NCBI GenBank assembly: GCA_947184155.2
Contig: CAMXCT020001380.1
Coordinates: forward strand, 284,501-348,500
Length of the DNA: 64,000 nt
Direction: 5' to 3'
From: Cladocopium goreaui
Taxonomy: Eukaryota > Sar > Dinophyceae > Suessiales > Symbiodiniaceae
The notes beneath the pieces were generated by a model. It saw only the letters and a list, made by a program, of their open reading frames with translations, was not told the origin of the DNA and did no database searches. The first letter of the stretch is position 1; the number at the start of each line of letters is the position of its first letter. The translations under genes and the position numbers were made by a program. Shown here one piece after another: positions 1 to 64,000 of the stretch.

Positions 1-540
1 GATGTATTGGCTAAAGGAGAAAGAGGCCTTGGCTACCGAAAGATTTGCCCCCGGGATGGAAAGCCCGGTTGCAGCATAGTTGATGCTGTGGACGAGCGCC
101 ACAGGGGCAAAGTGACCCATTTTGTGTCATGGTGTTGGCAATACACACTCAATGATTTTGTGAGTGCAATTGGAGCTTGGGTGCGAGAAGAGGGTGTCAA
201 CCCAGATGATGTCTTCCTGTGGGTGTGCTTTTTTTGCAACAATCAGTACCGGATCCTGGAAGCAAAGACTCAAACTGGATCGGATGAGCTGAAGACTGTT
301 TTCGAGAGCCACTTGGCTGAGGCAGGCCGGATGCTGCTTCTCCTGGATAGTTTCGTGAACCCCGCGTACATCAAGAGAGCCTGGTGCATATTCGAGGCCT
401 ATGTTTGCATTGACAACAACTTCCCCATGACCATCATTTTGCCTGAGCGCGCTGAGAGCACCTCGTCGGCTGCATTGATTTTGTCAAAATACTTCAGGGC
501 TTACACCCGACAGCCGGCTAGGGGCCCACTGGACGGTAAA
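1..540 (+). CDS. TIR-like domain protein, 5' part (exon, open at window edge)
   Basis: The reading frame is open from base 1 and runs to TAA at 547-549, but the coding part probably ends at a splice site before that. The protein has a beta-strand/helix pattern (THFVSWCWQYTLNDF, then DVFLWVCFFCNNQYRIL, then RMLLLLDSFVNPAYIKRAWCIFEAYV) that resembles TIR-like nucleotide-binding or signalling domains: an initial strand, a tryptophan-rich core and a W-C-x-F-E helix. The true start lies upstream of the window, so no Met is assigned. The tail after about residue 160 looks like intron read-through, and a compatible continuation is found at about 3.54 kb. What the protein does is not known from the sequence; the TIR-like assignment is inference from fold pattern. 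Confidence 0.5.
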
Positions 541-567
541 GGATCATAAACAGATAATAAATAAGAA

Positions 568-598
568 GTGTTGTTGTTGTTGTTGTTGCTGTTGTTGC

Positions 599-651
<53 letters not shown>

Positions 652-1676
652 CTGTTGTTCTTGTTCTTGTTCTTGTTCTTGTTCTTGTTCTTGTTGTTGT
701 TGTTGTTGGTTGTTGGTTGTTGGATGTTGGTTGTTGATTGTTGGATGTTTGTTGTTGGTTGTTGGTGGTTGGTTGTTGGTTGTTGGTTGCTGGATGTTGG
801 TTGTTGAATGTTGGTTGTTGGTTGTTGGTTGTTGATTGTTGGATGTTTGTTGTTGGTTGTTGGTTGTTGGTTGTTGGTTGTTGGTTGCTGGTTGCTGGTT
901 GTTGGTTGTTGAATGTTGGTTGTTGGTTGTTGGTTGTTGGTTGTTGGTTGTTGTTTGTTGGTTGTTGTTGTTGTTGTTGTTGTTGTCGTCGTTTTTGTCG
1001 TCGTCGTCGTCTGTTGTGGTTGTGGTTGTGGTTGTGGTTGTGGTTGTGGTTGTGGTTGTGGTTGTGGTTGGCGTCGATGGCTATTGTTGGTGTGGTGGTT
1101 GTGGTTGTGGTTGTGGTTGTGGATGTGGCTGTGGCTGTGGTTGTGGTTGGGGTTGTGGTTCTGTTTGTGGTTGTTGTTGTTGTTGTTGCGGTTGTTGTTG
1201 TTGTTGTTGTTGTTGTTGGTTGTTGTTGGTTGTTGGTTGTTGGTTGTTTGTTGTTGGTTGTTGGTTGTTGGTTGTTTGTTGTTTGTTGTTTGTTGTTTGA
1301 GTTGTTTGTTGTTTGTTGTTTGTTGTTTCTTGTTTGTTGTTTGTTGTTTGTTGTTTGTTGCTTGTTGCTTGTTGCTTGTTGCTTGTTGCTTGTTGCTTGT
1401 TGTTTGTTTGTTTGTTTGTTTGTTTGGTTGTTTGGTTGTTTGGTTGTTTGGTTGTTTGGTTGTTTGGTTGTTTGGTTGTTTGGTTGTTTGGTTGTTTGGT
1501 TGTTTGGTTGTTTGTTGTTTGTTGTTCGTTGTTTGTCGTTTTGTTTGTTGGTTGTTGTTGTTGTTGTTGTGGTTGTGGTTGTTGTTGTTGTTGCTGGTGG
1601 TAGTGGTGGTGGTGTTGGTGATTGGTTGATGTTGTTGTTGTTGTTGTTGTGGTTGTTGTTGTTGTTGTTGTTGCGG

Positions 1677-1734
<58 letters not shown>

Positions 1735-1735
1735 G

Positions 1736-1770
<35 letters not shown>

Positions 1771-1925
1771 TGTTGTTGTTGTTGTTGTGGTTGGTTGTTG
1801 TTGTTGTTGTTGGTGGTGTTGTTGTTGTTGCGGTTGTGGTTGTGGTTGTTGTTGTTGTTGTTGCTGTGTTGCTGTTGTTGGTGTTGTCGTTGTCATTGTC
1901 TTTGTTGTCGACGTTTGTGACTCCT
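568..1925. repeat. G/T-rich microsatellite complex (TTG-based)
   Basis: About 1.36 kb made almost only of G and T on the + strand. It is built of successive blocks: TTG, TTGTCG, TTGTTC, GTTGGTT, GGTTGT, TTTGGTTG and again TTG and TCG. The blocks change abruptly, which suggests repeated expansion of different variants. All long reading frames here (poly-Leu, Val, Cys or Gln/Thr) are artefacts. The tract sits between two coding segments of the TIR-like gene and is therefore probably intronic. Confidence 0.95.
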
Positions 1926-2640
1926 AGTCTCTGTCCGCGCTCCCCTTTGCTGTCGGCGTTGGCCTGGGCTGGCGGATTTTAAGTCTTTCCCGAATTCGTT
2001 TAGTCAGAGTGGGGGTTGATATCGACATTATCGTATCGTCAGCTTTCGGGGCGTCTTTTCTGACTGATGTTTGGCTGAAATGTTCTGAATGACCCTATAG
2101 CCATGGCGTCGGCCCGAAAAGTTGGAAACAGAAGGCATGTGACGCAACCAAAAAGACGGAGGCTCTCCAACCACAATCAGTCACGACTGCTTGTGGTTTT
2201 TGGAATGAGACCTCTGTTTCAGCTGAATACCCAAACACCCAAAATCCGCATTGACGTTTGCATTCTTAGTCTCTTATCCACCATCTACTGCAGACAGTTA
2301 GATTTTCGGGGCTAGAGGCAGCCCTCTGACTTGCCTGCTTCTTCGTCAATGGTGGTACATGTAGTTTTTTTTCCTTCCCCTTGCAAGGAGAATGCAGGCT
2401 TCGCTCCCTCTCTCTCAGGTTTTCTCTGGCTGGTGCAGTGCTTGCGGCACTTCCGTGTCTAACGAACATGTTTTGAATAAGTTTTGAAGAAGTGATTGTC
2501 TCGGGTGGTGTCCCAGCAGGTTGTCTTAGAGCGTATTCACGTCGCTTCGCGACGGCAACCGCCCGCACCGCATCGTAACTGCCAATGATGTCGGCCATTG
2601 AGACCAAAAACATCCGAAAGTACTGATTGTCGGAAAAAAA
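1926..2640. other. Non-coding stretch, probably intron
   Basis: Between the microsatellite and the palindrome-rich segment there is no reading frame with recognisable protein features. The ORFs present are short and compositionally random. Confidence 0.5.
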
Positions 2641-2699
2641 AACGCGAAGAATTTGATAGCCATGTATAGCGGACCAACGCAGTTCAAAAAATAACGAAA

Positions 2700-3240
2700 A
2701 ACATGAAAAAACGGCGAAATTGCTGTTATTTACAGTGTTTTTGCGCGGTGAGAAGCAGAAACCACTGCAAATACCATGGTTTTTGAGGGTCAGGTGGCAA
2801 AAACACTGTAATTTACAGTGTTTTTTTAACCAACGTCAAAAAACACTGGTATTTACGATGTTTTCATTCACACCGTAACATAAAACAGCGTAATTTACGA
2901 GGTTTTTGGAAGTTTTGAAGCTAGCCGTCAAGCATGCAGAAAACAGAAAAACACTGTAAAAACCAGTGTTTCTGCTATCACAAAACGACGAAAATCAGTC
3001 CGAAAACGGGTCCAAAAACTCAAAAATCCGCCTCCGGGCCAGGCCACCTGCGGAACCGCAAAAAAAGATGTTGCAAACCAAAAAATTGAGGTCAAAAAGT
3101 TGAAAAACACGGGTTTTTTCACTTTTCGCTTGCCGATTTTGGACGGGCGCGTTCACGAACAGGTGTCTTCCGTACTGTTTTTTACAGTGTTTTTTGAAGG
3201 CGAGCGTCACGACCTATCAAAAACAGGAGGTTTTGGCCGA
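2700..3240. repeat. Cluster of ACACTGT/ACAGTGT palindromic motifs
   Basis: The half-site ACAGTGTTTTT and its complement AAAAACACTGT recur at about 2731, 2800-2825, 2846, 2950 and 3185. Around 2799-2825 the two halves face each other as a near-perfect palindrome with TAATTTA at the centre. Variants with TTTACGATG or TTTACGAGG fill the gaps. The density suggests a dispersed inverted-repeat element or hairpin family rather than chance. Confidence 0.55.
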
Positions 3241-3540
3241 AAAATGCCCCCCCCCCCCAGGTAAACCTGTAACCTTTTACGAGTGCCATCCGGACGATCA
3301 CGCCCCAGCACCTTCGGTGCGGGCGGATTTAAAGGGGTGTCTCACATGAGTGTCATATTATCTTTGCGCGGTGGGGGGTCATGGCGAGCACCTTGATGGT
3401 TGGAAGGTGAAAGCCGCCTTCTTGTTTTTCCATATAGCCATAAATATCTCCCTGCGACTTCTCTACTCTTTGCGCTTTTTCTGCTGGGTTTTGTCTTTAT
3501 CCTGCATAGTCTATGTTTTCGATCGTTTCCTGCCTGGAGC

Positions 3541-3780
3541 AAGAAAGGTGAGTTTGACCGGGTCCTGGACACCAAGGGTGGCATCAGAAAGCTTCAAGCC
3601 CAGTTCGAAGCCTTGAATGTGCGGGATGCCGAAGCTTCCAACAAGAAAGACGAGGAAATGATCAAATTTCTGATTTGTGACAAAATAGGCTTTGTCAAAT
3701 TGAATGAAACCGTTAAGAGCTGCCTGTCAGACTGGTTAGGCGAAAAGTTTCGGTACAAAGTCTGTAGGACTAGGCGGTAA
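3541..3780 (+). CDS. TIR-like domain protein, 3' part (terminal exon)
   Basis: The frame beginning GEFDRVLDTKGGIRKL and ending at TAA 3778-3780 looks like protein. It is charged and helical, with an EASNKKDEEMIKFLI segment and an LNETVKSCLSDWL end. An acceptor-like AG lies at 3547-3548, just before GTGAGTTTGACC. This kind of helical tail plausibly follows the TIR-like domain at 1-540, so the two segments are read as one + strand gene with a ~3 kb intron. The exact splice sites cannot be fixed. The upstream part of the same open frame (3400-3540), hydrophobic and Phe-rich, is taken to be intron. Confidence 0.5.
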   Translation, partial: KKGEFDRVLDTKGGIRKLQAQFEALNVRDAEASNKKDEEMIKFLICDKIGFVKLNETVKSCLSDWLGEKFRYKVCRTRR

Positions 3781-4700
3781 GACTAACCTGACCTGGTAGC
3801 TTGCATGTTGGCTGCATCAGTTATTGTCACCTGAACCTTGAGACACAAGATCTCAAAGTTCCTTGGAGCGCACTCCAATTTGCAAGGCGTTTGCAGAAAT
3901 TTGTTGCAGTTTGGCCCCGTGGTTCGGTCCTTTGTCTTTTTGGAAGTCATGTTTTTTGCGTGTGCTGCTTGGACTTTGGCAATGACGCCTTTAGCCAGGT
4001 GAGCGGCGAAATTACATACCTTGAGCCGTTTGGCGCAAGAAAACAGACCGCAACACTCGTGATGTTGCTTCAGACAGCAGCATAAACTCATGTTTATGCA
4101 AAAGGGGTGTGAGAAGTTGAAACCAAAAAGCACAAGGAGGTGATTGCCCCGTAACAGCGATGCTATTCCGCGAAAGGTTTCAAGCAGTTGACATGGTTTG
4201 CTACAAATTTACCCTCCTGGTCACAAACCAAAAAGTTTCTGGATTGACAAAATTTTTCTTTTTTTAAATGGCATCAAGCAAAAATTTGTTGCTGGCTATC
4301 AGATCCATTGGCTCCCGAGCCATGTTGCGCAAAATGATGATCTTGGTGGCGCATCTTTTAGTGCTCGTGTTGCCGCACGATGCTTCTGCAGAGGAGTTTC
4401 GGAAAAGCGTTTCCAACCAGCTTCCAAAGGGATAGTCCGCAACAAATGATCGACAATGTTTCTGTCAAAGCTACTGTTCAAATTATGCAATTAAAATCAT
4501 TGTCACTTTGCAGTTTCAGCGTGGGCTAGGGGATTGTTGTTACTTTTCAGGCGGAATGACTTTGCAAAGTCTTCTTTTTGTTTACATGCAAGTGCACGTT
4601 GGGTTGTTGCAGGCTTTTTAAATGTTCAAGCTTGTTTTTGGGTACTACTGCGAAAACGCCTGAAGTGCTCGCGTATGCAAGCATGGTGGCATGGTGCTGT
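3781..4700. other. No gene recognised
   Basis: Only short overlapping ORFs on both strands, without motifs. Polypyrimidine and A/T-rich patches are seen but nothing that can be named. Confidence 0.4.
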
Positions 4701-4717
4701 TTTACAATGCATTTTTC

Positions 4718-4770
4718 ACGAAAGCTAGCTCAGCTACCTGAAGTTGCTCTTGCTTTAGCAAGAATCTAGA
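4718..4770 (+). repeat. CGAAAGCTAG-type dispersed repeat, diverged copy
   Basis: ACGAAAGCTAGCTCAGCTA followed by CTTGCTTTAGCAAGAAT matches, with changes, the better copies at 16606 and 32702. The core is an inverted pair of GCTAGC blocks, followed by a CTTGCTTTAGCAAG hairpin. Confidence 0.6.
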
Positions 4771-4924
4771 CAGTGGCTAGTGGCTGGAAGCATGAATAAT
4801 CGAGGATCTCTCAGAACAGGTTGGGGGCATCTAGATCAAAAAACGGAGCCAACAAGTTTTCCTTGATCAAAAAAAGTGTTCTTGCGATCCAAAAAATTGT
4901 TCCTGGATAGAGGAAGGCAGAAAG

Positions 4925-5262
4925 AAAGAAGTAAAGGAAAGGAAAGGAAAGGAAAGGAAAGGAAGGGAAGGGAAGGGAAGGGAAGGGAAAGGGACCGGAA
5001 CGGAAAGGAACGGAACCGAAAGGAAAGGATAGGAAAGAAAAGCCAAGAACAGGAAAGAACAGGAAAAAAAAGGAAAGGAAAGGACAGGAAAGGACAGGAA
5101 AGGAAAGGAAGGAAAGGAAGGAAGGAAGGAGCAAAGGAGCAAGGAAGCAAGGGAGCAAAGGAGCAAAGGAACAAAGGAAGGGGATAGAGGAAGGAATCCA
5201 GGAAGGAAGGAAGGCTTCAAAGAGCAAATGAAGGAAGGAATGAAGCAAGGAAGGAATGAAAC
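4925..5262. repeat. Purine-rich AAGGA microsatellite
   Basis: Arrays of GGAAA, GGAAC, GGAAG and GAGCAAAG on the + strand with no pyrimidine runs. The Phe/Ser/Leu-rich and Lys/Glu/Arg-rich ORFs seen here are by-products of the repeat. Confidence 0.9.
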
Positions 5263-5462
5263 CAACAGATTTTTAATTGAGGGCTTTTTTTTGGGGCGGG
5301 AGAGGGGTGTTTTCTTTGTTCGACATGTTTACATAGGGCATGTTCTGTGTTATGTGCGCTGAGTACCATATTCAGCCTACAGCATCACATGCGTGAATAG
5401 GTGTTATCGTTCTGCTTTGGAGGGTTTTGTCGTTCTGCTTGGGGTAGGCGCCATGCCTCTCT

Positions 5463-5642
5463 GTGTGTGTTTCGGATTGAACCCTACCAGGGCATATAAT
5501 TAGCATGAGGTACTGAGCAAGTATAGCTCTGTAGACTAGGCGCAGCACAGACTGGCTGATTGGCCCACAGAGTAAAACAGTGCTTGCAGCCTGGAAGACG
5601 CTCTAGCTGATCCTTTACTGGAAGGACGCTGTTGCCCCTTCA
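5463..5642 (+). mobile_element. Decayed copia LTR remnant with primer-binding site
   Basis: This stretch aligns by eye, with many changes, to the LTR at 16709-16906: GTTTCG near the start, GAGTAAAACA, GGAAGACGC, AGCTGATC and a CCCCTTCA end. At 5645-5656 follows TGGTAGCGGAGC, the same 12 bases that follow the intact LTR, presumably the primer-binding site. It marks the left end of an older copy of the same element family. Confidence 0.7.
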
Positions 5643-5681
5643 AATGGTAGCGGAGCGCAGTTCCAGTGTAAATAGAGCCCA

Positions 5682-7616
5682 ATGGCAAGCCATGGCTATG
5701 ATTGTGATTTCCATATTGCCAATTCTGGTGGCTCATGGAACCAATATGAATCCTACGCAATTTCCAAGAGGCACCCAACAACCTGCCCATATGACTCACC
5801 AGATGGCCGCAGAGGTAGCGCCATCCTATTATGGGAAGTCCAATTTCTTTGCTTTCAGGATGCCATTCATGATTGGTGTGAAATAACAGAGTTGGAGCCG
5901 GAAAAATGTGGACTTGCATTGAGTACTAGATGCGCAGGAGAAGCAGCAGTGTACAAGCGTTTGCGTGATAGAGATTTATTGAAAAGTGCCACAAACGGTG
6001 TGAGCTATGTTGCGACCTCATTTCATCAAAGGAGCTCAGGCAGTGTTTCTGTACAGGTTCATGCAGTTCATGAACCAGAACAGATGTCCTAGTGGGACGA
6101 TGGATGACAAGATTTCAAATGACTGGAAGCAGGCTGATTGAGTCTCGGATGGACCTTCAACCAGATTTTCCATCACACATCCTGAGGTGATTGCAGCAGT
6201 TGCTCAACGTAGACAGGCTGATGAAACGGCACAGCAGCAGCAGGCTGACTTTGCAGCAGCTAATTCAGGAGCATCGATGTGCCCTGGACAGAAGAGATGC
6301 CCATTAACACCTTCAGTCAGATCAACGCCGGCAGAAGAACAGAGACAGGCATTTGATTTGAGTGACAACTTGTCAGCATTGATTTTTGTAGGTGTAGCAG
6401 ATCTGAAGCAAGATCAGAGAAACACATTCACAATCATCATGACACGTAGAGGCAGGACACCAGACCAATACAATGTTGAGCTAGGGCGACCTATTCCTGG
6501 AAATGTTTTGCAGTTTTGCACAACCAAAACAGCAGTAGACAATCCCATGATTCAACAATTTGCTATTGGGCAGAGAAGATCTTTCCTCGTTCTGGATGAA
6601 GGTGACATTGATGGAACCGACGGCTTTTGGGCCGAAGATGAAGAAGATGGCGCTGAAGGAGTCCTCGTTGCTGTTGAAGATGTTTTCTGGACTTGTGATG
6701 ACGCAGACTCTGCATGGTATCACAGAAGGTTCCAAGGTAGACAGGCCAGAAGGGGAAAACGAAAAGAGAAGAGAAATGGCAAAGGCAAACGCCGAGGAGG
6801 AAGAAGATTCTTCAGATCAAGAGAAGGAAAAGGTAGAGGAAAAGGAAAAAGAAAAGGCCGTTCTCACAGGTGAGCGAAGAAGGCTATGAAGAAGGTTGGC
6901 AAGAGACAGAAGCATGGAATGAGACATGGAATGATGGCCTTTGGGCCGAAGATTAGAACTGGAATGAAGGCTACTGGGTTGAGAATCTGTATTGCAAGGA
7001 TGAGTATGGATATTTCCAGAAGAAAGGAAAAGGAAAAGGTAAAGGAAAGAAAGGACAGAAAGGAAAGAAAGGAAAGAAAGGACAGAAAGGAAAGAAAGGA
7101 AAGAAAGGAAAGAAAGGACAGAAAGGAAAGAAAGGAAAAAAGGGAAAGAAAGGAAAGAGAGGAAAGAGAGGAAAGAGAGGAAAGAGATGAAAGAGAGGAA
7201 GGAAAGGAAAGAAAGGAAGGAAAGGAAAGAAAGGCAAGGAAGGAAAGAAAGGAAGGGAAGGAAAGAATGGAAAGAAAGGAAAGAAAGGAAAGAACAGCAA
7301 GGACGATGAAAGTAATGGAAAGCCAGGTGATGAAAAAGGCATACCGAACTATGTTCAAACTTCAACCTCGTCAACTCCTGCTCAAAGACAACAAGCTCAA
7401 TACTCTTCTGGAGCGTCAAGTTCATCAGCTTATGGTTTCCTTGCAGTTGTTGAGACTGAACCAGCACGTGAGGATTTCTTAGAGGCCACTTATGAAGAGC
7501 AAGAGCACAAGAGACGCCACCGATGTTGTGGACAAAATCAACGTGATGGTATGGCACAGCAACGCAGAAAAAAGGCTGCTCAGTTGCCTGTTCACGTAGG
7601 TCAGACCGTGGCATGA
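5682..7616 (+). pseudogene. Degenerate copia gag (older copy)
   Basis: Begins MASHGYD like the intact ORF1 at 16964 and keeps many of its segments in order, in shifting frames: DAIHDWCEITELEPEK; then around 6370-6880 a stretch with LIFVGVADL, CTTKTAVDNP, RRSFLVLDEG, EDVFW and the basic RRFFRSR tail; then a Lys/Gly tract that has expanded into a GGAAAGAAA microsatellite at about 7020-7300. Frameshifts and stops break it at least at about 5760, 6090, 6870 and 7480. No protease, integrase or RT follows, because a different retroelement begins near 7.64 kb. It is a truncated relic of the element that is intact at 16.7-32.4 kb. Confidence 0.85.
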
Positions 7617-7704
7617 CAGACCTCGGCTGGTGATGGATGATGTGGGGAAACTTCACCAATCGGTCCGGACCTTACTAACCCATAAGAGCATCCCATGACA
7701 GGTT

Positions 7705-8700
7705 ATGGCAAAACTGGCCCAAGATGGGTATGTCACCATGGAAGACTTGGCAGACCGCTGGGACACAGCGGAGACCGCGAGGACAGCGGCACCAGCGGAG
7801 TTGGAGTTTGCTCGTAATGCTCACATCAATGAGGCACAAGAGAAGTTCATTGCCATGAGAATCTATCAGTGTGTCAGGCGTGCCAAGTCGGCCGTGGAAC
7901 ATTCTCCAGGCAGATATGGGGGCCCCACCTCTCCAGGAAAGTCACCACTGGGGGGGCCACTGGACGTACTCTGTGACAGGAAGCAACTCCTGAAAAACTG
8001 GGATGACGTGGTCAAACTGCCCAGACCTAAGCTGGAATTCCAAGGCTCACACGCCCACCTCAAAAAGCAGTGGAAGTTCTGCTCCCAAGTAGAAGTGGGA
8101 TGGTTCCAGATCAAACACATTGTTTCTGCCCTCCCAGAAATGGACGAGCGTCCAATCAACACAAAAAGGAAGATCACCTTGAACGGATGGGGGAGGGAAG
8201 AAGAGGAAGAAGAACGGAGGGTCCCAACCACCAGGGAACAGCTGAGAGCGCACCTGGTGTTCAGGAACAGGTTGTTGATGTGCCTGTCCAGGACCTGGAG
8301 GAATGGTATACCTTTTTCTGGGGAAAAGACACTGCAGACCGGAAACCAGCTCCCAGCGAGCAGTGCTACTGTATGCTGAGAGAAACGCATGGAGAGAGAT
8401 CCACAACAAAGTCTATGAAGGATGCTCCCTCGAAGGCAGACACTCTCTTTTGGCAGAGAGAGGTGTACGAACGGCTCCCCAAACAACAAGACAAGGCCCA
8501 AGGTTCTAAAGGAACCAGCCAGACTTCCAAGGGGAAGGGCAAATCCAAGCCGACATGGTCACCGGCTCAGACGCAATGGTCCAAAGGCAAACAGTCCCAA
8601 AAAGGGAAGCCTTCAAAAGGGACATCCAAGGGAAAGGATTCCTCCTGGCCAAAGAATTGGGCACCGTCCACCGGGGGGTATGCAGTACTGCCGGGATCAC
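7705..8700 (+). pseudogene. gag-like region of second retroelement
   Basis: Frame 1 reads KLAQDGYVTMEDLADRW at its start and continues to about 8290 (KRKITLNGWGREEEEEER, EQLRAHLVFRNRLLMC). The sense then passes to another frame (DLEEWYTFFWGKD from about 8290) and to a third (TLFWQREVYERLP near 8440). After that comes a Lys/Ser/Gly-rich linker, KGTSQTSKGKGKSK. Because the pieces are continuous when the frame changes, this is one ancestral protein with indels. A nucleocapsid-like role is inferred from position and basic composition. Confidence 0.6.
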
Positions 8701-8812
8701 CTTCTTTGCAACAAGTGCCCAGGTAATTGTGGAAGATCTCACGGATGCCCAGTCATCAAGGATGGATGGACCTGCAACGGGAACCACCCTCCGGACCAAT
8801 GCCCAAACAAGT
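8690..8812 (+). pseudogene. Cys/His-rich zinc-binding segment
   Basis: The frame at 8422-8814 ends with a dense Cys/His pattern: YCRDHLLCNKCPGNC, then GRSHGCPVIKDGWTC, then NHPPDQCPNK. Spacing suggests two zinc-binding sites of the sort found in retroelement nucleocapsids. It lies directly after the basic gag-like linker. Confidence 0.5.
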
Positions 8813-9219
8813 GAGATGGAGGGAGAACTGAGCCGGTGGCGGGAAATCCCCGTATCTCACAGATGGGGGCCACTGACAAACCCCCGGACGGGGAGGTGAA
8901 TGACGGGAGTCACACACCCACCAAGACCACAACCAACAAAAGAGACCCAAGTCAGTGAACCACCCTCCACCTCGCTGCCCCCGCGGAGGGAACAGGGACC
9001 CACACCATCGTTCAACCCAACACAAACGCCCTTGACCACAGCGAATGACAGGTCGGGACCTTACCAGACTCAGCTGAGGTCACACCCCACTTGGCCTTGG
9101 ACTTACTCTGTCCGTGGACTAAGGAAGTACCAACACGACTCCAACAGAGACTACACTGGAACCCATCACCCTCCCAGAGGGGGAAATCACGAGTCCCACG
9201 GCACTCATTTTTTATGCCG

Positions 9220-9710
9220 GAGAGGATTATCCAACTTCACTGCGCCAGGCAATGCTGCAGGAATCCAAGCACTGGCCAGTTATATAATCGAGATAGACAA
9301 CAAGAGGCTTGGGAAGGAAGTGGAGCATGACATGCTCCGTGAGGAACCATATGGAAGATTTTGCCGCGCAGCCATGAAGGGCCTGATCAGGGCTCTGGTG
9401 GGAGGCCCCAACTGCCGTACCTGGTCCATCCTGAGATGGTTCCCAAGACCAGGGACCCAGCCCGCGAGGGTGAGGCGCCCGGACCAGACCTGGGGCCTTC
9501 CAGGGCTGTGCAAGCAGGATCAGGAGTGCTTTTGAGATTCCTGGTCATCATGGTACTGGCCCACGAGGGAGCGAAAAGACATGGACATGCCAGACCACCC
9601 TTTTGCAACATCCAGACAATCCAGTTCAATGCTCCTCTTCACCCTCGGCGTCAAAATGCTCCAGCATCTGGGCCATCGAATGGCTCCGCACATTGGTCCA
9701 GGGTCTGACA
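9220..9710 (+). pseudogene. Retroelement segment with GGPxCxTWS motif
   Basis: Frame fragments read FTAPGNAAGIQALASYIIEID and then LVGGPNCRTWSILRWFP, RRPDQTWGLPGL and, in a neighbouring frame, LLRFLVIMVLAHEGA. A G-G-P-x-C-x-T-W-S loop resembles the catalytic PC loop of cytosine-type DNA methyltransferases, but no SAM-binding motif was identified with confidence. It precedes RT. Function is unassigned. Confidence 0.4.
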
Positions 9711-10410
9711 TTGATACGCTTTGATCAATGCAGGATGGGACAGCATACGCCCAAGCCAACTACATTGGCCACGAATCTTCCGCTGTTCCATAGGCAAAAC
9801 CTGCGATGCAACCATGACCAACACCACAGACCAGAAGGGATGCCATCCTCAGACCTCAGCAGATACCCATGGCAGATGATGCAAGGCTTAGCCAAACCCC
9901 TAGGGCAAAAGCCGCGGAGCTCTACACCAAATTCCCAGCGAATGGACTTCAGGACAACCCTGTTCGGGTCCAACTTGGCTTCAAAACCAAACCACTACGA
10001 GATGGAGGAGGCAAACCATCCTGGGGAAGGACACCGCCCCATCTACGGCCAAAGTCCCCATGCCCATCTCTTGCAAAGGACCTTGCAGCAGTTTGTGAAC
10101 CTTGGGTGCAAGACTTCACAAATTCCATCCACCAAGGAAACAAGTCACACCCCTTCTCCGCCCGCCTCCTCTCACAGATCAGAGAGAACACCGGGGTGAC
10201 GGACGGGCAGCTCGAGTTGATCTCGGGCCTGGCACGACGCCTAGGGGATCCAGACTGGGAATACCCACTCATCCTGAGAGAAGGGGTACCACTCGGGGTT
10301 TCGTCCCCATACCTTAAAATCGCCAGGAATCTGGCCAACCAAGGAGGAATTGAGAGGGGAAGAGGAGCCGATCCCTGACTATCCCCCCCCTCCAGCTTTG
10401 TCCGGAACCG

Positions 10411-10960
10411 ATGGCAGGGATCCAAGAATCAGACAAAGTCCGGACCATCTTTGATGTATCATGGGGCGGAGGCAACACCCATATCCAATCGAACACCTCA
10501 GAAAGGACAACGGCACCCACAGTGATGGACTGTGTTCAAGCACTCCACTGGCTCCACTCCATGAAGCCATGCCCTCCTACCCCAGCAATTTGCGGGGAGG
10601 GGAACTCGGAAGATGGCTGGCAGCCCCCGGAAGCGGATCAAGCCTGGACCTTACTCAAAGCTGACATCACTAAGGCTCATAGGAGAATCAAGGTCCTGAA
10701 ACCGGATTGGAAGTACCAGGTTGCTCAACTTGGTCCCAAAGCATGGTGGGTGAACAAAGTGGGCACCTATGGCACGGCTTCTGCGCAGCTCTATTGGGGA
10801 AGAATGGCAGCCTTACTCCTCAAGTTGACATACATGATCTTCCCCCAGATCGACTGGGGATTTGTCTTTGTGGACGGCTTCTGCTGGATCCTTAGAGCTG
10901 GCACAGCCAACCTCGGCCACCACCGTGTTGGCAACCTATGTAGCCCTGGGAGTTCTGTTG
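10411..10960 (+). pseudogene. Reverse transcriptase fragment
   Basis: Shows RT palm order: LKADITKAHRRI (first catalytic Asp), WWVNKVGTYGTASAQLYWGR (the YG.. block), then FVFVDGFCW where active enzymes have x-D-D. The second Asp is Gly in this copy, so it cannot be active even without the frameshift near 10.9 kb. RNase H follows downstream. Confidence 0.7.
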
Positions 10961-11329
10961 AGCTGGAAGAAAACAGTGCTCTCAGAAATCAACACCTGGC
11001 TGGGCTTTGTTGTCAGCCCAAAGCCCCCAGTGGTACGTATGGCTGAGGACAAACACGACATCATGGAAATTTTGAGACAACTCCGGGAGGGCCACGTCTT
11101 CACCTCCAAGGCCATTGAAAAAGCACTGGGAAGAATCAGCTGACTAACAAGTGTATGCCCACTCTCAAGACCCTTTCTCCAACCATTCTGGGCCTGGAAA
11201 GTGGCATGTAAGACTTCTTTGGGGAGACCTCCGAAGCTAGTCACCCTCTTCGCGAAAATGCTGCAGATTATCTTCTCCGTCCCCTACAAGCAGCCCTCTC
11301 CTTACGTGGGCATTTCCAACTGCTGGGGC

Positions 11330-11757
11330 CTATAGTGATGCAAGCGCCATAAAGGACGTGAGAACCGCACGCCCATGGGTTGGGGGCTGGATCTCAGATG
11401 TACAAGCCCCTGATAAGATCTCTGCCTGGTGGTTTCAACTTGAAATCAAACCGGAAAAATGCCCTTGGGCTTTCATGGATGGAGACTCTACCAGGAGAAT
11501 CGCATCCCTAGAGATGTTGGGTACCCTGATGCTGGCAGCCTTGCTTCTTCAACGTGGAAACTCAACACTACTACGCCTTCAGCTGGCCCTGATCTCTGAC
11601 AATCAAGGCAATGTCTTTGCTCTGCTGAACCAGAACACCAGGAAGATGCCGACTGCAGCCTTCCTTATGCAACTGGTGAACTTGCTCTATGACAAGGGAG
11701 CGCAACTGGCACCGAATCATTGCAAACGAGATCACAACCAATGGGCCGATCCCTGAG
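11330..11757 (+). pseudogene. RNase H-like fragment of second retroelement
   Basis: The series AYSDASAIKD, RIASLEMLGTLM, LISDNQGNVFAL and KRDHNQWADP supplies an Asp, Glu, Asp and Asp in the order of an RNase H-like active site. The first part is in a different frame from the rest (junction near 11.35 kb), and a TGA ends the frame at 11754-11756. It lies 3' of RT as expected. Confidence 0.65.
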
Positions 11758-11771
11758 CCGGTAGGTTTCAC

Positions 11772-12470
11772 CCCAGAGAAGCGCCTCTCGCTTCACTCGG
11801 TTTTTGCATCACTTCAACTTTTGCCGCAAATTTTACCCGATTGGCAGACCCCTTGCTTTGAACCCATTGGAAATGGGCTGGAGGGATAAAAGGGACATTT
11901 TGCTCTTCCACCCAACCCACCCATGATCCCATGTGGGAGTCCGGTGGGTGCGGCTGCGTTTGGTGGGGGGTTAATTGGTTTTGATGACACCACCACAGAT
12001 CTCTGCCAAGTTTTTGGCAGGTGGTCAAACAGACCACTGGTGACATAGGTCACATACCTAAAGTGGCAGCCGCACAGGCACCATCCTGGCGTGGTAAGAA
12101 AAGGATGGTGCTGCTCCACTCTCTGCCTTTTGTGTGAACCTTAACATACTGCCATTTTCGATTGTTACGGGAACACAAATTTATTTCTTTTTATGGTTTG
12201 TGTTATCAATTTCCTTCGGGCCACACGGTTTGGCCATGTCGTTGTCCTTTCCAGTTGTGGTTTGCCTGCCTGCGATTGGCCACCCGCCCGTTGTGTTTTC
12301 CCCGGTGTGTCTCCCTGGTATCTTCATCTGTAAGCAGTGGAAAAACATGGTGCAAGTGCAGGGTTTTGGCGGAATCTTTCAATTTTGTTGATCCCTCGGA
12401 CTCGACCCCCTCAAAATTAAAAAATCCTAATAGGCACATGCGTTGAATTCCGGTACAAAGAATGTGGTAG
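11772..12470. other. 3' flank of second retroelement, no gene
   Basis: Short ORFs only. Probably the untranslated 3' part of the relic followed by unique spacer. No terminal repeat was recognised. Confidence 0.35.
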
Positions 12471-12477
12471 TGTAACC

Positions 12478-12546
12478 TTATATATATATATGTATATGCA
12501 TAAATAAATAAATAAAACATATATATATATATATATACACACACAC
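12478..12546. repeat. AT/AC microsatellite
   Basis: TATATATATA with interruptions, ending in ACACACAC. Confidence 0.85.
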
Positions 12547-12837
12547 CTATTCATAGGTACTTTGTTTGCACGTCTTGTATCTTTAAATATGTCTTGAGCC
12601 ACTATTAGCAAATTTGTAGAACACCCTACGCCAACCCTAAATAGCAACCTTAAACCATCCTCGCTTGAGTTTTCTTTGTAAAGTGGTGCGGGGTGAGCGT
12701 CCGGAATTTGCATTTTTTTACAACACCTACATGCTATAAAATAATGTTTTTTTTTGAGTTTCATTATTTCACAGTGAGTCCATGTTGAGTTTTGCCACAG
12801 TGTGATCCCGGTGTTTTGCAGAAAAATTGGATGATTA

Positions 12838-12935
12838 TCCACACACACACGTATATATAAATATATAGATATATAAATATATAAATATATAAATATGTAA
12901 ATATATAAATATAAATAAATATATATATATTTATG
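12838..12935. repeat. AC then ATAA/TATA microsatellite
   Basis: CACACACACAC followed by repeated ATATAAAT units. Between this and the array at 12.5 kb no gene is seen, nor in 12936-13340. Confidence 0.85.
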
Positions 12936-13339
12936 TGGTGTTTTCCTGAGCAATGATCCTGGGGTTTTCCCATTGCAATCTGTTCATGTTTCTGTTGAGA
13001 TCCTGATGCATATGGCAGCTAATGCTGCAAATTTAGTGTTAAGTTTCGCCTGTGGATTTGGATGGTCGTTCGTTCGCCAGGTGGCTTGATGTTTCTTCTG
13101 TGATGCCATTTGTGAAATTGTGATTTTTGTCAGATTTTGTGCGAGGGATTGGTGCTTGCAATGCCCGTTGGAGCTGTCCCCAGGAGTTGCCTTCATTCCA
13201 AGAGATGCACGAGGACTTCGATTCTGCTGACACGTTGCAAGTTGCAGCCAATCAAAGTCGTTTTGTCGATCATGTTGTTTGTTTGCGAAAACCCGTCGAA
13301 CATAGTCGAGTCGAACTGCTTTCGATTCCCCATGCATGG

Positions 13340-13910
13340 GTCCGTTTGTGGTGACGGGATGAGTGCGAGTAGGGGAAGGGAAGTGTGTTGGGAAGAGACA
13401 AGGTCGGTCGACTCTGGGATATGAGGTGAGGAAAGGATCTTTTCAAGAAAGATGGAGCGGATAGTTGCAATTACAACAGCAAAGTGCATCGAATTTCATT
13501 GTAAGTGTGCGTTACGTGAGGCGAGTGAGGTAAGGAGAGAGTGAATGAGGTAAGTGAGTAAAGGGGGTGTGAGTGGGGTAGGCAGGGAAGTGTGAGTGAA
13601 ATATGAGAATATGAGCGATGTAAGTGAGGAAGTGGGAGCGCACGAAGTGTCGTGGTGGGGCATCTGACGCGGAGGCACAGGAGATGGTGTTTTTTCTTGG
13701 AAGTTTTTGAAGGGGATGGGCCATGGGACAATTCTGTGACGGTGGGTGTTCGGCTCCCCCTTGGATCCATTGTGTATGGTGAGGGGATGAATGCGAGTAA
13801 GAGGGGTTGAGAAAGGAGGGGAAGGATGGACAATTTTTGGGAGAGAGGTTCGGTGCGAGGATGTGAGGACATGAGATGGGGTGCGAGGAAATGATTGTTG
13901 TCATGATTAT
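13340..13910. other. G-rich strand-biased spacer (GTGAGTG units)
   Basis: The + strand is almost free of C: runs such as GTGAGTGAGGTAAG and GAGGGGATGAATGCGAGTAAG recur, the latter twice (near 13358 and 13782). The Ser/Pro/Leu-rich minus-strand ORFs are compositional artefacts. Confidence 0.5.
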
Positions 13911-14180
13911 AAACTAAACTGTGAGGAAAAGGACCTGCCCAAGAGAAAAAGGAATGAAGACGAGAGTTAAGTAAGATTAACTCTCAAGTTGGTACTTTAG
14001 CTTTTGGTACACGTCAGCATACATCTCACAAGAATTAACTTGGGAGTTAAATCCTTTGTCGATCCTGTTTGTGTTGTTAATTCTTTGTTGTTTGCTTGGG
14101 CATCGAGACGCATTTTGGAGCTTTTTGGACCTCTTCCAAAAGAATTATATCCAGAGTTAATTCTTTTATTGTGACTTCAA

Positions 14181-14484
14181 TCTATCAATCTATCAGTCAA
14201 TCTATCTATCTATCTATCTATCTACCTACCTACCTACCTAATCGATCTATCGATCTATCTATCTATCTATCTACCTAATCAATCAATCTATCTATCTATC
14301 TACCTACCTACCTACCTACCCACCTAATCTATCTATCTATCTATCTATCTACCTACCTACCTACCTACCTAATCTATCTATCTATCTATCTATCTACCTA
14401 TCTATCTATCTATCTTTCTATCTATCTATCTACCTATCTATCTATCTATCTATCTTTCTATCTATCTATCTACCTACCTACCTA

Positions 14485-14518
<34 letters not shown>

Positions 14519-14650
14519 GTATCTATCTATGTATCTATCTATGTATCTATCTATGTATCTATCTATCTATTTATCTATCTATCTATCTACCTACCTACCT
14601 ACCTAATCGATCTATCTATCTTTCTATCTATCTATCTATCTATCTATCTA
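14181..14650. repeat. TCTA/CTAC tetranucleotide microsatellite
   Basis: Near-pure (TCTA)n interspersed with (CTAC)n blocks and ATGT variants; about 470 bp. Confidence 0.95.
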
Positions 14651-14664
14651 AGACTCTTTACAGG

Positions 14665-15545
14665 GAGTTGAAAATGCCTTCTTATGCTTCTTTAGTCGAA
14701 TTAACAGCCAACATATCTCAAGCTCAAGAAGACACAGACAAAGAAAGAAGAAAACAACCAAGGAAGGCGAGAAGGAAGGAAGGAAGGAAGGCAGGCAGGC
14801 AGGCAGGGAGGAAGGAAGGAAGGAAGGAAGGAAGGAAAGAGAAGGAAGGAAGGCAGAAAGAAAAAGGTATACAAAAAGAAAAGAGAAGGAGACAAAGAGA
14901 CGAATTGACAAAAAAAGACTGAACTCCAGAGTTAATCTTTTTTTTTGTGGCTTGAACCGGCCGTCTTATGCTTCTTTACCTTTTTAAACTAGCAGCCAAA
15001 GTATCTCTAGCTCAAGAAGCCAGAAAAAGAAAAAAAGAAAAGAAGAAGGAAAAGAAAGGAAGGAAAAGGAAGCAAAAGAAAGGAACAAGAAGGAAAAGAA
15101 AGGGAAAGGAAAGAAAAGGAAGGAAAAGGAAGGAACAGGAAGGAAGAAAAGAAGAAAACGAATAGAAACAAGAACAAAGAGGTGCACAATGAGAAGAAAA
15201 CAAGGAGACAAACTAAAAAACTAATTAACTCGGGAGTTAATCTTTCTGTCTTGAACCTGCCTTCTTATGCTTCTTTAGTCGAATTAACAGCCAAAATATC
15301 TCAAGCCCAAGAAGACACAGACAAAGAAAGAAGAAAACAACCAAGGAAGGAAGGAAGGAAGGAAGGCAGGCAGGCAGGGAGGCAGGAAGGGAGGAAGGAA
15401 GGAAGGAAGGAAGGAAGGAAAGAAGGAAGGACTGAAGGAAGGAAGGAAAGAAGGAAGGAAGGAACGAAGGAAAGGGAAAGGAAAGAAAAAGGAAGGCAGA
15501 AAGAAAAAGGCATACGGAAAGAAGAACAGGAGGAGCGATAATGAA
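14665..15545. repeat. Three tandem units of about 290 bp with purine-rich tails
   Basis: The anchor CTTATGCTTCTTTA occurs at 14681, 14965 and 15264 (spacings 284 and 299). Units 1 and 3 share GTCGAATTAACAGCCAA and a long GACACAGACAAAGAAAGAAG segment; unit 2 is more diverged. Each anchor is followed by an AAGGA-type purine tract that differs in length. Lys/Arg- and Ser/Pro-rich ORFs here are not genes. Confidence 0.75.
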
Positions 15546-16190
15546 AAAGGACTAGCTCAAGAGTTAATTCTCTTGCCGCTCTACTAACAATGCTAGCAGA
15601 ATTACCTCTAGGGTTAATTCTTTTAGAGCCGCAGGTTGAATAGGGGCAAAACCTAAAGAATTAACATTGGAGTTAAAACTAATTAACTCTTGTATTCAGC
15701 CTCTTCCGCCCAAGAGATACGATGGAGCAGGGTAAGTTTGGAAAGGACACGCGTCAAGGGGCAAGGGAGGGATGGAGATTTGTAGGCAGAAAGTTTGGCA
15801 GGAGGATTACATGATTTCAGCAATTGATAGTAGATATAGTAGGATGCGAGGAAAGCATGCTGCTCAAGAGATAGGATAGTGCCGGGCAGCTTTAGAAAGC
15901 AAGGAAATGAATTATTATGTCAACAAGGCCTGGTCTAGAGGCAAGGAGAGCCTGGATTGAAGATGGCTTGAATAGCGAAGAAGGGCAATGCGAGTGTGTC
16001 CCGCTGGCAGTGTTCAAATGCATAAGTCTTCAGCATTTAGGCTCAAATACAGGTAATAATAGAAATAAGGTAAGGGTGAACATTTGTTGGGAGAGAAGTT
16101 TGGTGGGAAGATTTCAGGAAACCATTCCAACCAAAGCATTGACATGTGTGGAGGCAGGGCAGTGTCAAGCATCTCCCTCGTGAGGACGCC
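15546..16190. other. No gene recognised
   Basis: Apart from three copies of the GAGTTAAT palindrome at its left end, nothing identifiable. Confidence 0.35.
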
Positions 16191-16243
16191 CCGGCGGTGT
16201 GGCCTGCGGCGGCTGGTTTCCGGGCACTGCGCTGGCGACCACA

Positions 16244-16437
16244 TCGGAGAAGAGTCCCTCGGCCACCACCACCACCCCCCCCACCCAGACCTCCGCCAAG
16301 CTTGCGTCGGAGAAGAGTCCCTCCACCAAGACCACCACCCCCCCCACCCAGACCTCCACCAAGCTTACGTCGGAGAAGAGACGGCGGCCCTGAACCAAGC
16401 CCACATCGCCCTCTACCAAACCCACATCGGAGAAGAG
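16244..16437. repeat. 63 bp tandem repeat, three units
   Basis: TCGGAGAAGAG starts at 16244, 16307, 16370 and 16427 (periods 63, 63, 57). The interior is CCACC-rich. The period is a multiple of three, and one frame gives a Thr/Pro/Ser-rich 21-residue repeat, so it could be a coding relic. No flanking gene supports that. Confidence 0.7.
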
Positions 16438-16605
16438 ATGGCTCCCATGGTGACACTGTGGTAGTACCAGTACCCGGACTAGGCAGGGCCAAGTTTGATG
16501 TTGCTGCCTTTTGTTATTCTTATTGTGAAATGCTACCCAGCGAACCGTTGCATATGTAAGAAAATAGTGGTTGGAACAGTCTGGAAAAATGAAAAATAGT
16601 TTTTT

Positions 16606-16708
16606 ACGAAAGCTAGCGTCAGCTAGCTGGAGTCTTCTTGCTTTAGCAAGTATTCCGGGGGCTGCTCAAGGACATCACGTGATTTTTCACGCGAAAGGGG
16701 GGGACCCC
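16606..16708 (+). repeat. CGAAAGCTAG-type dispersed repeat, good copy
   Basis: ACGAAAGCTAGCGTCAGCTA, then CTTGCTTTAGCAAGTATTC and a GGACATCACGTGATTTTTC palindrome, ending GCGAAAGGG. A ~90% similar copy is at 32702-32805. The large copia element is inserted right at the end of this copy, in its G/C homopolymer. Confidence 0.75.
16704..16708. repeat. Target-site duplication, left (ACCCC)
   Basis: ACCCC immediately before the 5' LTR is repeated at 32390-32394 immediately after the 3' LTR: a 5 bp duplication, as usual for Ty1/copia integration. The site is C-rich, so some of the match could be chance. Confidence 0.75.
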
Positions 16709-16906
16709 TGTTTTTGTTTCGACCTAATACCTACATAGGTACATGCATGAGTATTGAGCACATTTATATGCGCCCTCAAGGCTCAAGAGGTATATAGAGT
16801 AACCCTGTAGACAAGCACAGACCGGCAACAGGCTGAGTAAAACAAGTGCTGTCATTGGGGAAGACGCCTTAGCTGATCTTGAAGTAGACGCTAGGGCCCC
16901 TCTTCA
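16709..16906 (+). mobile_element. 5' LTR of large copia element
   Basis: 198 bp, starts TG and ends CA. Differs from the 3' LTR (32191-32389) by one C indel (GCGCCC versus GCGCCCC) and one A/G change (CACAGACC versus CACGGACC). A TATATAGAGTAA box near 16790 could be the promoter. The closeness of the two LTRs points to recent insertion. Confidence 0.95.
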
Positions 16907-16908
16907 AG

Positions 16909-16920
16909 TGGTAGCGGAGC
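16909..16920 (+). promoter_or_regulatory. Primer-binding site
   Basis: TGGTAGCGGAGC begins two bases after the LTR. It starts TGGTA as expected for pairing to a tRNA 3' end; an initiator-Met tRNA is the usual copia primer and is compatible, but the tRNA is inferred. The same 12 bases follow the old LTR remnant at 5645-5656. Confidence 0.75.
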
Positions 16921-16963
16921 TGTGATCCCTCATTGAGGGTGAGCTCCAGGTAGAGCCCAAGAA

Positions 16964-19711
16964 ATGGCAAGCCATGGCTATGATGATGATGACTTCGACA
17001 TTGTCGATGCAAATGAATGGAACCAATATGACTCTTATGCAATGAGAAGAGCACCCCAGCAGACACAGATTCATATGACGCAACAAATGACCACAAAGGT
17101 AGCTCCAGCATATGATGGGAGAACCAGCTTCTTTGCTTTTGAGGATGCAATCGATGACTGGTGTGACATTACGGAGTTAGAACCAGAGAAACGTGGTCCA
17201 GCCTTGCGCAATAGACTGGAAGGAGATGCTCAACAATACAAGAGACTATTGGATAGAGAAATGCTCAGGGATCCCTATGAAGGAGTAGCTTATTTCAAAA
17301 GACTTCTACGACCTCATTTTATCAAAGGTGCCCAGAACGTGTTCTTATACCGTTTCATGCAGTTCATGAAGTTCAATAGAGGAACCATGGATCTTCAGAA
17401 GTGGATGACTAGATTTCAACTCACTGGCAATAGACTTATTGAGTCTTGGATGAATTTACTTCCAGAAGTAACAGTGACTAGTCCTGAAGCAATCCTGTTT
17501 GTTCAGCAACGACGTCAAGAACATGAACGAGATCAACAAGAGAGAGCTGATGTAGCAGCAGCCTCAGGAACACCCCATGTACCTGTTCCTTGGTCAGATG
17601 AACTGGCACTAGCGGCATTCAGACGATTTCAGGAAAATCGTAGACAAGTACAGCGACAAGCATTCCCACTGGGTGAAAATTTGCTAGCATTGATTTTTGT
17701 AAGTCTAGCTGACCTGAGTCAAGATCAGAGAAATACACTCACAAGTATCATGACACATCGTGGACGAACCCTCGATCAATACAACATTCAAGAACTACGT
17801 GACCTGTTTTTGGAAATGTTTTGCACTACCAAAACAGCAGTTGACAATCCATTGATGCAACCCTCTGGCATGGCACAGAGAAGATCTTTCCTCGTACTGG
17901 ATGAAGGTGAATTAGAAGGAACCGACGGCTATTGGGCCGAAGATGAAGAAGACGGCGCAGAAGGATTCCTGGATGCTTTAGAAGATGTTTTCTGGGTTTA
18001 TGATGACGCCAACTTCACATGGTATCAGAGAAGGTTCCAAGGCAAATACATCAGACGAGGCAAAGGTAAAGGAAAGAGAAAAGGAAAAGGAAAAGGCAGA
18101 GGAGGACGAAGGTTCTTCCGATCAAGAAAAGGAAAAGGCCGAGGTAAAGGAAGAAGAAAAGGCCGTGCTCACATGGTGAGTGAAGAAGGTTATGAAGAAG
18201 ATTGGCAAGAAGATGAATGGAATGAAAACTATGACGGCTATTGGGCCGATGATCAAACCTGGAATGAAGGCTATTGGGCCTATGATGATTCATACTACAT
18301 GGATGAGTATGGATACTTCCAGAGGAAAGGAAAAGGAAAAGGAAAAGGAAAAGGAAAGAAAGGCAAGAAAGGCAAGGATGATGATGGCAAAGGAGGAAAG
18401 CCAGGAGATGGAAAAGGCAAGTCGAACTACGTTCAACCTCAGACCACATCAGTTCCTGCCATACAGAATCAACAAACACAACAAGCTCATTATTCTTCTG
18501 CTGCATCAAGTTCTGGTCATGGTTTCTTTGCATTTGGAAGAACTGACCCATTACGTGTTGATGTTGCAGAGACAGAGCCAGCACGTGTTGATGTTTTGAC
18601 ATCCACGTATGAACAACAAGAAGTACAACGACGCACTCGTCGTGGAGGACAGAACCAACGTGATGCAACAGCACATCAAAACAGGAAGGAGATGAAAAGA
18701 TTCCCTGTTCTGGTTGGAGAAGTTGATGCACTTCGACAAGGTGTACAACGACGTCCAGCTCGTGTGCCCAGGCAAGTTGGTCTTCAAGAAGGTGAGGCTT
18801 CATGGAAGCCATTGGCAAAAGGCACATCATTGTTTTCATATGGATGCTCTACAGAGATAGAGGAACCATCACAGCAGAGTGCTTTTTCATTTCATACTGT
18901 ACAAACTGATCTGGCATGTGAGAATGGACTAGCTTTTCACACAGAGAATTCTGCACCACCAACTGTGTGTATTCTAGATCTTGGATGCACAAGAGCTATG
19001 GGCTCTCGACGAGCAGTTGAAGCATTTTGCAGATATGTTGACTCACATCCCAACAGTGGACTCTGGTATGAAATTCAGCCAACAAGTTCAAGATTCTTCT
19101 TTGCAAATTCACAACAATCAAAATGTACTGAGAAGCTCGTGATATTCATGTATGATCATGGATGGAACACTCAGTTTACAGAATTCCACATTGTCGAAGA
19201 AGGTGATGTCCCATTGTTGATGTCACTTCCACAGATGAGAAACCTTGGATTTCAATTTGAACTTACTCCAGAGAAGGCTTATTTGTCCTGTGCACGTATT
19301 GGCATGAGAAAAATAGTTTTGAGGACAGCCATCAGTACTCATCTCATTCTCGACCTACAAGATGTAGCATGGTACATGAGCCAAGTTCATTTCAAGACTC
19401 CTCAAGTCAAGAGTTTCTTCTCACAACACGATCACTTTGAGTACAGCCAGATTGCTGTCAAACAAGATGTTCATGAAGAAGAAGCTTTGGTGACTGGTGA
19501 CTATTGGCAAGTGGATCCACTACGTCGTGAACTCATCAGGCACCACAAGGACAAGAGAATGAATTTACATGAGATGACTCGATCAGAGAAAACTCCAATT
19601 CCAAAAGATCAACTTCTAGATGAGAGAGAGACACACATGGAATTCCAGAAGAGCAAGAAGAAGGTTCTTCACAAGGACAACTGGCGCACAGAGAAGGAAG
19701 AGGTTTTCTGA
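16964..19711 (+). CDS. copia ORF1: Gag and aspartic protease
   Basis: 915 aa from ATG 16964 (MASHGYDDD), the first ATG after the PBS. Residues about 1-170 form the conserved gag core (DAIDDWCDITELEPEK, FLYRFMQFMKFNRG). About 360-400 are Lys/Arg/Gly-rich (RRGGRRFFRSR type), presumably the RNA-binding part, since no CCHC knuckle is visible. Then come acidic Trp/Tyr-rich repeats (YWADDQTWNEGYWAYDD) and a Lys/Gly tract. Near the C terminus ILDLGCT supplies the protease Asp (D672, D-L-G instead of D-T-G), followed by a PLLMSLPQM region. The ORF ends at TGA 19709-19711 and overlaps ORF2 by 92 nt in the +1 frame, so integrase and RT must come from a +1 shift or separate initiation. Confidence 0.93.
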   Translation: MASHGYDDDDFDIVDANEWNQYDSYAMRRAPQQTQIHMTQQMTTKVAPAYDGRTSFFAFEDAIDDWCDITELEPEKRGPALRNRLEGDAQQYKRLLDREMLRDPYEGVAYFKRLLRPHFIKGAQNVFLYRFMQFMKFNRGTMDLQKWMTRFQLTGNRLIESWMNLLPEVTVTSPEAILFVQQRRQEHERDQQERADVAAASGTPHVPVPWSDELALAAFRRFQENRRQVQRQAFPLGENLLALIFVSLADLSQDQRNTLTSIMTHRGRTLDQYNIQELRDLFLEMFCTTKTAVDNPLMQPSGMAQRRSFLVLDEGELEGTDGYWAEDEEDGAEGFLDALEDVFWVYDDANFTWYQRRFQGKYIRRGKGKGKRKGKGKGRGGRRFFRSRKGKGRGKGRRKGRAHMVSEEGYEEDWQEDEWNENYDGYWADDQTWNEGYWAYDDSYYMDEYGYFQRKGKGKGKGKGKKGKKGKDDDGKGGKPGDGKGKSNYVQPQTTSVPAIQNQQTQQAHYSSAASSSGHGFFAFGRTDPLRVDVAETEPARVDVLTSTYEQQEVQRRTRRGGQNQRDATAHQNRKEMKRFPVLVGEVDALRQGVQRRPARVPRQVGLQEGEASWKPLAKGTSLFSYGCSTEIEEPSQQSAFSFHTVQTDLACENGLAFHTENSAPPTVCILDLGCTRAMGSRRAVEAFCRYVDSHPNSGLWYEIQPTSSRFFFANSQQSKCTEKLVIFMYDHGWNTQFTEFHIVEEGDVPLLMSLPQMRNLGFQFELTPEKAYLSCARIGMRKIVLRTAISTHLILDLQDVAWYMSQVHFKTPQVKSFFSQHDHFEYSQIAVKQDVHEEEALVTGDYWQVDPLRRELIRHHKDKRMNLHEMTRSEKTPIPKDQLLDERETHMEFQKSKKKVLHKDNWRTEKEEVF

Positions 19712-22700
19712 ACAGAGTGAAGAGTTCTGGAAGGGCAAGACCATCTACAAGATCAAGGAGGACTACGTGATCCCAGATGACATTGTCAGAAGTGACATTG
19801 ATCGTGCAAGGCCCTTTCGTGGAAACATTGATGATCTTTTTCACCCTGAGTCAGCCTCTTCAGTGCCATCAGGTGTACAGAAGAAGAAGCCAAGCTCCTT
19901 AAAGAAGGAGGAAGGCAAACCGATTTCAAATGGACCAGGCTCGAAAAAGATTGAGGTAGGTCCACCTGCAGCCAAAAGACACGTAGGTAAGCAGAAACCT
20001 CAGGTTGTCGATGACTCTCAATCAGGTTCATCAAGAAAGAAGGTTGTTGTCTCCTATCCCAAGCTTGATGAGGAAGATGAACTGGACATAAGAGCTAGGG
20101 AGTTAGGTCTGGACAAAGTTGATTCAGATGAACTTCAAGTCATTGAACCAAAACATTCTGCACCTGCGCGCCACCGTGGTAAGCAAGATTCAGAAAGTCA
20201 AGTTGAGAAACTAGGTAGTGATGCTCTTGAGCCTAGGCGAGTTTCAATTCCACTGCCTGGTAGTGAAGTGCAAGCCATGACACCAGCATACAGAAAGATG
20301 CTCAGGAAACTGGAGGATAGTGTGGAACTTTACAAACTTCACATTAAACACTATCACATGTCTCCTACTCAATTCAGACGAAGGACTTCCATGTTAGGAC
20401 TTCCTGACTCTGTCTATGAGAAGTATGATGAAATGTACAACAAGTGTCGTGTGTGTAGTACTTCCATTGCACCACCGCCGCGAGCCAGAATTTCAGGCAT
20501 ACGATCCACCAACTTTGGAGATGTTATCTTTGTTGATCATGCTGAAATTCAGTTGAGGAAGAACAAGTACATGGTGTTGCTTGTTCTTGATGGTGCAACC
20601 AACTTACTTTGGGCTACGGCACAAAACTCACTGAACAACAAGGAGACCATTCAGGCTCTAAGGTTGTGGACTGATGAACATAACTGTATGCCGAAAGCCA
20701 TCGTAGGTGATGAAGCATTCTTTCAAGAAGACTTTCTGACTTATTACCGAACTCATGGTATCAAGGAATGTCCCTGTGGTTCAAGAACCCCATGGCCTAA
20801 CAGAGCTGAATCAGCTGTCAGACTTTTCAAACGACAATGGCAAATCATGTCCAAGAACCTTGAAGATGATAGGTTCAGAGGAATTACCATTAGAGAAGCT
20901 GTGAAGCGTACTGTTTGGGCCAGAAACACTCAACTCACTGTTAGTGGTTATTCTCCTTTGGAAATTGCCACTGGTAGAAGACCACCAGATCTTCTGGATA
21001 TTGAGACTTCTGATCCTGCTCAACTTAGTGTTGATCCTTTACCTGAAGACAAAACACAACTCGAGTTGCAAAGGTTAGCACTGAGGGCACATCAGGAAGC
21101 CAGACAAGCTGCTGACCTCAGACATGACATGGCCAAACGAACAATGCCATCAGATGGACCTTACAAACCAGGTGACAAGGTTTTCGTTTGGAGTTCCCCT
21201 GTCAATGCTAATGCTATTGCTTCAAAGGCATGGAAGAAGGAAAGATGGATCAGAGGTACTGTTATCTCTCAAGAAGGTGCTATGGTCAATGTTCATGTTG
21301 ACAACGCAGTCATGCGTGTTAATCAATCGAAGGTGAGACGTGACCATGATGAATGGCATGATGTTGCCGTTCCTGGATTTGACACATCAGAACCTGTTCC
21401 ACTTGCAGTTGAAGATGAAGATGACTATGAACCAGATATCGCTGAATATGCTGAAGCATACTTAGGTGAACAAGCTCACTGGTTTTGTCAAACTGGCAAG
21501 TGTGATGTTGTGGAACTCTTCAGTAGCAACGCTGGTCTTAGTTGGCACATGGCACGATTGAACATGAAGGTTGGTGAACCCATTGACCACAAGCATGGTT
21601 GGAGTTTCAACAGTAAAAAGAAACAAAACCAAGTTTGGAAACAACTTGAGAATCTTGATCCTGAATACGTATTGATCACAAATCCTTCACCAAATTCCTG
21701 GAAATACTTGGTATTCAAGTTTTGCCTTGATGTGATGAAATGGCAAGTTGACCGAGGAAAAGGTTTCTTGGTGATTGCACCACCTGATTCAGGATTTGCT
21801 CAGTTTTTGGCTTGGAAGAAATTTCAGAAGGACAGAATCAAGTATCACATTGGTTGTTTCAACCTTGACATGACAAATTACTGTCGTTGTGATCCTTCAA
21901 TCAAGAACTTGCGTGTGTATTACAATCATGATAAAGACTTTGACATGTTGGAACCACAGCATGCCTTCAGTAGAGAAGGGAAGCTTTGGAATGATCCACA
22001 ATGGAAGGTCTTACCATCTTACTTGTGTTCATTCATTGCGCAGTTCACACAGCTTGTACCTTTGAGGGACATGAGACAGTATTTCTTGTTTGAAGATCTG
22101 TTGGAACATTTTGATGATGGAGCATTGTGCGGCACGTCAATGTTTTTGGACCGTGAACCTGAGTGCTCGTGTTTGTTGCAAGACTTGCATCATATTGAGA
22201 CCTCTATTCCAGTGCCGTTGAAGCACATCCTTCCACAGAGGTTTACCACTCAGTTACTTGTTCAAACACTGAGGAAGATTGATCAGTTGCCAAGGAGTAC
22301 AGAGGTTAGTGTCAGAGAATCAACTGACCCCAGAATCATTGAATTGATTCCTGGACTTCAAGATGTCAGAAAGAAGACATTGCCTCAAATGTACTTTGAA
22401 GATTGCAGTGTGTTCAGAGGAACTTATGGAAGAGTGAATCCTTTGTTTCAACATCCTGAAGATGCTGTCTTACTCATTTGGAAACCTGGTGACTATGATC
22501 ATGTTTACTTCATGTTTGTGTCACAGTTGTATCCACATCATGAACAGTTCAAAATCCATGAATGGAGTATGATCGTCTTTTCACGAGAAACGACTGGTGC
22601 TATCAAAAGGAGAGTTGAAGATCCTCCTAGTTCAAGTAGCACACCACCAAATGGTGACGATCCCATTCATCCAGATCAGCATGGTGATGTTCCACAAAAT

Positions 22701-25700
22701 GATGATGAAATGTTGAGTGGTGATGAACCAGATGATCCTCTGGATGATGATAATCAACCTGATTACAATACTGGACCTGATCCAGGTGATGATGATGATC
22801 AAGAGTACATCATTCCAGATGATTATGGACCACCACCTGATGATGATTTGGATATGCCAGGAATACAGGACTCGGGGGAAACACATCAACCAAGTTCACC
22901 ATCAACTCCGTTTTCCAATCCTGACATTCCAATCGAAGAGATTGCTGATCCTGGACAAGATGACGATTCTCCACCAGGACCTGATCCAACGTCAGAGCCT
23001 ATCAGAGTTCAAAGGAAACAGAGACAGATCTCAACTGATTCTACTGATGCTTTACCAAAGGCAAAGGCAAAGGTGATTATCAAGAGGCCAAAGGTTCAAT
23101 TACCAGGTCATGTACAGCCAATTTCAGTTCCTACTCAGAAACCTCATGATGAAGAAGATGAAGGACCTTCACATGATCCTACTGCCTCAAGTTCACATGA
23201 TAATACAATTCCATTGCCTACTACTACACCAACATCGTTTACGCCAGGTGACTTTGCGCAGCCAGCGCAACAGCAGTCTTCACAAGGAACACCAGAATTG
23301 GTATCATCACAACATGATGATGATGAAACAGAACCATATGAAACAGACGACACTCCTGTTTTGACTGAGGATGACATTGCTCAGCTTCAGGAAGAAGATG
23401 TGGACACTGAACCTTACACATCAGACCACTCTCATTTTGTCAATGTTGATGGTACTGTTTTCGTTCCTTTAGGACCAAAGGTCCAAGCTGCACCTGAGTT
23501 TGGTTCATACGATGTTACTGGATTCAAACAGTTTGAACAGTATCTTGCCAAGAATGGAAAGAAGCAGCCAAAGGCAGAATCAGTTATCACTCAAGAAGTC
23601 TTGAGAAAGTATGCTAAGGAGATCAAACAAGCCAAGCTTGAAGAATTCAGAAGTTTTCTGGATTTCACTGCCATGACTTTCAGAGACAAGAGACGTCATA
23701 AGATTGATAACTATGTCACTGGCAGATGGGTGCTTACCATCAAGGTTGATAAGGATGGACAGTTCAAGAAGTTCAAGGCTAGATGGGTATGTAGAGGCTT
23801 TCAAGATGCTCAAAAGTATGACTTACAGACTGACAGTCCTACTGCTACCAGGTATGGTTTTCGTGTGGCATCTCAGCATGCAGCCTCGATGTACTGGGAT
23901 TTACTCCATTTAGACTTGAAAACTGCCTTCCTTCAGGGGGAAACATACGACTTAGACCGCCGCGTTATCCATGTTCAGTTGCCTACTGACATTGGTTTGC
24001 CTCCTTACTTGGTTGGTTTGTGCACTCGTTCCGTCTATGGACTTGCGGACGCACCACGTAGATGGTGGAACCGCCTTGACAAATTTCTGATTTCGCTTGG
24101 TATTCAACCAACAAGAGCTGACAGGTGTACATATGTATGCTATGATGGTGCTTTTAAGGAGCCAAAACAGGTTAGCTTTGCTGACTCTGAGGCAACAGAA
24201 CCAGCACCTGTGACATACTACGTAAGCTCACAAGACAGTGAGGAAACGCGTGATGAATCCTCCGACATTGCTGAGGAAGTTCATAAGTCTCTTTTGGTTG
24301 AAGAAAGATTGTTTTCAGCTTGCTATCAACAAACCCAAACATGGAAACAGAGGAAAGAGTTCAAGGAGAAGAAGGTTGAAGATTGTGCTTGGACTCCTGT
24401 TGTTGATGAAACTTTGTTGAAGTTTTTGGAATCTGTTGAACACAAGTCTGGTTGGTATCCTTTTGAAAATGGTCATGCTCAAGTTGCTTATCGTGCAAAA
24501 GCTTTGAGAACTCCTGATTCACATTATGATCGAAAGAAGTTTCACTTGAGAACTTCTATTGTGAAGAGGAAAGGAGTTTGGTGGTTGCTTGAGATGAATC
24601 ATGACATGAACAAGGACAATGTTTCCATAAGTTTGGAAGAAGAAGCTGAAGTACTTGTTTCAGTCTTCTTACCTTCAGAGCGTACTTATCTTGCCACGAC
24701 ACCACAGTTGACACCTGAGATTGTTGAACAACTCTTGGAACACTTCATGGACCCTGTGAATGGCAGTAATGCCAAGGGAAGAAAACCTATTGGCATGTGT
24801 TGTTTGCATGTTGACGACTTGTTCATTACTGGAACTCCAGAGTTTCTGGAGAAGTTCAAGAAAGTTGTCAAGTCACAATTCAAGATTGGTCATGAAGATG
24901 TGAATGACTTGATGTTCACTGGTCAACGTGTGAAATGGATCATTGATGAGAAGACCAAGAAGAAATCACACATCACTGTTGAACAATCACTTTGTGTCAG
25001 TGAACTTACTGAGGTTGTCATACCAAAAGGTTTGAAGGACGAAGACAAATGTGACAAGGATCTCCACACTGCCTATAGATCACTCTTAGGTAGTATCAAT
25101 TGGTTACAATCAAGAACTCAATTTCAGTCGTGTTATCAGTTTTCACGTTGTGCTTCTGCTGCTGCTTCCCCCACCATAGGTGATTGCAAAACGCTGAACA
25201 AACTTTGCAGGCAAATTGTAGGTGACCCGATGGAACTGATGTTCTGGCCACTCCAAGGTGATCCAAGATTAGTTGCAATGCCAGATGCAGCGTTTAGGAA
25301 CAACAGCGACAAATCCTCACAGCGCGCGATGGTTATTTTCATGGCTGAACCGAGAAAGGAAAAGAGCAAAAACACCAGAGGTTCTCTCATTTTCTTTGAA
25401 TCTACCAAAATCAAACGAACCACTTTGAGCACAACTGTTGCAGAGTTGTATGCACTCATGAAGTGTTATGGTACATGTCAAATGTTGAGAGGACTGATCA
25501 AGGACATCACTGGACTTTCAAGCGAGATTCATATGAGGACTGATGCAAACAATCTTGTGACTACTGCCAGCACTACTCATGTTCCTGAACAACAAGAGAC
25601 CATTCATATGATTCAGATGCTTAGGAAGGAAGCATGTTCAGGTTCCATTGCTGACTTGTCACATATCAGAACTCAATGGTGTTTAGCCGATTGTTTGACC

Positions 25701-25895
25701 AAGAAGTCTGCCAATCCTCAGAATCTTATTGATGCTGTTCGACAAGGTGTTCTTAAAGAAGTTGATGCTCATCCACCATTCAGATCATTACTGGAACACA
25801 AAGCTTACCTCAGGTCATGGTTGCCAACAGTTTGCAGTCATGTTGATTTCAGACATGATGTATTTCTGTTAGGTGACACCTTGAGGGATTCTTGA
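19620..25895 (+). CDS. copia ORF2: integrase, reverse transcriptase, RNase H
   Basis: Open frame of 2091 codons; the ATG at 19620 lies inside ORF1 and may not be used, since a +1 frameshift would enter this frame near 19709. In order: a His/Cys zinc-binding module (HIKHYH ... KCRVC, about residues 240-280); rve integrase with D306 (FVDHAE), D364 (IVGDEAF) and E397 (NRAESAV); a segment of unknown function (about 620-960); a long acidic Asp/Pro-rich linker (about 1000-1280); RT with D1432 (LDLKTAFL) and D1732-D1733 (LHVDDLF); RNase H with D1889, E1942 (AELYAL) and D1975 (RTDAN), ending in the copia-typical LADCLTK. No inactivating change is seen. Confidence 0.95.
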   Translation: MRERHTWNSRRARRRFFTRTTGAQRRKRFSEQSEEFWKGKTIYKIKEDYVIPDDIVRSDIDRARPFRGNIDDLFHPESASSVPSGVQKKKPSSLKKEEGKPISNGPGSKKIEVGPPAAKRHVGKQKPQVVDDSQSGSSRKKVVVSYPKLDEEDELDIRARELGLDKVDSDELQVIEPKHSAPARHRGKQDSESQVEKLGSDALEPRRVSIPLPGSEVQAMTPAYRKMLRKLEDSVELYKLHIKHYHMSPTQFRRRTSMLGLPDSVYEKYDEMYNKCRVCSTSIAPPPRARISGIRSTNFGDVIFVDHAEIQLRKNKYMVLLVLDGATNLLWATAQNSLNNKETIQALRLWTDEHNCMPKAIVGDEAFFQEDFLTYYRTHGIKECPCGSRTPWPNRAESAVRLFKRQWQIMSKNLEDDRFRGITIREAVKRTVWARNTQLTVSGYSPLEIATGRRPPDLLDIETSDPAQLSVDPLPEDKTQLELQRLALRAHQEARQAADLRHDMAKRTMPSDGPYKPGDKVFVWSSPVNANAIASKAWKKERWIRGTVISQEGAMVNVHVDNAVMRVNQSKVRRDHDEWHDVAVPGFDTSEPVPLAVEDEDDYEPDIAEYAEAYLGEQAHWFCQTGKCDVVELFSSNAGLSWHMARLNMKVGEPIDHKHGWSFNSKKKQNQVWKQLENLDPEYVLITNPSPNSWKYLVFKFCLDVMKWQVDRGKGFLVIAPPDSGFAQFLAWKKFQKDRIKYHIGCFNLDMTNYCRCDPSIKNLRVYYNHDKDFDMLEPQHAFSREGKLWNDPQWKVLPSYLCSFIAQFTQLVPLRDMRQYFLFEDLLEHFDDGALCGTSMFLDREPECSCLLQDLHHIETSIPVPLKHILPQRFTTQLLVQTLRKIDQLPRSTEVSVRESTDPRIIELIPGLQDVRKKTLPQMYFEDCSVFRGTYGRVNPLFQHPEDAVLLIWKPGDYDHVYFMFVSQLYPHHEQFKIHEWSMIVFSRETTGAIKRRVEDPPSSSSTPPNGDDPIHPDQHGDVPQNDDEMLSGDEPDDPLDDDNQPDYNTGPDPGDDDDQEYIIPDDYGPPPDDDLDMPGIQDSGETHQPSSPSTPFSNPDIPIEEIADPGQDDDSPPGPDPTSEPIRVQRKQRQISTDSTDALPKAKAKVIIKRPKVQLPGHVQPISVPTQKPHDEEDEGPSHDPTASSSHDNTIPLPTTTPTSFTPGDFAQPAQQQSSQGTPELVSSQHDDDETEPYETDDTPVLTEDDIAQLQEEDVDTEPYTSDHSHFVNVDGTVFVPLGPKVQAAPEFGSYDVTGFKQFEQYLAKNGKKQPKAESVITQEVLRKYAKEIKQAKLEEFRSFLDFTAMTFRDKRRHKIDNYVTGRWVLTIKVDKDGQFKKFKARWVCRGFQDAQKYDLQTDSPTATRYGFRVASQHAASMYWDLLHLDLKTAFLQGETYDLDRRVIHVQLPTDIGLPPYLVGLCTRSVYGLADAPRRWWNRLDKFLISLGIQPTRADRCTYVCYDGAFKEPKQVSFADSEATEPAPVTYYVSSQDSEETRDESSDIAEEVHKSLLVEERLFSACYQQTQTWKQRKEFKEKKVEDCAWTPVVDETLLKFLESVEHKSGWYPFENGHAQVAYRAKALRTPDSHYDRKKFHLRTSIVKRKGVWWLLEMNHDMNKDNVSISLEEEAEVLVSVFLPSERTYLATTPQLTPEIVEQLLEHFMDPVNGSNAKGRKPIGMCCLHVDDLFITGTPEFLEKFKKVVKSQFKIGHEDVNDLMFTGQRVKWIIDEKTKKKSHITVEQSLCVSELTEVVIPKGLKDEDKCDKDLHTAYRSLLGSINWLQSRTQFQSCYQFSRCASAAASPTIGDCKTLNKLCRQIVGDPMELMFWPLQGDPRLVAMPDAAFRNNSDKSSQRAMVIFMAEPRKEKSKNTRGSLIFFESTKIKRTTLSTTVAELYALMKCYGTCQMLRGLIKDITGLSSEIHMRTDANNLVTTASTTHVPEQQETIHMIQMLRKEACSGSIADLSHIRTQWCLADCLTKKSANPQNLIDAVRQGVLKEVDAHPPFRSLLEHKAYLRSWLPTVCSHVDFRHDVFLLGDTLRDS

Positions 25896-25900
25896 CTATT

Positions 25901-25917
25901 TTTTGAATTTGTGCCTG
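25901..25917 (+). repeat. 17 bp direct repeat, left border of cargo module
   Basis: TTTTGAATTTGTGCCTG, five bases after the pol stop, is identical to 32174-32190, which abuts the 3' LTR. Confidence 0.9.
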
Positions 25918-25961
25918 CGGCTCAAAAGGCAGAGTCTCGAGGATCGTACTGTTTCTTCAAC

Positions 25962-28382
25962 ATGTCGAGCTCTAGCCGGTGGAACAGGGCCTCAGCCGCA
26001 GCATCTAGTGATCAGGCACAATCGAACACTCGAGGTCAAGAATATCCTAGATATGATTTTAGTCGAAGACATTCAGCTGATGGATATGCTCTGAGAAGAT
26101 CAGAGGAAATCCCAGCTGACCAATTTCGAACACCATCGACATTACCCAATGAGGATCATTTAGCATTTTGCTATGATTACAGGCGCCAAACAGATTGGTT
26201 TCAGGCTCACGAGCAAGTGAGGAAGAAGAGAGAGCGCAATTTACATACATTGATGGGTCCACACAACATGAGACCAACTGACAGACATGAAATGTTCATG
26301 GACGCAATAGCTTGGATTCTGCACTGGGGAACTAGTCATGGAGAATTTGATGAATCTTTGAAATGGACTTCAAGTTTTCTGAAGTATCTCTGTGGCTTTA
26401 CAACTCAGGCAGAAGAAAACTGGTTTGATGAACGATGCAATGATTTCCACGTGGACATGACTAGCCAACAAAGGAGAAGTTATTATATGTCATGCAGCAA
26501 GAGGCTATCCAATGTGTTGAGACATTGCAGAGACAAAACGTTATTCACTGCCAGTGGAGCTATGAACATTTCTTTACTGTTTGATCAGATGCAAGGAGAC
26601 AATCCAAAGGAATATCACATGTCTGGAGCAGATTTTGCTGCTATGTTACTGTGTAATCCAAAACAACGTTTCTTTGTCGAGATCTCCATGAGATGGCAGT
26701 GGTACCCATATAGCCCAATGGCAGAGTATCCATTCGACGTTCGTCTTGGTGCTTTTCAAGGACATAGCAACCAAGTTGTCGATCCTACTGTGGCACACCA
26801 CCAACTTACATATGATGAGGCTATGAGTTTGGGCTGGATTTTTCATGTCACTGATTACATGAATTTAGATTCCATTCAACAATCAGGCCTGAAGACCTTT
26901 GTGAAAGGAAGTGGAAAAGGCAGAAGGGATGCAGTTCACTTCATGTATCACAATGACAATGGTCAGGGCTACATAAGAATGGCAGAGGGCACGAAGCCTC
27001 CAAGAAACTACAGGCGACCAGTGTACCTCGTGTTGGATCCAAGTTTTATTGTGGACAACCAACTCTATCTGACAAAGAATGGTGTCATTTTATTTCATGG
27101 TGACATTCCTTTCCAGTACCTCCACGTCAAGGAACAACTCCCTACCATTGCATGCAACGTTGTTCATCAAGGACGTGGTCACTCTCTACCTCCATCGGTT
27201 ACAGGTGGTTCATGGCACAGAGACACCACATGGAACCATGTCATGAAGGAGAAAGGTCCAACATTTATTCCTGGACAAGACATTCCTGAGGAAGTCAGAA
27301 TCACAGCATGGGAGTTCATGGGTCAGCAGGTTCCACAAAACTATGGAAGATTGGTTTTTGGTACACCACTATGCAACGAGAATGATTTTGACCCTGTTAT
27401 GGAATCAATCTATGGTGCTGCAGCAGAAAGCTCTCAAGAAAGAGAGGTATCTGCGCATGCTGATGAAACCATGGAAAACCCATATGAACAACCATCAAGA
27501 AGAGGACGCTCTCCAGAAAGAGAGGAACCTCAAGATGTATGGGAGCAACAACGCTCCTCATCAGGATGTCCAGAATCACCACAATATGATGATCCTCAAC
27601 AAGATGCTCAAGACAATCAACAAGAGGAGCCATCAGTGGACGTCCATGATGACCCAATGGGTGAAGAAGCTGTCAACCTCTGGGAAGCAGAAGATCCACC
27701 AGATGATATCGAAGACCCTGTTGTAGAACAGGCTACCAAAAGTTCAATTTCTGCATCGAATCCCTGGGTCCTGTATGAGGCAGGTATTGTTTGTGCAAGA
27801 GAAGAGAGCGGTGAACTCATCAAGAACTCCTCAGGAGAAAAAGTGATAGTTCTGCGTGAATGGAACCTACTACTCTCTTCACAAAAGATAGCACTTCGTA
27901 GACAATCGATCACTCGCTCAGACTGGGAGAAGTTACCATGGACAGGACATCTATGCTTACTCTTCACAAGAGCTTGGGAGATTGGACGCATGTTGGCACA
28001 CTTCCATCGAGAAAGAAACATTGCAGCCATGGAAGGTTACATGGACTCTTGTCGACGACATTGGACAGACTGGATGCGAGGTCAAGTTGCCCCAACAGGT
28101 TGGGAAGACAGACACAGTATCAGCAGAGACGAATGGAGAGAGAAGTTCTTGCTATACGAAAGAGACTTAGCAATACAGAAGGACATGGAGTATCTCTCAG
28201 AAGCAGTCTTTGTCTTTTACACCAAGCATCTTGATCAGTTCATTAGAGAGAACGACAAACTCTGGGGAGATTTCTGCAAGAGAAAGAAGGACCGTGATGG
28301 TAACATTTTGGATGCACTGGAGTTGAGTACTCATGGGTATGACATGACTATCCAAGGAATTACAGTTCCCATGTCATCCTAG
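25962..28382 (+). CDS. copia ORF3: Tpt1/KptA-like RNA 2'-phosphotransferase domain protein
   Basis: 806 aa from the ATG at 25962 (MSSSSRWN). The frame is open further upstream to 25911, but with no earlier ATG. Residues about 179-390 carry the Tpt1/KptA signatures in order: SKRLSNVLRH (the S-K-x-L-S-x-x-L-R-H motif with its Arg-His pair), VRLGAFQGHS (R-A-x-Q-G-H-S motif), FHVTDYMNLDSIQQSGL (H-G-T and helix), DAVHF (H-V-H-x motif) and NGVILFHGDIPFQYL near the end. Tpt1 enzymes remove an RNA 2'-phosphate by transferring it to NAD+, forming ADP-ribose 1'',2''-cyclic phosphate, after tRNA splicing. The ~180 N-terminal residues and ~400 C-terminal residues (acidic middle, then a Trp-rich helical part) are not recognised. 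Activity is inferred. The ORF is followed 32 nt later by ORF4. Confidence 0.82.
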   Translation: MSSSSRWNRASAAASSDQAQSNTRGQEYPRYDFSRRHSADGYALRRSEEIPADQFRTPSTLPNEDHLAFCYDYRRQTDWFQAHEQVRKKRERNLHTLMGPHNMRPTDRHEMFMDAIAWILHWGTSHGEFDESLKWTSSFLKYLCGFTTQAEENWFDERCNDFHVDMTSQQRRSYYMSCSKRLSNVLRHCRDKTLFTASGAMNISLLFDQMQGDNPKEYHMSGADFAAMLLCNPKQRFFVEISMRWQWYPYSPMAEYPFDVRLGAFQGHSNQVVDPTVAHHQLTYDEAMSLGWIFHVTDYMNLDSIQQSGLKTFVKGSGKGRRDAVHFMYHNDNGQGYIRMAEGTKPPRNYRRPVYLVLDPSFIVDNQLYLTKNGVILFHGDIPFQYLHVKEQLPTIACNVVHQGRGHSLPPSVTGGSWHRDTTWNHVMKEKGPTFIPGQDIPEEVRITAWEFMGQQVPQNYGRLVFGTPLCNENDFDPVMESIYGAAAESSQEREVSAHADETMENPYEQPSRRGRSPEREEPQDVWEQQRSSSGCPESPQYDDPQQDAQDNQQEEPSVDVHDDPMGEEAVNLWEAEDPPDDIEDPVVEQATKSSISASNPWVLYEAGIVCAREESGELIKNSSGEKVIVLREWNLLLSSQKIALRRQSITRSDWEKLPWTGHLCLLFTRAWEIGRMLAHFHRERNIAAMEGYMDSCRRHWTDWMRGQVAPTGWEDRHSISRDEWREKFLLYERDLAIQKDMEYLSEAVFVFYTKHLDQFIRENDKLWGDFCKRKKDRDGNILDALELSTHGYDMTIQGITVPMSS

Positions 28383-28414
28383 AACCTGAACGGCATTTCT
28401 CGTTTTCCACAAAA

Positions 28415-31400
28415 ATGATGATCATGGCAATCGATCTGTATGAAGATGAAGCACCTGCCAACTTTTGCCATTTTACCATCTTTGCTCTCAACAAGCTTCG
28501 ACAATTTGTGGATAGCAGAAAGGAGTTGACTGCTCAGTCTTACAGATTCTTTGTTGAACATGCCTACAACCAATTCTTTCAGCATGAAGCATTCCATCAA
28601 TCTGCAAGAGCAAGGACAAAGGTCAGGGAATGTGGTTCAGGTGACTTCCACACATCTACAAAGCTCGATGGCTACATCTGGGTAGCAGGAAAAGACAAGA
28701 TTGCTCACATCCCAGAATCAGAGCAACAGAATGTGGACATGGAAGATCACGATGATGATGATGCTGAAGATGATTTGGAGTTTTTGCCAAGACTACAAGT
28801 TTTTGTTAGGCCGCAGGAGGAAAAAGCATCAGGCTCTCATGAAAGAGAGGAAGAAGGTGTAGGCTCTCAAGAAAGAGAGGAAACACAACCGCAACAAGAA
28901 GATGAAATATTACCAGATGCAAATCCTCGAAGAAATCTTGAAGACCGACAGGGACTGTTTTTAGTCAGGCAACTCAAACCAGAGCACAGGAGGATCCTAC
29001 AGGATATTACACTCGCAGGCCAATCAATCCTCACAGGAGATGATCTTGAAGGAGGTCAACCCCTTGAACGTGGTGACATAAGCTACTTCTCATTATGGTT
29101 GATGATGTCGGCATTATCAGATGCTTCTTTTTCAACATTTATGGAGCAGTATGCACCTATGATGGGTTATGAGATCTCCTACGACAAGTATCATGAGTTC
29201 AAACTGGATATTGACCAAGTTCTCAAGGACAATGAACACCTCAGCGCAGAAAATTTCTTTGGAGCAGAGGATCCTGATTTGGTGGACGATGATCCAAACA
29301 CTCCTCTTCCAGACCTTCAAGGACAGAGCGCTGGTGATCCTGAGTACAAGCACACTATTGAAAGTTTGAACATTGAGGACAAGCATATCATTTTGGAAAC
29401 TGATGATGACAAATTGGTTGAGTGTACATTGAAATGGATCAGTATGTGCAATCAGAATGTTCAACAAAAGATCAAGGACAGTTTTGTCAAACCAGAAGAA
29501 CGACAAGAGAAAGAAGAGGATGAAGATGAGGAGATTGCTGTCGAAGAAGAAGAAGAAGAAAAAGACACACAGGAGCCACATGTCCCAGCTGAAAGCTCTT
29601 TAGAGAAAGAGGAATCAGCTCCACCTGAACGCTCCTCAGAAAAGGAGGAATCAGGGGAGAAGAAAACAGACATTCAAGATGATGAGACAGCTCCTGAAGT
29701 GAAACCTGCAATTCGACTTTACTATGGTCAAGATATCACTGGAAACGAAGATGATTCAGTTTTTCGAAAATTGAAGGATTGTTTTTCAGATGGTTACCAT
29801 GGTGAATGGGCAGGATTTTACAATAAAGGTTATCCAGCGTCTTCGAAGCATCGACACATGTTTTGGCATGTCAAGTACAGGAAGACCATGTCTCCACATC
29901 AAGATTATTGGTACCATCTTACAGATGACCAGTTGATGGTTGAGTACATTGCCAGACACAAGGATCAGAATCCACAACTAGAATTACAAGAACTCAATCA
30001 GCACATTGAATATGGTTGTAGTGATCCTAGGATGCATCCTCTTCATCAAGACAAAGCAGAATCATCCTCAAAAGAAGCAGAAAAGAGGATTGATGACGAT
30101 TTTGGAAATCTCACAAAGGTACTCCAAGATTACGTTGAGGACCACAAGGTCTTACCTTACTGTATGATCTTGCATAGCTTGGCTTACAGATATTTAGGTG
30201 GAGGCCTATCAGACCCAACTTACAAGGATGCCGAATTTCCATACAGATCCTCTCCACAGATAACAGCAATGTTTTGGAATTTGGGAAACTGGTGCAGAAA
30301 CAGATTTGAAAAATGCCCGGTTCCAGAAAGATTTCAACAATTCATTCCACACATTGACTACACTATCGATGAGGATCATGAAAATTTTGATGAAACCAAG
30401 TCACAGTTCAACAATTACTTCATCAATGTCATCAAGAACTTTGGAGGACATCTCTTCATGAATTGTGAAGCTGGTTCATTGTATCCTCACAGAGAAAGAC
30501 TCGACGAGGTTGACTTTAAAACTTGCTTCAATGACTATCATGACTTGATGGTGGCAGCTCGCCTTGGAAAGGATGGCTATATCAAGCAAATTGCTGGATA
30601 TCAAACAGATGACAACGACACACGAGTTCGACAAGTCTCATGGGCAATCTTCGAAGTATCTTGGGGAAAGACAAAGGACCGAGATACAAATGAGATTGTT
30701 GACTTGACAAGAGCTAGGATGAGGATGACACGTGTGTGCGTTTATCACGTCGGACAGAAGTATGCATCAGACTCTGCTGGGATTGTTGGTGAATGCTTAG
30801 CTGTTATGGCTTTTGAGTGTGCCAGATATCAAGTTGACTTCATCGCAGGTGATGGAAACAAGGCATGCTATTACAGCACACCAAAATCTCCAGGCGTCCC
30901 TACATATCAACACAGCCTAATCCAATTCTGGATTAACAGAATGGTAGGTGTTGCAACACAAGCCATGCGCAAGTATTTTGATTCATCTTGCCCTCCAATC
31001 AGGGTCAAGCATTTCATTTCTTGCAGTTATCGTGACTTGGATTTTCTTGCAACACACTTGGATGGCATTACAACAGCAACATACACCGACGAGCTCATGA
31101 ACAAGACAAATGGGAAAGGTGATTGTTGTATGTTAACAGTTGTTGAGTGGGGTCATTCACGTTTGATGTGTCAGGAACACCTTGAAGACTACGAAGACGA
31201 AGATCACATGAACTATGTGGGTGAATTTTACTTCAAGGTAAATGAAACTTGCTTGCATGGTGATCACAACATCTTCATGGTTGCCCCAAATGATCGTGAT
31301 GCCCATAATCCAATTCTTATCCATCTTGATCCTTCTGATATGTCGTGGAATGAACGACATCATTACAAACATTCTTTCAAGAAGAAGCAGTATTCAGATA

Positions 31401-31534
31401 CAAGGAAGGAAAGACAGAAGGAGAAAAAGAGAAAGGCATATGAAGATCAAGCATCAACGTATCAGGGCAACGTTAGTTGGGGTGGATCCTCATCTTCTTC
31501 GTCCAGACCATGGAGAACAAGCTTTTGGCTATGA
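28415..31534 (+). CDS. copia ORF4: EEP-like (exonuclease/endonuclease/phosphatase fold) protein
   Basis: 1039 aa from ATG 28415. The N-terminal ~600 residues have no recognised domain and include Glu-rich tracts (about 365-425). Residues about 615-975 show the motif series of the EEP fold: FWNLGNW (metal-binding Asn, 620-626), MNCEAGSLY (metal Glu, 682-690), RVCVYHVG (active-site His, 773-780), DFIAGDGN (catalytic Asp and Asn as in G-D-x-N, 808-815) and NDRDAHNPILIHL (final Asp/His, as in S-D-H-x-P, 959-971). EEP enzymes include AP endonucleases, LINE endonucleases, deadenylases and 2'-phosphodiesterases. The C terminus is basic then Ser-rich. No domain of this type belongs to normal copia elements, which integrate by rve integrase. 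Substrate unknown. Confidence 0.72.
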   Translation: MMIMAIDLYEDEAPANFCHFTIFALNKLRQFVDSRKELTAQSYRFFVEHAYNQFFQHEAFHQSARARTKVRECGSGDFHTSTKLDGYIWVAGKDKIAHIPESEQQNVDMEDHDDDDAEDDLEFLPRLQVFVRPQEEKASGSHEREEEGVGSQEREETQPQQEDEILPDANPRRNLEDRQGLFLVRQLKPEHRRILQDITLAGQSILTGDDLEGGQPLERGDISYFSLWLMMSALSDASFSTFMEQYAPMMGYEISYDKYHEFKLDIDQVLKDNEHLSAENFFGAEDPDLVDDDPNTPLPDLQGQSAGDPEYKHTIESLNIEDKHIILETDDDKLVECTLKWISMCNQNVQQKIKDSFVKPEERQEKEEDEDEEIAVEEEEEEKDTQEPHVPAESSLEKEESAPPERSSEKEESGEKKTDIQDDETAPEVKPAIRLYYGQDITGNEDDSVFRKLKDCFSDGYHGEWAGFYNKGYPASSKHRHMFWHVKYRKTMSPHQDYWYHLTDDQLMVEYIARHKDQNPQLELQELNQHIEYGCSDPRMHPLHQDKAESSSKEAEKRIDDDFGNLTKVLQDYVEDHKVLPYCMILHSLAYRYLGGGLSDPTYKDAEFPYRSSPQITAMFWNLGNWCRNRFEKCPVPERFQQFIPHIDYTIDEDHENFDETKSQFNNYFINVIKNFGGHLFMNCEAGSLYPHRERLDEVDFKTCFNDYHDLMVAARLGKDGYIKQIAGYQTDDNDTRVRQVSWAIFEVSWGKTKDRDTNEIVDLTRARMRMTRVCVYHVGQKYASDSAGIVGECLAVMAFECARYQVDFIAGDGNKACYYSTPKSPGVPTYQHSLIQFWINRMVGVATQAMRKYFDSSCPPIRVKHFISCSYRDLDFLATHLDGITTATYTDELMNKTNGKGDCCMLTVVEWGHSRLMCQEHLEDYEDEDHMNYVGEFYFKVNETCLHGDHNIFMVAPNDRDAHNPILIHLDPSDMSWNERHHYKHSFKKKQYSDTRKERQKEKKRKAYEDQASTYQGNVSWGGSSSSSSRPWRTSFWL

Positions 31535-32190
31535 GTGAGTGTAGACTTCTTTAAATGAAGATAACACAGCATGAGAGGCCGTGTACAGTTTTTCTGTGCA
31601 TCAACTTATTTCACACAGATGGCATATACTCTTTTAAATAGAGATAATGCCACAAGTGTCTGAACTTCAATTTAATGTAAAATAGATGCTCTTGTAAATA
31701 GAGATACTATACACATTTATCTCCATGGACCATCCTGCGAGCAGACCCTTCCGAATGGAGCGAACTCCAAAAATTACCAACTTCGATTTCAGTCCATTGT
31801 TTGCTTGAATGAGCAACTTTGGAGATCCGCTATTTCCGTTTATTTCGTGATTTGGTCAATTGTTTTTCGTATGACCTGAATTTCTGAATCTTGCAAACCC
31901 GAACTTTTCAATTCGAACCTTCACCGGTAGAGCGAGGCATTTTGCCTATGGAGAGACCGTGCGCGAAGCACCATTGGTCACTACTGGAAAAATTAGCGAA
32001 TCCGCTGTTCTTTTTCGACATGTCCTTAGGACATTCGCTGCTTTCACGTGTTTTTCAATTCGAAGCCACTGCGTAACTCCGGTTTCTTTTGCTATTTGCC
32101 ATTGTGTAGAGAAGTCAGGAAGATACTCTTAATACCAATTGGGTACGGCAAGGCGTAGTGCTCTACTCATTGCTTTTGAATTTGTGCCTG
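31535..32190 (+). other. 3' untranslated region of copia element
   Basis: No ORF. Three near-repeats with an AAATAGAGATA-like core lie at about 31545 (CTTTAAATGAAGATAAC), 31632 (CTTTTAAATAGAGATAAT) and 31686 (CTTGTAAATAGAGATACT). They are imperfect palindromes. The sequence just before the LTR is the 17 bp repeat, not an obvious polypurine tract. Confidence 0.6.
32174..32190 (+). repeat. 17 bp direct repeat, right border of cargo module
   Basis: TTTTGAATTTGTGCCTG, identical to 25901-25917, directly before the TG of the 3' LTR. Confidence 0.9.
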
Positions 32191-32389
32191 TGTTTTTGTT
32201 TCGACCTAATACCTACATAGGTACATGCATGAGTATTGAGCACATTTATATGCGCCCCTCAAGGCTCAAGAGGTATATAGAGTAACCCTGTAGACAAGCA
32301 CGGACCGGCAACAGGCTGAGTAAAACAAGTGCTGTCATTGGGGAAGACGCCTTAGCTGATCTTGAAGTAGACGCTAGGGCCCCTCTTCA
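32191..32389 (+). mobile_element. 3' LTR of large copia element
   Basis: 199 bp, TG...CA, two differences from the 5' LTR. Followed by ACCCC (32390-32394), the right copy of the target duplication. Confidence 0.95.
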
Positions 32390-32399
32390 ACCCCCCCCT

Positions 32400-32480
32400 C
32401 CCCCCCCACCACCACCACCACCATCACCATCATCATCATCATCATCATCGTCATCCTCATCGTCATCATCGTCATCATCG

Positions 32481-32517
<37 letters not shown>

Positions 32518-32565
32518 TGCCATCGTCCTCGTCATCGTCATCATCATCATCATCCATCATTCATC

Positions 32566-32631
<66 letters not shown>

Positions 32632-32660
32632 CATCATCATCATCATCATCATCATCGTTA
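32400..32660. repeat. CAT trinucleotide and TCATTCATCAT arrays
   Basis: (CAC)n then (CAT)n with CGT variants, then ATTCATC units. Ser/His/Ile-rich ORFs are artefacts. Confidence 0.92.
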
Positions 32661-32701
32661 TTCAATTACATTTTATCATTATTGGCAATCATTGTCATTA
32701 T

Positions 32702-32805
32702 CACGAAAGCTAGCGTCAGCTCGCTAGAGTCTTCTTGCTTTAGCACGTATTCCGGGGCTCCCCAAGGACATCACGTGATTTTTCCCGCGAAAGGGCCCCC
32801 CCCTG
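32702..32805 (+). repeat. CGAAAGCTAG-type dispersed repeat, second good copy
   Basis: About 90% like 16606-16708 and also ending in GCGAAAGGG plus a C run. Confidence 0.75.
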
Positions 32806-33014
32806 CCCCCTCCCCCATATATATCATTGTTATATATCATATATCATATATCATCATTGTTGCATCCTCGTTGGGACGAACAATGCCGCGACACGATGAT
32901 GACAGTCCCTCCGCAACTCACCTCTTCCCTTCCTTCTTTCTCCTACCCCGCTAGCTTTCGTCATCCACCCCCGGCCTCGAGTAAACACATAGTAACTTGT
33001 TTGCAGGGCGAACC

Positions 33015-33195
33015 CAAATAATAAAAGTGTCCCCTTTCAAGGAAAGATGTAGATGATAGTCACCAAAAATGCTCTTTAGCTCGAAGGTACACTTTTAAAC
33101 TATTTTGAAGCCTTTGTGGGATTCAAAATAGTAAAAAGTGCACCCTTTCAAAGGAAACATGTAGATGATAGTCAACAAACATGTTTTTTTCCCTC
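33015..33195. repeat. Tandem duplication of about 110 bp
   Basis: AAAAGTG(T/C)(C/A)CCC, TTTCAAAGGAAA and ATGTAGATGATAGTCA recur at about 33022-33065 and 33132-33180, separated by a TACACTTTTAAACTATTTT segment. Confidence 0.6.
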
Positions 33196-33284
33196 GAAAA
33201 GGTAAACTTGTTTTACTATTATTGGCATCTTTCCTTGAAAGGTTATATACGCATTTTTCAATGTCCTTTTGCCTGGCAGGAGCA

Positions 33285-33990
33285 ATATTTCCTCTACACT
33301 TTACATTCTACATTCTACACTTTACACTCCACACTTTACACTCCACACATTACACTTTATATACGCTTTACACTCCGCACTCCACACTTTACACTTCACA
33401 CTCCACACTCCAGAACTTTCACTTTGCAGTCCACACTCTGCACCCTCCACACTCTGCACCCTACACTCTACACTCCACGTTCTACACTGTACACTCTACA
33501 CTTTAGACTACCCTCTGCACTCTCCACTCTACAATCCACACTTTACGCTTTACACTCCGCACTTTACACTCCAGACTTTACACTCCACACTCTACGCTTT
33601 ACACTTTACACTCCGCACTTTACACTTTACACTCCACACTCTACACTTTCCACTCCACACTTTTCACTTTACACTTTACACTCCACACTTTACACTCCAC
33701 ACTTTACACTCTACACTTTATACTTTAGACTTTACCACTCTACACGCTACACTCGCCACTCTAAGACTCTACACTCCACACTTTATACTCCACACTCTGC
33801 ACTTTACACTTTCCACTTTAGACTTTGCACTCCACACTCTACAATTCACACTTTCCACCCCGCACTTTACACTTTCCACACTCCACAATCCCCACTTCGC
33901 ACTCTACACACTACATTCCCCACTCAACACTCCTCTTTCTTCGCACTACACACTTTGCACTCTACCCTCTTCCACATTCCACAGTGTGTG
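33285..33990. repeat. TACACT/CTCCACA minisatellite
   Basis: About 700 bp of six- and seven-base units (TACACTT, TACACTC, CACACTC). The Thr/Leu/His/Ser-rich ORFs across it are repeat translations. Confidence 0.93.
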
Positions 33991-34017
33991 CAGTGCAGTG
34001 GTACGGTAACAGGGGAA

Positions 34018-34560
34018 AATGTACAAGAGTGTTCAAATAACTTGTTTTACAAGAGTGTTTTACGTGACTGCATTCGGGTTCGTGGGTTACATCTTGTTTC
34101 ATTTTTTCCAGGTACAGTTCCGGCCACCATTCTTGTTACGGATTTTTTACGAACTAATTTTTTTATGTCCTCCAGAGGTTGGCTATTTCCCTTCGCAAAT
34201 ACATTATTTACAGGCATGTTGCTTTCAATTTTTTTGACAATGAGCGTCCGGCAGGTGCTTTTGTTGTGCCGAAGGAAGATTTGGCGAGTTACCCCACTTT
34301 ACGACCGTCAACACAGCCAACCACAGTGCCACCCAGGGTCGTTGCAGTGCCTGTTCAAGGAGTTCCAGTTTCAGACGTTGCAGAATGTCTAATCCAGTGG
34401 CCCACTTGCTGGGTGATTCTCTAGATTTTGCGCAGAATGTCTCGGCCTTCTCCCTCCCGCTCCATCCTCAAGACTTCGCCCGGCAATGGTGCGTGCTGGA
34501 CTTCCCCTGTGGTGCACGCTGGACTTCCCCCAGACTTCGCCCGGCAATAATGCGCGGTGG
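34018..34560. other. No gene recognised
   Basis: Short hydrophobic ORFs without motifs; one GACTTCGCCCGGCAAT unit is duplicated near 34470 and 34535. Confidence 0.35.
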
Positions 34561-34574
34561 ACTTACGCCACGTA

Positions 34575-34925
34575 GAATGTTGGAACTGATGCCAGATGTA
34601 GTGCCAAAGAGGTGCCAAAATCTATGCCAGATAGAATGCCAGAGAGAATGTCAGAATATATTTGTTAGAATGCCAGACAGGATGTCAGAGTTCATGCGAG
34701 AACCCATGCCAGATAGAATGCTGGAGCGAGTGTCAAAATGTTTGCCAAATGGCATGCCAAGAATGTCAAACTTGATGCCAGACAGAATGTCAGACAAAAT
34801 GTCAAAATATATATATGCAAGATAGAACGTCAGAAAGAATGTCAGGATAATGCCAGATAGAATGTCAGAATATATGTCAGACAGACTGCCATGAAGAATT
34901 TCAACATACATGCTAGGTAGACTGC
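34575..34925. repeat. ATGCCAGATAGAATGTCAGA tandem repeat
   Basis: Irregular units of about 20-30 bp (GATGCCAGA, AGAATGTCAGA, ATATATGTCAGA) run for ~350 bp. One frame gives a Met-Pro-Asp-Arg-Met-Ser repeat without other support as protein. Confidence 0.75.
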
Positions 34926-35990
34926 CATGTAGAGGGTCAGATGTTAAATGTCTGCCTGACTTGTTGTCAGGGTGGTGATCCTGCAGTCACGGCCACTTTA
35001 ATTAGAAAGTGCAGCTGGTCGTCGGGCACTTTACCTTAGTTAACAGTAACCACTGTTTGGGGTTGCTTGCCGGGATATTTTTTCATCCTGACCACTTGGC
35101 CAACATCATCAACAGGCCTGCCGGGCCTGAAGGGGTGATGATTCGGTGATGATCTATTGTTTGGAAGTTTGCAAACCCCTCAACCGAACCTCTCACCGCT
35201 TTAGATAGAATAAAAAGGAGGGGGGTATTTCCCGCCCAGTCTATTTCAACAAAAGCACCGGATTCCAAGCTTGAGATTCTGTTGTCACGAAAACGAGTTG
35301 GATGATCCCATCTGGCGGCCGCAGGAGGGTTTTTGAAACTGGACGCGAGAGATCTCAAACCTTTGGTTGACCCCTTCTTTGGACCTATGCCTACGAGGGA
35401 TGAAGTCGCTTCCGACTTTGAAGGGTCTTCAACTTCAGACAGCCCGCTGGTCATTATGCTGGAAGGACCGGGCTGGTGGCAGTATTGAAACGCTGTTAGC
35501 ACAGTCTCAGGATTGCTTTGCGGTCATGCCATCCTGTGTGTCAATGCCACTAAGACATCATCGAACCTTATCAAGCCGCTGTGAAACCAAATGTTGGTCC
35601 CAACTATTTTGTATTGTAGATTTTGTTGGGACTGGAACAGGCAGTGATTCGCAAGCTTTGATTCTTGGGAGTTCCATCTTTTACATCTCAGGATCAGGTT
35701 TTCTGGCAGTACCTTTGACAACTCCAGCGCCACTGAGAACGACGCAGTTCACGCCCTTGGTGCCGGTGCTGGGAGAGCAAACCGACTTGAGTCCCAGCAC
35801 CCAAACTGACACACATGACCAGGCCGGCCTGGGCTTGCAAAGTTCCCCCTATGACACCTTGTTTGCTGTGCTGTTGTAAACTTGAGCATTGAACTGTGGC
35901 GTGATTTGTTTTGCAGATGAGAATTTTTTGAACAGAAGTTGGAGGACGTTAGAACATGTCGGGGTCCTTTGCGCCAGGTCGGAGTTAAGC
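34926..35990. other. Spacer or 5' part of the CUB gene
   Basis: Contains open frames without recognised motifs (for example 35367-35879 on +). Because a CUB-domain gene starts directly downstream without a clear signal peptide, its first exon or exons may lie here, but none could be identified. Confidence 0.3.
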
Positions 35991-35999
35991 CAAGCCCCA

Positions 36000-38248
36000 T
36001 GCCTGGCCCATCTCCTGGCCACGGCGGCCACGGCGGCCATGGCGGTCACGGCGGCCACGGCGGTCACAGTGGGCAAGGTGGCCACAGCGGCAACGGCGGC
36101 AGTGCCAGTGATGGAGGACAGCCTGGGCAAGAGGAGCAAGAGGCTCAGGATCCATTTTGGCACAGCGATGAACCACTATGGAGCGTTGAAGGTTTGGGAC
36201 AGTGTCAGGTTGAGGGCCCTTGTCTTTCGAGCCCAAATTTTCCACACAATTACAACACATCGGAGAGATGCGATGTGTCTCTACCGCACTTTTCTGTGAT
36301 CAGAGTTACAAACTTTTCCACCGAGCGGCGGTATGACCGTTTGACCATCAACGGCTTCGATTATAGCGGCTCGGGATTGGGCTTGACAGGCACCTCACTG
36401 GTTTTGCGGTCCAATATCTCCTGGCAGTCAGATTTTTCTGAACAGAAAACTGGGTGGCGTATTTGTGTGGAAAAACCAGTTGCTTGTACTGATGGCCTTG
36501 ACTTCGTTCCTGTGAGCATTCCCGATTGCCCTTCCGCTGCAGACCCTTTGCCAGATTGCCGCACGGCAGAACCCGGCCAACTATGTGAAGGTGATGGGAC
36601 ATGTGGCACAAGAGAAGATATCAACAATTGCTACCACCCATTTCACACCTACCAACCCACACGAGATGTCTACCGAAAGAGAAGCGGAACAACTACAACG
36701 GTGACTCGCAGCACAAGGACGACAACAACACTGTCCACATTGACTACTTTAACGCTGACTAAAACAACTACCACCTCCACAACCACACCGCTTGTTTTCA
36801 GAACAACCAGTGGCGGTGGCAGGAAATGGACACTGGCAGGGCCTTGTCAAGTCAAGGGTGGCTGTTTGGAGAGTCCAAACTATCCAAGCTCCTATGGATC
36901 AAATGAATCTTGTGCCGCTTCCCTGCCTGCATTTTCAGTGATCACGATCGATGATTTTCACACTGAGAAATATTTTGACTATTTGAGCATCAACGGCTAC
37001 AGGTACAGTGGATTTGGTTCGAAGATTTTGAAGGGCACTTCAACTGCGTTGTGGTCGAATATCTCTTGGAGCTCCGATGGGTGGAACGCCGGAAACCAGA
37101 CGCATGGTCAGCTACGTTGGCGTATTTGTGTAGAACAACCAGTTGCTTGTACTGATGGTCTTGACTTGATTCCTGTGAGCATTCCTGATTGCCCTTCAGC
37201 TGCAGACCCCTTGCCAGATTGCCGCACGGCAGAACCCGGCCAACTATGTGAAGGTGATGGGACATGTGGCACAAGAGAAGATATCAACAATTGCTACGAC
37301 CCATTTCACACCTACCCACCCACACGAGATGTCTACCGTAAGAGTAACGGTACAACCAGGACATCGACTTCATCAACGACTTGGACATTGACAAGTACGT
37401 CGTCAACAACAGCTACAAAAACAATCAGTACTACTTCGGCAACAACTTCAACAACGTCGACATCAACAATGCCTTGGAAGACCAGCGGGCTGGTGAGTTA
37501 CACTGGGCTATGTACTGTGAAGGACAACTGCGTTCAGCAGGATGAGAGCAACCCTACTGTCAACCAACACTGCGCAATATCTTTTCCAAACGCCTCTTTT
37601 GTGACAGCAACTTGTCTGCAGGTCTGGGTATGAAACTATATTTCTCTAAGTTAGGGAAATTTCAAGACTCGCATGACTTTCGCGAAAACTAGCTTCAGCT
37701 AGCTGGAGTCCCTCTTGCTCTAGCATGTTCTTGGCCGTGGCTGAGCAGACTCATCTCAGATCTTCGATAGTATCAGGCTTAACATGGCTTAACTGCATCC
37801 CTCACCCCCAGCTAGCGACCCGGGCATGTCTTGGAACCTGATGGTTGTGGGTTCGTTTATTCCTCTGCGCTTTCTCAAGAGGCTTGCAAATGTAAAAACT
37901 GATATTGTGACCACCTCGATACATTGTCAAACTGCAATTTCCTCAGCATGCGCTCTTCTTCATGTGTCTCAGTCAAGCTAGCGCTAGCTGCCGCTAGCTT
38001 TCGTAGAATTCCCCCTACTTCTCTAAGTTGGGGAAATTTCGAGACTCTACAGCAAATACCAGGCGTTGGCCCGCCTCCACTGACAGTTGGCTCCTCAGGT
38101 AACCAAAGAAGGAGACAATTATTATACAGAAAGCTTGCTGATTGATGGCACGGTGAGAAGCTTGGCCAAAGTGGTACGCAAACTTTGACAGTGATTGGGA
38201 AGGGTCACATGTTTTTTGGTACGCTTTCATGTCAACCGATCTCTCTCC

Positions 38249-38281
<33 letters not shown>

Positions 38282-40762
38282 TATATATGTATATATATAT
38301 GTATATATATATATACACAGTATATATATATATACACACATCGCACACTCACCCATTGATTTTTCTATTTATTATAGAAAGGAAGTCTTCCGTGAAGGGT
38401 GTGGTGTCCTGTGCGCTTCATAATATACATTTTTTGTCTTCCAGCAACCAGCAACCGGCAACCGCACTTGCCACCGGCCACCGGCCACCGGAAACCGGCA
38501 ACCGCAACCGGCAACCGGCAACCGGCAACCGCCGGCATCGGCACCCGGCACCCGGCATCCGGCACCGGCGGCCACCGGCATCCGGCATCTGGCACCGGCA
38601 TCCGGCATCTGGCACCGGCATCATCCGGCATCATCCGGCATCATCCGGCATCATCCGGCATCATCCGGCATCATCCGGCATCATCCGGCACCGGCCACCG
38701 GCACCCGGCATCCGGCACCGGCGGCCACCGGCATCATCCGGCACCGGCATCCGGCACCGTCATCCGGCAACAGCCACCGGCAGCGACAAAAAAAATATAT
38801 ACTAGTGCGCTTGGGAGCGGGCATCCTGGAGGGCCGCTGCAGGGTGCTGCTTGAGGGTGATGCTTGAAGGTGCTGTTAGAGTGGCGTGTGCGTTTGGAGC
38901 TGGCATGGTGTCGCTGCACGGGGTGGCTGCGAGATGTCTAGGGTCTATGGCAATGTGGGCGTTGGGCCCTGATGGAGATTGCGATTACCAAAAAAATCTT
39001 TTGGTGTCTGGGGTCTATCCCGGCGTAATTGCTCTCATGGGAGCCGAAACAGGCCCCCCCCTAAGTACCCCCCCTACCAAATTAAAAATAATACATTATT
39101 AAGGCCTTATTAAGGCCTTATTAAGGATCCACCAAAATAATCATGGAATAAGGCGAGAATAAGGTCAAAACCTTATTCCTGCTCAGGCGCTCTCGGGAAT
39201 TACACCGGCAAGAGGCCCCAAACAGTGTGGCTGGTAGGAAGTCAATGTACCAGATACAAGCAACAGTAGCTATGGAACAGTAACAGATGAGGTTGTAGGC
39301 GGGATTGCAACTGGAGCAGCAGGACCTTATATATAACTTGAGCAAGATCTTGATGCTGGGCCAGCACCCCCAACAGAATCTCACAAGATTGTCAAAAGGA
39401 CCTGCTGCTGCTGGAGCGGATCCTTCAAGATCTTGATACAAGAACCTCCCAAGAACCTCCCAGAAGAGCTTTCATGCAAGCACCTCCAAAACATGGCGCG
39501 TGCACGCTCCTCATGCAAGGACCTCCTAGAGAGGATCACCAGGATCACTCTTGAGAGGAATTCAGCATATTTAGCAGAATCTCCACAGGAGAGCGAGCCC
39601 GTTTACACGAGAACTTACAATGAAAATGCATGAAAATGCCGCACTCGCAAAGCTCGAGAACCCCACGGCGCAGACTTTGTGCGAGCCTGCGCCGTCGACA
39701 TGCACATGGAATGGACTTGTCACAAGAGCCATTTTATGCGGGAACTTATAGTTTGTGCGAGCTAGCGTAGTCGAAATGCACATGGACATGTCACAAGAGC
39801 CATTTTATGCGAGAATTTACAAGAAAAATCCCGCGCCCAAAGATCCCGGCGCACGGTGTGTGCGAGCCTGCGCAATCGAAATGCACATGGACATGTCGCA
39901 AGAGCCGTTTCGTGCGAGAACTTACAGGAAAAATGCCGCGCCCCAGAAGTTAGGCGCACGTTTTGTGCGAGCTTGCGCAGTCGAAACGCATGGACATGTG
40001 ACGAGTCATTTTACGCCTGATCAAGCCTGTGCCTTTACATTTACCATGAGAACCCCTCAGTCTGGACACATTGTTTGGGGAATCAATCATATTGAATACT
40101 GGTGTTCAATAATTGTGATTCAATTCAGAGGCTTGAAATTCAATACAAACCTCTGCAGACCTGCTTTGAGCATTGGCAAGTCAGGAAGTGAGGACATGGA
40201 CGCCGAGACTATTCTTGTCCATCGAGATATTGTGTACAAGGAGAACGGAAGACGACGTTCCTACTCGAACTCGTATCACCGAAGGCGGGAGTATCACCGA
40301 AGACGTAGATCTCAGGGTCAGAAGCAAAGGTGGATGGTGTGTCTCGTTGACATCGGTTGTGCGGATGGTTTGCGACTAACACCTTCAATTACATGTCCAT
40401 TTCCGCAAGAGCTGGCTGCACTCCCAAGGTGTCAAGGCTCTGGAGCAGGAGAATTGTGCATAGCCAATAAGGGCGAGTGTTCTGTACCAAAAAATTTGGA
40501 GAATTGTCAAGGCTGGTATGGAACCCGATTCAGCGTCTATCAAAAAGAAACTGGGACAACTCGCACAAGCACAACCTATACCCGCACAAGCGCAGTTGTT
40601 GTTGTTGCAAGAGAGCCCGAGGCTGAGGCATTTCATTTAGAAGGGACTACAATTGCAGCGCTAGTGGTAGCAGCCCTCTTACTTGGAGGGATCGCATTGG
40701 CAATTATTGTTCGGGAATCCAAGAAGGCAACTTCACCCGATGGTGGCCCTTCAACAATTTGA
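36000..40762 (+). CDS. CUB-domain, single-pass membrane protein (multi-exon)
   Basis: A large open segment (36000-about 37622) holds a Gly/His-rich stretch and then two copies of a module. Each has a CUB-like domain (CQVEGPCLSSPNFPHNY..., ISW and WRICVE; 36204-36475 and 36840-37135) followed by a Cys-rich part (ACTDGLD, PDCPSAADPLPDC, LCEGDGTCGTREDINNCY) and a Thr-rich linker. A third CUB starts at about 37500 and is cut at a donor-like GGTCTGGGT. The missing end reappears at about 40330 (RWMVCLVDIGCADGL), followed by a third diverged Cys-rich part, a Thr-rich linker, a hydrophobic helix (IAALVVAALLLGGIALAIIV) and a short cytosolic tail, stop at 40760-40762. Topology is extracellular repeats, one membrane helix. 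Ligand unknown. Exact exon borders and the N terminus are not resolved. Confidence 0.68.
37680..38012. repeat. CGAAAGCTAG-type repeats (two diverged copies, opposite strands)
   Basis: CGCGAAAACTAGCTTCAGCTA with CTTGCTCTAGCATG at 37680, and the complement (GCTAGCGCTAGCTGCCGCTA then GCTTTCG) near 37977-38008. The two could form a large inverted pair inside the CUB-gene intron. Confidence 0.55.
38255..38340. repeat. CT and AT microsatellite
   Basis: CTCTCTCTCT then TATATATATG units. Confidence 0.9.
38450..38785. repeat. CCGGCA-based minisatellite
   Basis: Units CCGGCAA, CCGGCACCGGC, CCGGCATC and, at 38620-38690, seven consecutive CATCATCCGG units. About 330 bp within the presumed CUB-gene intron. 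Confidence 0.92.
38786..39600. other. Presumed intron sequence, no gene
   Basis: Includes an AAGGCCTTATT triplet repeat at 39102-39125 and CTTGA/AAGATC-rich sequence. Nothing coding recognised. Confidence 0.35.
39600..40005. repeat. Tandem repeat of about 100-120 bp, four irregular units
   Basis: GCGAGAACTTACA, CGGCGCA, GTGCGAGC(C/T)TGCGC, TCGAAATGCACATGGACATG and TCACAAGAGCCATTTTATGC recur in order at about 39608-39735, 39750-39820, 39821-39915 and 39918-39998. One frame stays open through several units, giving a repeated peptide, but it is probably not translated. Confidence 0.7.
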
Positions 40763-43700
40763 CCAAATTATGCGAGATCAACGTGGTGGACAACGGAGCG
40801 CCAGGGTGGGTGGGAGATTCTTTCCTTGAAATTTTATGTTGCAGGGTAGAGCAGCCAGCTAGATCCAGAGGAATTGTTAAAACAAAACAGATCTATAAAC
40901 ATGAAAACTACTGCATAAGTCACTAACTGAAGTCTCTGTCTTTTCTCTTGTCCTGGCTGCTAGAAATTGCCACAGGACTTTGTCAACCTGATCGCCACCA
41001 GTGCGGGATTTGACAATGTCCATGCCATGCATAGGGCATAGAGCCAACCAGGGTCGCAGATGCCTTAGGCCCTTTGAATTCACGGACATAAGTTTCGTGG
41101 ACTTTTTAAGTTTCAAGGCAGTGACACTAAAATAGCGTCAGTGGAATCCCCAGCTTGCCTCTCCTTTAGTTGTCTAGGATATTTTTTCATCGGACAGGAT
41201 GGGTGAAACAAACGTCAAAGACCACCAGGCTCCGAAGTGCTTACATTGACCTCGTTGGGCATCTCACATCAATATCAACGCAATGCACAGTGCTTTGTGG
41301 CAGCGATGTGAAACCCCAAAAGCTGGAACTGAATACGTTGCGAATTTTTGAATTGGTTTTTGTTTGTTTAGTTCCCATGTGATTTGGGTGAAAAGGGTGG
41401 GTGGGAAAACACTGCAGAAAACAAATCACCAAATGAACGAATGTTCGACCTCTATTTATATTTGCAACCCATTTGGAATCAAACTTGAAACCAACCGTGC
41501 ATTGCAGACAGAGAACACAAGAACATGAAAACATGCGATATGCACATGTGGTTACAAACGAAACCCACCAGTATTTTGTTTGGTCGCATTTTGACATGGA
41601 AACAACATTGGGAAACAACATGCAATTTGACCAAAACATACCGAAACCATTTCGGGACAACACCATTTTAAGGAAACGTTGTTTTTTGAAGTGTATTTCT
41701 TCGATGCAATGGCATTTTTGAGGAATTTGATCGCGCCTCAGCGCAGACAAAAATATATCGTATTTCGTCCGATTGAAAAACGGTGGCAGCTGTCGCAATC
41801 ACCGAGGCCGAGACGCGGAAAACCATCCATCATGGTGAGGAACTAAGTTCAGTACTTCTGGATGTGGTTTCGTGATGATGAAATTGAAAACTGGAAAGTT
41901 AATCTTCCCAGGATCTCACTTGCTGGAGACTCAGTTCAGGTCGCAAAGATATGGAACATGGAATCGGGTCAACATTTGATGGATTTGTTTGAATATTTTG
42001 TTTTTGCATATGCTGCTTTCTGTTTTTTTTTTGTTTGTGGCAAAAATCCATGAATGAAGTTTGCACACGTTGAACATATGTAACTGTTCACAGAAAAGGT
42101 TGCGTTCTTGTCATGCATTCCGAGGTGGTCGTTGCCACTTCAAAATAGATGCCAAAGAGGGCATGCAACTATTTCTCAGGCACCGAGAGGACATTTCCTG
42201 GTTTGCCTGCGGGGGGACAGAAGTGTTCCATTCAAAATGAACATGTTGACTCCGACAGTGAAAAAAATGACAGTTGTCTCCTTTTGCGATGTCGTAGCTG
42301 AGGGTACAACCACAAACAACACACAAAAAATTACCTTTCAAATGACTGTTTCCTGAATTATTTCTTTCCGTTGCCGTTGTTTTTGTTTTATCCGTCCTGC
42401 AAGGGTTTGCATCAGGGATTGACAGAGATTTCAAATGCCAAGCAGATGGCCTGGACCTTGCATCCTTTAGGACAGATCTCTTCAGCCATTGACCAAGAAA
42501 CAAATTGTTCATTGTTTCGTTCTTTGCAAATGTCATATTCCAAAATTCCACCGTATGTATATGCATCTACATATCCCATTAAAGACATATATATACATAA
42601 TATGTATGAATATCTATATAGCGGGCTGCAAGCAAATATCCCAAATTTTAGTTTCAAAAATTACCACCAATGTCAAAAAGTACCACCAATTTTGATTCAT
42701 CATTTGCATTCCCAGCCCTGTGTCATCGTGTTCAGGCGGCACATGCCTGACGCCGGTGAATTTGCCAGGACAGGATGGTTCAAACATCGAAATTGAAAGC
42801 AGGGAGTCCGAGATTAGCATGTGTTGTATTAATGAGTATGAGTAATCATCATCAACCAAGTAACCATTACTAAAATAGGGGATGTGCAACTTCGTTAACC
42901 TGACATGGTGGTTTTTCAGGTGGATTGCTGTACGCCAGGACAGGTTTGAACAGCGTTCCATGGGGCAACAGAAAACAAGTTGGAATCTACGATCCTGGCC
43001 GCGTGCTCAGCCGTTTTCCATCACAAGCTTTTCCTTGCTGTTTGCCAAGTGCCACGACCAGGTCGATTTGCGCCTCCATCGCGACAGGCGACTGTTGCTG
43101 TTGAATTTGGCACTTGGAAACTTCGAAGATTCGAAGGTGCGAGAAGTCTTGGTCGGTGGCAAAATTGGCTGCACGTTCCCTAGACCTGGCAAAGGGAACG
43201 CTGCACTCAAGAGCTCCATGAATTGCTGTCCTAAGGTCCCCGATGTGGTGCGGTGGAATGGAGAGTCATGAGCTCAGGATGCAAGTTTCAGCAAATCATA
43301 AGAGTAACAGCTCCAAAGGAGGCCTTTTGGGTGCTGAGGTTGTCGGCAAATCTGTCCATGCACATATTTTGTATTTTTTTCATCTCATAGCATTTCCGAA
43401 GCCCAAAAGATAGACCAGGGAAACATCGCAAGAGGCAGAAGCATTTCTGTTGGGGACCGCTGGAGACTTTGGTTCCAGACTTTGATACTGAGGCTTTACA
43501 ATGAGCTGTGCATAGCTGGCTATCTAGTTGTCAATACAGACCCGGAACCGAAGAGTTCGTCAAAGGCGACATGGAAAACATGGAGTTCCCAAACTGTTGC
43601 GCAAACTGAAGGACAAAACTTGGAGGAGACGAGATTGTCATTTGAGAATGGGAATTTCTGAATTCAGAATTGAACTCTGGCATGCGTCTGAATTGTATCG
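40763..43700. other. Intergenic region, no gene assigned
   Basis: Moderate-length ORFs on both strands (for example 41241-41798 minus, 42882-43271 plus, the latter with the piece WKLRRFEGARSLGRW in another frame) lack recognisable motifs. A short exon of an unrecognised + strand gene is possible near 43.0-43.2 kb. A TATATATACATA patch is at 42590. Confidence 0.35.
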
Positions 43701-43717
43701 CCCGGCTTCTTGTGACC

Positions 43718-43727
43718 TTGGCTCAAG
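43718..43727 (+). other. Possible relict spliced-leader fragment
   Basis: TTGGCTCAAG, the last ten bases of the dinoflagellate spliced leader, lies 35 nt upstream of the RPS3A ATG. Preceding bases (TGTGACC) match only partly. Such relics mark genes re-inserted from trans-spliced mRNA. Ten bases could be chance. Confidence 0.35.
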
Positions 43728-43762
43728 CCTGTTCAGTTCCTGTCTCCTTTTCCTGGGCTGTC

Positions 43763-46700
43763 ATGGCTGTTGGAAAGAACAAACGCCTCACCAAGGGTGG
43801 GAAGAAAGGTGGAAAGAAGAAGGCGGGTGATCCATTCCTGCGGAAGGAGTGGTATGACATCAAAGCTCCAAGTATGTTGCTTGCCTGCTCAGCTGTTGGT
43901 GACTACCCTCTGGTAATGAAACATGGCTTGCTGGAAAATCGCCAAAGATGATGTTCCGGCTATAAACCTTCATTTCTAGCGGTTTTTCACCATATTTTCC
44001 CAGGATTTTACAAGTAAAAATGGCAATTTCTCCGGGACTTGGCACTTCCCAGCCATGTTTGACACCGCTAAAAAGCGGGCTCAAGGTTCACGGTGCGCAA
44101 CTGCGGCCAGGGCCCCAGACATCCCCAGACCGGACAGTCAGAACAGCGCGGCCACGGAAGCCGAAGCTCGGGGGCTCTGAGCGCCGAGGTAAAACCCTGG
44201 TTTCAAGGACCCAGGGTGCGAAGATTGCCACCGAAGAGCTGAAGGGCCGAGTGTTGGAGGAGAGATGGAAAGAGCTCACGGAATTCAGCTGTTTGGATCT
44301 GCCCCAAAATTTTCATAGGTGATCATCATTGATCATCATTTTCCCACTTCTCCACATGATAATTTGCTATACTTTGGGTGTTTTGAATTCTCCCATTGTC
44401 CGGTCCAAAATCCTGCTGACCGCTGGCTCTGACTCTGGCCAGGTGAACTTGGCCGATCTGAACAGCGATGAAGATCAGGCCTCCAAGAAGATCCGGCTGT
44501 GCATCGAGGCGAGATCTAAGGCATCTAAGGCATCAAGAATCATCGACGCTCGCAGTGTTTGGGATCATAGCTAGAGATGATGTGTATGTTGTGTTTTCCA
44601 ACTATCTTTCTATCATTTTCTATCCATCTATCTGTATGTTTGGCCAATTAATTGTGTTGAGCTTCCAGAGAGGTTTTCCAGTCACTGCAGGAGGTGCAAG
44701 GCAGAAGTTGCTTGACGGACTTTCATGGCATGCAGCTGACAAGGGATAAGATCTGCTCACTCATCAAGACGCTCGGCTGCCGCTGCATTTTGGGCAGCGT
44801 CGATAGTGTGAACCCTTTGTGCCATGAATTTCAACAAATGGGTGTGTCTGAAAAACGTGTACCAAATAGTGTACCTTTGTGGTTTTGCTGATCACTATCC
44901 CGTTTTTAAATGGCTATAATTAAATAGGGTATATTCCCAATTATAGCCATTTAATAGGGATAATGATCATTAACCATTGGGTTTAGGGGTACCCAAATTT
45001 TCCATATTTTTTTCCACATTTTTTTCCATAGTAGGGTGACCTCCAAGGGATTGCCCAGTCAGCACCTCTGAGGAAGTGGCAGACATTGATCGAAGCGCAA
45101 GTGGATGTCAAGACGACCGATGGCTATGTGGTCCGGATGTCACTATGCCAAGACACCCACTGGAATCATAGGGGTTTTATGTGGTTCTATGGGGTGAACT
45201 TTTAAGTAATCACTGGCATTTAACATGATTTAACCATAAATTGCGGGGCCTTTGATACGGGATTGGACACTCAACAATCGACCGAAAGTGCAGCCCGCCA
45301 GCACTGCAGAGCATCCGTGATGTCTTTTTGTTGGCGACCTCCAATGTGGCAAATCCCACCATTTTCCACTCATCCCACTCCAATTTAGCTCCGCTTTGTG
45401 GAGCTTTCCAAATGCATCAAATTCTTGGGTAAAACTTGCCACTTGTGGTTTCTCCCTGGATTTACCATCCAAATTTCCACCGTTTCAATTCCGAGGTTTT
45501 GCATGGCCTTCACGGCCCGGCAGCGCGAGCAGGTGAAGGCCAACTGCTACGCGCAGACTGCGCAGATCCGAAAGATCCGGCGGAAGATGACGGAGATCAT
45601 GACGCAGGACGTGGCTGTTGGATAATTTGGGGGTGTTTTAGTGATGATGAATGGATATAGCTACAGGATGCTACAGGCTATGGTGATTTCCTGGCAAGAT
45701 GAGAAGTGAGACCCACACGTTCAAGTCATTTGAGTCATTTGTGTCAAATGAAAGTAACATAAATAGAAGGTACTATCATCCATATTAGTTCCATAATATG
45801 GATAATATAGGGATAAATAATGGGATAAACCATCTATTAGCCAAGTGAGAGAACTGCGAAGTACTCAAAGCTTTGGCCATGGCCCATCTTGCCTCTATGA
45901 AGTCACCAGGAGGCGAGCAAGTGCCAGCTCCGCGAGCTTGTGGCTTGGCGCTGATTTTCTGGTTTTTTGTTGTTGCTCCGTGGCAGGTGAGAAATGAAGA
46001 AATTTACACTGTTGATTGGCTGTTGTAAGGAGTATTTTATGGGTTTATGAACTATAAGCATTATGAAGCGTCTATGTTCCCTAATTTCGTAGGGACACCA
46101 TGATAATGTATGATAATCATGATTCCATCTTTCACCAGCCAAAAAAAAAGGCCGGGATGGGCAAGGGATGGGCAAAACAGGTGAAGAAGCTGATCCCTGA
46201 AGTGATCGGCAAGGAGATTGAGAAGCAGTGCAAGGGGATCTTCCCACTGAAGGACTGCATGATTCGCAAGGTGAAGATCATGAAAAAACCCAAATTTGAC
46301 ATCACCAAGCCGCTGGGCTTAAAATGGGGTAATTTCTGGTAAACTGTTACATAACTATATGGAAAGATCCACCATTTTCAATGGGTAAATCCACTATTTC
46401 TATGGCCATTTTCAATAGCTATTTTGACATAACCAGAGGGTACATCACCAAATGGCGAGGGGGAAACTGATGATACGACCATCTACCACCTTTTTGAGTG
46501 ATCTCCCTGTTGGTTTTTAATAGGTACTCCAGGGAATGTCAATCACTATAAGATGTTTTTCGGCTATAGCTATAGGTGTATCAACAACACATCAACATCA
46601 ACAGACAGAAGTACATAAATGATACATACCTAAATGTACATACCTATATTTATAGGTGTATCTCAACATCAACATCAACACAACATAAATCAAGCAATAC

Positions 46701-46869
46701 TGACACATACCATTCACCAAGCCGAGTAACGAGTGAGACACATCCTTTGCCTTGGCGGGCCGACGTGCCAAGGCTCATGGAGTTGCATGGCGATGGAGGA
46801 GATGATGTCGGTGTTGAGATGATGCGCCCCGAGGCCCGAGCTGAGCTTAACGCCGGTCAAGTGGGATAG
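43763..46869 (+). CDS. RPS3A: Small-subunit ribosomal protein eS1 (S3A)
   Basis: Structural protein of the 40S subunit, in at least nine small exons. Exon 1 43763-43871 ([13 protein letters not shown] ... WYDIKAP); 44189-44259 ([20 protein letters not shown]); 44443-44508 ([16 protein letters not shown]); about 44691-44781 ([20 protein letters not shown]); 45073-45138 ([18 protein letters not shown]); 45496-about 45613 ([30 protein letters not shown]); about 45910-45939 (SKCQLREL); 46181-46308 ([26 protein letters not shown]); 46773-46869 ([16 protein letters not shown], stop TAG). A small exon with ATGTTTGAC near 44053 probably supplies the MF segment after exon 1. Junctions fit GT, GC and GA donors with AG acceptors. 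Exon order and spacing match the family along its length. Confidence 0.93.
43904..43925. repeat. TACCCTCTGGTAA end in RPS3A intron 1
   Basis: TACCCTCTGGTAATGAAACATGG matches the left end of the ~100 bp inverted-end family. The matching right end was not found nearby, so this is a partial or decayed copy. Confidence 0.5.
44889..44969. repeat. Long hairpin in RPS3A intron
   Basis: TGATCACTATCCC...TTTAAATGGCTATAATT (44889-44921) is the near-perfect complement of AATTATAGCCATTTAATAGGGATAATGATCA (44939-44969), with a ~17 bp loop. MITE-like. Confidence 0.75.
46336..46443. repeat. Introner/MITE-like element in RPS3A intron
   Basis: Left end CTGGTAAACTGTTACATAAC and right end ATAGCTATTTTGACATAACC followed by AGAGGGTA are inverted copies of each other and match the family at 52513 and 56599. 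The interior has GGTAAATCCACTATTTCTATGG, also seen at 48163 and 48242. It lies 28 nt behind the exon ending at 46308. Confidence 0.65.
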
Positions 46870-48140
46870 CAATGGAGCCATAAGTTCTGTGTTATGTTTA
46901 TCCATTAATGGTTAACATTGCTCCATTTATGGATAACATGTTTACCCATAATTCTGTGTAAAGTCCACTAAATTATCCATTTATCCGAATTTGAGAATGT
47001 TGAACCATACCATTTGTTGTTGCACGTCATGGAAGGATTCAGTGGATGGAATGTGTTTTGTGGATGTTTCGGCGGCTTTCTACTTGCTGAGTTGCAAGGG
47101 TTTGCGTTTGTGCTCAAACTCTAGCAGCATTTGATAGCATTTGTGTATGTTTCGGAATCTTCTTTTGTTCTCTTTTGGTCCCCCAATTCAATCATTAGCT
47201 GTACCCACTGGCATGACCCATGACCGGTTGAAGACAGGCTGATGATGCCATGAATACCTTGACTGCGGATGTGACCGCAGCTGCTGATGATGACTGAGTG
47301 CGAAGCAGAGCTTTGAAACATGGCCAAGTGACGTGTTTCATCTCTGATTGATTTGGGCGGTTTTGGGCCCCGTGCCCTGTGTGCTGTCCCTCCTCACAGA
47401 ACCACAAAGTGCCGCTGAACTTTCGTCACAAGTTCCAAGTTGCAACACAGATGAAAGAGACAACCTTTCACCTAGACTCAGGCCGAGGACATTCAATGAC
47501 TTTGTGACAATATATGCTGTAAGCCGTAAGCCCCCTGAGCTGTGATCCTGGAGTTATGAAGACTTCGGTAAAAAAGCAAAGCAGCAACGCTAAGAATGCA
47601 GGCTTCTCGTAAACTCGCAGAACGGAGGCACTGTGGTTACTCGTAAATGTTGTGCTTTCAACTTTCCTGCACATTGCAAATGCAGACGGAACGGTGAACG
47701 CACATGACGCACATCTGAAAAAGTTGCTCATTGCTTCGTGCTTTGGTCTGCAGCTGGAGGCCTTGAGGTCGACGATTTTGATGCACTCTGATCCTCCGAT
47801 CTCCGTGGACGTCTGAGTATCAAGCGCTGATTCACATAGGCAACAATTATGAACAGATGTTTACGTTTAGCAAAACCATGCAAAACCTACGACCCTTCAT
47901 ATTGTTGGGTTGATGATCCATTTACCATCCATTTACCCATCATTATACCATCCATTTACCCATCATAATACAGTACCATCATTATGAATCATTCACCGGC
48001 CATTTTCATGTTCACCGCCGGGGGCCCCACTTGACCGCGCTCCAAAAGGATCGGAGCCGAAAGCCATGAGACCTGCCATGGCTCCGGCGCGCCGTGCGTT
48101 GGTGGCCTGTGCTGTGGCCTGGATCATCTGGATCCGAAGA
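46870..48140. other. Intergenic region, no gene assigned
   Basis: Short ORFs only. ATCCATTTAT/GGATAAC inverted motifs near 46900-46985 and CCATTTACCCATCATTATA direct repeats near 47925-47975 recall the small-element families in the introns nearby. Confidence 0.35.
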
Positions 48141-48144
48141 AGTT

Positions 48145-48304
48145 AGCTATGGAAAATGGCCATTTAATGGGTAAATCCACTATTTTAATAGCTATGGAAA
48201 CCATTTAACATAGCTATGGAAAGATCCACCATGCTATTAATGGGTAAATCCACTATTTCGACTGGGCCATTTTCAATAGCTTTTTGTATGTTTACCAGAG
48301 GGTA
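48145..48304. repeat. Introner/MITE-like element, double
   Basis: TTAATGGGTAAATCCACTAT occurs twice (about 48156 and 48236) with TAGCTATGGAAA between. The right end GTTTACCAGAGGGTA is at 48290-48304. It looks like two partly overlapping copies of the 46336 element. Confidence 0.6.
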
Positions 48305-48768
48305 TATAGAAACCATATAGAAACCATTAGAAACCTCCAGAAACAAGGAAAAAAGACAGATTCTGGATGAGTGCAGACTTGCCACATTTTTAGGATTGAT
48401 GAAAAACATGAGTTTACTCTTCGAACTTCTTTTTGGTGTTATGAAACATATGCTGCGAATGTCGGATTGAACGAAAGAGTCTGGTGGATCTTAGGTCCCA
48501 GCTCTCGAAACATAGAGGCAATGTGGTAAACCCAAGAATCACCAGTTTACCATGTTTCTTGTTGGTTACCGTGCTGCGTGCTGTGTACAGCCCCATTGGC
48601 CCATGAGGCTCTGACCGCTGCCAAACATGCGTTCTCACCTCCGCAGGCAATGAAGTTGTCATGGGGCGATGGCAGAGGGAACCTGGGCACTGGATTTGAC
48701 ATGTCGACTTCTGCAGTTCTGGTTCAAAGACGTGCTCACCTGGTTTCTCATAGCCATAGGATCCGACC

Positions 48769-51583
48769 ATGCTGATCTTGATCTTCATTGCTTCCATTTG
48801 CCCGTGCTGGGCACAGCAGCCGGGGACAAAGGTGGAAGGGAATCCCACAATTGCCGTGAAGGAGTGCAGCAGTAGGGGGTGCAGTTTCAAGGATCACAAG
48901 CTTGTGCTGGATGCTAATTGGCGGTGGATCCACAATGAGGAGTTTCAGAGCCCTGGATTTGCGTCGATGATTTTGGATGGCAAGCCGTTGGTTAATCTAC
49001 CACGACTGGGGAATCTATTGGAATTATGCGTTTCATTTTTTTTGGTACCCAAGTCGACACATCCAAGGAACTGCTACACTGGAAATCTATGGGACACTTC
49101 TATTTGTCCGGATCCAGACACTTGTGCAGAGAACTGCATGGTGGAAGGGGTAGATGCTGGGCAGTACAAGACCACCTATGGCGTGACAGCAGTTCCAGGC
49201 AGAGGGGATGGCAAATTTTGACAGATTCACAGCTTGACAAAATAGACTCATGGTCTGCAGTGAACATGCTTGCAGTCACAATTCTTTACATCTCAGTGGC
49301 CTGTACTAGAAGGGCTTAGCGGCTTAGCGCACATAAGATTTAGATCTGTTTAAATCAGGGCCAAATCTCCTGCCCACACTGTGTGAGATCCTGGAAATTA
49401 AACATTTCGCTTTCGCTGTGTTTTTCAATCATTCCAGATGTTCAGTACACCTGTTTCTTCAGTTTTTCGAAGCGTTGCCATGCCGGAATGGTTCTTCCGA
49501 ACGAATTCTCTGGTGTGCAGAGGAATTGCTGCTCACGAGCAGAATTTAATTCCCCTTAAGTATCCGATGGTGTAGCAAGTAGCAAGTAGGTTCAGCCTGA
49601 ATTTGCAAGGTGGAGTCAAGCTGAGCTTTGTCACTGGGTCCAATGTGGGATCACGTCTCTTCCTGTTGGAGGATGACGACAACTACAAGCTCTTCAATCT
49701 GAAGAACCGTGAGTTTGCTTTGGATGTCGACTCCTCCACGGTGGAATGTGGTATGAATGGTGCCATGTATTTCATAGAGATGGCAGCCAATGGAGGCAAA
49801 GGGCTGGCAGGAAACAAGGCTGGTGCCAAGTTTGGTACAGGCTACTGTGATGCGCAATGCCCCCATGAAGCTTGGAAAATGTGGGACATACGTAAAGCTT
49901 GGTGGTAAGGGCGGCCAAAAGCTTATTGTTTTGGAGGTATACGGTATACGGTATACGTCCCATTTACGTCTTCCTCGCCACAGTTTTTGATCAGCCCAGG
50001 ACATCAAGTTCATCAATGGCCAGGCGAACACCAAGGATTGGAAGCCGCATCCCAAAGACTTCAGCAATAGCATGGGCTTGGGTCACTACGGTGCCTGCTG
50101 TGCTGAGATGGATATTTGGGAGGCCAACAACATGGCCACAGCCTACACCCCGCATCCTTGTGACATCGATAGCCCCGGGCAGTACATGTGTGAAGGCACG
50201 GAATGTGGTGATAACGACAAGGATGAGCGTTATGATGGCCTCTGTGACAAAGATGGCTGTGATATCAACGCTTTCAGAAATGGGAACCAAAGCTTCTATG
50301 GCAAAGGGCCCACATTTTCGGTGGATTCCTCCAGGCCAATGACTGTGGTGACTCAGTTCCTTACCAGCAATGGTCGAGATGATGGAGATTTGTCGGAGAT
50401 TCGTCGCTTCTATGTGCAGGATGGAAAGGCAATTGAAAGCCCACCAATAATGATCCTGCAAGACCAACCGGACTCCATTACTGACAAGATGTGTGAGGAC
50501 ATTCAGGACTGCAATTGGGATGTGAAATGTGAGGAATCTGTCAGCCTGACTTTTGACTTTCAACTGCTTTAAGAAACAGGAATCAAACTAGTAATGCGCG
50601 CAGGGGGTGCTGGGTAATTCGCTATCGGCTATCAGTATGAAGCAATATTCATTTGCGGCCTCGGATGTCACCCAACAGTTCAGGACCTGTTTGGAAATCC
50701 CAATGACTTCAAGATCAAGGGTGGAAACAAAGCTATGGGAGAGTCCTTAGAGCGTGGCCATGTTGCTGCCTTTTCGCTCTGGGATGACATCGATGTGCAC
50801 ATGATGTGGCTGGATTCGTGCTATCCCACTGACAAGGCCTGCAGTGAGCCGGGCGTGCATCGTGGCATGTGCCCAGGGGGCGAAGAAAGTGCACCTCGAA
50901 ATGTCAGGAGCAAACACCCCAACTCCTACGTGACTTTTGCCAACGTGGCCTTTGGTGAGATCGGCAGCACCCAGTCGGTATACCCCACGCGTCCCAGCAC
51001 AACAGGAAGCTCTGGATCTACATCTTTGGGCACTTCGGGAACTACCACAACGACGACCACGACGACTACCACGACCACGGTCACCACAGTCACCACAGTC
51101 ACCACCGTCACCACGGTCACCACAGTCACCACGGTCACCACAGTCACCACAGTCACCACGGTCACCACGACAACGGCAAGTCCGAGTACCACAGCTGCTA
51201 CAAGTACCACCTCAGGTGGCGAATGCGCGGCCAAGTGGAAGAAGTGTGGTGGAAAGAATTATGATGGCCCAACATGTTGTGAGGCTGGATGGGTCTGCAA
51301 ATACCAGAACGAGTGGTATTCGCAGTGTGTACGAGGTGATTCAACTGACACCAGTACATCTACTACATCCACTACCACCAGCTCTGGTGGTGACTGCGCG
51401 GGTGCTTTCAAACAATGCGGTGGCAAAAATCATGATGGTCCAACCTGCTGCGAAGCAGGCTATGTCTGTAAAGTCCAGAACGACTGGTATTCTCAGTGCA
51501 AACCGAGCAGGAGCTCAGCACGACAGAAGTTTTTGGGTCTCATCCAGTCTGCCTCGAAACTGGCTCGTGCTGAGGAATTATGA
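48769..51583 (+). CDS. GH7 cellobiohydrolase with two CBM1 domains
   Basis: Secreted cellulase of glycoside hydrolase family 7. Exons: 48769-48941 (signal peptide [15 protein letters not shown], then [21 protein letters not shown]); 49068-about 49193 ([21 protein letters not shown]); about 49591-49866 ([37 protein letters not shown]); 50000-50506 ([23 protein letters not shown], the E-x-D-x-x-E active site); 50684-51583 ([42 protein letters not shown]). The last exon continues into a Thr/Val-rich linker and two CBM1 modules ([32 protein letters not shown]), stop TGA. Introns after 49866 and 50506 fit GA donors (GAAGCT, GACTGC). Likely acts on cellulose of the cell's own thecal plates or of prey; that is inference. 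Confidence 0.94.
51045..51175 (+). repeat. ACCACAGTC/ACCACGGTC repeat coding the Thr-Val linker
   Basis: Nine-base units GTCACCACA/GTCACCACG, about ten copies, inside the GH7 gene. They encode Thr-Val-Thr repeats of the flexible linker before the first CBM1. Confidence 0.9.
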
Positions 51584-52510
51584 GGTCTCCCTGAACCTGA
51601 ATTCATCTTGCAAATCTTGCCATGATCATGTGAGTTGTATAGTATAGCTCGCTGGTGAGCATTGAGCATCAGGAAGCTCTCAGCGCTTTGCTTTTAAAGT
51701 GCAGGTTCGTTATAAGTTAAGAGAACTTGAGGCACCTGCGATCAGTGTACAGTACAGCAATCAGTACCCTGCGTATTTGTTGCGCAAAGGCCACAGTTAC
51801 GCAGAGTGGCATGACTCTTGCAAGAAGAAGCCAAGCAGAAAGGAGGACAAAGGCCTTGATCCTAGAGATTTGGGAATGTCCCATGATGTCCCTTTGGATT
51901 GGAAGATTCTAAGATCCATTTGCCAGCCATTGGCAAACACACTGGCGTCAGGGCTTCGCCGCTCGGGCCGTGCGAATGGAATCTGCGCCGCAAAATGCTC
52001 ACAATGCCTATCAAGCGAAGGCGGCCGTTGATGGATATTGAACCCATAAAAATACATAAAAATGATTAAACATGGACCTGCAAAGGATGGAAAAGAACAC
52101 AATGCACCACGAAAGCAGGGTTTCAATATATATTTTCGATTTATTTTCCATTGTTTTCCAATGGACATGCGAGTAGATTGCCAGTGAATGATATACTGGC
52201 AGCTCAGATCTGTAATGTTCGTTGCTTCAAAAACCCATGCACCCCATGAACTACAGATATGTCTGCCACAAACCCGAATATCCCGAATAACATTTGACTT
52301 ATTTGCACCAACTTAGCTAAGGCAAATCATCCAGAGAATATCCCCATTTCTGTTGGTTATATGGTGATTTTAGTGGCCCACCAGTCAGGTCTTTGATGAG
52401 AAGTCAGACTTCTTTGCCTCTGCAACGGCCACACCACCACAAGTGGTTCCGCGCTTGCAGCGCATTGCTGCGAGCTGCCGGCTAGCGCCAAAGCACATTG
52501 GATGCAGTGA
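51584..52510. other. 3' region of GH7 gene and spacer
   Basis: No coding motif. TATATATATTTTCG at 52128 and mixed-composition sequence. No canonical polyadenylation signal can be claimed. Confidence 0.4.
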
Positions 52511-52512
52511 GA

Positions 52513-52614
52513 TACCCTCTGGTAATTTGTTACATAGCTATTGAACATGGCCATTTATAGTGAGTTATGGGAAAATGGTGATTTTCCATAGTTATGTTAG
52601 TTTACCAGAGGGTA
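52513..52614. repeat. Introner/MITE-like element, complete copy
   Basis: 102 bp. Left end TACCCTCTGGTAATTTGTTA, right end TAGTTTACCAGAGGGTA; arms are inverted copies over ~27 bp with a few mismatches, both continuing into ACATAGCTAT-like sequence. Confidence 0.75.
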
Positions 52615-52862
52615 AAATCAACCCAACAATCGAAATCTATGGGTTTGTAAGGATGTAAGCAACTATCATGGGGATGTAATGGGACTTGACAGTCGGATAT
52701 ATATATATAAAACCAACTTTACTGTATGGCTTTAGTACCTGAATATGGGGGATTGACCCACCTATAACTTTACATTCAAATCCAATCAAAAATCTATGCT
52801 CCAAAGTGGGGCTTGATATGGCTTAATATGTTTTGTATGAGTGACAAGAACAGACTTCTAAG

Positions 52863-54903
52863 GGGACGGAACTGCTCCTGTAACGAGGACAACTCTGCTG
52901 GATGTTGGTACCGGCACAGGCTTGGGGCGGGTGGTTTGCGTCTCTCCAAAATTCTCAAGACCAAACCACCTGACATTGTTGCATGTTCTTTGCAGATAGA
53001 ATCATCCTGGTAGCATCTCCGCGCAGCGAATTTCCATCGTTAATGATCGATGTTGTCTTGCCCGTGGGACTTTGGCCCCTCCCATCAACTCAGGGTGCTC
53101 CCAACAGGCGCAAAGGGCGCCACGTTTCTCCAGGTGCACTGCTGCCGTTCTTCCAGGAGTCAGGAGCTGATCTGTCGAAGGTCACATGGGTTGACCTCTC
53201 CGCTGGGATGTTGAGCTTCGCGCGCCAGCGACCTTTGGCGGAGACTGGGAGACTCGGGGAGACTGGATGAAATGAATGGATGCTTTTCTTGTAGCCCCGA
53301 GTTTTTTTTTCCAATTCTCAGTTTCGTTCATGTGATGGAGGGTTTCAGATCCCAACAAGAATCTTTTTGTGGCACCAGTGCTGCGCCCAATGGCTTGAAT
53401 GAAATCAACTATTTTCCAATGACACACCTACGTCTCTTTGTATATTTCCCATGTTTGTTGGCTAAATCAATATATCTCCATTTTCATTCACAAAGTCTGG
53501 TTGAATCCTCATGCTTGATGGTGAAATGCATACTATCATTTCCATCCCCTTCTTTGTCGACAATCCCCATGTTTAGCGATATGGTATTCGTCACTATTGG
53601 TTATATGCCCATATTTGTTGATTCAATTCAATCCCATTATAAGTTGTATCCGTAGTATACGCATTGTCACCCCATCATATCCCAATGATATCCCGCTGAT
53701 GTCGTTGATTACACTCCTATCAAACTCCATCATGGAAACCCCCAAGAATAGATAGAATCGTAATTCATCACAATGTTAAACTTTATTGCACTTTTACTTT
53801 CTATTATTTTTGGTGGGCTTACCTTGATAGTGGATTTTCCAAATGTCCAGCTCCCAGGCTTTCCCCAGGTGAAGTTCGTTCAGGACGATGTGCTGAACTT
53901 CACGGGTGGCCGCTACGATCGGGTGGTGCCTGGGGTTGGAAAATACATGGAGTTACAGGATGCAAACAAATGCTATTAATATTATCATTATAATATGAAT
54001 ATTATTCAAAACAATATTGTAATTCTGATGATGATGATGATGATTAATCAGTCTTGCCATTGTTATCATTGTTATCATTGTTATCATGTATATGTATTTG
54101 TATGTGTATATGAATATGTATACGTATGTTTATGTATACGTATACGTATACTATATCACCAGCCAAATTAATTTCTGAGCAGGGAATCCAAGACTGCCTA
54201 CGAATGTATATCCAACAATGATGAACTACTAGTATGTGCAATTTGACAGTCTTTTTTCTTCAACTATGTGCGCATGAGCCATGGTGGCCATGGTGCGCAT
54301 CGTCCGATTTCCAGCATGATTTTCCAAGTCACGGCTACATGGCATGGTCCTGAACCTCGATGACAAAAATGAGACCAGCCAATCTGTTTGGTCGGGGGAT
54401 CAAGGTCTTCAATGCTTGTTTCGGAAATCTCTACGACCCCGTGGCTGTGCTGCAGCATGTTGCGCGGGAACTCTTGTCCGAGGGGGGACTTGTAGTCAGG
54501 TTCTCAGACTTTTTTGACTTTTGAGTTCAGCTTGGTGGCGCCATTTCCTGCTGCAACCCTTGGAGATGCTCCTTTTCAACTGGTTCATTTTTTTTTGTGT
54601 ATCCGATACCACAGGTCATCAGCCATCCTTTGGGTCGAGCATGGCTGCGAACTTTACAGGAAAAAGATCCACAGATGGCAGACGCCTCAGGACAACAGAT
54701 TTTTGGGCCCTGTCCCCATCCGAGTGAGTCACTGTGAGATCTGTCAGGACAGTATGGGATGGAGTAAGGGATGGTATCCATAATTCTGTTGGTTATATAA
54801 CCGTTTTTCATACCCTGAAAAAATCCACTTGCGATTTTTAAAATGGCTGCAGGTTCTGCACGATCTTCCGGGAAGTGAAGGTCTGAAACAGATGCTGGCA
54901 CAG
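52863..54903 (+). CDS. SAM-dependent methyltransferase (class I), multi-exon, partial
   Basis: Small exon-like pieces in the order of a Rossmann methyltransferase: 52863-52930 (TTLLDVGTGTGLGR, SAM-binding motif I); 53134-about 53232 (ALLPFFQESGADLSKVTWVD, then LSAGMLSFARQR, motif II); 53869-53922 (VKFVQDDVLNFTGGRYDR, motif III); 54405-54494 (VFNACFGNLYDPVAVLQHVA, then RELLSEGGLV); 54853-54903 (VLHDLPGSEGLKQMLAQ). AG acceptors and GT donors bound them. Reading phases between the first two pieces do not join perfectly, so a small exon may be missing. The start and later exons were not found. The layout resembles UbiE/Coq5-like or generic methyltransferases; the substrate cannot be told. Confidence 0.7.
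54040..54150. repeat. TTGTTATCA and TATGTATACG microsatellites
   Basis: GATGATGATGA, then TTGTTATCA repeated, then TATGTATACGTATAC; within a methyltransferase intron. Confidence 0.8.
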
Positions 54904-56590
54904 GTGCGAATCCCTGGTACAGATGCCTTGATTCCTCCCTCAGTTTCTTTCATGACACATGCATTTTCCACGGCAGCTTAGAAGCTTCATTTAGGGCTAG
55001 AACTTCGAATTTCGGGACACTTCACCGTTTTGGGATTCTCTGTTTCCTCCCGTGGATCGATATCGATGGAGGTCCCAGAGCTTGCACTCGAATCTCTGGA
55101 AGATGAAGCCGATTATTATTGCCTGGTACTCAAGAGGCGTTGAGGTCAGGTGAATCGATCGAGAACTTCAGATGTCAAGCTCCGCAGTGTCCGACTGCAC
55201 CAAAACCATAGCAGAAAAGGATGAAAACGATTGCCTGTGGCCAAAGAGCCATGGTAAATTAGGACCCAGACCAGTGCACAGATAGGCTTCTGGCTGAAAA
55301 GACACTGCAACGTCCTGATGTCAGGATGTTTCATGTTTCATCGATATGTTTACTGCACTTGACCCAGTAGATCTGGCCTTCCAATTCGTGATTTCTCCAA
55401 CAGTTGACCTGACCAAACCACCATTTGACATGGCTCCGCTTGGCTCCGCTTGGCGTTTTGCCAACAAGCAACCGTGGGGTCCCCGGCTGGAGATGAAGTC
55501 TACAGCCTGAGGCCAGGTTCAAAAACCATCGAAGATGTTGGCGGTCAAAATCTTTGACGATGCAATATATATATATTATATTGATATTTGTGGATGAATA
55601 CTGTATTTTTCCTGAGCACCAGCTCCTTTGATGTTGATGGATAGCAGGGAGGGTCTTGATCCATACCGATTGAAGATTTGTTGGACAGGTCATCCTGGAG
55701 GTGCTTGCATTGTCCGGTGCGCTCGCTGTACAATTTGCTCTCAGAGGTATCATCCTTTGTGGTCGACGTTGCTGTCAGGTACCGAACATTTTTAGTGGGC
55801 TCCCTAGAAACAACACTTTTTCTCATAGGTCAGATGCTCTTTTTTTGGATTCAGCATGATTGCTTCAGAAGTTGAGACGTTTCAGGAGCTGATGTCAGGG
55901 GCATCCTGAGGTCATACAAAGATGGCAAGCGAAACCAAGTTTGATCCCCAGCCCACCAAACGCTTGTGGAAGACTGACTCAACACATCTCAAATATTGAA
56001 TCATTGAACAAACTGTTTTTTTTTGTGTATGTTTGTTGTTGACTTGTCCCCGAATCATACTCCCAGTTTTCTTGCTGGTTAATGTGTTTGTGCAAAACTG
56101 GGGCCCCCCAATTTCAGTGGTTTATCATCACTTATACCGTGAAAATTGGATGATTTCCCCTGTTCCCTTGACAGATTCAAACATCACATTGTTGCTTCTC
56201 TGTTCCATTGTACCTAAATTTTAACTATAACCAAATATTACTGGTTCAACAACATTTTTTGGATGGTCAAGCTTTCACTTGAAATTCGGATTGAGGAAAT
56301 CCCACCATTTTGGGGTGGTTCGTCCACGACCCCGTCACGCCACAGACCCATTGTCCCGACCGCCTTGGACACCAGCGTTGCCGACGATTTAAATTTAGGT
56401 AATCAAACATGAATCTATTGCCTCAGTATGCTGATGGTATATACCATATATACCATTAAACATGGCATATTATACCATCAATATACCATTAAACATGGCA
56501 ATGGCAAGTTGCCGACTGGATCATTTTCCCAGCTATCAACCTCCATTTGAGCCAGTTCTGGCGACGGTCGTTGGGACAGTGCCTTGTCTG
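54904..56590. other. Probable further introns or spacer of the methyltransferase gene
   Basis: Several AG-bounded short open pieces exist but none could be matched to a family. An AT run is at 55563-55585. Confidence 0.3.
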
Positions 56591-56598
56591 CTGTGCTT

Positions 56599-56702
56599 TA
56601 CCCTGTGGTAAACTAACAGTTTGCCATGGAACACCATTGTTAGTAGGTAAATCAAGTATAAATGGGGATTTTTTCATAGCTATGTTAGTTTACCAGAGGG
56701 TA
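56599..56702. repeat. Introner/MITE-like element, complete copy
   Basis: 104 bp. Left end TACCCTGTGGTAAACTAACA, right end TGTTAGTTTACCAGAGGGTA, inverted copies with a single mismatch (CTGTGG against CTCTGG) over 20 bases. Confidence 0.75.
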
Positions 56703-56939
56703 ATGAAGATTTTGCCAAGTTCAATCTAGGAACAGAAAATATATGGGACTGTGATACACCTGGAGTTTGCGCGGATTGACATATGTTTTTGCAATCAGGG
56801 AACTGTACGGCATGGTTTTACAGTACTGCCTATAGAGGTCAGTGCATCCAATAATCTATATAAAAGGGGCACAAGAAAGACCACATCAGGGAAGGATCAT
56901 TCGTGGGATTAAATGGAATTAATAGATATGAAGAGGGCT

Positions 56940-57385
56940 TCATCCATGTGTGTATATATATACATACACACACTATAGTTATAGGTTATAAGTTACAGAT
57001 ACATGTATGTATATACAATACTATATATATATACATACACATGTAAAATAATATATATATATAGTTATATATATAGATAATATAATATATAGATAATATA
57101 ATATATAAATAATATAATATATAGATATAGATAATATAATATAAGATATAATATAATATAATATTAAATATAATATAATATAATATTAAATATAATATAA
57201 TATAATATTAAATATAATATAATATAATATTAAATATAATATACTATAATATTAAATATAATATACTATAATATTAAACATAATATAATATAATATTAAA
57301 TATAATATAATATAATATTAAATATAATATAATATTAAATATAATATAATATAATATTAAATATAATATTATATATATATATATT
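56940..57385. repeat. A+T-only satellite
   Basis: AC/AT microsatellite, then from about 57140 to 57365 a TATTAAATATAATATAATA unit repeated with small changes (about 27-28 bp period). It ends ~150 bp before the first virus-like sequence. Confidence 0.92.
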
Positions 57386-57554
57386 AATACACACATAAAT
57401 CTACCCAGCCCGGGCTTGACCCCTGAAAGTCGAGGCTGCCGTGGTGTCTTGGCTTTGCTCTGGACACAGTGGCCTCATTCTGATCCTGGCCCTGTGTAGC
57501 AGCTTGGTGCGCCCCGGTTTCATCCGGTGCACCGGTTGGAACGAAATGGGACTT

Positions 57555-58046
57555 ACCATGAAGGTGAACTATTATAAGGGCGGTTTCCAAGAAGTGTTGA
57601 AACCTCATAACCTTCTTTATCATCCCCTTTCGTGGGAAAGCGGAACATCAATTGCTCAAAGATACTATGAAAACATTGATTTATCCTTTCAGTTAAGTAT
57701 TGGAAATACTGTCATACCCGAAATGCCAACGATGGGGGTTGCTGACAACTACAAGCATCTACAAGAAACACGAAACAATCACGTTTCAATAAAACCTCAT
57801 ATGTAGAGGACGAATTCCTTTTTAGCGGGGTTCAACCTCAAGAAACTCAACAGTGCCAATTACACTGGACTGAATTTGAAGAACAATTCAAATATGGTTG
57901 TCCGTGTTAAGCCATTGTATGGAACAGACCTATATACAACAGACAACGGGACTGATACTGGACTGATGCCTGACAAAATGTATATCGTTATTGAACACGA
58001 ATGTATCTTGGAGATAAAAGCCCAATCTGTCATTTTCTATGACTAA
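57555..58046 (+). pseudogene. Virus-like structural protein C-terminal part, interrupted by TAG (capsid candidate)
   Basis: From about 57557 (MKVNYYKGGFQEV) the frame runs to TAG at 57804-57806 and goes on in the same frame to TAA at 58044-58046. The downstream part (GFNLKKLNSANYTGLNL, MVVRVKPLYGTDLY, MYIVIEHECILEIKA) is rich in beta-strand-forming residues, like the end of a jelly-roll capsid protein. The start is missing: upstream is the A+T satellite and host-like sequence. It converges with the minus-strand genes behind it. The capsid idea rests on composition and on the integrase nearby; no diagnostic motif was seen. Confidence 0.4.
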
Positions 58047-58093
58047 AAACGATAGTGGATAATTAATAAAATTATAATGAATAATTTTATTAA

Positions 58094-59450
58094 TTATTTT
58101 GATTTTAATTTTGGATAGATGATTGACTTGTAAAGTTCCTTCGCTTCCTTTAGATACTGTTTCTTATCCTCTCCCTTGCTTGATTTCCATTTACCATATA
58201 CCTCTTGAAACCTTTGATAGTCTCCTGTGTCTATGCTTTTGCTGTTGTTCATCTCTTCAAACTTCTCTCTTATCACTTGTATTCCTACCTTGCTTGGTGA
58301 TATTGCTTTGTTCATTGTTGGTTTCCTGACTGGTGCTTTTGATGAAGATGACGCCCCTGTTTCTTCCTGTGCTGTCTCTGCTTCATCTACATTGGGTGTC
58401 TTGTTGTCTTTGGGGATGTTGATTGTTGCTCCTAATGCTTGTGGTTGGGGTTGCTTCCTCTTACTCTTCTTGCTTTGGGTGGTTTGGTGGTTGTGGATGG
58501 GTCTTCCTGAAATTCTCTCTTCTCCTGCATTGGCGGTTTTGGTTTCTGCCTCTTTGCTTTGGACTGTCTCACGCTTAAGGGCTTCCTCTTTTCTGCTGTT
58601 GGTATTGCGGTTGTGTCGCGAAAGCCTCGCGAGGCTTCTGCCGAAGCGTCCATTGGTTCATTGACATTGGGCACTACATCCACGTTCATCTTTGATTTTT
58701 CCTCCTTTAACTTCTTTTGGTGATTTACCTTTTTGACTTGTTTGCGGATTAGTTTTTGTGTTGGTTTTATCTTGGACGGTTTCTCTTCCTCGTCTTCGTC
58801 GGGTATGATGGCGTCTGTCAGTTTTGATGCTATTAGTCCTCCTATTGACCCTCCCTTTGCTGTTCCTCCTGCTGTGGCGACTGCTTTGATGACGGGTTTG
58901 GATGATTTAAGGAATTTCTTTAAGATGCTTCTACTGCTTGAAGGCGGTTCTTCGTCTTCTTGTATCCCTGCCGATGCTGTTGCTCCAACGGCGTCGTATG
59001 CTCCTTTGTTTGCTATATAGTGATCTTGTGACTGACTTAAGTTTGCTTGTTCTGCTACTCTCCTTTCGTTCTCTTCCCTCAACTCTGCCTCTCTGTCAAA
59101 GGACATCTCAAAGTCGCTGATGGCGTCGTCCCTCAAGTCGGTCATATCTTCAAAGTCAAGGTTGGGTGTTTCTTCTTCCTTCCTCGCGGTCGCTTCCTCT
59201 GCCATCTTTTTGAAGTTCATTTGCTGTAAGTCTGCTGGGTGGATGTTGTTTGTGTTCAGTGCTTGACCCTGCGGACTTTCGTGAAAATACCAAGCGTTCC
59301 TATCAAATATTTTTCTGATGTCATTGGTTTTGAACTTTTCCCTGTCTATTTCCTTGATGAGTTCCGCATAAGTGGGTATTCGTGTCAATCTTTTGTGTTG
59401 ATTACTTCTGCTGTCATTGCTATATATTAATACTTTAGATTTTTATATTA
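58094..59450 (-). pseudogene. Virus-like island gene, unrecognised, probable frameshifts
   Basis: The main frame (58432-about 59435) has an N-terminal segment (RIPTYAELIKEIDREKF, IRKIFDRNAWYFHESPQG), an acidic coiled region, a Gly/Ala-rich hydrophobic stretch (VIKAVATAGGTAKGGSIGG) and a very basic tail. No ATG fits the start in frame. An ATG at about 59420 is in another frame and would join after one added A in the AAAA run near 59391. At the 3' end the frame stops (TAG) at 58432, but the overlapping frame from about 58490 to 58094 continues in similar style (IQVIREKFEEMN, YKSIIYPKLKSK). Both points suggest single-base indels in one ~440-residue protein. Hydrophobic Gly/Ala segment plus basic tail would suit a minor virion protein; this is speculation. 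Confidence 0.45.
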
Positions 59451-59887
59451 ATCTTGTGTGTCGCCTCTCAACCACTGTTTGTATTCATCAATTCTCTGTT
59501 TCATATTCTGGACGTTCGCCCCGTAATCTTCCAATCTGTGATTTTTCCTCACCTCCCTCAACCTTGTCATTTCGTTCTGTAGCATCTCATTCTCTTCCTT
59601 CATCCTCTGCTTTACTTGTAAGACCTTGTAATCGTGCTCGGTGTTGTGATATTCAAGAAGGTAAAGATGATGGTTGTGAGTTGGCATCCTTGCCGTGTTG
59701 CTGTCGTTGTGGTAGTAGTGGTCATAACTACTATACACTTTTTTCTTCTGTCTGGCATTTCGGGCGTTCCGCTCCTGTAGTTGGCACTTTTGTTTGAATG
59801 GACGGTTTGTCTTCTGTTGATGTCCTTGCGGACGTTTTCGTAGATGTCTGTTTTGTTGAGTTCTATTTTCTGTTCCTTGATGTTCAT
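59448..59887 (-). pseudogene. Virus-like island coiled-coil protein, one frameshift
   Basis: ATG at 59887 (MNIKEQKIELNKTDIYENV) runs well to about 59810. From there the protein-like frame is another one, through KCQLQERNARNARQKKK and HNDSNTAR to a coiled coil (QRMKEENEMLQNEMTRLREV) and TAA near 59448. Joining needs one base change in the ACAAACCGTCC region. Function unknown. Confidence 0.5.
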
Positions 59888-59903
59888 TTTTATATATAAT
59901 ACT

Positions 59904-60248
59904 TTATAAAATTTTTGATGCTAAAGATTTCAATTTCTCTCTCGTCGCTTTGTTCTTTTCCTCTTTGGCTTTGTTGTAGGTGTCTCTGGCGGACATCGCA
60001 CTTTGTAGTTCTTCCTTTATTTGTTTTACAAGGTCGCTTTTGAATGCTTCAGGGTCAAAAGGTGGTTTCGCCCTTGACGGTCTTACCCTTTTGGGTTTTG
60101 GCGCTGGTTGTGGTTTCTCTTGAACTGGTGTTTCATTTGTTTCTTCTGGTTTCTCCTCTTCCTTCGGTGCTTCTTCCTGTGTTGGTTCTGGTATGGTTTC
60201 TTCCTTTGGTTCTTCATTATCAATCTCTTTTACGACTACCTCTGTCAT
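59904..60248 (-). CDS. Virus-like island acidic/proline-rich protein, unrecognised
   Basis: 114 aa, intact, ATG 60248, TAA stop. N-terminal half Glu/Pro/Lys-rich and low-complexity (EEPKEETIPEPTQEEAPKEE); C-terminal half basic and helical (FKSDLVKQIKEELQSAMSAR). The start follows an A+T-only stretch, as at the neighbouring minus-strand genes. No family recognised. Confidence 0.6.
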   Translation of the reverse strand: MTEVVVKEIDNEEPKEETIPEPTQEEAPKEEEKPEETNETPVQEKPQPAPKPKRVRPSRAKPPFDPEAFKSDLVKQIKEELQSAMSARDTYNKAKEEKNKATREKLKSLASKIL

Positions 60249-60271
60249 ATATTAATATTATAGATAATTTT

Positions 60272-61213
60272 TTATACTTTCAAAATCTCGTGCCTCAAAT
60301 AAGGTTTGTTCAATCCTTCCAGTTTGAAGGTTCTGTTTCCGACGTAATCGTATTCTATCTTGACGATTTTGTAGGATTGATTGCTCCATTTTGAGTTATA
60401 CTCCTTCCTCTCGGTGTAGTTGTCTTTTTTCTTCTCAAAAACCTTCACCATATCATTCACTTTCACCTCTGGGTATTTGCGGGTGTTCTTTTCCCTCCTT
60501 GTCAAATTCACCCTGACGTTCATATGGTTCTTGTCGTCGTGGGCATCCTTGGGTTTCATTTTGGTTGATGAATGGACGGTGTCGTTGTATTTATCCAACG
60601 CTTTGGACAACATAACAGTCCAACTACCACGATTAAACCTCACCCTGTCGTGTATCATATTCTTCATTGTCCTTATGAAACGCTCCACAGCATTGGCGTG
60701 AGTTAGGGTGACGACGTGAGTGATGCCTTCTTTCTCAAAGAACTCTTTTACCCCTGCTTGGAAGGCACGGTCATTATCACTATAAACGGACATCGGAAAA
60801 CCCATTTTGTTGAAACTCTCTTTCATCGCCGATAATGTAATTGGTCCGGATTTTTCTTTCATGGGGACGACGTTTGCCAACTTGCTGAAGATGTCAATGA
60901 CCACCAACCCGTATCTCGGTTCGTCGTTCTTGATGGGAATTTTCGTCTCTGGTTCTTTAGTTAGGGATTTCATATCCATTATGTCAATCTGATATTCAAA
61001 CCTTGCGAAGGGTGCGGTGTAGGAGTTTGAACCCCTGTATTTTCTAATCTGTTTGTTGGGCTGTTTCCTCATAAAGTTTTCCACATCTACCCTGTTGATG
61101 GTCTGGTCTTGTTCCTTGGCTTTCTTGAGGGTCTCATTGATTGAACCGAAGCCCGTTTCAAGATTGTAATAGACATTGCTTATGATGTCATCTCGTGATA
61201 GTCTCCTTGCCAT
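60272..61213 (-). CDS. rve-type DDE integrase of virus-like island
   Basis: 313 aa from ATG 61213, TAA stop, intact. An N-terminal helical part leads to an RNase H-fold integrase core: FEYQIDIMDMKS (first Asp), YGLVVIDIFSKLANVVPMK, MSVYSDNDRAFQ (second Asp), THANAVERFIRTMKN (Glu). The C-terminal part (VKVNDMVKVFEKKK, SYKIVKIEYDYVGNRTFKL) looks like an SH3-like or chromo-type integrase tail. This arrangement without reverse transcriptase is known from Polintons, Polinton-like viruses and some virophages, where the enzyme inserts the linear DNA genome. It heads the minus-strand cluster and is divergent from the + strand genes. Confidence 0.88.
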   Translation of the reverse strand: MARRLSRDDIISNVYYNLETGFGSINETLKKAKEQDQTINRVDVENFMRKQPNKQIRKYRGSNSYTAPFARFEYQIDIMDMKSLTKEPETKIPIKNDEPRYGLVVIDIFSKLANVVPMKEKSGPITLSAMKESFNKMGFPMSVYSDNDRAFQAGVKEFFEKEGITHVVTLTHANAVERFIRTMKNMIHDRVRFNRGSWTVMLSKALDKYNDTVHSSTKMKPKDAHDDKNHMNVRVNLTRREKNTRKYPEVKVNDMVKVFEKKKDNYTERKEYNSKWSNQSYKIVKIEYDYVGNRTFKLEGLNKPYLRHEILKV

Positions 61214-61259
61214 ATATTACAATATTAGATTTTTAAAATTATCAGCAATAAAACATATA

Positions 61260-61291
61260 CTTAAAGAAAAAATGCCTATATATAGTAAGAG
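61260..61291 (+). promoter_or_regulatory. Repeated promoter-like box, copy 1
   Basis: CTTAAAGAAAAAATG then CCTATATATAGTAAGAG, ending 8 nt before ATG 61300. Copies 2 and 3 are at 61741-61772 and 62423-62454. Confidence 0.75.
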
Positions 61292-61299
61292 TGAATAAG

Positions 61300-61722
61300 A
61301 TGACTAAATTTGACTGTGGATGTCGTATTATGACAGATGTTATAACCCTGAACGGAAGAAACCAACCTAATTGGAGCTACTTGCTCAAAACCTTTGTGAA
61401 TGTGTGTGGCAAGTGCTACAGGAAGCAAATAAAATTCCAATATATGGAAAACAAACTTATGGTGATGGAAAAGCAAAGAATGGAAATGTTTTTGGAAAAT
61501 GAGGATGAGGAGGAAGACACATACTTTGACCTGACAGAGTTGAAGGAACATCTCAAAACCCTCCCACCCAATGAAAGACACAAAGTGAAGGATTTTGAGA
61601 GGTTAAGAAACCTCGCCAATGGACAAGACCCCAATGAAGGAATGAGTGAAATTGATATGGTTATAAAGGAACTGGAAGAGGAGGAAAGGGAAAACAAAAA
61701 CCAACCCGAACCCGAAAACTGA
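61300..61722 (+). CDS. Virus-like island zinc-ribbon-like protein
   Basis: 140 aa from ATG 61300 (MTKFDCGCRIMTD); a GTG at 61291 is in frame but falls within the promoter box. C-x-C (FDCGC) and C-x2-C (NVCGKC) about 33 residues apart suggest a zinc site. The rest is helical and acidic (ENEDEEEDTYFDLTELKEHL). TGA stop. No family recognised. First of three + strand genes with the same upstream box. Confidence 0.62.
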   Translation: MTKFDCGCRIMTDVITLNGRNQPNWSYLLKTFVNVCGKCYRKQIKFQYMENKLMVMEKQRMEMFLENEDEEEDTYFDLTELKEHLKTLPPNERHKVKDFERLRNLANGQDPNEGMSEIDMVIKELEEEERENKNQPEPEN

Positions 61723-61740
61723 ACGAGCCCCCAAAAAATA

Positions 61741-61772
61741 CTTAAAGAAAAAATGACTATATATAGTAAGAG
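61741..61772 (+). promoter_or_regulatory. Repeated promoter-like box, copy 2
   Basis: Identical to copy 1 except one base (GACTATA for GCCTATA); ends one base before ATG 61774. The ATG inside the box at 61753 is in frame but is present in copy 1 too, so it is not taken as the start. Confidence 0.75.
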
Positions 61773-61773
61773 G

Positions 61774-62427
61774 ATGCTATTTACTTATAAAAACTGCGGA
61801 TGCTGTAAGAAAGAAATGACTGACATTAAGGTTTTATTGAACAACATTTTTCCGGCTGGAATTTGTGATGAGATATGTAATTACAACCTTCACTGTTCTA
61901 AATGTAAGGACTTGAATGATAAGCAGCGCAGATACATAAAGTTCAATTATCATTTTGACTATTTTAATGATAAAGAACTAACAAGAGTTGAAAAGCAAAT
62001 ATATTTCTTTAAAACAAGGATGGAGAAATCACCTATCTATTTGTCTAATACTAATCGGACAAACACTCGGCAAATGAAAAGAGAAATTGATGTTTTAATG
62101 GATACATCCAAACTCAAGCAAGAATTCAAACACAACAAACTGTTCTTAATGGCGATTAAGTCTTTTGTGAAAAGGGAGTGGAAAACTACCTATCACTTCC
62201 TTAAAAACTTTCACAACCTTACATATATGAAGTATTGTAAGGACAAGCGGGAGTGGTGGTTTCCTCAAAATGATTGGACTTATACATTTAGAAATAGGGA
62301 GTTTCAGGTAAAAGACATTTTGGAAATCTTCTTGCGTGAATACCTTGAAGAACTGTTCAAGGGTTATGAGAAATACTGTAATCAAGAAGAAATAAAAGAG
62401 CACCTACAAAAAGTGATAAATACTTAA
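61774..62427 (+). CDS. Virus-like island Cys-rich protein, unrecognised
   Basis: 217 aa from ATG 61774 (MLFTYKNCGCCKKEMTD). N-terminal Cys clusters (NCGCC; ICDEICNYNLHCSKC) suggest zinc binding as in the gene before, with which it shares the C-x-C start and an MTD(I/V) motif, so the two may be paralogues. The remainder is basic and aromatic (WKTTYHFLKNFHNLTYMKY). TAA stop lies inside the third promoter box. Confidence 0.6.
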   Translation: MLFTYKNCGCCKKEMTDIKVLLNNIFPAGICDEICNYNLHCSKCKDLNDKQRRYIKFNYHFDYFNDKELTRVEKQIYFFKTRMEKSPIYLSNTNRTNTRQMKREIDVLMDTSKLKQEFKHNKLFLMAIKSFVKREWKTTYHFLKNFHNLTYMKYCKDKREWWFPQNDWTYTFRNREFQVKDILEIFLREYLEELFKGYEKYCNQEEIKEHLQKVINT

Positions 62428-62454
62428 AGATAAAATAACTATATATAGTAAGAG
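62423..62454 (+). promoter_or_regulatory. Repeated promoter-like box, copy 3
   Basis: CTTAAAGATAAAATAA then CTATATATAGTAAGAG, ending 3 nt before ATG 62458 and overlapping the preceding stop codon. Confidence 0.75.
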
Positions 62455-62457
62455 AAA

Positions 62458-62934
62458 ATGAGTAGAGCAAAAATTGAGGTTATAGATATAGGTAATATCG
62501 GTTTATATGCTGACTTTGGTAGTGAAAGCGAAGACGATGACTGGGAAAGAAAAGCAATAGAAAAAGAAGATGAAGAGATTAGAGACTTTGTAAGGTGTCA
62601 TCCTATGCCTTCACCAGATGATGAGGAAGGAGACAAATTTTAGAAGAAAGTAATTGACAGGTTGAAAAACGACCAAGGATTAAATGCTATGATAATATAT
62701 TCGTTTGTAAACTTTGACATTATGAAAAAGATGTATGAAAACCTCACTGATAAAAAGGTCATCGTTGATTGTGGTAAGGAACTTAACCGTGATGGAAAAT
62801 GGGATGCTATGGCAATAAATCAAACTCTATTAGCATTAGCAATAGATGAACTGAATGATACAGACAAACCTATCACAAGTCAAGTCAGGATAATTGAACA
62901 CTGGTGGGATGGAATAGGAAAGTGGAAAGCATAA
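62458..62934 (+). pseudogene. Virus-like island gene interrupted by one in-frame TAG
   Basis: ATG 62458 (MSRAKIEVIDIGNIGLYAD) reads 61 codons to TAG at 62641-62643, then continues in the same frame for 96 codons (KKVIDRLKNDQGLNAM, IIEHWWDGIGKWKA) to TAA. Both halves look like protein. Either a recent nonsense mutation or read-through. Function unknown. Confidence 0.55.
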
Positions 62935-63480
62935 ATGATTAATTCATAATATCTTAACAAAATATATTATGAAGTAATCACCCGCCCAAACACAAGCATA
63001 AACCCCAACAGCCTAAACAATTATCCCCCTCATCTTAAACCAAACCATCAAGTGAAAGTTAGGGGCAAAATAGTCCCAAAACCCCCACCACATAAAACAT
63101 CAAAGGTAAGGAAGAAACATTGAACAACAATATAAAAACCATAACAGGTAAAACAATTCAACACACAGACACAAACCTAAACAAAAACATGACAACCGAG
63201 CAATGAACAAACAAAAAGCAAAAATAATGAAACAGGAAACGATGAACACTTAAGAAGAAAATAGCCGCAGAAATCCCACCTGAAAAACATCAAAGGAAAG
63301 GAAGAAACATTGAACAAGAACATGAAAACCAGAACAGCCTCAACAAAACCCACCCTCATTGAAACCAAACATTATTACATCAACCTCAACAAACATTTAG
63401 CAAGATAATCAAAAAGAAACAGTCAAACATTTCAGATTCCAAGATTGAACAAAAACATTACAGCCTCCCACCTAACCTCC
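62935..63480. repeat. G-poor A/C-rich tail with ~54 bp direct repeats
   Basis: The + strand has very few G. AAACATCAAAGG(T/A)AAGGAAGA and AACATTGAACAA(C/G)AA occur at 63094-63147 and again at 63284-63337. No coding potential. It may be the end region of the inserted element; no inverted terminal repeat was found at its left counterpart. Confidence 0.55.
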
Positions 63481-64000
63481 AACCTGTCTTGTCCTAGCTT
63501 CCCCCTTCTACCATTTTTTTCTGGGATTTAAGCAAACGGTTTGGGAATTTAACCAACTAGTTTATCGGGACATAATCGCAGGAACATTGATGTGATCATC
63601 AATGAACCACAACTCACCTCCAGTAAACCTGGGAATGAAGAATTACCCAGTTAGTTCTATGTTTCTCACATGAATTCCTATGAAAAGTTGGCGTTGTCCA
63701 TTGCCATGTTGAATTACCAGAGGGTACTTTTGGCCCTGTTGAGAGATATCCAGGGTGACATTATTTCTGATTGCAAAGTATAACTTTTGATCAGTGTTTG
63801 CAGTACGTACTCTTCATGAACCAGAGTTTATTGCTGAGTCATTCATATTCATGCCACATACAACACCTCCTGCTGAAGTCACATAAACTTCGCAGTATTC
63901 TGCCAGTGGATTTTGCTGGACTTGCTGAAGATCTACAATTCCTGGGTGTCTGACAAGGACAGTGAAGATTCCCTTCCCTGCACCCGTATAGAGCCCCAAT
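63481..64000. other. Host-like flank with MITE-like element end
   Basis: Base composition returns to that of the host. GAATTACCAGAGGGTA at 63711-63726 is the right end of the TACCCTCTGGTAA family, with a possible left arm at about 63641 (ATTACCCAGTTAG). No gene recognised up to the window edge. Confidence 0.45.

What the first reader, a model, noticed from the sequence alone, without database searches (positions are those of the whole stretch)
25962..28382. Retrotransposon-encoded Tpt1/KptA-like RNA 2'-phosphotransferase
The signature motifs occur in the right order over ~210 residues: SKRLSNVLRH, RLGAFQGHS, FHVTD, VHF and NGVILFHG. The frame is intact in a young element, so it is probably under selection. 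A mobile element with this enzyme might modify or repair host tRNA or its own RNA (a 2'-phosphate, or an ADP-ribosylation-like reaction on RNA ends), or counter a host RNA-ligase or nicking defence.
Basis: partly seen in the sequence, partly recalled or inferred. Interest (0 to 1): 0.92.

Follow-up and report, generated by a model that had tools for sequence, protein, structure and literature searches.

The report
Retrotransposon carrying an RNA-end enzyme pair
A young, abundant jumping gene in a dinoflagellate carries a Tpt1-like (RNA 2'-phosphate / ADP-ribosyl) enzyme domain next to a phosphoesterase-fold protein, and other kinds of jumping gene in the same genome carry Tpt1-like domains too, which suggests that these elements manage nucleic-acid ends for themselves.

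Summary
ORF2 (25962-28382) matches Pfam PF01885, Tpt1/KptA (37.9 bits, cut-off 26); the 19 PDB matches of its model at E 0.001 or less are all Tpt1/KptA. It lies inside a copia-type LTR element whose 199/200-nt LTRs (16709-16907, 32191-32390) are nearly identical. The genome gave 1,046 ORF2 candidates; the 56 scored are 96-100% identical. pN/pS of the domain is 0.24 over 13 copies.

Best reading: a nucleic-acid-end processing cassette, chemistry untested. My paper searches listed no report of it.

The parts
16709..16907 (+). 5' LTR (199 nt)
   Evidence: aligned to 32191-32390 with one substitution and one 1-nt indel
16909..16920 (+). primer-binding-site-like stretch; resemblance to the complement of an initiator tRNA-Met 3' end is recalled, not searched
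   Evidence: sequence one base after the 5' LTR
16964..19711 (+). gag-like ORF, 915 aa
   Evidence: ORF list; no Pfam match; role inferred from position
19620..25895 (+). pol ORF, 2,091 aa, copia-type reverse transcriptase (RVT_2 over aa 1366-1511); integrase-like D, D, E motifs at aa 304-394 by eye
   Evidence: RVT_2 E 8.2e-18; motif positions
25901..25917 (+). inner copy of the 17-nt repeat TTTTGAATTTGTGCCTG, just after pol
   Evidence: 14 of 14 loci, 11 exact and 3 with one change
25962..28382 (+). ORF2, 806 aa, with the Tpt1/KptA-like domain
26490..27095 (+). PF01885 match, aa 177-378; R187-H188, G263 in place of the third tetrad Arg, H295 and T297 (NAD site), R322
28415..31534 (+). ORF3, 1,039 aa; in one frame with ORF2 in many relatives, the frame broken in this copy
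30176..31339 (+). EEP-fold region of ORF3 (model residues 159-546 of the fragment that starts at 29702)
32174..32190 (+). outer copy of the 17-nt repeat, directly before the 3' LTR
   Evidence: window and 9 of 10 other LTR copies, one of the 9 with one change
32191..32390 (+). 3' LTR (200 nt)

Best explanation
A copia-type LTR retrotransposon of a dinoflagellate carries, between pol and the 3' LTR, an accessory cassette for nucleic-acid ends. Its first part is a Tpt1/KptA-fold domain that probably uses NAD+ (ORF2); its second part is an EEP-fold, probably metal-dependent phosphoesterase (ORF3). In about half of the scored copies the two lie in one long frame. Most likely the pair processes phosphorylated ends of the element's own RNA, its primer tRNA or its cDNA, after host cleavage or during reverse transcription: the EEP part trims or dephosphorylates an end and the Tpt1-like part reacts a phosphate with NAD+. 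Because the third tetrad arginine, which published mutants link mainly to step 2, is Gly here, the domain in this lineage is probably not an efficient classical 2'-phosphotransferase; it may favour leaving ADP-ribose on the end, or have a changed substrate. Shown: element, domain, predicted folds, residue states, pN/pS, linkage of the two parts. Inferred: expression, NAD+ use, substrate and purpose. The identity of the domain alone I hold at about 0.95; the confidence given is for the whole mechanism.
Against: No expression or activity data. The corresponding mutant of human TRPT1 (R86A) did not ADP-ribosylate 5'-phosphorylated RNA (PMC6582358, passages), so loss of this Arg may disable rather than redirect. 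R261, two residues upstream, might take over. P0016, P0031, P0041 and L016 in the same family have Arg at the third position. The ORF2 model has pLDDT under 50 at 267-273 and 315-320, close to G263 and R322. ORF3 has no Pfam match, its five models range from mean pLDDT 68.9 down to 45.0, and EEP enzymes have many substrates, lipids included. 29 of 56 copies do not have a frame of 1,850 aa, the window copy among them.
Confidence: 0.43

Rival explanations
1. Classical Tpt1 function: the domain removes 2'-phosphates left by a plant- or fungal-type RNA ligase pathway of the host, so the element repairs its own RNA or host tRNA; the EEP part opens 2',3'-cyclic phosphates as ANGEL2 does.
Against: Third tetrad Arg is Gly in 58 of 63 readable relatives and 13 of 13 copies; [quoted passage not shown] I did not search for a host RNA ligase of that type.
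Confidence: 0.2
2. Catalytically inactive fold: the domain binds RNA or nucleotides or plays a structural part in the particle.
For: Third Arg replaced in this family and in class B; first Arg-His not kept in class C.
Against: Other tetrad and NAD-site residues conserved; complete tetrad in L016 and apparently in L018; EEP residues of the partner conserved.
Confidence: 0.17
3. Counter-defence or effector enzyme: the domain ADP-ribosylates a host protein or nucleic acid to blunt silencing of the element.
For: DarT-type ARTs follow Tpt1 in the fold list (8baq E 0.013); viral ARTs are linked to host conflict (PMC9503650, passages).
Against: Tpt1 matches rank clearly above all other ARTs; RNA-lobe residues such as R187 and H188 are kept. 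No target known.
Confidence: 0.12
4. Passenger gene: captured host sequence without a function for the element.
For: Retroelements can pick up host sequence; the shared ORF2/ORF3 frame is broken in this copy.
Against: ORF2 full length in 56 of 56 scored copies, internal stop in 4; dN/dS 0.195 against the diverged L016; relatives down to 29% identity; Tpt1 domains in several element types.
Confidence: 0.03

Closest known systems
Tpt1/KptA/TRPT1 RNA 2'-phosphotransferases (PF01885; CthTpt1 6e3a, mouse 7yw2)
   Same: Profile match, two-lobe fold, Arg-His at the first tetrad positions, Arg at the fourth, His and Thr of the NAD-binding HGT motif.
   Different: Third tetrad Arg is Gly in most of this family; HGT is HVT; the domain lies in an 806-aa protein of a retrotransposon, joined to an EEP-fold partner.
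DNMT-bearing retrotransposons of Symbiodinium (SymbioLINE-Dnmt, SymbioDIRS-Dnmt3; PMC5890265, passages seen)
   Same: Dinoflagellate retrotransposons of several kinds that carry a captured nucleic-acid-modifying enzyme under purifying selection.
   Different: Those carry cytosine methyltransferases in LINE and DIRS elements; here a Tpt1-like domain, in this window in a copia-type element with an EEP partner.
KptA in phages, a few eukaryotic DNA viruses and RNA-virus polyproteins (PMC9503650, passages seen)
   Same: A KptA domain carried by a selfish element, proposed there for RNA repair.
   Different: Those are viruses, not retrotransposons; [quoted passage not shown]
EEP enzymes Nocturnin, PDE12, CCR4/CNOT6L, ANGEL2, TDP2, LINE endonucleases
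   Same: Predicted fold of ORF3 and positions of Asn, Glu, Asp-x-Asn, Asp and His.
   Different: 7-13% identity in the rows shown; no Pfam match; joined to a Tpt1-like domain.

Membership tests
Tpt1/KptA RNA 2'-phosphotransferase | match to PF01885 over the curated cut-off | tested here: met
   37.9 bits, cut-off 26
Tpt1/KptA RNA 2'-phosphotransferase | two-lobe Tpt1 fold | tested here: met
Tpt1/KptA RNA 2'-phosphotransferase | complete Arg-His-Arg-Arg tetrad | tested here: not met
   R187, H188, G263, R322 by alignment; Gly in 58 of 63 readable relatives. L016 of the same family has the complete tetrad.
Tpt1/KptA RNA 2'-phosphotransferase | His and Thr of the HGT NAD-binding motif | tested here: met
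   H295 and T297 kept in 90% or more of 40 rows and 13 of 13 copies; the Gly between them is Val
Tpt1/KptA RNA 2'-phosphotransferase | NAD+-dependent removal of a 2'-phosphate | not testable with these tools
   needs a purified protein
Ty1/copia LTR retrotransposon | flanking LTRs | tested here: met
   further pairs
Ty1/copia LTR retrotransposon | copia-type reverse transcriptase | tested here: met
   RVT_2 65.3 bits, cut-off 31.6
Ty1/copia LTR retrotransposon | integrase before reverse transcriptase in pol | tested here: inconclusive
   D, D, E motifs by eye at pol aa 304-394; no integrase match in Pfam
Ty1/copia LTR retrotransposon | target-site duplication | tested here: inconclusive
   ACCCC before the 5' LTR, CCCCC after the 3' LTR, in C runs
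EEP (endonuclease/exonuclease/phosphatase) superfamily | EEP fold | tested here: met
EEP (endonuclease/exonuclease/phosphatase) superfamily | catalytic Asn, Glu, Asp-x-Asn, Asp, His | tested here: met
   N193 18, E256 20, D384 20, N386 20, D445 17, H485 16 of 20 rows; the list of catalytic residues is recalled
EEP (endonuclease/exonuclease/phosphatase) superfamily | sequence-profile match to a Pfam EEP family | tested here: inconclusive
   no such match for ORF3 or for ORF3 fragment, P0076, P0094, P0100, P0069

The most novel reading that the evidence does not exclude
Dinoflagellate retroelements of several unrelated types have each recruited Tpt1 domains and, by losing part of the tetrad, turned an RNA-healing enzyme into a nucleic-acid ADP-ribosylating one. 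In the copia family the enzyme and an EEP-fold partner form an exchangeable write-and-trim cassette, flanked by a 17-nt repeat, that marks or protects element RNA or cDNA ends: a retroelement end-capping system not previously described.
Probability: 0.2. Interest if true: 0.93.

Novelty: new variant of a known kind. Interest (0 to 1): 0.82.

Why it matters
What Tpt1/KptA does in organisms without fungal-type tRNA splicing is an open question, said so in PMC6333775 and PMC6582358 (passages). Here a dinoflagellate genome yields over a thousand first-look candidates of one mobile family (1,046, of which 56 were scored) and Tpt1 domains in other element types, with natural variants at a catalytic residue and, in this family, a linked partner protein. 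That makes the question testable: purify natural variants and ask what end each one makes. If true, it would add NAD+-based end chemistry to the tool-kit of retrotransposons, next to the captured methyltransferases.

Tried and rejected
Chance motif match: rejected by profile, own HMM and fold. A host gene beside the element: rejected, because ORF2 lies between the LTRs and sits at the same offset from the LTR start on C2458 (9,254) and C646 (9,255) as in the window (9,253). Direct descent from this host's own Tpt1 (L001): family A is not nested in the dinoflagellate clade on the tree, but AU tests reject neither that grouping (p 0.156) nor one origin of A+B+C (p 0.303); long branches leave the origins unresolved. 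PDB sequence search with ORF2 gave 8 weak, unrelated matches and no Tpt1. Viral contigs: 6 pattern matches, none encodes a relative. A spliced-leader relic near the element: only fuzzy matches.

Counts and what was left out. The first pN/pS run used a wrong frame for the RNase H tail and was redone; there I made no test against 1 and no correction for shared ancestry. My regular expressions for the first and fourth tetrad residues presuppose the Arg, so I do not use those counts. For the third position the expression read 66 of 74 family proteins; 3 of these matched at a wrong place (P0002, P0034, P0069) and were dropped, leaving 63; for cellular proteins it read 112 of the 120 listed of 143 found. 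Of the 74 ORF2 relatives 26 went into and 38 into; of the 120 cellular ones 25 went into the tree. C319 (second LTR 16,383 away) is not counted as a pair, since the sequence before that LTR differs. Papers: searches listed nothing on Tpt1/KptA or another ART carried by a retrotransposon; one search returned none; only the listed rows were seen, not every matching paper, and only passages of the four papers cited.

Full report

The element. Direct repeats of 199 and 200 nt at 16709-16907 and 32191-32390 differ by one substitution and one 1-nt indel. Between them lie a gag-like ORF, a pol ORF with copia-type RVT_2 (E 8.2e-18), ORF2 and ORF3. A primer-binding-site-like stretch follows the first repeat (likeness to an initiator tRNA complement is recalled). 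The genome that holds the window has 1.17 Gb. It is a dinoflagellate, of or near the Symbiodiniaceae: its own Tpt1 is 82% identical to a Durusdinium trenchii protein (P0111) and to one labelled Skav (P0109), a label that I recall as Symbiodinium (Fugacium) kawagutii. Searching it with ORF2 gave 1,046 candidates, of which 56 were scored: 56 of 56 cover residues 1-805 at 96-100% identity, and 4 of 56 have an internal stop. The LTR gave 973 candidates, of which 40 were scored, at 99-100%. Three further LTR pairs have spacings of 15,492, 15,496 and 15,498 bases, against 15,482 in the window; on two of those contigs, C2458 and C646, ORF2 starts 9,254 and 9,255 bases after the LTR start, against 9,253 in the window.

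The active site. In CthTpt1 the tetrad is R18, H19, R68, R121 (passages of PMC6333775). By alignment the window has R187, H188, G263 and R322. R187, H188, H295, T297 and R322 are each kept in 90% or more of 40 rows. The third position is Gly in 58 of 63 readable relatives, Arg in 3, Ala in 1 and Ser in 1; among cellular Tpt1 proteins it is Arg in 107 of 112 readable, Lys in 3, Gly in 1 and Cys in 1. All 13 genomic copies compared have Gly. An Arg two residues upstream (R261) is present in 40 of the 58 Gly rows; 17 rows of the FIGC/YIGC kind have Phe or Tyr there and one has His. P0016, P0031 and P0041, and L016 in this same genome, have Arg at both places; on the tree they form one group inside the family (98/98). 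[quoted passage not shown]

Selection. Among 13 copies (window plus L025-L036) pN/pS is 0.24 for the Tpt1 segment, 0.26 for RT, 0.46 for the ORF2 N-terminal part and 0.009 for the pol tail, with no stop in these four segments. Between the window and L016, dN/dS is 0.195 over 232 codons, at a synonymous distance of 1.13. I made no formal test against 1 and no correction for shared ancestry.

The cassette behaves as a unit. Against L016, a relative in the same genome, pol from 23.5 to 26.0 kb is 90-97% identical, and from there ORF2/ORF3 falls to 55-82% (54-82% for L017); upstream of 23.25 kb the two align poorly, so there is a second step there. Synonymous distance tells the same: 0.28 in the pol tail, 1.13 in the Tpt1 segment. 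This suggests exchange of the cassette between element lineages. The 17-mer TTTTGAATTTGTGCCTG lies at the pol/ORF2 junction (14 of 14 loci, 11 exact, 3 with one change) and again directly before the 3' LTR (window, and 9 of 10 other LTR copies, one of the 9 with one change). So the cassette is flanked by a short direct repeat whose outer copy sits where the plus-strand primer is expected. Template switching between the two is my inference.

Other retroelements. PF01885 gave 1,496 first-look candidates in this genome; 150 were scored, all above the cut-off. One is the host's own Tpt1 (L001) and two lie on bacterial-looking contigs (L002, L003, and the alignment). I read 21 further loci at 19 places (L005 and L021, and L006 and L022, overlap). 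L016 and L017 belong to the window's family. Class B (L004-L008, L020-L024): long frames with, by eye, an RNase H-like part before the Tpt1 domain and, in L024, a weak phage-integrase match after it (E 7e-4, 19.8 bits, cut-off 27.1; none in L020), so DIRS-like at best guess; the third tetrad residue is Ala in the five rows aligned. Class C (L009-L015, L019): a copia-like polyprotein (RVT_2 in L011 at E 0.0064, below its cut-off), frames in that hit group up to 4,039 aa; in the six rows aligned the first Arg-His is not kept while the third Arg is. Class D (L018): an RT-like ORF (RVT_1 E 2e-4, below its cut-off), a Tpt1 ORF with an apparently complete tetrad, and a PLD-like ORF (PF13091, E 3e-9) in a row. 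On the tree A, B and C are each one group at 100/99; A with C has weak support, 80/56. The tests do not decide how many captures there were, but the element backbones appear to differ, so the domain has probably moved between element types.

Mechanism. The cassette most likely acts on phosphorylated nucleic-acid ends; which end, and whether ADP-ribose stays on it, is open. The altered tetrad argues against a plain 2'-phosphotransferase in this lineage; conserved NAD-site residues argue against a dead fold. Since a defining feature was tested and not met, I do not file ORF2 as a 2'-phosphotransferase: it is a Tpt1-like domain that may work like one in part.

Known or new. The nearest precedents are the DNMT-bearing retrotransposons of Symbiodinium (PMC5890265, passages) and viral KptA (PMC9503650, passages). 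The paper searches listed no Tpt1 or other ART carried by a retrotransposon (only the listed rows seen). Most subscription journals are missing from that library, so this does not prove absence.

Noticed in passing
L018 (G000:C691:137000-146500), 1951-8204 +: RT-like ORF, Tpt1 ORF and PLD-like ORF (PF13091, E 3e-9) in a row: a further element type that pairs Tpt1 with a phosphodiesterase-type fold.
   Followed up: partly
L004-L008, L020-L024: DIRS-like elements (best guess) with a Tpt1 domain inside a long polyprotein; third tetrad residue Ala in the five rows aligned.
   Followed up: partly
L009-L015, L019: Copia-like polyprotein with a Tpt1 domain that lacks the first Arg-His but keeps the third Arg.
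   Followed up: partly
window 25901-25917 and 32174-32190: A 17-nt direct repeat flanks the ORF2-ORF3 cassette; the outer copy abuts the 3' LTR in 9 of 10 other copies looked at. Role unknown.
   Followed up: partly
window 16601-16660 and 32698-32757: A 60-nt repeat (92% identical) lies outside both LTRs (family D12).
   Followed up: no
window 6187-6873 +: ORF that by eye resembles part of the gag-like ORF 16964-19711, perhaps a fragment of a related element.
   Followed up: no
window 50735-51583 +: ORF with a piece of glycosyl hydrolase family 7 (E 2.8e-21) and two CBM_1 cellulose-binding domains (E 8.2e-25).
   Followed up: no
window 58432-62427: Three ORFs (58432-59388 -, 60272-61213 -, 61753-62427 +) without a Pfam match; the middle one looks integrase-like by eye, perhaps a polinton-like remnant.
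   Followed up: no
G000:C1 (7.4 Mb) and G000:C5523: The two strongest Tpt1 hits after the host's own look bacterial (L002, L003), so the assembly seems to hold bacterial contigs.
   Followed up: no
window pol ORF, about aa 650-770: Stretch that by eye recalls a DNA-methyltransferase-like domain; no Pfam match there; not tested further.
   Followed up: no
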